A stretch of 23,142 nucleotides of DNA from a virus. The DNA lies in the IMG/VR virus record IMGVR_UViG_3300011432_000227, positions 1 to 23,142 of that record; one strand, 5' to 3'. A model generated the notes under the pieces. That model saw only the letters and a program-made list of their open reading frames with translations, was not told where the DNA came from and did not search any database. Of this stretch, positions 1-23,142 are shown piece after piece; within the stretch, counting starts at the first letter, position 1; every line of letters begins with the position of its first letter. The translations under genes were made by a program, and so were the position numbers.

Positions 1-679
1 TAGCAGTAACGTTACTGGGAGCTGTGCTAAATCCGCTAAAAGTCGGCACGTAAGATGAAAGGTCTCCCGGTGATCCATTCTGCAAATCCCACGTATTTGT
101 CCCAGTCTTCCGTAATGTCATCATTACGTTAAGACCAGGATCAGTTAATGCTCCGCTTGATGCTGTGACCGTAACGCCTGATCCCTGCGCTATTGTTAAG
201 CCACCGGCCCCAATTCTACGAAGATATACCATTGAGCCAACAGGAAATGCAACACTTGAATTTGGAGGCACCGTCACGATAACTGCCGTTGCCTTGTTTG
301 AGTCCACAACTTTATACACATCAGACAGAACTAATGTGTAATCGTCCGTTTGTGGGTTTGCCAGGATAAGCGCCGGAGCCTTGCCGTCTAGCACCGCCTG
401 TAAATCTGTTTGATTTGAAAGAGTGCCAGTAATGCTGCCCCAGGTTCCGCCCCCACCACCACCTCCACCAGATGCGTTTACAAAAACCCTAACCTTACCG
501 TCCAGTTGGTCAACGCTAAATGAAGCGTTAGTCCCGGCCCGAAAGTCTATTGCCTGAGTTGTGGCAACTTTTGTTCCCTCAAGGTAGACAGAAATCCCGT
601 CCCGAAAATTAAGATTAATCTCGTTCTCGCTGATAATATCCAGGTCGATCTCGTATGTGAGGACATCTAACTGGATCAT
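1..679 (-). CDS. Fibre-like virion protein, N-terminal part (runs off left edge)
   Basis: An open frame starts at the ATG at 679 and stays open for 226 codons to the window edge, so the C-terminus is missing. The start overlaps the stop of the preceding gene as ATGA, which supports it. The N-terminal 65 residues look like a small beta domain (MIQLDVLTYEIDLD...). A run of seven glycines follows, then the segment WGSITGTLSNQTDLQ, a type common in phage tail fibres and other host-contact proteins. A beta-rich repeat-like region after it has alternating T/V/A/S residues and GAGGLTIAQGSGVTV. Its place after the neck gene and a small structural gene fits a tail fibre, spike or head fibre. The exact role is inferred from composition and position; no enzymatic motif is visible in the part seen. 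Confidence 0.7.
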   Translation of the reverse strand, partial: MIQLDVLTYEIDLDIISENEINLNFRDGISVYLEGTKVATTQAIDFRAGTNASFSVDQLDGKVRVFVNASGGGGGGGGTWGSITGTLSNQTDLQAVLDGKAPALILANPQTDDYTLVLSDVYKVVDSNKATAVIVTVPPNSSVAFPVGSMVYLRRIGAGGLTIAQGSGVTVTASSGALTDPGLNVMMTLRKTGTNTWDLQNGSPGDLSSYVPTFSGFSTAPSNVTA

Positions 680-1032
680 GCTTTTTGATTTTTAAACCCG
701 AAGTAGGCCGTAGACTCAATCATTTTTCTAGGTAAATCGGTCCGGACTATGGCCACGTAATATTCACCTTCTTCAATAAGTGTTTGTGCTGCGGTAAGAT
801 TGATGACCAGTGTTACGTCGCTGTATATCTCGTATGAAATTCCGTTGCTAAGCGTCAGGTTAATGACATTCAGTCGGTCGCCCGGGTTTTTCTTAACCAT
901 AAATTGCCACGTCCATCCGGTAGTCACGGCATCAACCCCGTTCTCGAATAGATTAATTTTAATACGGGCCGCGTAGCCTATATCAATTTTGAACCGGACC
1001 GGCTCCCCGTGATTTACGTTAATCTCATTCAT
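676..1032 (-). CDS. Small virion-associated protein, BppU-like N-terminal style
   Basis: This 118-residue protein begins MNEINVNHGEPV and has alternating hydrophobic strands, including TGWTWQFMVKKNPGD and EEGEYYVAIVRTD. That pattern resembles the beta-sandwich N-terminal domains of phage baseplate-upper or fibre-attachment proteins (BppU type). No catalytic motif or membrane segment is seen. It overlaps the upstream neck gene by 8 bases and its stop overlaps the start of the fibre-like gene as ATGA, so the two are probably translated together. The likely role is a structural adaptor holding the fibre. This is inferred from fold style and context only. Confidence 0.65.
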   Translation of the reverse strand: MNEINVNHGEPVRFKIDIGYAARIKINLFENGVDAVTTGWTWQFMVKKNPGDRLNVINLTLSNGISYEIYSDVTLVINLTAAQTLIEEGEYYVAIVRTDLPRKMIESTAYFGFKNQKA

Positions 1033-1600
1033 TGTTAGTGATAGCCTTATTGACTGAAAAAATTTCCGTCTTCTCCCTGCTTATTGCGCTGATGCCGAAC
1101 TGAAACTCAGTAGCACATCTTTCCGTCCATTTCGGGTACTCGTATGACCCGGCGACACCATTGGCGAAATTATACTGGCTTAGTTTTAAGTAATCAATCA
1201 TGGAAGACTTAAACTTGTAGCACATCCGCTTGATGTTTTTTTCTTTGCTGAACAGTTGAATGTCTGTCGCCAATGCGCTGTTCTCGTCGGTGAAAGAACG
1301 TTCACCGGTTGGGGTGCTGTCCAACTGAGAGAACCCAAGCGAGTAAAAGTAAGCGGTCCACGCAATAAAATCTTTAATGTAGTTTTCGTACAAGGCCGCA
1401 TTAGCCGCGCTAAGCGTGTCACCTTGTGGTGCGTATTGGGTTTCAATCTCTTCGTAAAACTCCGCACCAAGAAACGCCCGTAAATCCATTTGAGCCTCGA
1501 CTACATTCGGTTTGATTTTCTTCTCGTCAATATTTGTTGACAAGAAACAAGCCTCGTTAATGTAGCTCAGGGGAATCAAAAGTTTCGTTATCCTGCTCAT
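1025..1600 (-). CDS. Head-tail connector (neck/adaptor) protein
   Basis: This 191-residue, mostly helical protein follows the portal gene directly with an ATGA overlap, the usual place for a head-completion or adaptor protein. The N-terminal stretch (SYINEACFLSTNIDEKKIKP, then VEAQMDLRAFLGAEFYEEI) resembles a family of Bacteroidota phage proteins in which short helices precede a conserved 'L..LLG..fy..I' segment. A long helical middle (YENYIKDFIAWTAYFYSLG) and a polar C-terminus follow. No enzymatic residues are apparent. The neck role is assigned from position and secondary-structure style rather than a diagnostic motif. Confidence 0.65.
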   Translation of the reverse strand: MSRITKLLIPLSYINEACFLSTNIDEKKIKPNVVEAQMDLRAFLGAEFYEEIETQYAPQGDTLSAANAALYENYIKDFIAWTAYFYSLGFSQLDSTPTGERSFTDENSALATDIQLFSKEKNIKRMCYKFKSSMIDYLKLSQYNFANGVAGSYEYPKWTERCATEFQFGISAISREKTEIFSVNKAITNNE

Positions 1601-3213
1601 ATCTCTTCCGGTTTAACTAACCACGCGTCGATCTGTTCGTCCGTCAATCCGTAGCCCTGCAAAATTATCTTAGCCTGGTCGTAAGTCATAGCGCCCTTTG
1701 CTACTTTAGCCACTATACCGCTCATGCGATTAATGTCGCTTAGTTTCAATCCCTTCAGGGCGTCATTTACCGATGGGGCCGCACTGTCTGGGGATGCTGG
1801 GGTCCCGGGCTGTACTGGCTCACCGGGGGCCGCTGGTGCCGTTACGGGTGTGGGAGCAACCACAGCAACCCTTTTAACCGTCACGCTTGGAATATTGTTC
1901 CGAACAAATTCTGCCTTCTCCTCGTCGTTCATCCACTCCCAAACTTTATCTTCTACTACCACTTGGTTACTGATAGGCATGTGTTGTTTGATCTTAACCC
2001 TTGACGCCGTTTTGTTCGCCATGTTGGGTAGCAAAACATTGTTGTAGAAGTTCTCAAGAATTTGTTGAGGTTCTTTTACCCGGGCCTGCATTAACTCGAC
2101 AGCGGCCCTCATGGCGTTGCCATCAGAACCAAGGGAACTTGCTTGCTGTGGAAGGTTGGCAAGGATGGCGGGAACCTCCGTTGCAATTGTTACTCCCCGG
2201 ATGGCGTTGGTCATGGTGCCGGAAATATTCTCGAAATTGGCGTTAACCGGGAACGCTTGAATACTCGCAACTGAATCTTTATTTATTGACCAGAACGTCA
2301 TGGCGGTTCCAGCTTTGTCGTGGCCCGAAAACATACCTTGCATCAAGTTACCGAACTCAACTCCAACGGTAGTGACTCCATCCCAGTCAGTTCTAACAAC
2401 CCCATCAGTACCGGTTTTCTTAACCTGATATTTAGGGTTCTTGCTCGGTTGTGTTGGGTCCCCGATCATGTTTATCAACACTGACTGAAAGAACCCGTTG
2501 TCAAGCATTTTCTTAATGAACGACTGGACCTGACCATCAACGTAAATCCAGTTTGATCCACTCCAGTACTTAGCCACCGGATAGAATTTATACGGCGCGC
2601 GCGGTGTGCCTTCAAAGTAAATTTGGCCATTGTATTTGTTGGGATCGGCCCCGCTTATTTCCTTGTACCGAGTCACTTTGTCGGCCTCCCATACGTTGTA
2701 AACATTAGTTAGGTCTTGCTTGTAAAGCAGAGTCCCCCAATAAGGATTGTATTTTATCTGCCTGATTTTACGGCTTTCCTCAGCGGTCGGTCGGACGAAC
2801 CGGCATGACTCCATCGACATCAAATAGCAATTCGTAATATCTCCCTTTCGGTCGAACGTGAACCTGGTGGAAAACCCCTCCAGTTTGCTCATGTAGTCGC
2901 ACAGCTGATTATGAAGTTGGCCGAGGGTCGTGCCGTCCTTGTCTACTACGTGGGCCGCCAGGTCGGGGTCTGTGAACCCAGATCCCTGCATGTAGTCAGA
3001 AACCTTACCAAGGCAGGAGATAGCCGTAGGGCTTTGGTTGACAGCCTGAAGAATCCGCAACGGTAGGGCATCATCATCGCCCCACATAATCGTCCCTTCC
3101 CCGGTTAATATCTGTTGGTCGGTGGCCGCCGTCCTTTCGAGCGCCACCGGCTCGGAATGGCTGTAATTAACGGCCGAAGCGTAGATTTGAGAGGTGGCTT
3201 TTTTGCGTCCCAT
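1597..3213 (-). CDS. Portal protein
   Basis: This 538-residue protein matches the pattern of portal proteins of Bacteroidota siphophages. A short basic N-terminus is followed by a helical and beta clip/wing region (residues 50-250, with YPVAKYWSGSNWIYVDGQ at 211-228). A stem-like region includes NISGTMTNAIRGVTIATEVP (329-348) and a helical region around QARVKEPQQILENFYNNVLLP (about 376-396). Residues 451-481 are a Pro/Ala-rich linker, and residues 482-538 form an extra small helical domain ending DEQIDAWLVKPEEI. The portal is the dodecameric DNA channel at one capsid vertex. Here it lies after the capsid gene, and a sugar-modification cassette separates the two, which is unusual. The start at 3213 overlaps the stop of a possible 14-codon leader. 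A predicted late promoter lies upstream. Confidence 0.85.
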   Translation of the reverse strand: MGRKKATSQIYASAVNYSHSEPVALERTAATDQQILTGEGTIMWGDDDALPLRILQAVNQSPTAISCLGKVSDYMQGSGFTDPDLAAHVVDKDGTTLGQLHNQLCDYMSKLEGFSTRFTFDRKGDITNCYLMSMESCRFVRPTAEESRKIRQIKYNPYWGTLLYKQDLTNVYNVWEADKVTRYKEISGADPNKYNGQIYFEGTPRAPYKFYPVAKYWSGSNWIYVDGQVQSFIKKMLDNGFFQSVLINMIGDPTQPSKNPKYQVKKTGTDGVVRTDWDGVTTVGVEFGNLMQGMFSGHDKAGTAMTFWSINKDSVASIQAFPVNANFENISGTMTNAIRGVTIATEVPAILANLPQQASSLGSDGNAMRAAVELMQARVKEPQQILENFYNNVLLPNMANKTASRVKIKQHMPISNQVVVEDKVWEWMNDEEKAEFVRNNIPSVTVKRVAVVAPTPVTAPAAPGEPVQPGTPASPDSAAPSVNDALKGLKLSDINRMSGIVAKVAKGAMTYDQAKIILQGYGLTDEQIDAWLVKPEEI

Positions 3214-3257
3214 TAGGGTACAAATATGGTTCTATACAGTACTGAATTGGATTTCAT
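3213..3257 (-). CDS. Possible 14-codon leader peptide coupled to portal
   Basis: The ATG at 3257 opens a 14-codon frame, MKSNSVLYRTIFVP, whose TAA overlaps the portal ATG as TAATG. It starts 12 bases after the TTTG of the predicted late promoter, so it would be the first start codon on that transcript. Overlapping stop/start junctions are the rule in this window, which gives some weight to translation. An open frame this short can also occur by chance. Confidence 0.35.
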   Translation of the reverse strand: MKSNSVLYRTIFVP

Positions 3258-3268
3258 AAAATAGATAT

Positions 3269-3314
3269 GCAAAGATGGGTCAACGGCCCACTGAAGTAGA
3301 TTTACTAAAAAGTA
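3269..3314 (-). promoter_or_regulatory. Predicted phage late promoter for the portal operon (copy 2)
   Basis: On the minus strand, a 21-base element (3314-3294) starting TACTTTTTAGTAAATC is followed by a 17-base spacer and then ATCTTTGC (3276-3269). The same arrangement, with 20 of 21 element bases identical, the same 17-base spacer and the same ATCTTTGC, precedes the capsid gene at 15662-15617. The spacers themselves differ. ATCTTTG is close to the Bacteroidota -7 box (TAnnTTTG), but no TTG -33 box sits at the usual distance. The element contains the inverted repeat TACT-TTTT-AGTA, as expected for a dimeric activator site. The promoter role is inferred from conserved position and spacing. 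Confidence 0.6.
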
Positions 3315-3539
3315 TCACCATTTCCCCAGGTCACATTTCTCATCCTCAACCCGGGGTTTAAACCACAACGGGCAACCGCATTCAGTACAGATATTCAGCT
3401 TATTTGACGGGCAAGGCTTACAGATTTTGCGCCTTTCCTGCGCGTATGGAGGGTCGAACAGGATGGCGAAGTAGTACCACCCCTTCAGGATATTGCGAAT
3501 TTTCCTAAAAAAGCGGCTTCGAAAGGGCCATATTGTCAT
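3315..3539 (-). CDS. Cys-rich small protein of phage glycan cassettes
   Basis: A 74-residue frame starts at the ATG at 3539, 35 bases inside the end of the preceding glycosyltransferase gene; a longer upstream extension would only shadow that gene. The first 25 residues are basic and aromatic (MTIWPFRSRFFRKI...WYYF), suggesting an amphipathic membrane-contact helix. Residues 40-69 carry CxxC (40, 43), CxxCxC (51, 54, 56) and C69, a zinc-ribbon-like arrangement, and the protein ends EKCDLGKW. Small proteins with this layout and a terminal 'C-x-x-GKW' occur near glycosyltransferases in other phages, as far as I recall; the function is unknown. It is the last gene of the cassette. No terminator is seen after it, so readthrough into the portal operon is possible. 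Confidence 0.7.
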   Translation of the reverse strand: MTIWPFRSRFFRKIRNILKGWYYFAILFDPPYAQERRKICKPCPSNKLNICTECGCPLWFKPRVEDEKCDLGKW

Positions 3540-4209
3540 TGAAATACTTGATTGTTTGGGCTCGGGGTTCGCTATACTGAAACCCCAAATTCCATCGCTT
3601 ATTGATTTCCGACAGCCTGGCGGCATAAAGCGCATGCCGGTCGGCAATCCGTTCGGCACCACCTACGTGCTTGTAATGCAAAAGCATGGCGTCAGTGGCG
3701 GTAAATCTCACGTTTCCGGTCGGCTTGGCTTGGTGACATCCGTACACGTAACCTATTTCTTTAATGGCTTTAGGATTGAAGCAAATGAGTTTTGAATAGT
3801 TGTCATCTGGGATACCGGTGTTTATGTCAAACCAGCTTCCACGTGGAAGCTCATTCGAAAACATATTGTACCCCCTAGTTTTTAATATCGTGCTGCCCAT
3901 TTCTTGAGACACCTGTAAATGGTCTTTCCCTACCATCAAAATCTCGTCCGCGTCGCAAACAATAACCCAATCCGCGTCCGATCCTTTCCATACGTTGTTT
4001 TTGACCTTCAGGTATTCGGCATCATTCAACTGGCCCTCAATTCCGAACATTCGCACCTCGCATCCCATCGCCTCGGCTATTTCGCGGCTGTTGTCTGTGC
4101 TGAAATTGTCGAAGATGGTAATCTTTGAGCAAAAGGATTGGTATTGTTTGATTGTTAAATGGAGCGTTTCAGACTCATTGAAACACAGTATAAATACTTC
4201 TATGGTCAT
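3505..4209 (-). CDS. GT2-like glycosyltransferase
   Basis: The ATG at 4209 gives 234 residues. It is preferred over a TTG 30 bases upstream because it overlaps the stop of a small upstream gene as ATGA. The N-terminus MTIEVFILCFNESETL is the classic GT-A opening, FDNFSTDNSREIAE follows the 'D.STD.S' pattern, and CDADE (residues 85-89) is the DxD-type metal and nucleotide-sugar motif. The C-terminal half has GCHQAKPTGN and LLHYKHVGG, as in GT2-like transferases that act on surface glycans. No membrane segment is seen, so it probably acts in the cytoplasm or in a complex. The sugar donor cannot be told from the sequence. Confidence 0.85.
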   Translation of the reverse strand: MTIEVFILCFNESETLHLTIKQYQSFCSKITIFDNFSTDNSREIAEAMGCEVRMFGIEGQLNDAEYLKVKNNVWKGSDADWVIVCDADEILMVGKDHLQVSQEMGSTILKTRGYNMFSNELPRGSWFDINTGIPDDNYSKLICFNPKAIKEIGYVYGCHQAKPTGNVRFTATDAMLLHYKHVGGAERIADRHALYAARLSEINKRWNLGFQYSEPRAQTIKYFNDNMALSKPLF

Positions 4210-4319
4210 ATCACGTAAAAAATAATCCACAATTCCCAAATTAGTACTATGATCTGAACGCAGAATAAAGCTATATGTAGCTCCCTTGCATATTGGTCAC
4301 ACCACTCAGAAAATTTCAT
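4206..4319 (-). CDS. 37-residue single-pass membrane protein
   Basis: This small gene lies exactly between the methyltransferase and the GT2-like gene. Its ATG overlaps the upstream stop as ATGA (4319-4316) and its TGA overlaps the downstream start as ATGA (4209-4206). The product has a short polar N-terminus (MKFSEWCDQYAREL) and one hydrophobic segment of about 20 residues (HIALFCVQIIVLIWELWIIF), ending almost at once after it. The perfect double overlap in a tightly packed operon is strong evidence that it is translated. The function is unknown; it might anchor a neighbouring enzyme at the inner membrane. Confidence 0.7.
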   Translation of the reverse strand: MKFSEWCDQYARELHIALFCVQIIVLIWELWIIFYVI

Positions 4320-4840
4320 GGCTTCACAAAATAAAAGCTAGCATCCCAACCCTGTTCCGGAATCAGCGTCCACTTGCCGCCGGTAACTTCATCCACTGCG
4401 CGCCTAACCCCATATTGATTATTCGCGATGTCATGCCCGCAAACCAATCCGCCTTTCTTGACCTTCGGCATCCAAGCGTCCAAGTCTTTCTTAACGCAAA
4501 CATACTCATGACAGCAGTCAATATAAAGGCAGTCCAAGGACTCATCCGGAACATGGACGGCCATGTCCCAGCTGATGCCGCGAAGTATTACGGACTTGTC
4601 GCCAAACTCTCGTAACAAGTCCATCGCGTTTACATAGTTCTTTTCGTGCCAGTAATTTTCAAACCCACCGTCGCCGGTCTGACCGGCAATCTTACCCCAT
4701 GAATCAACAGAATATAGCTTTGAGGCTTTCCAGTATTTGAGAATGTCCCGACTAAATAACCCTTCAGCCACGCCTATTTCAGCGACTACCGGGTTAGGCG
4801 GCAGGATGGTGTATAGTTCAGCTCGCGACTTTAGCGACAT
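4316..4840 (-). CDS. Class I SAM-dependent methyltransferase
   Basis: This 174-residue protein has the glycine-rich SAM loop VVAEIGVAEGLFS (residues 18-30), the acidic end of strand 2 (LYSVDSWGK, 42-50), and a later LYIDCCHEY (105-113) followed by KKGGLVCGHDI (128-138). This is the layout of the small Methyltransf_24-type enzymes often found in glycan gene clusters. They methylate small sugars or glycan ends using S-adenosylmethionine. It overlaps the preceding GT25 gene by 10 bases and the following membrane-protein gene by 4. The substrate is unknown; O-methylation of a sugar is inferred from the neighbours. Confidence 0.8.
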   Translation of the reverse strand: MSLKSRAELYTILPPNPVVAEIGVAEGLFSRDILKYWKASKLYSVDSWGKIAGQTGDGGFENYWHEKNYVNAMDLLREFGDKSVILRGISWDMAVHVPDESLDCLYIDCCHEYVCVKKDLDAWMPKVKKGGLVCGHDIANNQYGVRRAVDEVTGGKWTLIPEQGWDASFYFVKP

Positions 4841-5640
4841 TCGGCAAAGTTAAAGTTCTCAGGTGAAAAATCCTCCATGCGCTCCTGATAAACATAGGCG
4901 CTATTCTCCCGGGTCCCGTTAAGTTGCAAAAATCCGCTCCACCGTGTTATCCCGTTGCCGATATCCGATTGTGAATCCATTTGCTTCACACACCCAGGAA
5001 GAAAGGCATAGCACTTTAATCGAGGTTGCAGTAGGATCATGGCCCAATCTATACCGATTGACCGGTGCAAATTCTCATCCAATAAACCTAAAATCTTTTC
5101 GATGCTGTTTTTGTTCACCAGGTAGGCGAACGTGGCGAATGCCCCGAACGTTTGGATTATCCGGTTGTGTGGGGTTATCTGCTTTGCGTCATACCCAAGT
5201 TCCGCGCTGGCGTTATTCCTGACGTCCTTCGATCCTCCCCTGCAATGCCAGTAAGGAGGGTTAACATGGAAGGACGACCCGAGCCAAAATATGTCCCATT
5301 CGTTTCCTTCGAGCCAGTGATTTATAGCGTCCCACCGTTCAGTAAAATCTTCACAGAAAATCAGATCATCCTCCATAACAAACGCATGTTTATCCATGGC
5401 TAACGCATCCTTCATTACCTGAACCTGGGAGAAGTGACACCCCACAGCCCCAGGTGTTCGCCTTAGCATGGTCGCTATCTTTTCAGATGGCGCTAAAACG
5501 TTTTCAACATCTTCAGGTTTCATGCCCCTGGTTCGAGTCGCGCTAAGACCGATTCGGTTTAATTGTTCTGTCATGTGCGTTAACCGATCGGTCCGATGAT
5601 CGAGGTTAACGAATGATGCATAATAGTTTTCTGTTTTCAT
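4831..5640 (-). CDS. Glycosyltransferase family 25 (LPS-type)
   Basis: The ATG at 5640 gives 269 residues and overlaps the upstream stop as ATGA; a start at 5679 would lie inside the previous gene. Residues 6-20 (YASFVNLDHRTDRL) match the GT25 opening, in which a hydrophobic strand is followed by N-L-x-x-R-x-D-R. Next come AVGCHFSQVQVMKDAL (65-80) and the metal-binding FVMEDD (87-92), then a C-terminal half with GAFATFAYLVNK and DWAMI. GT25 enzymes such as the Lex2B/LgtB group add galactose or glucose to LPS or capsule sugars. No transmembrane helix is present. The transferred sugar cannot be determined. Confidence 0.85.
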   Translation of the reverse strand: MKTENYYASFVNLDHRTDRLTHMTEQLNRIGLSATRTRGMKPEDVENVLAPSEKIATMLRRTPGAVGCHFSQVQVMKDALAMDKHAFVMEDDLIFCEDFTERWDAINHWLEGNEWDIFWLGSSFHVNPPYWHCRGGSKDVRNNASAELGYDAKQITPHNRIIQTFGAFATFAYLVNKNSIEKILGLLDENLHRSIGIDWAMILLQPRLKCYAFLPGCVKQMDSQSDIGNGITRWSGFLQLNGTRENSAYVYQERMEDFSPENFNFAECR

Positions 5641-6290
5641 TTTCTGATGTATAAGGCGTCGCCCCAATCTCCAATCCATTTAGTTTCAACCCGGGTAAAT
5701 CCACGATCAAATAAATACCTATCTATCTGTGCGACTTCCCAACATCCCGTGTAGACTTGCGCCTTATTGACTTCAAGGTAAAGCCACTTCATACTATGGA
5801 TAAGTTCGCCCATACCAACCAACACCTGACCCTCAAAGCCCTGCACATCTGCATTTAGGAAATCAAAATCAACAATTTCATGACTAAAAATAAGACTATC
5901 AAGTCTACGCATGGTCACCTGAATATCCCTGATGTAATGGACGTCCGGATGCTGTTGTTTGTGGGTTCCTAATTCCAAAACACTACTTGACTGTCCGGAG
6001 TTGTTAGCGATGTGCAGCGTCACCGGCACGCTATCAACATCGCCAATCGCGTGATTGAAGGCGATGGCCTGTTTGTTGCCTTTCAGTGTCTCTCTTAACC
6101 GTTCAAACATTTCGGGGTTAGGCTCGTACCAAAACTGTTTTGTTACACCCAATTCAAGATAACACGGTGCCTCTTCGCCACGATTGCCACCGACATGGAT
6201 AATCCCTTTTGGTTTAATCCCGTACCGCTCCCATAATCCTGGAATAGGTCGGCCGCGTCTGTCTAGTGTTGTGTTGAAGGGAATTAGCAT
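5637..6290 (-). CDS. FkbM-family methyltransferase
   Basis: This 217-residue protein has the FkbM pattern: IIHVGGNRGEEAPCYLELG (residues 30-48) is the SAM loop, FWYEPNPEMFERL (53-65) is the strand 2 region, and FDFLNADVQGFEGQVL contains the conserved D-x-x-G-x-E. FkbM proteins O-methylate sugars or polyketides using SAM. It overlaps the upstream 61-residue gene by 7 bases and the downstream GT25 gene as ATGA. Together with a second FkbM-like protein at 7092-6466, it suggests that methyl groups are added to a phage-encoded or phage-modified glycan. The target is inferred. Confidence 0.85.
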   Translation of the reverse strand: MLIPFNTTLDRRGRPIPGLWERYGIKPKGIIHVGGNRGEEAPCYLELGVTKQFWYEPNPEMFERLRETLKGNKQAIAFNHAIGDVDSVPVTLHIANNSGQSSSVLELGTHKQQHPDVHYIRDIQVTMRRLDSLIFSHEIVDFDFLNADVQGFEGQVLVGMGELIHSMKWLYLEVNKAQVYTGCWEVAQIDRYLFDRGFTRVETKWIGDWGDALYIRK

Positions 6291-6469
6291 AGTTTAAGAT
6301 ATTTAGACCAAAACTCTCCCTTCATTCCATTTATAGTGATAGCATTACCTTCTGAATGACCATGAACAGCCCGAATAGCGGTAACTTTTTGACAAGTGAA
6401 ATGCCCTAATTTGCTAGACACTAAATCGCCAACTTTTATTGTGGTAGAAAATAATGATAGTAATTTCAT
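6284..6469 (-). CDS. 61-residue protein with SH3-like/KOW-like pattern
   Basis: The ATG at 6469 overlaps the upstream stop as ATGA and is preferred to an in-frame TTG at 6481. The product has strands typical of a small beta barrel: TIKVGDLVSSKLGHF, then CQKVTAIRA and GNAITINGMKGEFWSKYLKLC. The alternation and the 'VGDLV.s' turn resemble SH3-like adaptor domains. No catalytic residues are evident. I do not recognise a family. It lies between two methyltransferase-like genes, so a helper or substrate-binding role is possible but unproven. Confidence 0.6.
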   Translation of the reverse strand: MKLLSLFSTTIKVGDLVSSKLGHFTCQKVTAIRAVHGHSEGNAITINGMKGEFWSKYLKLC

Positions 6470-7092
6470 ACCATTACCCAATCAGTCCTGTCCGACATTT
6501 TAAAGAACGTGCTTTCATTGTATTGAATTGATGGAATGTAAAGTCCTTCAATCAGATCAGCGAGAACCATTATCATATTCATGTCGGCAATTTGGAATAT
6601 GACTTTGTAACCGTGTTTATCGGCGAGTTTTACCCCTGCTTCAAATGTGAATCCGTAGTAAGAATCTCCGGCCCATACGTGGTCGGGGTTGTAGGCGATG
6701 GTGCGGGAGTTGGTGTAGGCTGGGTTAAATTCGGCTATGACTATGGCTGGTTTATAGAACGGTAACTGCTTATCAAGAATCCAATAATCATTTCCGTCAA
6801 TATCAATGCTTATTATTTTAGGCCATGTCATCGATGGATTATCTGTTAACCTTAAACAGTTGTCAACATTCACCGTTCTGCCGATAAGAGAATCAAAACA
6901 CCATACTTCCCATCCTATATTATCCAGATGTCTTGAATTTGATAATACAAATCCATCTCCTGAACCAATGTCGAACATAACTCCCCTTGATAACCCAATA
7001 CAATGCACGATATATTCCAAGTAAAGCCCCTCCCCGTTTTGGCTGTAAAGGTCGCGGCCTTTTATCTCGTACATGCGTTCGATCCAGTTCAT
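6466..7092 (-). CDS. FkbM-like SAM-dependent methyltransferase
   Basis: This 208-residue protein begins with a helix and then DLYSQNGEGLYLEYI (residues 14-28). The SAM loop is VMFDIGSGDGFVLSN (38-52), the strand 2 acid is in WCFDS (64-68), and IISIDIDGNDYWIL (93-106) is followed by PAIVIAEFNPAY (115-126). This D-I-D-G-N-D-Y-W segment marks a subgroup related to FkbM that is common in phage and surface-polysaccharide clusters. It probably methylates a sugar or glycan; the acceptor is unknown. It overlaps the two-pass membrane-protein gene upstream by 4 bases. Confidence 0.75.
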   Translation of the reverse strand: MNWIERMYEIKGRDLYSQNGEGLYLEYIVHCIGLSRGVMFDIGSGDGFVLSNSRHLDNIGWEVWCFDSLIGRTVNVDNCLRLTDNPSMTWPKIISIDIDGNDYWILDKQLPFYKPAIVIAEFNPAYTNSRTIAYNPDHVWAGDSYYGFTFEAGVKLADKHGYKVIFQIADMNMIMVLADLIEGLYIPSIQYNESTFFKMSDRTDWVMV

Positions 7093-7322
7093 AAATCAAA
7101 AGGGCTTTTAAATGTGAGTATGTTTATTATGGCGTTCATAGCTAACATAAATATCAGAAATGCGAAAACTCCAACAACGAAGATTGTCATACCTATAGCC
7201 GGAAGACAAAACCAAGAAGCGTAATCAATATACCTTTCTGGAATATAACCTAATAGAATCGAGCAAAAAACAATTACTGCAAGTAGGTAATAACCAGCAC
7301 CATAAATATAACCCTTATTCAT
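7089..7322 (-). CDS. Small two-pass membrane protein
   Basis: The 77-residue product has two clear hydrophobic segments, about residues 8-26 (YGAGYYLLAVIVFCSILLG) and about 43-68 (IGMTIFVVGVFAFLIFMLAM and on), separated by a short polar loop (YIPERYIDYAS). The start overlaps the upstream stop as ATGA and the stop overlaps the next start as ATGA. It is one of three small membrane proteins in the cassette. The function is unknown. It could dock cytoplasmic transferases and methyltransferases at the inner membrane, or take part in moving a lipid-linked sugar, but no family motif supports either. Confidence 0.7.
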   Translation of the reverse strand: MNKGYIYGAGYYLLAVIVFCSILLGYIPERYIDYASWFCLPAIGMTIFVVGVFAFLIFMLAMNAIINILTFKSPFDL

Positions 7323-7993
7323 CGTAAGTATTTTCTAAATGCTTTCCAAGAAAGTTTTACCGCCTCCTTCAACTTACTTTCATCGGTAGGAAAACGCTTA
7401 ACATAATTATCATACCACTCTGTCCGGTGTGCTAAGTCCATATCCAACGGAAAGCAAATAATGTAATCGTCCACGATAGTAGTAATATGATCGGGGAAAC
7501 ATTGGCGCAATTTCTCAAAAACAAATTGAAACCTCGGCCACATATCCGGGTTACACGGCCACGGAGGGCGACCATAGAATAATCTCGCATCATCAATCAT
7601 TATCAAGGCATGTTTGCCAACGTGTGCAATGGCTTCTATCTCTTCGAGAATTGGGCATTCCTCCGTACCCTTGGGCGCTTCATGTGGCTCTGACCAATGG
7701 GCATCAAGCCAAAAGAATATGTTAACGTATGGATGTTTTTTTGTTATTGCATGAATGAGGTTCCTGGAATTACCCTCGTGAAGCGTTACGTTATTTGGGA
7801 ACTCCCCCTCTGGCCTTCCTCCAACTATCTCAATGCTGTGGCATGTCTTGAATAGTTTGGCCGCTGCGCGAACAGAGTCCCCGCCAGCCGTTCCGGTTTC
7901 GATGAACACGGGAATACTGTACTGATCGGTGAAGCGTTTGATATACTCAACTGGAAGGCCGCCAGTGTTTACGCCAAAGTGTTTAAAGCCCAC
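7319..7993 (-). CDS. SAM methyltransferase-like protein of glycan clusters
   Basis: The frame starts at GTG 7993 (MGFKHFGVNTGG); no ATG lies closer to the conserved region. The 224-residue protein has a Rossmann-type opening, VFIETGTAGGDSVRAA (residues 29-44), an acidic strand 2 end (HSIEI), FFWLDAHWSE (93-102) and ALIMIDDARLF (129-139). This is the layout of small methyltransferase-like proteins that neighbour glycosyltransferases. The 'ETGT..G.S' loop is less standard than in its neighbours, so the activity is less certain. It overlaps the upstream 61-residue gene by 11 bases. Confidence 0.7.
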   Translation of the reverse strand: MGFKHFGVNTGGLPVEYIKRFTDQYSIPVFIETGTAGGDSVRAAAKLFKTCHSIEIVGGRPEGEFPNNVTLHEGNSRNLIHAITKKHPYVNIFFWLDAHWSEPHEAPKGTEECPILEEIEAIAHVGKHALIMIDDARLFYGRPPWPCNPDMWPRFQFVFEKLRQCFPDHITTIVDDYIICFPLDMDLAHRTEWYDNYVKRFPTDESKLKEAVKLSWKAFRKYLR

Positions 7994-8168
7994 GATATTT
8001 AGGTTTGTGTATTAAAAATGGATACGACTCATGGACTTTAAAACGGGCTACATCTTTCCCTTTATAGGATTGCATGTACTGAGTTACAACACTTTTTAAA
8101 TCAAAACTAACGCCCATAAATCGAGTTTCAGTTTCAGGGTGATTTGTGTCAATTGTTATCAAGCTCAT
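7983..8168 (-). CDS. 61-residue protein of unknown function
   Basis: The ATG at 8168 overlaps the end of the epimerase gene by 20 bases and the stop overlaps the next gene by 11, as expected for a gene in this packed operon. The product is soluble and slightly basic (MSLITIDTNHPETETRFMG..., ending HKPKYRGL). No motif, membrane segment or cysteine pattern is visible and I do not recognise a family. Confidence 0.5.
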   Translation of the reverse strand: MSLITIDTNHPETETRFMGVSFDLKSVVTQYMQSYKGKDVARFKVHESYPFLIHKPKYRGL

Positions 8169-9198
8169 AACGAGATTTTATCCAGTTAAAAGTTTTCTCC
8201 AATCCTTCCCTGAGTGAGTACTTAGGCTCCCAGTTCAAAACCTTACGAATCAAATCGTTGTTGCTGTTACGACCTTTTACCCCAATGGCGTTGCTCGCTA
8301 CGTTCTTAATCTGTATTTCCTTTCCGCTAAACTCAATCACCAACTTTGCTAGTCCGTTTATGCTAATCATTTCCTCGCTGCCGATGTTTATAGGTTCTTT
8401 GAAGTCTGATTCCATGAGCAACCGAACAGCGTCTACACAGTCGTCAATGTAAAGGAATGATCGGGTTTGTAAGCCGTCTCCCCATACTTCGATTTGGTTG
8501 TGATTCTCGCTTGTTGTGGCGTGAAGTAATTCGATAACCTTTCGGCACATGGCGGCAGGCGCTTTTGCCTTTGGGTCTAAGTATTGACCTTCAGGCCCAT
8601 AAATATTATGAAATCTTGCTATACGAATATTTAATTCGTGGTTTCTTGAATAAGCCATATATAGTTTTTCACTAAACAACTTCTCAAAACCATAACAGCT
8701 ATCAGGGTCTGCCGGAAAAGCATCACTTTCTTTTAAGCCCTGATTGTATGTGCTTTCTTGAAGTCCTTTAGGGTATACGCACGCGGATGAGCTATAGAAT
8801 AATTTACCTTTAAAATTCTTGACAGCGTTGCAAACATTAAGATTTATTAGCGCTGAGTCATGCATGATGTCGCTATCATTTTCGCCTGTAAATACATACA
8901 ATGCACCACCCATGAGACATGCAAAATTGTATACCTCATCAAATTGAGTAAGTTGTTCGAATGGTTCTGGCAGAAATGAATATTCTCTGTTTTCGTTTAA
9001 TCTAAAAACCGCATCAACAACTTTTGGGTCTCTTAAATCAGCCAGAACAAATTCATCACAGAAATCTACTTCACCATATCTGTAAGGCTCAATATCAACA
9101 ACGCGAACCCAATATCCTTCTTTTTTTAATCTGCGAGCCATATGATGCCCCACAAATCCTGATGACCCGAGGCAAAGGGCCGTTTTACCTGTTTGCAT
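8149..9198 (-). CDS. NAD-dependent epimerase resembling GDP-mannose 3,5-epimerase
   Basis: This 349-residue short-chain dehydrogenase/reductase-fold enzyme has the NAD loop GSSGFVG (residues 11-17), an SSACVYP segment (137-143) and the catalytic YGFEK (169-173). From RIARFHNIYGP (192-202) onward it closely follows plant and bacterial GDP-mannose 3,5-epimerase (GME): KAPAAMCRK (212-220), EVWGDGLQTRSF (237-248), EPINIGSEEMISIN and VKGRNSNND. Cys140 and Lys212 fall at the positions of the known GME acid/base pair (Arabidopsis Cys145 and Lys217). GME converts GDP-D-mannose to GDP-L-galactose, with GDP-L-gulose as a side product. A segment around residues 65-83 looks inserted. The match is to motifs recalled from the family; GDP-sugar specificity is likely but not proven. 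Confidence 0.8.
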   Translation of the reverse strand: MQTGKTALCLGSSGFVGHHMARRLKKEGYWVRVVDIEPYRYGEVDFCDEFVLADLRDPKVVDAVFRLNENREYSFLPEPFEQLTQFDEVYNFACLMGGALYVFTGENDSDIMHDSALINLNVCNAVKNFKGKLFYSSSACVYPKGLQESTYNQGLKESDAFPADPDSCYGFEKLFSEKLYMAYSRNHELNIRIARFHNIYGPEGQYLDPKAKAPAAMCRKVIELLHATTSENHNQIEVWGDGLQTRSFLYIDDCVDAVRLLMESDFKEPINIGSEEMISINGLAKLVIEFSGKEIQIKNVASNAIGVKGRNSNNDLIRKVLNWEPKYSLREGLEKTFNWIKSRYELDNN

Positions 9199-9853
9199 AA
9201 TCTTGCTTTTTTAGACCCTTATTCCAAGCCTTTTGAACTCCTTTTAATCCCTTGTTCCAAGGAACAAATCCTTTCTTAAACTCAGTTCGCTTTGAGTAGC
9301 TCTTACCCTTATGAATTTCAGCGTACTTCTTTTTATTCTCTTCAGTACATGGAATACCAAATCTTGGCGATTCTTTCCCAAATCTATGCACTCCGAACAT
9401 GGGATTTTTTTCACCCTTAAACTGAGTATAGGTTTTTGGGTTTGACCTTATCTTCTTTGAAATTATATCGCGTATCTCTTGCGAGACATTTGCATTATTT
9501 TCTCCTCCATCATTCTGATTAGTTAATGGCCCATTATTTAAATCACGCCTACCAATTAACTTTATCAGTGTAGTTTCATAATCGTAGGCATCCAACTCAA
9601 GCATATTGAATTTAATCCTAATTATAATAGGGTCAAATCCATCAGATATAATACTTTGAATCCTATTTGTTTTGTGGCTGTTATATTTGGCTTCACCTTT
9701 TTTTACTGACCTCAAATGCTCCCTGTCCCTTGACCTACAACCCTTGCCTATGTAGAATGGCTCATAATCAAATCTTAATCCACCAAAAGTATAATTACCA
9801 AACCTTCTCGGGTCTAAGTAAGAATATACGTAAAATCTATTAGGCTTTGTCAT
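9185..9853 (-). CDS. GIY-YIG homing endonuclease with NUMOD3-type repeats
   Basis: The ATG at 9853 gives 222 residues; a TTG six bases upstream is less likely. The GIY part is FYVYSYLDP (7-15) and the YIG part is FYIGKG (33-38), followed by catalytic-type R40, R42 and R44, the metal-binding Glu93 in DYETTLIKLIG and a DGGEN turn (115-119). The C-terminal half holds DNA-binding repeats of NUMOD3 style (KNPMFGVHRFGKESPRFG) and two WNKGLK units near the end. The gene is visibly richer in A and T than its neighbours, as is usual for mobile homing genes. Its end overlaps the epimerase start by 14 bases, so the element is free-standing and leaves both flanking genes intact. Confidence 0.85.
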   Translation of the reverse strand: MTKPNRFYVYSYLDPRRFGNYTFGGLRFDYEPFYIGKGCRSRDREHLRSVKKGEAKYNSHKTNRIQSIISDGFDPIIIRIKFNMLELDAYDYETTLIKLIGRRDLNNGPLTNQNDGGENNANVSQEIRDIISKKIRSNPKTYTQFKGEKNPMFGVHRFGKESPRFGIPCTEENKKKYAEIHKGKSYSKRTEFKKGFVPWNKGLKGVQKAWNKGLKKQDYANR

Positions 9854-9866
9854 ATACAAATATAAC

Positions 9867-10646
9867 CTAACGAAACTTTATTTTAGTCCAGGAATCAGGT
9901 ATCAAATCTGTCGGCTCCTTGCCAGTAAATCCAGGCCCGAACCAATTCTTTGAACTTGGTGAAATTACTATCCTGTCTGGGTTGTGACCAAGCCACGCCG
10001 CCCACCAGGAAAATGTACTGTTGGCGATGATGTGATGGGAGCATGAAGCCATTTTACTGAGGGCTTCGTATTCGTTGGTTTCATCACAAAAATCCAACAA
10101 CTCCCCACGCCAATTATCTTTACACCATTGTATATCATCTGAGAATACAAGGAACTTAGAATCGTCCGGCACGCGGTCAAACGCTAAAGAAATATACTTG
10201 TTTGTCACGGGTGGAAAGCTATTCGAGTTCGTCACGTAATCCCCACGCCTCACATGGATAGAAACATAGCCTTCATATTCCGGATAATGCTTCAGTGGAA
10301 ACGCGGCCCTCACTTCCTCCTTCGCATTATCGAACCATTTCTCCGACTGAAAGAACCCAACCAGGGTTACATCTCGGCCGTTGAAAGTTGGGATAGGTGA
10401 GTAGTTGAACATCGATACGTCGTGCTGTTCGTAACGCTCACCGACGCCCCCGTAGCACATCGGTAGATTGGGCCAGAACTGAGGCAGTAGCCACGGAGTA
10501 GGTTTATCTTCAAATGTATCACCCGCGCCCCTACGCTGAGGGATGGCCCATTTGTAGCCGTGTTTTTTAGCGTAACCAATGCAGGCTGCGGCTTCGAAGA
10601 GGCAGTTCCCTAAACGCCCGATAGGCCTGAAGGTTATTAGACTCAT
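9867..10646 (-). CDS. Glycosyltransferase family 11 (alpha-1,2-fucosyltransferase-like)
   Basis: This 259-residue protein has the GT11 signatures in order: GRLGNCLFEAAACIGYA (residues 10-26; family form GGLGNQLFQYA), the donor-binding HVRRGDYV (131-138) and IANSTFSWWAAWL (207-219). Known GT11 enzymes transfer L-fucose from GDP-L-fucose in alpha-1,2 linkage; some are relaxed enough to use GDP-L-galactose. The first motif has Cys in place of Gln. The gene is separated from a GDP-mannose 3,5-epimerase-like gene only by a homing endonuclease. It starts with an ATGA overlap after a small membrane-protein gene. The real donor is unproven. Confidence 0.9.
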   Translation of the reverse strand: MSLITFRPIGRLGNCLFEAAACIGYAKKHGYKWAIPQRRGAGDTFEDKPTPWLLPQFWPNLPMCYGGVGERYEQHDVSMFNYSPIPTFNGRDVTLVGFFQSEKWFDNAKEEVRAAFPLKHYPEYEGYVSIHVRRGDYVTNSNSFPPVTNKYISLAFDRVPDDSKFLVFSDDIQWCKDNWRGELLDFCDETNEYEALSKMASCSHHIIANSTFSWWAAWLGHNPDRIVISPSSKNWFGPGFTGKEPTDLIPDSWTKIKFR

Positions 10647-10819
10647 ATCAATCCAGTGGGGTGTTTCTCGATAAACGACCGGGTATAATTGAGCGGGTTA
10701 ACAGCCACGCTACATATTATCACAAAAGAAAACAATGACGCCGGCAAGTTATCACAATAGGCATAGAATATAGTGTTTATTGCGTATAGAATGATAATAA
10801 AGATTGGGAGTGCTTTCAT
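10643..10819 (-). CDS. 58-residue membrane protein
   Basis: A 58-codon frame fills what otherwise looks like a 169-base gap. Its ATG at 10819 overlaps the stop of the GT2 gene as ATGA, and its TGA overlaps the GT11 start as ATGA. The product has one strong hydrophobic segment near the N-terminus (ALPIFIIILYAINTIFYAY, residues 3-21) and a second, weaker one (ASLFSFVIICSVAV, 27-40), followed by a polar tail (NYTRSFIEKHPTGLI). The flush fit at both ends in a coupled operon supports translation. The function is unknown; a membrane anchor or small channel-like role is only a guess. Confidence 0.7.
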   Translation of the reverse strand: MKALPIFIIILYAINTIFYAYCDNLPASLFSFVIICSVAVNPLNYTRSFIEKHPTGLI

Positions 10820-11553
10820 TTCATTTGCTTTAGTTTCTGGATAATCGAATCATGAAACCCCGACGGCGTGCGCCTCACGTTTGCCCCGTAGTGGCTCCCC
10901 TCCTCCGCCCCGTGATTATTAACCCTGTGCTGGTAACTCAAATCAGGAACGACATAAATATTGTTTCCAGCCTCCAACCACCGGAGCATCATGTAAATTG
11001 AATCACTCGTTACGGGGTCGATGTCGGGGTTAAAAACCTTTAGATATTCATGGCGGTTCACAAAGTAGTTAGCCGCGTTTAGCATCGTTGTTACCCTGTC
11101 TGAACTGACAAGCCCGGCGATGTTGTGCCTATTTATACTCACTCCTGAAACGCTTGTAAAATCAAAGTGCGGACGGGCGAATGATGGCGTGTAAATTGTC
11201 TTGTCGTTCACCCCACCGATCAATAAGTTTTCAATCCTGTCAAGATAGGACTTATCCATTATATTGTCGGAGTCGAACAGAACACACCAATCGTTAGACG
11301 CTAGTTCAAGGGACTTGGCTTTGTTCCGGTAGCAATCCAGGTTCGTGTCGTTACGGTGTACCTTGACTTTTGGAAACTCTTTGAAGTACCAAATGACGGA
11401 CTGAAAAACATCGTCTCGGGAATGATCGTCTGAGATTATGATCTCGTCAACACGGTTATCCTGCAATATACTTGCGACCGACTCATAAAGAAGTTTTGAC
11501 CGGTTGAAGTTGGTCAGGCAAATGCTGATTCTAAATTTAGTGTCCTCGCTCAC
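10816..11553 (-). CDS. GT2 family glycosyltransferase
   Basis: The gene starts with GTG at 11553, which overlaps the upstream stop as GTGA. The 245-residue protein opens with FRISICLTNFNRSKLLYESVA, then IIISDDHSRDD (residues 38-48), NLDCYRNKAKSLELAS (71-86) and the metal motif VLFDSDN (91-97). These are the standard GT2 elements in order. The C-terminal half carries YQHRVNNHG, an acceptor-side histidine region typical of the family. It should transfer a sugar from a nucleotide donor with inversion; donor and acceptor are unknown. There is no membrane segment. Confidence 0.9.
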   Translation of the reverse strand: MSEDTKFRISICLTNFNRSKLLYESVASILQDNRVDEIIISDDHSRDDVFQSVIWYFKEFPKVKVHRNDTNLDCYRNKAKSLELASNDWCVLFDSDNIMDKSYLDRIENLLIGGVNDKTIYTPSFARPHFDFTSVSGVSINRHNIAGLVSSDRVTTMLNAANYFVNRHEYLKVFNPDIDPVTSDSIYMMLRWLEAGNNIYVVPDLSYQHRVNNHGAEEGSHYGANVRRTPSGFHDSIIQKLKQMK

Positions 11554-12254
11554 AGGTTTATCACGTTAAAGTTTTTGTCGTTGATCCAGATACTGAAAAG
11601 TCGCTCTAAGATGAAGACGCCTATCGGCCAGTCCTGCCGACCGCTTTTTTGCTGATACTCTTTGATTTCTTTAAGGTCCCTTTTTTTGTGTACGTAACCG
11701 GAATCAACTCCAAATACGGCAGGCCGTTCGCACATGAAATCAATGGCGGGTTTTAGACAGTACCCGACGTACATTTGATATATCCCGTTCCGGGCAATGA
11801 AATGGTTTTCATGAATGGTATGGTTTAAGTCCTCATCTTTTGAAATGTCCGGAACCATGATCCCCAGCGGTTTAAGGAAGTCATTAACGAACACCTTAAA
11901 CGCCTCATCCCATACCTTACCATGCCAATTGCTAGCCATGTCCAAAGGACGAAAGGTAGGGCGGCGCGGTGTGAGTATAGCCACATCGAAATCCGCTGAC
12001 AAAATCTTTTTTTCACTTAATTCAAGATCGTGTTTTAGCACTAACGGGGTTGAACTTTCGGAACGCTTTTGCTTCAGTCTCCATGAACATACGGAAATAT
12101 AATCAGCCTCCGATTGAGGTACAAGCCTGGCAATCACATCGTTTTCAAAGTAGTCCGTTAGTGTGTCGTTGAAATAGACCTTCGCGAACGGGTAGCAGTG
12201 GCCCCGCTGTTCCTCTTTGAAAATGATTTGATGAAAGGTGAGGGTCTTATCCAT
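11550..12254 (-). CDS. Conserved phage glycan-cassette protein, possible glycosyltransferase
   Basis: This 234-residue protein resembles, in my recollection, a family found in glycan clusters of Bacteroidota phages. Members share an N-terminal 'YPFAKVYFNDTLTDYFEN' region (residues 21-38 here), then ADYISVCSWRLKQK (50-63), an ILTPRRPTF segment, IHENHFIARNGIYQMYVGYCLKPA and a C-terminal IGVFILERLFSIWI. The 'ENHF..RN.IY..YV...L.PA' block and the FxLERL ending are reminiscent of sugar transferases acting on surface glycans, but no clear DxD motif can be placed. It overlaps both neighbours by 4-8 bases. The function is not established. Confidence 0.6.
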   Translation of the reverse strand: MDKTLTFHQIIFKEEQRGHCYPFAKVYFNDTLTDYFENDVIARLVPQSEADYISVCSWRLKQKRSESSTPLVLKHDLELSEKKILSADFDVAILTPRRPTFRPLDMASNWHGKVWDEAFKVFVNDFLKPLGIMVPDISKDEDLNHTIHENHFIARNGIYQMYVGYCLKPAIDFMCERPAVFGVDSGYVHKKRDLKEIKEYQQKSGRQDWPIGVFILERLFSIWINDKNFNVINL

Positions 12255-12441
12255 TGAGCCACTCAGCTAGTCGTCTAACACACCCCGAACAATCTTCCTG
12301 AAACTTTTGACCAGCCTCTTGATAAAGTTGTGCGGCCCGTCTCCAACTCGGCAGATCAAAATTGAATTGGTGGATCTCCCGGCTCGCCTTCATGTAGGCC
12401 AGTAGTTCGTCCTTGGTCATGTCTGTAATCCGCTTACTCAT
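12247..12441 (-). CDS. Small helical protein with a CxxC pair
   Basis: The 64-residue product is helical and begins MSKRITDMTKDELLAYM. The middle is LPSWRRAAQLYQEAGQKFQ (residues 30-48) and the end is DCSGCVRRLAEWLNG. Short phage proteins with a 'W..A..LYn...g.....C..C' pattern occur beside glycosyltransferase genes in related phages, but their role is unknown to me. The start overlaps the stop of the upstream HTH gene as ATGA, which ties it to the cassette. Confidence 0.6.
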   Translation of the reverse strand: MSKRITDMTKDELLAYMKASREIHQFNFDLPSWRRAAQLYQEAGQKFQEDCSGCVRRLAEWLNG

Positions 12442-12590
12442 CCCTTGAAAACGTCAGTGTTAACACTTATAACCATGTGAGTAACAATGACTTTGGCCTG
12501 AACTCCTTTAGGTAAAGATTTGGATTTAACCATGCGGTAAACAGTAGATCGGTTCACCTTCAATTTGTGCGCGAACTGCGCAACGGTCAT
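12438..12590 (-). CDS. 50-residue helix-turn-helix protein, first gene of the cassette
   Basis: The ATG at 12590 gives 50 codons whose stop overlaps the next gene as ATGA. The first 30 residues form a compact helix-turn-helix: MTVAQFAHKLKVNRSTVYRM followed by VKSKSLPKGV. The pattern is that of excisionase/MerR-like or resolvase-type DNA-binding domains, in which a second helix after 'V.RSTVYRM' recognises DNA. It lies about 46 bases downstream of a perfect 14-bp palindrome overlapping the predicted promoter, so it could regulate its own operon. A GTG four codons upstream is an alternative start. A DNA-binding role is likely; the target is inferred from position. Confidence 0.7.
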   Translation of the reverse strand: MTVAQFAHKLKVNRSTVYRMVKSKSLPKGVQAKVIVTHMVISVNTDVFKG

Positions 12591-12604
12591 TTGCTTAATC
12601 ACGA

Positions 12605-12640
12605 GTGCAAATATATAACAGAAATAATGAGACTTGCAAC
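12605..12640 (-). promoter_or_regulatory. Predicted Bacteroidota-type promoter for the glycan cassette
   Basis: On the minus strand, TTG (12639-12637) is followed by 21 bases and TATATTTG (12615-12608). This fits the Bacteroidota form TTG-N17-23-TAnnTTTG exactly. Transcription would start about 7 bases further on, near 12601, leaving a leader of roughly 11 bases before the ATG at 12590. The promoter lies after the terminator of the capsid operon and before the first cassette gene, as expected for a separately transcribed unit. It differs from the two predicted late promoters, which lack a TTG box. Confidence 0.65.
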
Positions 12641-12649
12641 ACGTGTTGC
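12636..12649. repeat. Perfect 14-bp palindrome overlapping the -33 box (operator candidate)
   Basis: GCAACACGTGTTGC is self-complementary over all 14 bases. Its right arm on the minus strand supplies the TTG of the predicted cassette promoter, so a protein bound there would block RNA polymerase. The nearby 50-residue HTH protein is a natural candidate ligand; a host factor is also possible. Confidence 0.55.
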
Positions 12650-12659
12650 GTTGACAGGT

Positions 12660-12691
12660 AAAAAGAAAAGGAGGCTACTAACCCCCCTTTT
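12660..12691 (-). terminator. Intrinsic terminator after the capsid/tube operon
   Basis: On the minus strand, AAAAGGGGG (12691-12683), an 8-base loop and CCTCCTTTT (12674-12666) form a 9-bp stem with one G-U pair. CTTTTTACC follows. It lies 22 bases after the stop of the tube-like gene and just before the cassette promoter, so it should insulate the cassette from capsid transcription. Confidence 0.75.
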
Positions 12692-12713
12692 CCCCTATGT
12701 AACAACCGCTTGT

Positions 12714-13265
12714 TTAAATAATTCTTGCGTTCAGGTACGCCAGTGTCGTGGCAACCGTTCCAACATCGAACCGGATTGGTTTGGTTTTCTCGGCTCCTTC
12801 CAGTATTACAGTATCAGACACGTCGTCCGCCGCGGCCTGCCCTGTGGTTCCAACGTCGCCAGGCATCCCGGTTAATCCGTTGCCGTAACCGTTGATAAAG
12901 AACTGGTCATTGTTGTTCCGATAAATAGTAAAGGCATCCTGAGCCTGTAACAGCCTTTGAATCTCTACGTCGTCCTGAGTGGACAGCGCGATCAATTTGA
13001 CCGTGCTGCGGTGTGTCCAGAAGCCATTGCCTCCAGCCCCCTTGACGTAAACCCAGTCGTATTTGTGCGCGAATTTCTGCCCCTCAAACTTCACCAGGCC
13101 ACGATAGGCGCTAAATGAAAGTGTTGATACGGGCGCTGCCTGAACGCCGCTGATGGGCGCACTCAGGTCGGAAACATACCCTATGTAGAAGTCCTTATCA
13201 GCCCCGGCTGGGAAGTTAAGGTCTCCACAAACAAGAGTCGTTCCGTATTGTACGCGGCATGCCAT
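12714..13265 (-). CDS. Virion structural protein, possibly tail tube
   Basis: This 183-residue beta-rich protein is encoded directly after the capsid gene, with a 2-base gap. It begins MACRVQYGTTLVCGDLNFPAG. A region with VEIQRLLQAQDAFTIYRNNNDQFFINGYGNGLTGMPGDVG is followed by SDTVILEGAEKTKPIRFDVG. This layout (a 'nndg.w.l.G..nGl' turn, a Gly-rich loop, then a 'tltLsG.E' strand) is seen in Bacteroidota phage virion proteins that I associate with the tail tube. No tail-tube gene is otherwise visible in the window, which supports the idea. A head decoration or head-completion protein is the alternative. A strong terminator follows. Confidence 0.6.
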   Translation of the reverse strand: MACRVQYGTTLVCGDLNFPAGADKDFYIGYVSDLSAPISGVQAAPVSTLSFSAYRGLVKFEGQKFAHKYDWVYVKGAGGNGFWTHRSTVKLIALSTQDDVEIQRLLQAQDAFTIYRNNNDQFFINGYGNGLTGMPGDVGTTGQAAADDVSDTVILEGAEKTKPIRFDVGTVATTLAYLNARII

Positions 13266-13268
13266 AGA

Positions 13269-15611
13269 CTAGTAGCTGATTGTGGTTAAATCGCAATGGA
13301 TAGCAGGCAAGAAGCCCATTATCATGTTCGAGCGGTAGTACCGCTTGTTGTCTTTTTTCTCAAACCAGCTATCGATTTTTTCCAGATCGCTGGTGTTCTC
13401 GATGCCAAGAATATGGTTCTCTTTGATCGTGAAAGAAATCAAATGGCGGGTTGTAGCTGACAGCGGGTTGGATGCATCTGCCAGGAAGTCGTCCCAAATC
13501 GTGATCGGAATAACAGGGATTCCGCGGAAAGTCAACTGTCCAGGGATGCCGTCGATCGCCTGCTTAAATGCAAGTTCCGTAACCGCGCCGGTGGCAGTGT
13601 ATGAGGTGTAAAGGTTCTCCCAGATCGACCTGGTTACCAGGAAACGCGCTTTACCTTTGTCAATCCCCTCCTGCTTCAGGAGCAGGCTTGAGTTCCCGTA
13701 TATTGCCAGTAATTCGTTATAAGCTGCGGAGGCCGCTAAGGCTCCGGTTCCGAAGTTCGTCTTGCTCGCGTAAACGCAATAGTTTGATGCTCCTGAGTTG
13801 TCAATGAGCGCCTGCCAGTAGCCATCAATTTGGTTCCAGTCGGCGTTTGATGAGTTCGCATCACCGAAGGAAATGCGCCTCCAAATATCACGACGCAAGG
13901 CATCTTTCAGGCCATCAACGATCATCCTATCAATTGGGGTACCAGCTGGATCAAAAGATGCGGTCCCGGTCTTCAGCCATTCTTGGGCTAGCACATTGTA
14001 AGAGCCGGTCAGTTGATTGGTGAAATCGTCCTTACACCATCCCTCGTACATTTCAAATGGTTTCAACTGAATCGGTTTTGAAGTGATGTCAAAAGATGAA
14101 CCTGTTACGGCCTGATCGCAACCAGTGTAAGGCTTCAGAACCTTGCTCATGGTTGGCGCGATGTGGTAACGCTTCTTATCTGACGCCCCAAGGTCAACAG
14201 TAAACACGTCAGCTATTGCCGGCGTTGATAATGTTGGCTTGAAAAACAGCTCGGTTGCTAGTATGCCATTCCAAGTGTAATTCAAATTGGTTTCCAAAAT
14301 AGAAACCGCCTCAGGGCCACCGGAACGGTAATCCGTAAATCGGGTGCCGTCGGAATACTTACCGCCAGGGTAGTAGCGTTCCAGCCATGGCAAGAAATCA
14401 GCTAGGTGTGAGCGCGTTGCTTTAATCTTCAGTGCTTGTTCGTTGTTCATGGTCCCGATGGCAAATGCCTTGTTTGGTATGTGTCCTTCAAATTGCCGGC
14501 CTTGGTCACCGACTCCTTTTTTCTTCAGTTCTTCCAGTTCTTTGTCCTTGTCAGCAAGAGCGACGGCAAGGCGTTTCTGTTCAGCCTCCGCTGTTTTAAG
14601 CGTTTCGGCTGCGAGTTTTTCTTGTTCAGCCTTCAGGGCCGCTTGTTCAGATACGGTTTTTTGAGCCAGTTGGGCCTTTAATTCCGCGTTTTCGCGGGCC
14701 AGGCGCTGGGCTTCGGTTTCCTGTGGGGCAACGGGTGGCGCGGGCGGTCCTGCCTGAGCGGGTTTAATTTCCGTCACCTTACCGGCAACACAGGTAATTG
14801 ATTGACCGTCCTCGGTCACATAGTTTCCCTCTGCCGGTTTGCCGTCAATCGTTGCGGTGGCTCCAACAGCCGGCACTTCACCTTCGAGTGAAATTTTGCC
14901 CCCCTCTTTCAACATCAGATCAACGGCCTTTGGTGAATCAATAACTTCGGACTTAATCACATCCATGATTTTAGCCCATACGTTTTTATCCTTGCTCATG
15001 GCTTTTGCGCCCTTTTTTCCGAGGGCTACGGCTTTAAGTTTTGTTTCTTGTGATTTGTCTACGTAATTAATTGCCTCGTCCGCCAGACCTAAGTCAACGG
15101 CCATCTGTGCGCTCATGTGAGTTTCCTTTTTCATGAGGGCTTTTACTTCGTCGAGAGTCTTTCCCTTGCCGCGCTTGGTCATGGAGTTCATGTACACGTC
15201 AGCCATTTCATTTTCAATGATGCGAAGTTCTTTAGCCGCGCTCTCGAATGAATCGGAATCGGCATACCCTGAATTTCCTCCAAGGCCACTAACACCAAAC
15301 TTTGGGTAGTGAATCATTACACGGCCGGGTGATAATATCTTGATTTTGCCGCCGGTTAAATCGGAGGCAAGCATAATGAAAGACCCCATTGACTGGGCTT
15401 CCTCAACAATAGAATCGATTGGTATTTTGAAGGCCTGGGCGTACTGAACTAATTTATGGTAGCCTTTATATCCAGCCCCAACCGATCCGCCACCCGTAGA
15501 AATATGATGAATGATTTTATCAACCTCGCCAATGTTGCGAAGCTGGGACATGATTAATTCGGGGTAGTCTTCCTCGATTTGTCCCTCTGTGAAAATGTGC
15601 CCTTCGTTCAT
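13269..15611 (-). CDS. ClpP-like protease, scaffold and major capsid protein in one polypeptide
   Basis: The 780-residue product has three parts. Residues 1-185 resemble an S14 (ClpP-like) prohead protease: HHISTGGGSVGAGYKG (35-50), nucleophile region AQSMGS with Ser75 or Ser77 nearby and most probably the Ser before MGS, His101 in VMIHYP, and KETHMSAQMAVDLGLADEA (162-180). A small beta region (238-282), a Pro/Ala linker and a coiled coil rich in Ala, Glu and Lys (about 296-366) form the likely scaffold. From about 380 to the end is a capsid-type domain with FLPWLERYYPGG and QIDGYWQAL. The protease probably cleaves itself and the scaffold away during prohead maturation. The ATG is only 6 bases past the TTTG of the predicted late promoter. 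Other phages usually have separate genes for these parts, but such fusions are known. Confidence 0.85.
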   Translation of the reverse strand: MNEGHIFTEGQIEEDYPELIMSQLRNIGEVDKIIHHISTGGGSVGAGYKGYHKLVQYAQAFKIPIDSIVEEAQSMGSFIMLASDLTGGKIKILSPGRVMIHYPKFGVSGLGGNSGYADSDSFESAAKELRIIENEMADVYMNSMTKRGKGKTLDEVKALMKKETHMSAQMAVDLGLADEAINYVDKSQETKLKAVALGKKGAKAMSKDKNVWAKIMDVIKSEVIDSPKAVDLMLKEGGKISLEGEVPAVGATATIDGKPAEGNYVTEDGQSITCVAGKVTEIKPAQAGPPAPPVAPQETEAQRLARENAELKAQLAQKTVSEQAALKAEQEKLAAETLKTAEAEQKRLAVALADKDKELEELKKKGVGDQGRQFEGHIPNKAFAIGTMNNEQALKIKATRSHLADFLPWLERYYPGGKYSDGTRFTDYRSGGPEAVSILETNLNYTWNGILATELFFKPTLSTPAIADVFTVDLGASDKKRYHIAPTMSKVLKPYTGCDQAVTGSSFDITSKPIQLKPFEMYEGWCKDDFTNQLTGSYNVLAQEWLKTGTASFDPAGTPIDRMIVDGLKDALRRDIWRRISFGDANSSNADWNQIDGYWQALIDNSGASNYCVYASKTNFGTGALAASAAYNELLAIYGNSSLLLKQEGIDKGKARFLVTRSIWENLYTSYTATGAVTELAFKQAIDGIPGQLTFRGIPVIPITIWDDFLADASNPLSATTRHLISFTIKENHILGIENTSDLEKIDSWFEKKDNKRYYRSNMIMGFLPAIHCDLTTISY

Positions 15612-15616
15612 CTACC

Positions 15617-15662
15617 GCAAAGATTACGCGGTAACCGAGTAAAGTGGATTTACTAAAAAGTA
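15617..15662 (-). promoter_or_regulatory. Predicted phage late promoter for the capsid operon (copy 1)
   Basis: The 21-base element at 15662-15642, the 17-base spacer and ATCTTTGC at 15624-15617 match the copy upstream of the portal operon at 3314-3269, although the spacers share no obvious sequence. TTACT-TTTT-AGTAA forms an inverted repeat inside the element. The element overlaps the last codons of the small HTH gene. The TTTG ends 6 bases before the ATG of the protease-capsid gene, so the mRNA would have almost no leader. The promoter role is inferred. Confidence 0.6.
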
Positions 15663-15853
15663 ACGTCAGGGCATTTGCAGCGTCTTATTTTATCGACTCC
15701 AGGTAGACTTAACCCGTGTAGTTGGGCGACGGTTTCGCGATCCTTTCCGCTTCTGAGGTCGTTGCACACGTCCCAATGGGTCAGACTCTTGATGTTCATC
15801 AGGCCACTTTGAGCCATTGCTTTTATCTGATCGCGCTGGAATTGTAGGATCAT
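15653..15853 (-). CDS. Small HTH-type protein between tape measure and capsid genes
   Basis: The 66-residue protein starts with an ATGA overlap on the tape measure stop. After a helical N-terminus (MILQFQRDQIKAMAQSG), residues 27-60 give a helix-turn-helix-like run: WDVCNDLRSGKDRETVAQLHG, then LSLPGVDKIRRCKC. A basic recognition-type helix and two terminal cysteines follow. Short proteins of this kind are common in Bacteroidota phages; they are usually assumed to bind DNA. Its stop codon lies inside the inverted repeat of the next promoter, which makes it a candidate late regulator, but nothing in the sequence proves this. Confidence 0.6.
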   Translation of the reverse strand: MILQFQRDQIKAMAQSGLMNIKSLTHWDVCNDLRSGKDRETVAQLHGLSLPGVDKIRRCKCPDVTF

Positions 15854-17718
15854 ACCGATGTCATTGACTCTTTAAACGCAATCTTTGAACTGAACCTCCT
15901 GTAATCTGACTCGACAAAATTGACGTTTACCGGCTCAGATAATACGCTTTCAAGACCCAGTTGGGCGTCAATAGGTGCGGTGTTCGATGCTGCCAGGATG
16001 CTGCCGTTGATACTCCCACCCCCGGCCATTGCGGCCCCATCGTTGAAAATTCGGGTCTTGCCTTTGCCTGAAATCGGCGTTACGTCAACCCGCTCTTTTC
16101 CTCCCGGGTTATCTCCAACAAGTATCCATGATGGCCCTTTAGTTGTGAAGGACCCTCCCCCGGCGAAGGCCCCGAGTATTTTGCCTTGCTGGGCCAATCC
16201 TGCCGCAATAGTGGCCACCATTGCAACAATCCTTTGAACCGGACGACCGATGAACGTGGGGTCTTTTAAAACCTCCGTGCCAGCCAGATAAGAGTTAATC
16301 CCAGCCTGAACAGCGGACAGCGCCCGACTTGCAATGGTATGCTTTTCAAAAATGGTTGACGCTCCACCGATGGCATTGGAAAGTATTAACAGGCTGCCGG
16401 TCCGGTCCCGATCTGCCGCCGCTGCTCTTGCGCTTGCGTTCGCCGCCTTAACATCCGAGTCAGCCTTTTTGAGAACAGACTTTGAAAGTTTATCCGTTTC
16501 AAGGGTCATCCCGGCAAGGATCGTGGTACTCCTGATGTCCTGATCGTTCTTTTCGGTAAGCGCCTTAGTTGATTCTTCTATTTTTATCGGATCGCTAAAT
16601 TCATCAGTTCCAAGTTCAGACGCTTTATGTTCGGCTATTTGTTGCTGGATACCTAACTGCTGTTGGAGTTTTACTATCCTTGCATCCTCAGCGGTGTTTA
16701 AATTATCCTGGAGTTTTAGAATATTATTAACCAGTTTCTCTGCCTTCCTTTTCTCCTGTGAAATCTCAAGTTCCTTGTCAGCGATGGATCGTTGCAGAAC
16801 CTCGCTATCTTTGTTTATTAAAAGTTGATCGTTAAGTAATTGCAATTCCTGTTCTTTGATAGACACCACGGCGGTTTCTCCTGACCTGATGTTATCAATC
16901 ATCTGACCGGCCTTAAAAATCTTATCGTTGAAGGTTGTTTGCTCCTGGTTGATTTCTTCCAGAAGACCCGAATTGTCCTCCAATAAATTGTTTTGCTCGG
17001 TCCTTGCTTTGGTTGTCGCTTGGTTCAGGTCATCTAGTTTATCCTTAATAACGGCCAATTCATCAACAGCCCCTCCAATGGTCAGTCTCCATAAATTACT
17101 GAACGCCTGGACACCTGGTAACCCACTGACTATGGATCGGAAAAACCCACCAGCGGCACTGTCTGAGTCTTTGAAATAGTCAACAACATCAGCTAGTTTA
17201 TTGCTTAGTATCTCTGTGGTTGCGCTTAACTTGAATTGGATTTGCTCAAGGTCTTGCGCCCCCCGACCGGTTGAAAAGTATGCGGTTGCTAATGTTCCAA
17301 CGATTGAAGCCGCCGCGGTGGCTGGATTCAAAAACGCCGTCATTCCGCTACTCAGGCTTCCAAGATTGGTCCCGGCTATATTGATGTTCCCAGCAACGCT
17401 TTGGAATTTGGAACCCAGGTTTTCGTTTGACTTGGCTAACTTCGCATTACTCTCAATCAGTTTGTCCGTTTGGGTTTTTGTACCCGTCATGGACTTGGAA
17501 AGATTGTTGTAGGTTGTTGTTTCCTTTTTTAGGATAGCTTCCAGTCGGACAGAATCAGCCGCGTATTCTTCAAGAGAAATAGACCCCTTTTTATAGGCGT
17601 CGTTTAATGCCTTCTGCTCTTCTTTGGTTTGGATAATGTTACGCTTGAACCGCTCGGCGTCAGCCAGCGCGTTACCCATATCAACCTGGTACTCGAATAT
17701 TATTTCTTCTTTGGCCAT
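15850..17718 (-). CDS. Tail tape measure protein
   Basis: This 622-residue protein sets tail length and is ejected with the DNA. The N-terminal third is coiled coil (ADAERFKRNIIQTKEEQ and on). A hydrophobic stretch lies around 120-150 (GMTAFLNPATAAASIVGTLATAYF) and long polar coiled coils occupy about 220-420. A second hydrophobic region (RIVAMVATIAAGLAQQG) precedes the Gly-rich segment GGGSFTTKGPSWILVGDNPG, a signature of the C-terminal part of tape measure proteins in this phage group. At about 0.15 nm per residue, a tail near 90 nm would be expected if the whole chain is used. Here the gene follows the large tail proteins rather than preceding them. Its ATG overlaps the upstream stop as TAATG. 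Confidence 0.85.
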   Translation of the reverse strand: MAKEEIIFEYQVDMGNALADAERFKRNIIQTKEEQKALNDAYKKGSISLEEYAADSVRLEAILKKETTTYNNLSKSMTGTKTQTDKLIESNAKLAKSNENLGSKFQSVAGNINIAGTNLGSLSSGMTAFLNPATAAASIVGTLATAYFSTGRGAQDLEQIQFKLSATTEILSNKLADVVDYFKDSDSAAGGFFRSIVSGLPGVQAFSNLWRLTIGGAVDELAVIKDKLDDLNQATTKARTEQNNLLEDNSGLLEEINQEQTTFNDKIFKAGQMIDNIRSGETAVVSIKEQELQLLNDQLLINKDSEVLQRSIADKELEISQEKRKAEKLVNNILKLQDNLNTAEDARIVKLQQQLGIQQQIAEHKASELGTDEFSDPIKIEESTKALTEKNDQDIRSTTILAGMTLETDKLSKSVLKKADSDVKAANASARAAAADRDRTGSLLILSNAIGGASTIFEKHTIASRALSAVQAGINSYLAGTEVLKDPTFIGRPVQRIVAMVATIAAGLAQQGKILGAFAGGGSFTTKGPSWILVGDNPGGKERVDVTPISGKGKTRIFNDGAAMAGGGSINGSILAASNTAPIDAQLGLESVLSEPVNVNFVESDYRRFSSKIAFKESMTSV

Positions 17719-19610
17719 TACTCGTAAGCGGATAAGTAAACATTCACTTCACTTGTACTGTCTTCGTAGTACTCTATTTTCTGCACGATAAAGTACCCAT
17801 TCAACTCTCCAACATTCAAATATATTAATTTGTTGCCTCTGAAGTTGTAAAAAGTTACTTCGGGTAGAAGCATCCGCGTCCGTGGGTTGGCCTTCGTGAT
17901 GGAGTTTTCGAGCGGGATTAAGTACGCTTCCCGTAGTGTGATGTCGTTGTAAAATGGAAGGTTAATCTCACCGACTGAAAATGATTTATTGTAAGCGTTA
18001 AGAGCTGAGTATGGAGTGTACGGTTTGGAGTAGTAAGCCGTGGCGATTGTTGAAACATTCCCACTAGCCAACCGGAACGCTATTTCCTTGCTAATCGCCG
18101 ATGGGGAAACGCCCGGAACACAAACTAAAGCATATTGTTGGGTGGTCTTCGTTGCCTGCTGGATGTATATTTTTCCGGTTGAGGTTCCAAGGAATTGTAA
18201 ATCAGTCCGATAAACAGTGGATGAAGAAAGGCCTCCCCCGGTGTGGTAGCCATCATACAGCCCGTTATCATCCACAATCCTGACGATCAGGTTATCCGAT
18301 GTTCCGCCAGGGAAAGGGAACCCGGTTCCGTTAAAAGAAACACGCCGGTAATCATCCCCAACCCCAACGCCCTCATCAGTTATGGACGTATACGTTAGGC
18401 ACTCACCGTCAGACAGCTTAACAAACGGAACGTAAGGAACGGCCCACTTTAACTGAGTGGTCCCAACCTTATCATGAACCGCCGGGAATGGCGATTTGTA
18501 AAGCGTTTTCTCGGATATGGTGTCGCGTTCACTTTCAATATTTAGCTCACCGTATGGGATTGTGTTGCCGGTGTTATACTCCTTCAAAAGATCATCGTCT
18601 GGATTAGGTAGTGAGATTAGATTATTCTTTTTGATGTCGCTGTATTGCAGGACGTGTGATTTATAGTACTCGCTCCAATCTTCAGCCTCGTCCTTTTTAA
18701 GTTTAGCAACAATGTCCAAACTCAATGTTAGCCCGTCGTTATCAAACGACACCACGCACCCAAAAGAAACCGTTAACCACTTGATAAAGTCAATGGCTTT
18801 CATCTTCGGCGCGATAGTCTCCGGCTTAATTCTTGGAACCCCATTTACCCCGCCGAACGCCGCCTGGTTAATCACAATGAAAGTACTAGGCACATAAACA
18901 GGATCGTTGGTGATCGGGTCCACAAACTCCGAACCGGGTGGGGTAAGAATAATCGATCGGTAATGCTGATCGGTCAAAAGAGTGCCGGTGATCTTTACCC
19001 CGGCGTGGTTTGATAGTTCAGTCAGGAGCGTATGAACATAAAGGCACGGGTAAAACTCTGGCACACACGAAGATTGATCGGCCCCGGTTCCGGCCCCTAG
19101 GGTTCCATCGCCGATTTGCAATTGAGTTAGTCCGAAGTTCTTGTTATACTTTTCGTTGTTAAAAGCCCAGTCAATGAACGGAAATATAATACCTTCGGTG
19201 GCTGACGCTCTCAGGTTTATCCAATAGGTACTCCATCCTACATCCCACCGGGTCGTCCTGATCTCGTTGCAAATGAAATTGAAGTTACTGAACCATCGAA
19301 AGTTGCCTGACGCAAAGAAACACTCAATCTCTTGTGTGTCGTCGTCGATTATAACGATACTTCCTCGATCAGACTTATTACCATTCCGGATGAGGTTTAT
19401 TTCCTGGCTGACAAGCTGATTGCCGCCAACTTGATTGAATCCAAACAGGTTTAAAATATCCCTATTCTTGGCCGTTCCTGGTATCTTAAAATTAGTCGAA
19501 ACATTCGCTTTGATACTGAGGTCAAACAGGTTAATGATTTGTTTAGTCAGCCTGAAATCACCACCATCATAATCCAACTCATCGCCGTTATCGTTGATGA
19601 ATGAGGTCAT
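17718..19610 (-). CDS. Tail-tip/baseplate hub-type protein
   Basis: This 630-residue protein resembles a tail protein widespread in Bacteroidota siphophages. The start MTSFINDNGDELDYDGGDF leads to QIINLFDLSIKANVSTNF and IPGTAKNRDILNLFG (residues 44-58), the most typical segment. The middle contains WSTYWINLRASATEG and many beta strands, and the C-terminus YFIVQKIEYYEDSTSEVNVYLSAYE is again family-like. No enzymatic motif is visible. It lies between another large tail protein and the tape measure, with a 4-base ATGA overlap on the upstream gene. A role in the tail tip or baseplate hub is inferred from these similarities and context. Confidence 0.7.
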   Translation of the reverse strand: MTSFINDNGDELDYDGGDFRLTKQIINLFDLSIKANVSTNFKIPGTAKNRDILNLFGFNQVGGNQLVSQEINLIRNGNKSDRGSIVIIDDDTQEIECFFASGNFRWFSNFNFICNEIRTTRWDVGWSTYWINLRASATEGIIFPFIDWAFNNEKYNKNFGLTQLQIGDGTLGAGTGADQSSCVPEFYPCLYVHTLLTELSNHAGVKITGTLLTDQHYRSIILTPPGSEFVDPITNDPVYVPSTFIVINQAAFGGVNGVPRIKPETIAPKMKAIDFIKWLTVSFGCVVSFDNDGLTLSLDIVAKLKKDEAEDWSEYYKSHVLQYSDIKKNNLISLPNPDDDLLKEYNTGNTIPYGELNIESERDTISEKTLYKSPFPAVHDKVGTTQLKWAVPYVPFVKLSDGECLTYTSITDEGVGVGDDYRRVSFNGTGFPFPGGTSDNLIVRIVDDNGLYDGYHTGGGLSSSTVYRTDLQFLGTSTGKIYIQQATKTTQQYALVCVPGVSPSAISKEIAFRLASGNVSTIATAYYSKPYTPYSALNAYNKSFSVGEINLPFYNDITLREAYLIPLENSITKANPRTRMLLPEVTFYNFRGNKLIYLNVGELNGYFIVQKIEYYEDSTSEVNVYLSAYE

Positions 19611-21316
19611 AATCTTTGAGCTGGTGTGGGGTCAGTGAATTTAACCTTGAACTGAAGTTCAACTAACTTGTCCGTTTCCTCCAATTTGTTCGAGGCTTCA
19701 ACCATGACGGTTCTTTTTTCTGTTTCGGCTGTTTGGATTTGAACCAGTAAGGCGTTCTCGACCCCGTTGATTATGTCGGCCGCCTGCTGATTTGTGACAA
19801 ATTGGGACCGGATAAGGTGGCTCTTGCTCCCTTCAATCAAGGCGTTTTTATTGATAGTGTCCGCGAATTTACCGTAGGATTTAGGCCAGTTCGTAAATAT
19901 GTTAGTGCTAGTTTCTTTGCTCTTGACCTGGTTACTCAACTGACTGCCGGCGTTGAACCTCCAGTAATCATGACCGCCCAGATAATTCTTCCATACCATA
20001 TCGGTGTAAAACGCGGTGCAATCGGCGTTCATTGCTATCTCCTTTACTTCACTTAGTAAAACATTAGTCACGCTATAAAGCGAAACCCTGACGGCTTCAT
20101 AGGCTGAGTTATAGGTAACCGAGAATCGATATATCCCGGCGTCATTATCGGGTAAGGCGGTTTGAACTGTCGAAACAACAATCCCGCCTGATAGGTATTG
20201 TTCAAGAATATAAAAACCGGAAGAGCCTGAGTTTAGAATAAAAGAAATATCAAAATACTGGCCCGAAAAAATCTCCGGCGTTGTCATTGTTGATAGGAAT
20301 TTCTGCACCGGTGCCGCTGGTGATCCGTTCACGTAATCATCAAGGAATCCACCAGACTGAGTTTTGAATGGCAGCATGGCGTTAGCGGCGTACCCTTCAA
20401 AATTTCCCTGGTCGCTCGTGAAAGCCGACACACTTGTACCTAACGTATACCCGCTGGAGTAATCGTAAGCCTCCGCAACGCTGATGTAGAACTGGCAGAA
20501 TGAATTAATGTCGTTCGGTAGCGTGTCCAACGTGGTGTCGTTTTTGTCGATCTGTATTTTAGGCTTCAGGTAGTCAGCGATATTGACTGTTATGATTCCG
20601 CTCGAATCCGGTATTGCCTTTATTGTTACGATCTCTTCATAAGGTTTTTGCGCTCCCCAATAATGGGAAGAGTTCAGGCCGGCAAAGACCTTGATTTGAG
20701 CATGGTAATTGTTGTAATAGTACTGAACTGTTGAGGCTGAGAAACTTACCCCGGCGCTGTACAGCATATCAATCGTAATCGCGGTGTCTGAGGTCCAGTT
20801 TATTATTTGATAGATGCCGGCGTTCTGCCCGAAGACTTGTACATATTCAAGCTCAGCCGCGCTGCCTGTCGCTTTGATGTCACCCGAAAGATTGAGCTTA
20901 ACATAACCCGCATCATTGGCAATACTGCTTATGGTCCTTGCTGTGTCGGCGGAATTAGTAGGCCACAGGCTTGATGAAAGCTTGTAAACAATCGGAAGGT
21001 GAACGCAAGACCAGTTATGAGCGTCTATCGATTCACATACCTGGAAATAAGTTGTCCCGCTATTTATAAAACTTACATTTACTCCTGTCGCATAAAGGCG
21101 AATGTAGAAATGGTCATCGTCTCCAAGGTCCTGGACATACCAATAGCCATTATAAGCACCCAGCGTCCCGTCAATAAATACAAAATCCCCGGTATCCATT
21201 CCGTGGCCATTACATGAAAAATAAGCAGCCCCGGCGTTATTCGTTACTGTGACCGTCTTAACCTCGGTATACGTTATCTTGTGTCCTTGGGGCCGGTCTA
21301 TTACTGTGAGTGCCAT
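19607..21316 (-). CDS. Large tail structural protein with FCCH/fibre-type N-terminal repeats
   Basis: This 569-residue beta-rich protein begins with a domain around residues 15-75 with the pattern CNGHGMDTGDFVFIDGTLG...NGYWYVQDLGDDDHFYIRL. The order 'HG..tGD.V.i.g..g..NG.y.V...d.d.F.l' occurs in tail and fibre proteins. A second related unit lies near 150-205 (EYVQVFGQNAGIYQIINWTS). The C-terminal half has the MVWKNYLGGHDYWRF segment (the family form is 'W.N.lGg.e.w.f'), found in tail proteins of Bacteroidota phages. It is probably a distal tail or baseplate component. The start at 21316 overlaps the upstream stop as TAATG. Confidence 0.7.
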   Translation of the reverse strand: MALTVIDRPQGHKITYTEVKTVTVTNNAGAAYFSCNGHGMDTGDFVFIDGTLGAYNGYWYVQDLGDDDHFYIRLYATGVNVSFINSGTTYFQVCESIDAHNWSCVHLPIVYKLSSSLWPTNSADTARTISSIANDAGYVKLNLSGDIKATGSAAELEYVQVFGQNAGIYQIINWTSDTAITIDMLYSAGVSFSASTVQYYYNNYHAQIKVFAGLNSSHYWGAQKPYEEIVTIKAIPDSSGIITVNIADYLKPKIQIDKNDTTLDTLPNDINSFCQFYISVAEAYDYSSGYTLGTSVSAFTSDQGNFEGYAANAMLPFKTQSGGFLDDYVNGSPAAPVQKFLSTMTTPEIFSGQYFDISFILNSGSSGFYILEQYLSGGIVVSTVQTALPDNDAGIYRFSVTYNSAYEAVRVSLYSVTNVLLSEVKEIAMNADCTAFYTDMVWKNYLGGHDYWRFNAGSQLSNQVKSKETSTNIFTNWPKSYGKFADTINKNALIEGSKSHLIRSQFVTNQQAADIINGVENALLVQIQTAETEKRTVMVEASNKLEETDKLVELQFKVKFTDPTPAQRL

Positions 21317-21753
21317 TATTTGAATGATTCTTTTACGCCCATGACCAGTTCTTTGCTAAAGTCTTTCTTCAGTTCCTCAGACAAATTCTTAGTAAAGGTA
21401 TCCATTACGCCAGAATAAACCACCCTTCCCCCAGCCCGGTGGGTAGCGTCCCCTACCTTCAACTGATTGACCGCGATGGCCCACGCTGCTTTCTCTGGAT
21501 CAGTGAACCCCCGGGCTTTAGCGTACTCGGTGAAGCTATCAATCATTTCTTTGCTGGGCTTTTTGACTGAGGGTCGGATACCCTTTTCTAGAAGGGTAAA
21601 AAACTCTCTGGCGATGAATAGTAGCTTGTCCCCATCCACCACAAAGCGAATCGACTGAACCGTTTTACCTGTGGCGTCATAGGGTGTAACAGCCTGTTTT
21701 AAAGTCTGCACGCCGATCTGGCCGTAGGTTTTTAAGACGGTCATTAAGGACAT
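21316..21753 (-). CDS. Tail-completion protein, HK97 gp10-like position
   Basis: This 145-residue protein has an N-terminal helix, a beta segment (TVQSIRFVVDGDKLLFIAREFFTLLEKGIRPS) and a long charged helical C-terminus (SEELKKDFSKELVMGVKESFK). The 'R.FF.LLEKGi.P' segment and the place beside a tail-terminator-like gene suggest a head-tail joining or tail-completion protein of the HK97 gp10 kind. This is based on size, layout and neighbourhood; no motif is decisive. It overlaps the preceding gene by 10 bases. Confidence 0.6.
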   Translation of the reverse strand: MSLMTVLKTYGQIGVQTLKQAVTPYDATGKTVQSIRFVVDGDKLLFIAREFFTLLEKGIRPSVKKPSKEMIDSFTEYAKARGFTDPEKAAWAIAVNQLKVGDATHRAGGRVVYSGVMDTFTKNLSEELKKDFSKELVMGVKESFK

Positions 21754-22217
21754 ACGTCTGTTTTATCAGGGGTGTTGAGATTGAAGGAAAGGATTATCCC
21801 GGTCAGGCAATCAGCGTGTTTTTTAATGAACGGCTCCCGGTTTATTTCGCTCATGGTGATGAGCTTGTAAAGGTCTTGGTTGGCGGTACTGACCGATGCG
21901 GACCCGTAAAGAATTACATTGTACTGCCATATCAACTGCCTTGCGATATGGTCGCACTCGTCAATTATAGCCTCGTATTCGTCTTGTGTGCTATCAGTGC
22001 GGTCTTTCTTGGCGATGTGGATTACCACGGCCCAATCGTCAATCAGTGTTGATCCTGAACCGCCAAGGGTTGTCGCTGCCCGGAGGCTTTCTACCCATTC
22101 AAATGGGAATCCTTTGTCAGCTAATTTGTTGAACTCCGTGATCCGGCCTGAGTCAAAGTTCAGCGTTAGGGCGTCGGCCCCTGCTTTTAGAAATGCTCTG
22201 ACCTGTTCGCGTTTCAT
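21744..22217 (-). CDS. Tail terminator-like protein
   Basis: This 157-residue alpha/beta protein contains GSGSTLIDDWAVVIHIAKKDRTDSTQ (about residues 53-78), followed by a helical DEYEAIIDECDHIARQLIW. It ends LTGIILSFNLNTPDKTDVCP, a beta hairpin of the kind closing several Bacteroidota phage tail or head-completion proteins. The size and layout fit a tail terminator that caps the tube and contacts the head. The start overlaps the stop of the preceding frame as ATGA. The call is tentative. Confidence 0.6.
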   Translation of the reverse strand: MKREQVRAFLKAGADALTLNFDSGRITEFNKLADKGFPFEWVESLRAATTLGGSGSTLIDDWAVVIHIAKKDRTDSTQDEYEAIIDECDHIARQLIWQYNVILYGSASVSTANQDLYKLITMSEINREPFIKKHADCLTGIILSFNLNTPDKTDVCP

Positions 22218-22525
22218 TCGTCTGTTTTGGTGTCTTTCAAGATACCCGAATACTTCTTAGCTATGTGCTTTTCCCACGCAATATACATAAACTCGAAATA
22301 AAATTCCGATACTGTCCATTTTAGAAGTTCAACCCGCTTATGCGATGTTTCTTTTTCCATGAAGCGAAGCGTACCGTGAAAGCCAAACGTGCGCGAAAGC
22401 CACTCATAACCAGCCTGAATTTGCGCATCAGTGTATTTAACCTGGGGAAGATTTTTGACCCTTGCAGATTCAATTCTATCAACTTCAGTAATGTAAAATT
22501 TCCCACAGCCATGACCTCCGTACAT
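22214..22525 (-). CDS. -1 frame extension of the tail assembly chaperone-like gene (or separate small gene)
   Basis: This frame encodes 103 residues from an ATG at 22525, but its natural reading may be as the -1 frameshift extension of the upstream frame. From Phe10 onward (FYITEVDRIESARV...) it has balanced coding composition with a helical C-terminus containing QAGYEWLSRTFGFHGTLRFM and FYFEFMYIAWEKHIAKKYSG. The overlapping zero frame, by contrast, looks like shadow sequence rich in R, K, L and F. An in-phase GGGAAAT heptamer lies at 22504-22498. Slippage there would give a 252-residue fusion (158 + 94 residues). Independent start at 22525 is the alternative. Confidence 0.65.
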   Translation of the reverse strand: MYGGHGCGKFYITEVDRIESARVKNLPQVKYTDAQIQAGYEWLSRTFGFHGTLRFMEKETSHKRVELLKWTVSEFYFEFMYIAWEKHIAKKYSGILKDTKTDE

Positions 22526-22971
22526 GGCGACTTAAAGAACTGATTGGCAAAGGCTGTCTTTTCTTCAATGGTGGATTCGTGGTAATTCGGTTGGGTGTAG
22601 ATGCCGACGATCTCGACAAACTTACTTAGCTGCTCGACTGATTGCTTCCCGTTCTCGTCCGGTTTCAGGGTGGCGGCAATCATTTTTAAATCCTCGAACT
22701 GGCCAACTGTCCTGAAATTCAGATCCCGGGGAAGGTAAAAACCGTTGATCGACTTAGGTAAGATGCCATCCATGGGCTTTCGCATCCAGGCGAACGACTC
22801 CAGGAACTTGTCCACGTTGGCAATGTTAGCTTTTCGGAGTTCGTCCGGGTCCATGTCGATCAGGACCGCGATGCATTCGACGTCATCTTTGCATGGTTGT
22901 AGTTTCAGGAACTTTTCAAAGCTGACATCATCCCAGCATCGCATTCGGTTTGTTAGTTGTTTTGGTTTCAT
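22321..22971 (-). CDS. Tail assembly chaperone-like protein, zero-frame product
   Basis: The zero frame encodes 216 residues and its ATG overlaps the terminase stop as TAATG. The first 158 residues look like a genuine helical protein: WDDVSFEKFLKLQP, then ECIAVLIDMDPDELRKANI, LPRDLNFRTVGQFEDLKMI and CTEVMAVGNF. I recall this pattern from Bacteroidota phage proteins placed among tail genes and likened to lambda G. Residues 159-216 beyond the slippery heptamer overlap the better-coding -1 frame and may not be a meaningful domain. In lambda, the G and GT products chaperone tape measure and tube assembly. A plain sequencing indel that splits one gene cannot be excluded. Confidence 0.65.
   Translation of the reverse strand: MKPKQLTNRMRCWDDVSFEKFLKLQPCKDDVECIAVLIDMDPDELRKANIANVDKFLESFAWMRKPMDGILPKSINGFYLPRDLNFRTVGQFEDLKMIAATLKPDENGKQSVEQLSKFVEIVGIYTQPNYHESTIEEKTAFANQFFKSPCTEVMAVGNFTLLKLIELNLQGSKIFPRLNTLMRKFRLVMSGFRARLAFTVRFASWKKKHRISGLNF
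22498..22504 (-). promoter_or_regulatory. In-phase GGGAAAT slippery heptamer for -1 frameshifting
   Basis: On the minus strand the heptamer reads G-GGA-AAT in the zero frame, exactly the X-XXY-YYZ phase required for tandem -1 slippage. It closely resembles the lambda G/T site (GGGAAAG). The codon GGA is codon 157 of the zero frame. The -1 frame is open from here to 22214. No clear stimulatory hairpin is seen just downstream. Confidence 0.6.
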
Positions 22972-23142
22972 TAGTGGAACATTAAGTGAGGGGTGGAAAC
23001 ATTTGATTTGGCGGCGTTAGCCAAGGCAAGCGCACAAACAATATCGTCATGCATGCCGTCTGGGGCTGAGTACTTCACGCCACCCTTTGAATATTGGAAC
23101 TCGAATGATTCTAATTCATCGTACATCAGACCGTCAAGGATA
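22971..23142 (-). CDS. terL: Terminase large subunit, C-terminal end (partial)
   Basis: The frame enters from the right edge and gives about 56 residues, beginning ILDGLMYDELESFEF and ending STPHLMFH before TAA at 22973-22971. The segment GMHDDIVCALALANAAK is the typical end of the RNase H-like nuclease domain of large terminases: a conserved acidic pair is followed by 'v.AlAlA'. This enzyme cuts and packages the genome. Only its nuclease end is visible. Its stop overlaps the start of the chaperone-like gene as TAATG. Confidence 0.85.
   Translation of the reverse strand, partial: ILDGLMYDELESFEFQYSKGGVKYSAPDGMHDDIVCALALANAAKSNVSTPHLMFH

Follow-up and report, generated by a model that had tools for sequence, protein, structure and literature searches.

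Our analysis of a 23,142-nucleotide stretch of viral DNA (the window, taken at its full length) showed that its capsid and portal operons are each preceded by an inverted repeat, or dyad, at a fixed spacing from a −7 box of host type. Across the phage sequences compared, this dyad is the same at the two promoters of one phage and different between phages, and it is almost certainly a genuine operator. The pattern suggests that a miniature Mor/C-like activator, encoded at the end of the terminase/tail operon, probably turns both operons on by way of the host RNA polymerase.

The bipartite motif TACTTTTTAGTAAATCYACTT-N17-ATCTTTGC occurs exactly twice in the window, on the minus strand at 15662-15617 and 3314-3269, precisely as the preliminary description had reported, and gave 0 matches across 100 dinucleotide shuffles; the two copies are not a product of chance. 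One directly precedes the protease-capsid ORF and the other the portal ORF. Both start at or overlap the stop codon of the preceding gene and end just before the next operon; on the capsid side, a 66-aa helix–turn–helix (HTH) ORF has its stop codon within the dyad TACT-TTTT-AGTA. The 16-base core of the motif has no further site in the window even when up to three mismatches are allowed. A literal scan of viral contigs with this core returned 59 exact matches, which we take as chance rather than as related sites, the extended motif being absent from all of them. The minus-strand gene order is: tail genes, 66-aa HTH ORF, protease-capsid, a small head gene, a sugar/methyl transferase block, a DUF6171-like ORF and portal. 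The features of this region, all on the minus strand, are as follows:

15653..15853, minus strand: 66-aa HTH protein, candidate late activator and last gene of the tail operon; stop codon inside the operator; AlphaFold2 pLDDT 88.5; same position in all relatives
15651..15662, minus strand: dyad TACTTTTTAGTA (operator) of the capsid promoter; predicted centre −43.5, reckoned from a −7 box at −12 to −5 (PMC9723704)
15642..15650, minus strand: AATCCACTT, conserved operator extension of the capsid copy; same in the portal copy except for C/T
15618..15625, minus strand: AATCTTTG, −7 box of the capsid promoter, one mismatch to TAnnTTTG; predicted transcription start near 15613
13269..15611, minus strand: head-maturation protease fused to the major capsid protein; near-leaderless, with its ATG predicted at +3
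3315-3662, minus strand: DUF6171-like zinc-ribbon ORF (weak match), between the transferase block and portal
3303..3314, minus strand: dyad TACTTTTTAGTA (operator) of the portal promoter
3294..3302, minus strand: AATCTACTT, conserved operator extension of the portal copy
3270..3277, minus strand: CATCTTTG, −7 box of the portal promoter; predicted transcription start near 3265
3213..3257, minus strand: putative mini-ORF of 14 codons that follows the portal promoter and runs into the portal ATG, overlapping it through its terminal TAATG; read from the sequence
1597..3213, minus strand: portal protein (PHROG portal match 7e-30)

The preliminary description had placed ATCTTTG near the Bacteroidota −7 box. 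The box is indeed of host type, but it is better read as AATCTTTG (15625-15618) and CATCTTTG (3277-3270), each one base off TAnnTTTG. The extensions adjoining the dyads (AATCCACTT and AATCTACTT) are identical except for C/T. Among the three virion operons, the motif precedes two, capsid and portal; the terminase/tail operon lacks a copy.

Relatives of this phage (family 1), collected through their capsid and portal proteins, have this gene order in common and probably infect Bacteroidota. No relative of the capsid turned up in 84,980 genomes of bacteria and archaea, and hence there is no prophage context. Before both capsid and portal, the relatives too carry a dyad, but its letters differ: GTGACA-N5-TGTCAC at both promoters of G002, GTGGTAGT-N5-ARCGCCAC in G005/G015 (two contigs of one sample, 96.5% identical over their overlap), TAAC-N8-GTTA in G008, GGTAAC-N5-GKTACACC in G014, GTGACG-N8-TCAC in G011 and TAGG...CCTA types in G003 and G004. 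In G001, GTTAC-N8-GTAAC at capsid and GTTGC-N8-GCAAC at portal differ by a compensatory change. The dyad of G012, a record that also has a 99-bp repeat, is weak; this phage was retained in the tests below. Dyad plus box occurs as two copies in the long records, and none before the terminase/tail operon, in a scan whose patterns were written from the two known sites, such that degenerate extra sites could escape it. These records include G008, which is probably a complete circle given its 127-bp exact terminal repeat. The literal letters of the window's motif are therefore missing from relatives, which the preliminary description would have counted against it; this is misleading, as the letters change while the architecture of dyad and −7 box stays. 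Its proposal of a virion-gene promoter with an activator-like site is supported; relatives are organised alike ahead of their homologous capsid and portal operons.

We then compared the two promoters of each phage, using 10 phages in which both are readable, with the regions anchored on −7 boxes that were mostly picked by eye in family 1. First, a phage's own partner promoter was the best match in every row and column of the 10 capsid/portal pairs, with a tie in one column. The mean match was 13.9 of 18 for the two promoters of one phage and 8.0 for promoters of different phages (permutation p = 1e-5, the lowest value that this test can give), and an anchor-free repeat gave p = 5e-5, though there G008 and G012 align best outside the dyad. 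Second, the same pair test gave p = 0.09 for the 16 nt adjoining the −7 box and p = 0.014 for 20 nt. Third, the distance from dyad to −7 box is equal within one base at a phage's two promoters (21/21, 28/27, 28/28, 27/27 and 28/29). Single-sequence dyad scores against shuffles are mostly non-significant one by one, and the argument rests on promoter pairs and spacing, not on these scores.

A second, distant family repeats the arrangement. The capsid of its founding locus, L081, is 25% identical to that of the window, and TTGTAA-N5-TTACAA stands before both its capsid and its portal; a search with this capsid protein yielded 41 loci. Across 42 second-family loci, every exact plus-strand TTGTAA-N5-TTRCAA is followed by a perfect TAnnTTTG 21 nt later, and such sites are found only before capsid or portal. 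The invariance of the arms in the −33 survey of this family arises partly by construction, as the pattern required them; unanchored listings, the unbiased view, show the arms kept in all readable capsid promoters and in 17 of 18 portal promoters. With near-duplicates taken into account, the unique sequences number 16 for capsid and 12 for portal.

The Flavobacterium TAnnTTTG box lies at −12 to −5 (PMC9723704), which places the window's dyad at −49 to −38 (centre −43.5) and the capsid ATG at +3. Predicted dyad centres are likewise −43.5 in G003 and G004, −43 in G006 and −42 in G002 and the second family. A second spacing class (G001, G005/G015, G008, G011 and G014) has its dyad about 5–9 bp further upstream, centred at about −48 to −53, and the contact with polymerase therefore cannot be identical in all phages. 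The promoters combine a good −7 box with no −33 element, as Mor/C-type promoters do; a dyad over the −35 region centred near −43.5, the other mark of that type, is predicted in the window's class and the second family, with five phages falling outside. The earlier remark that a −33 TTG is missing stands and holds across the promoters compared, where TTG at this distance occurs in 1/23 and 0/28. This is no proof of activator dependence, since a −33 motif was likewise not found in Flavobacterium johnsoniae (PMC7366714). In comparison with Bacteroidota primary-sigma promoters (TAnnTTTG at −7, TTTG at about −33), the phage promoters share the −7 box and its distance to the start, but have a dyad in place of the −33 element (PMC9723704, PMC7366714). 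Their capsid start codon lies near +1, whereas leaderless mRNAs make up only about 4–6% in Bacteroidota hosts (PMC9723704, PMC7366714).

The best candidate for the protein reading the dyad is the small HTH gene, whose end reaches the capsid dyad or lies just ahead of it in 12/12 family-1 records with a readable capsid start, and also in the second family. The HTH proteins upstream of capsid are 61–84 aa long, and AlphaFold2 predicts helical HTH folds for those of G001 (pLDDT 92.5) and the window (88.5), the N-terminus ahead of the HTH being short and only helical. Profiles of late transcriptional activators (phrog_532/836) match the proteins of G001 (6.1e-5, phrog_532), G008 (4.8e-4), G011 (0.0036) and, weakly, G014. 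Pfam Mor (PF08765) matches those of G001, G005 and G012 below its cut-off (9e-4); we do not trust Pfam Mor alone, as the same loose search gives matches at E ≤ 1 in 9/14 control genomes. The window's own HTH protein matched no Pfam or PHROG family. Sequence and fold searches of the PDB returned generic HTH proteins only, with Mu C (9l0x) sixth for the G001 model, non-significantly (E 1.4), and absent from the 50 matches listed for the window model. Members of the Mor/C family have an N-terminal dimerisation domain and a total length of about 130–140 aa. The present proteins have an HTH domain like the C-terminal one of that family, as seen in the AlphaFold2 models and in profile matches to the HTH part of relatives; at 61–84 aa, they do not have the size and N-terminal domain of the family, and the best relative, G001, scores 19.6 bits against the family cut-off of 24.9. 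For both reasons, we do not file them as Mor/C members.

We infer the identity of the binder, activation and the temporal order from patterns in the sequences. In the proposed circuit, each copy would comprise the operator and −7 box of a late promoter, the two promoters being regulated together. The HTH protein would be made by the last gene of the terminase/tail operon and bind the dyad as a dimer, which would recruit or activate host RNA polymerase carrying the primary sigma factor, in the way that Mor and C work on the promoters of phage Mu. The sigma factor would act at the capsid and portal promoters without a −33 contact, and transcription would begin on the capsid start codon or only a few bases away from it. 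Expression of capsid and portal would thereby depend on earlier expression of the tail operon.

An opposite sign of regulation, with the HTH or another phage protein sitting on the dyad as a repressor and blocking polymerase there, so that capsid and portal stay off until the late phase or during lysogeny, appears unlikely to us. A dyad beside or over the −33 region could occlude sigma region 4, and the (non-significant) fold matches include small HTH repressors that act as dimers, such as KorA. However, good −7 boxes without a −33 are typical of activator-dependent promoters, the dyad of five phages ends at about −40/−41, clear of the core promoter, and the HTH matches are to late activators; moreover, a repressor produced by the late operon next door would work against the virion module to which it belongs. 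Activation rather than repression is very likely.

Alternatively, the dyad might be read by a regulator encoded elsewhere, in the early region or by the host, with the adjacent HTH gene unrelated to it. The window covers only part of the genome, and early regions carry other HTH-type proteins. Yet from one phage to another these regions are for the most part not homologous, whereas the dyad stays with the virion module, and a host regulator would leave a different dyad per phage unexplained. Among the genes examined, we saw no other conserved DNA-binding gene; the early regions being mostly non-homologous, the HTH gene is the one DNA-binding gene seen to travel with the module. Similarity among the HTH proteins also tracks the spacing class better than that of two neighbouring proteins: the best two-way split of the HTH proteins is the spacing class itself (2/252 labelings, a split and its mirror), compared to 16 for the protease and 42 for the tape measure. 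A regulator from elsewhere is accordingly rather improbable, and these associations make it likely that the HTH protein binds the dyad.

The remaining readings are very improbable. The preliminary description had offered a phage sigma-factor site, the whole element being read by a phage-encoded sigma, which a conserved two-part element with fixed spacing might suggest; we set this aside, as the downstream box is not a foreign sequence but, in nearly all relatives, the host housekeeping TAnnTTTG or a variant of it with one or two changed bases, and it is the dyad that varies between phages, in sequence and distance, unlike a sigma −35. An RNA element, a terminator or protein-binding hairpin in read-through mRNA, could be argued from several relatives' dyads, which are predicted to fold as 5–7 bp hairpins better than shuffles; it is scarcely credible, however, as the window copies, with no T-run directly after them, show no folding advantage over shuffles (−2.1 and −3.4 kcal/mol), the G008 capsid copy has no hairpin, and the fixed distance to the −7 box goes unexplained. 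As for the leftover of recombination that had also been entertained, two direct repeats do flank about 12 kb including the variable glycosyltransferase/methyltransferase block; nonetheless, only the dyad arms, their spacing and the −7 box persist, with divergent bases in between, the two copies in relatives share arms only, and recombination between them would delete the capsid gene, leaving this origin hardly tenable.

The activator circuit favored here resembles that of phage Mu, in which Mor (middle) and C (late) act at Pm, Plys, PI, PP and Pmom: in both, a phage HTH activator, here a putative one, is paired with a dyad over the −35 region (PMC4287176, PMC4461284). Pm has a −10 but no −35, needs Mor, and has its Mor dyad centred at −43.5 (PMC4287176), while Mor and C are each specific for their own promoters without cross-activation (PMC4287176, PMC4461284). 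As in Mu, several virion promoters would be under one activator, here by inference. The present proteins differ in being about half the size (61–84 aa), with similarity confined to the HTH and below the Pfam cut-off, in their use of the Bacteroidota TAnnTTTG, near-leaderless starts and a dyad different in each phage, and in the position of their gene at the end of the tail operon, whereas that of Mu lies in a separate middle region. Very small late activators encoded with the virion genes, with a dyad upstream of late promoters, are also known as Ogr of phage P2 and Delta of P4; Ogr is a zinc-finger protein and its site lies further upstream, at about −55. The proposed system resembles these in small size, virion-gene location and upstream dyad. 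Two isolated phages with distantly related capsid and portal proteins likewise code for a small protein after their tail genes: the 78-aa 'Mor domain-containing protein' gp61 of Bacteroides phage BS-TP3 and the 82-aa HTH-like gp13 of Elizabethkingia phage TCUEAP1. Inspection by eye found no dyad pair matching those of the present phages in these two, nor in phi46:1 and Larrie. In the papers searched, which lay outside subscription journals and preprints, we met no account of comparable late-gene control in Bacteroidota phages.

More tentatively, these proteins may represent a set of mutually orthogonal late activators of about 60–80 aa, in which the specificity for the operator changes more quickly than the virion genes under their control while the two operators are kept in step, such that related phages in one cell would not cross-activate; this broader view is possible rather than probable. 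About a dozen putative natural activator–operator pairs, with different letters in one architecture, make for a testable circuit. They could help to read the code by which a very small HTH activator recognises DNA and to predict late promoters straight from phage contigs in metagenomes, and might also provide compact orthogonal switches for laboratory Bacteroides strains. They also illustrate that literal-motif searches in relatives can miss regulatory sites whose letters co-evolve with their protein. In the second family, the recognition helix of the HTH protein is conserved and so are the arms of the dyad; in the first, both are diverse.

The interval between the capsid and portal genes (window 3315-12441) holds glycosyltransferases, methyltransferases, an epimerase and a GIY-YIG nuclease in one block, and homologues of many of its genes occupy the equivalent position in relatives. 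These genes possibly serve in decoration of the virion or the host surface. The head of the block is marked by a conserved CxxC-motif protein of about 60 amino acids, present in the window and again in two related phage records recovered through their capsid and portal proteins (G011 and G012):

window 12247-12441, CxxC protein
G011 6682-6861, CxxC protein
G012 31657-31845, CxxC protein

On the capsid side, a single ORF (window 13269-15611) encodes a protease fused to the capsid protein, a fusion shared by several relatives; in G006, G008, G012 and G014 the two are separate ORFs. In most members of the window's family and of the distant second family alike, the predicted capsid transcripts are leaderless or have leaders only a few bases long (the window's capsid ORF starts at 15611), in contrast to the rarity of leaderless mRNAs in Bacteroidota (PMC9723704, PMC7366714). 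On the portal side, a 14-codon ORF (window 3213-3257) lies immediately 3' of the predicted portal promoter, and its stop overlaps the portal start (TAATG), an arrangement that, judging from the sequence, could allow translational coupling.

Small HTH-like genes also follow the tail genes in two isolated phages:

L147 1503-1739, Bacteroides phage BS-TP3, gp61, annotated 'Mor domain'
L148 7210-7458, Elizabethkingia phage TCUEAP1

Both may offer culturable models of the same proposed late-switch circuit as in the window phage.
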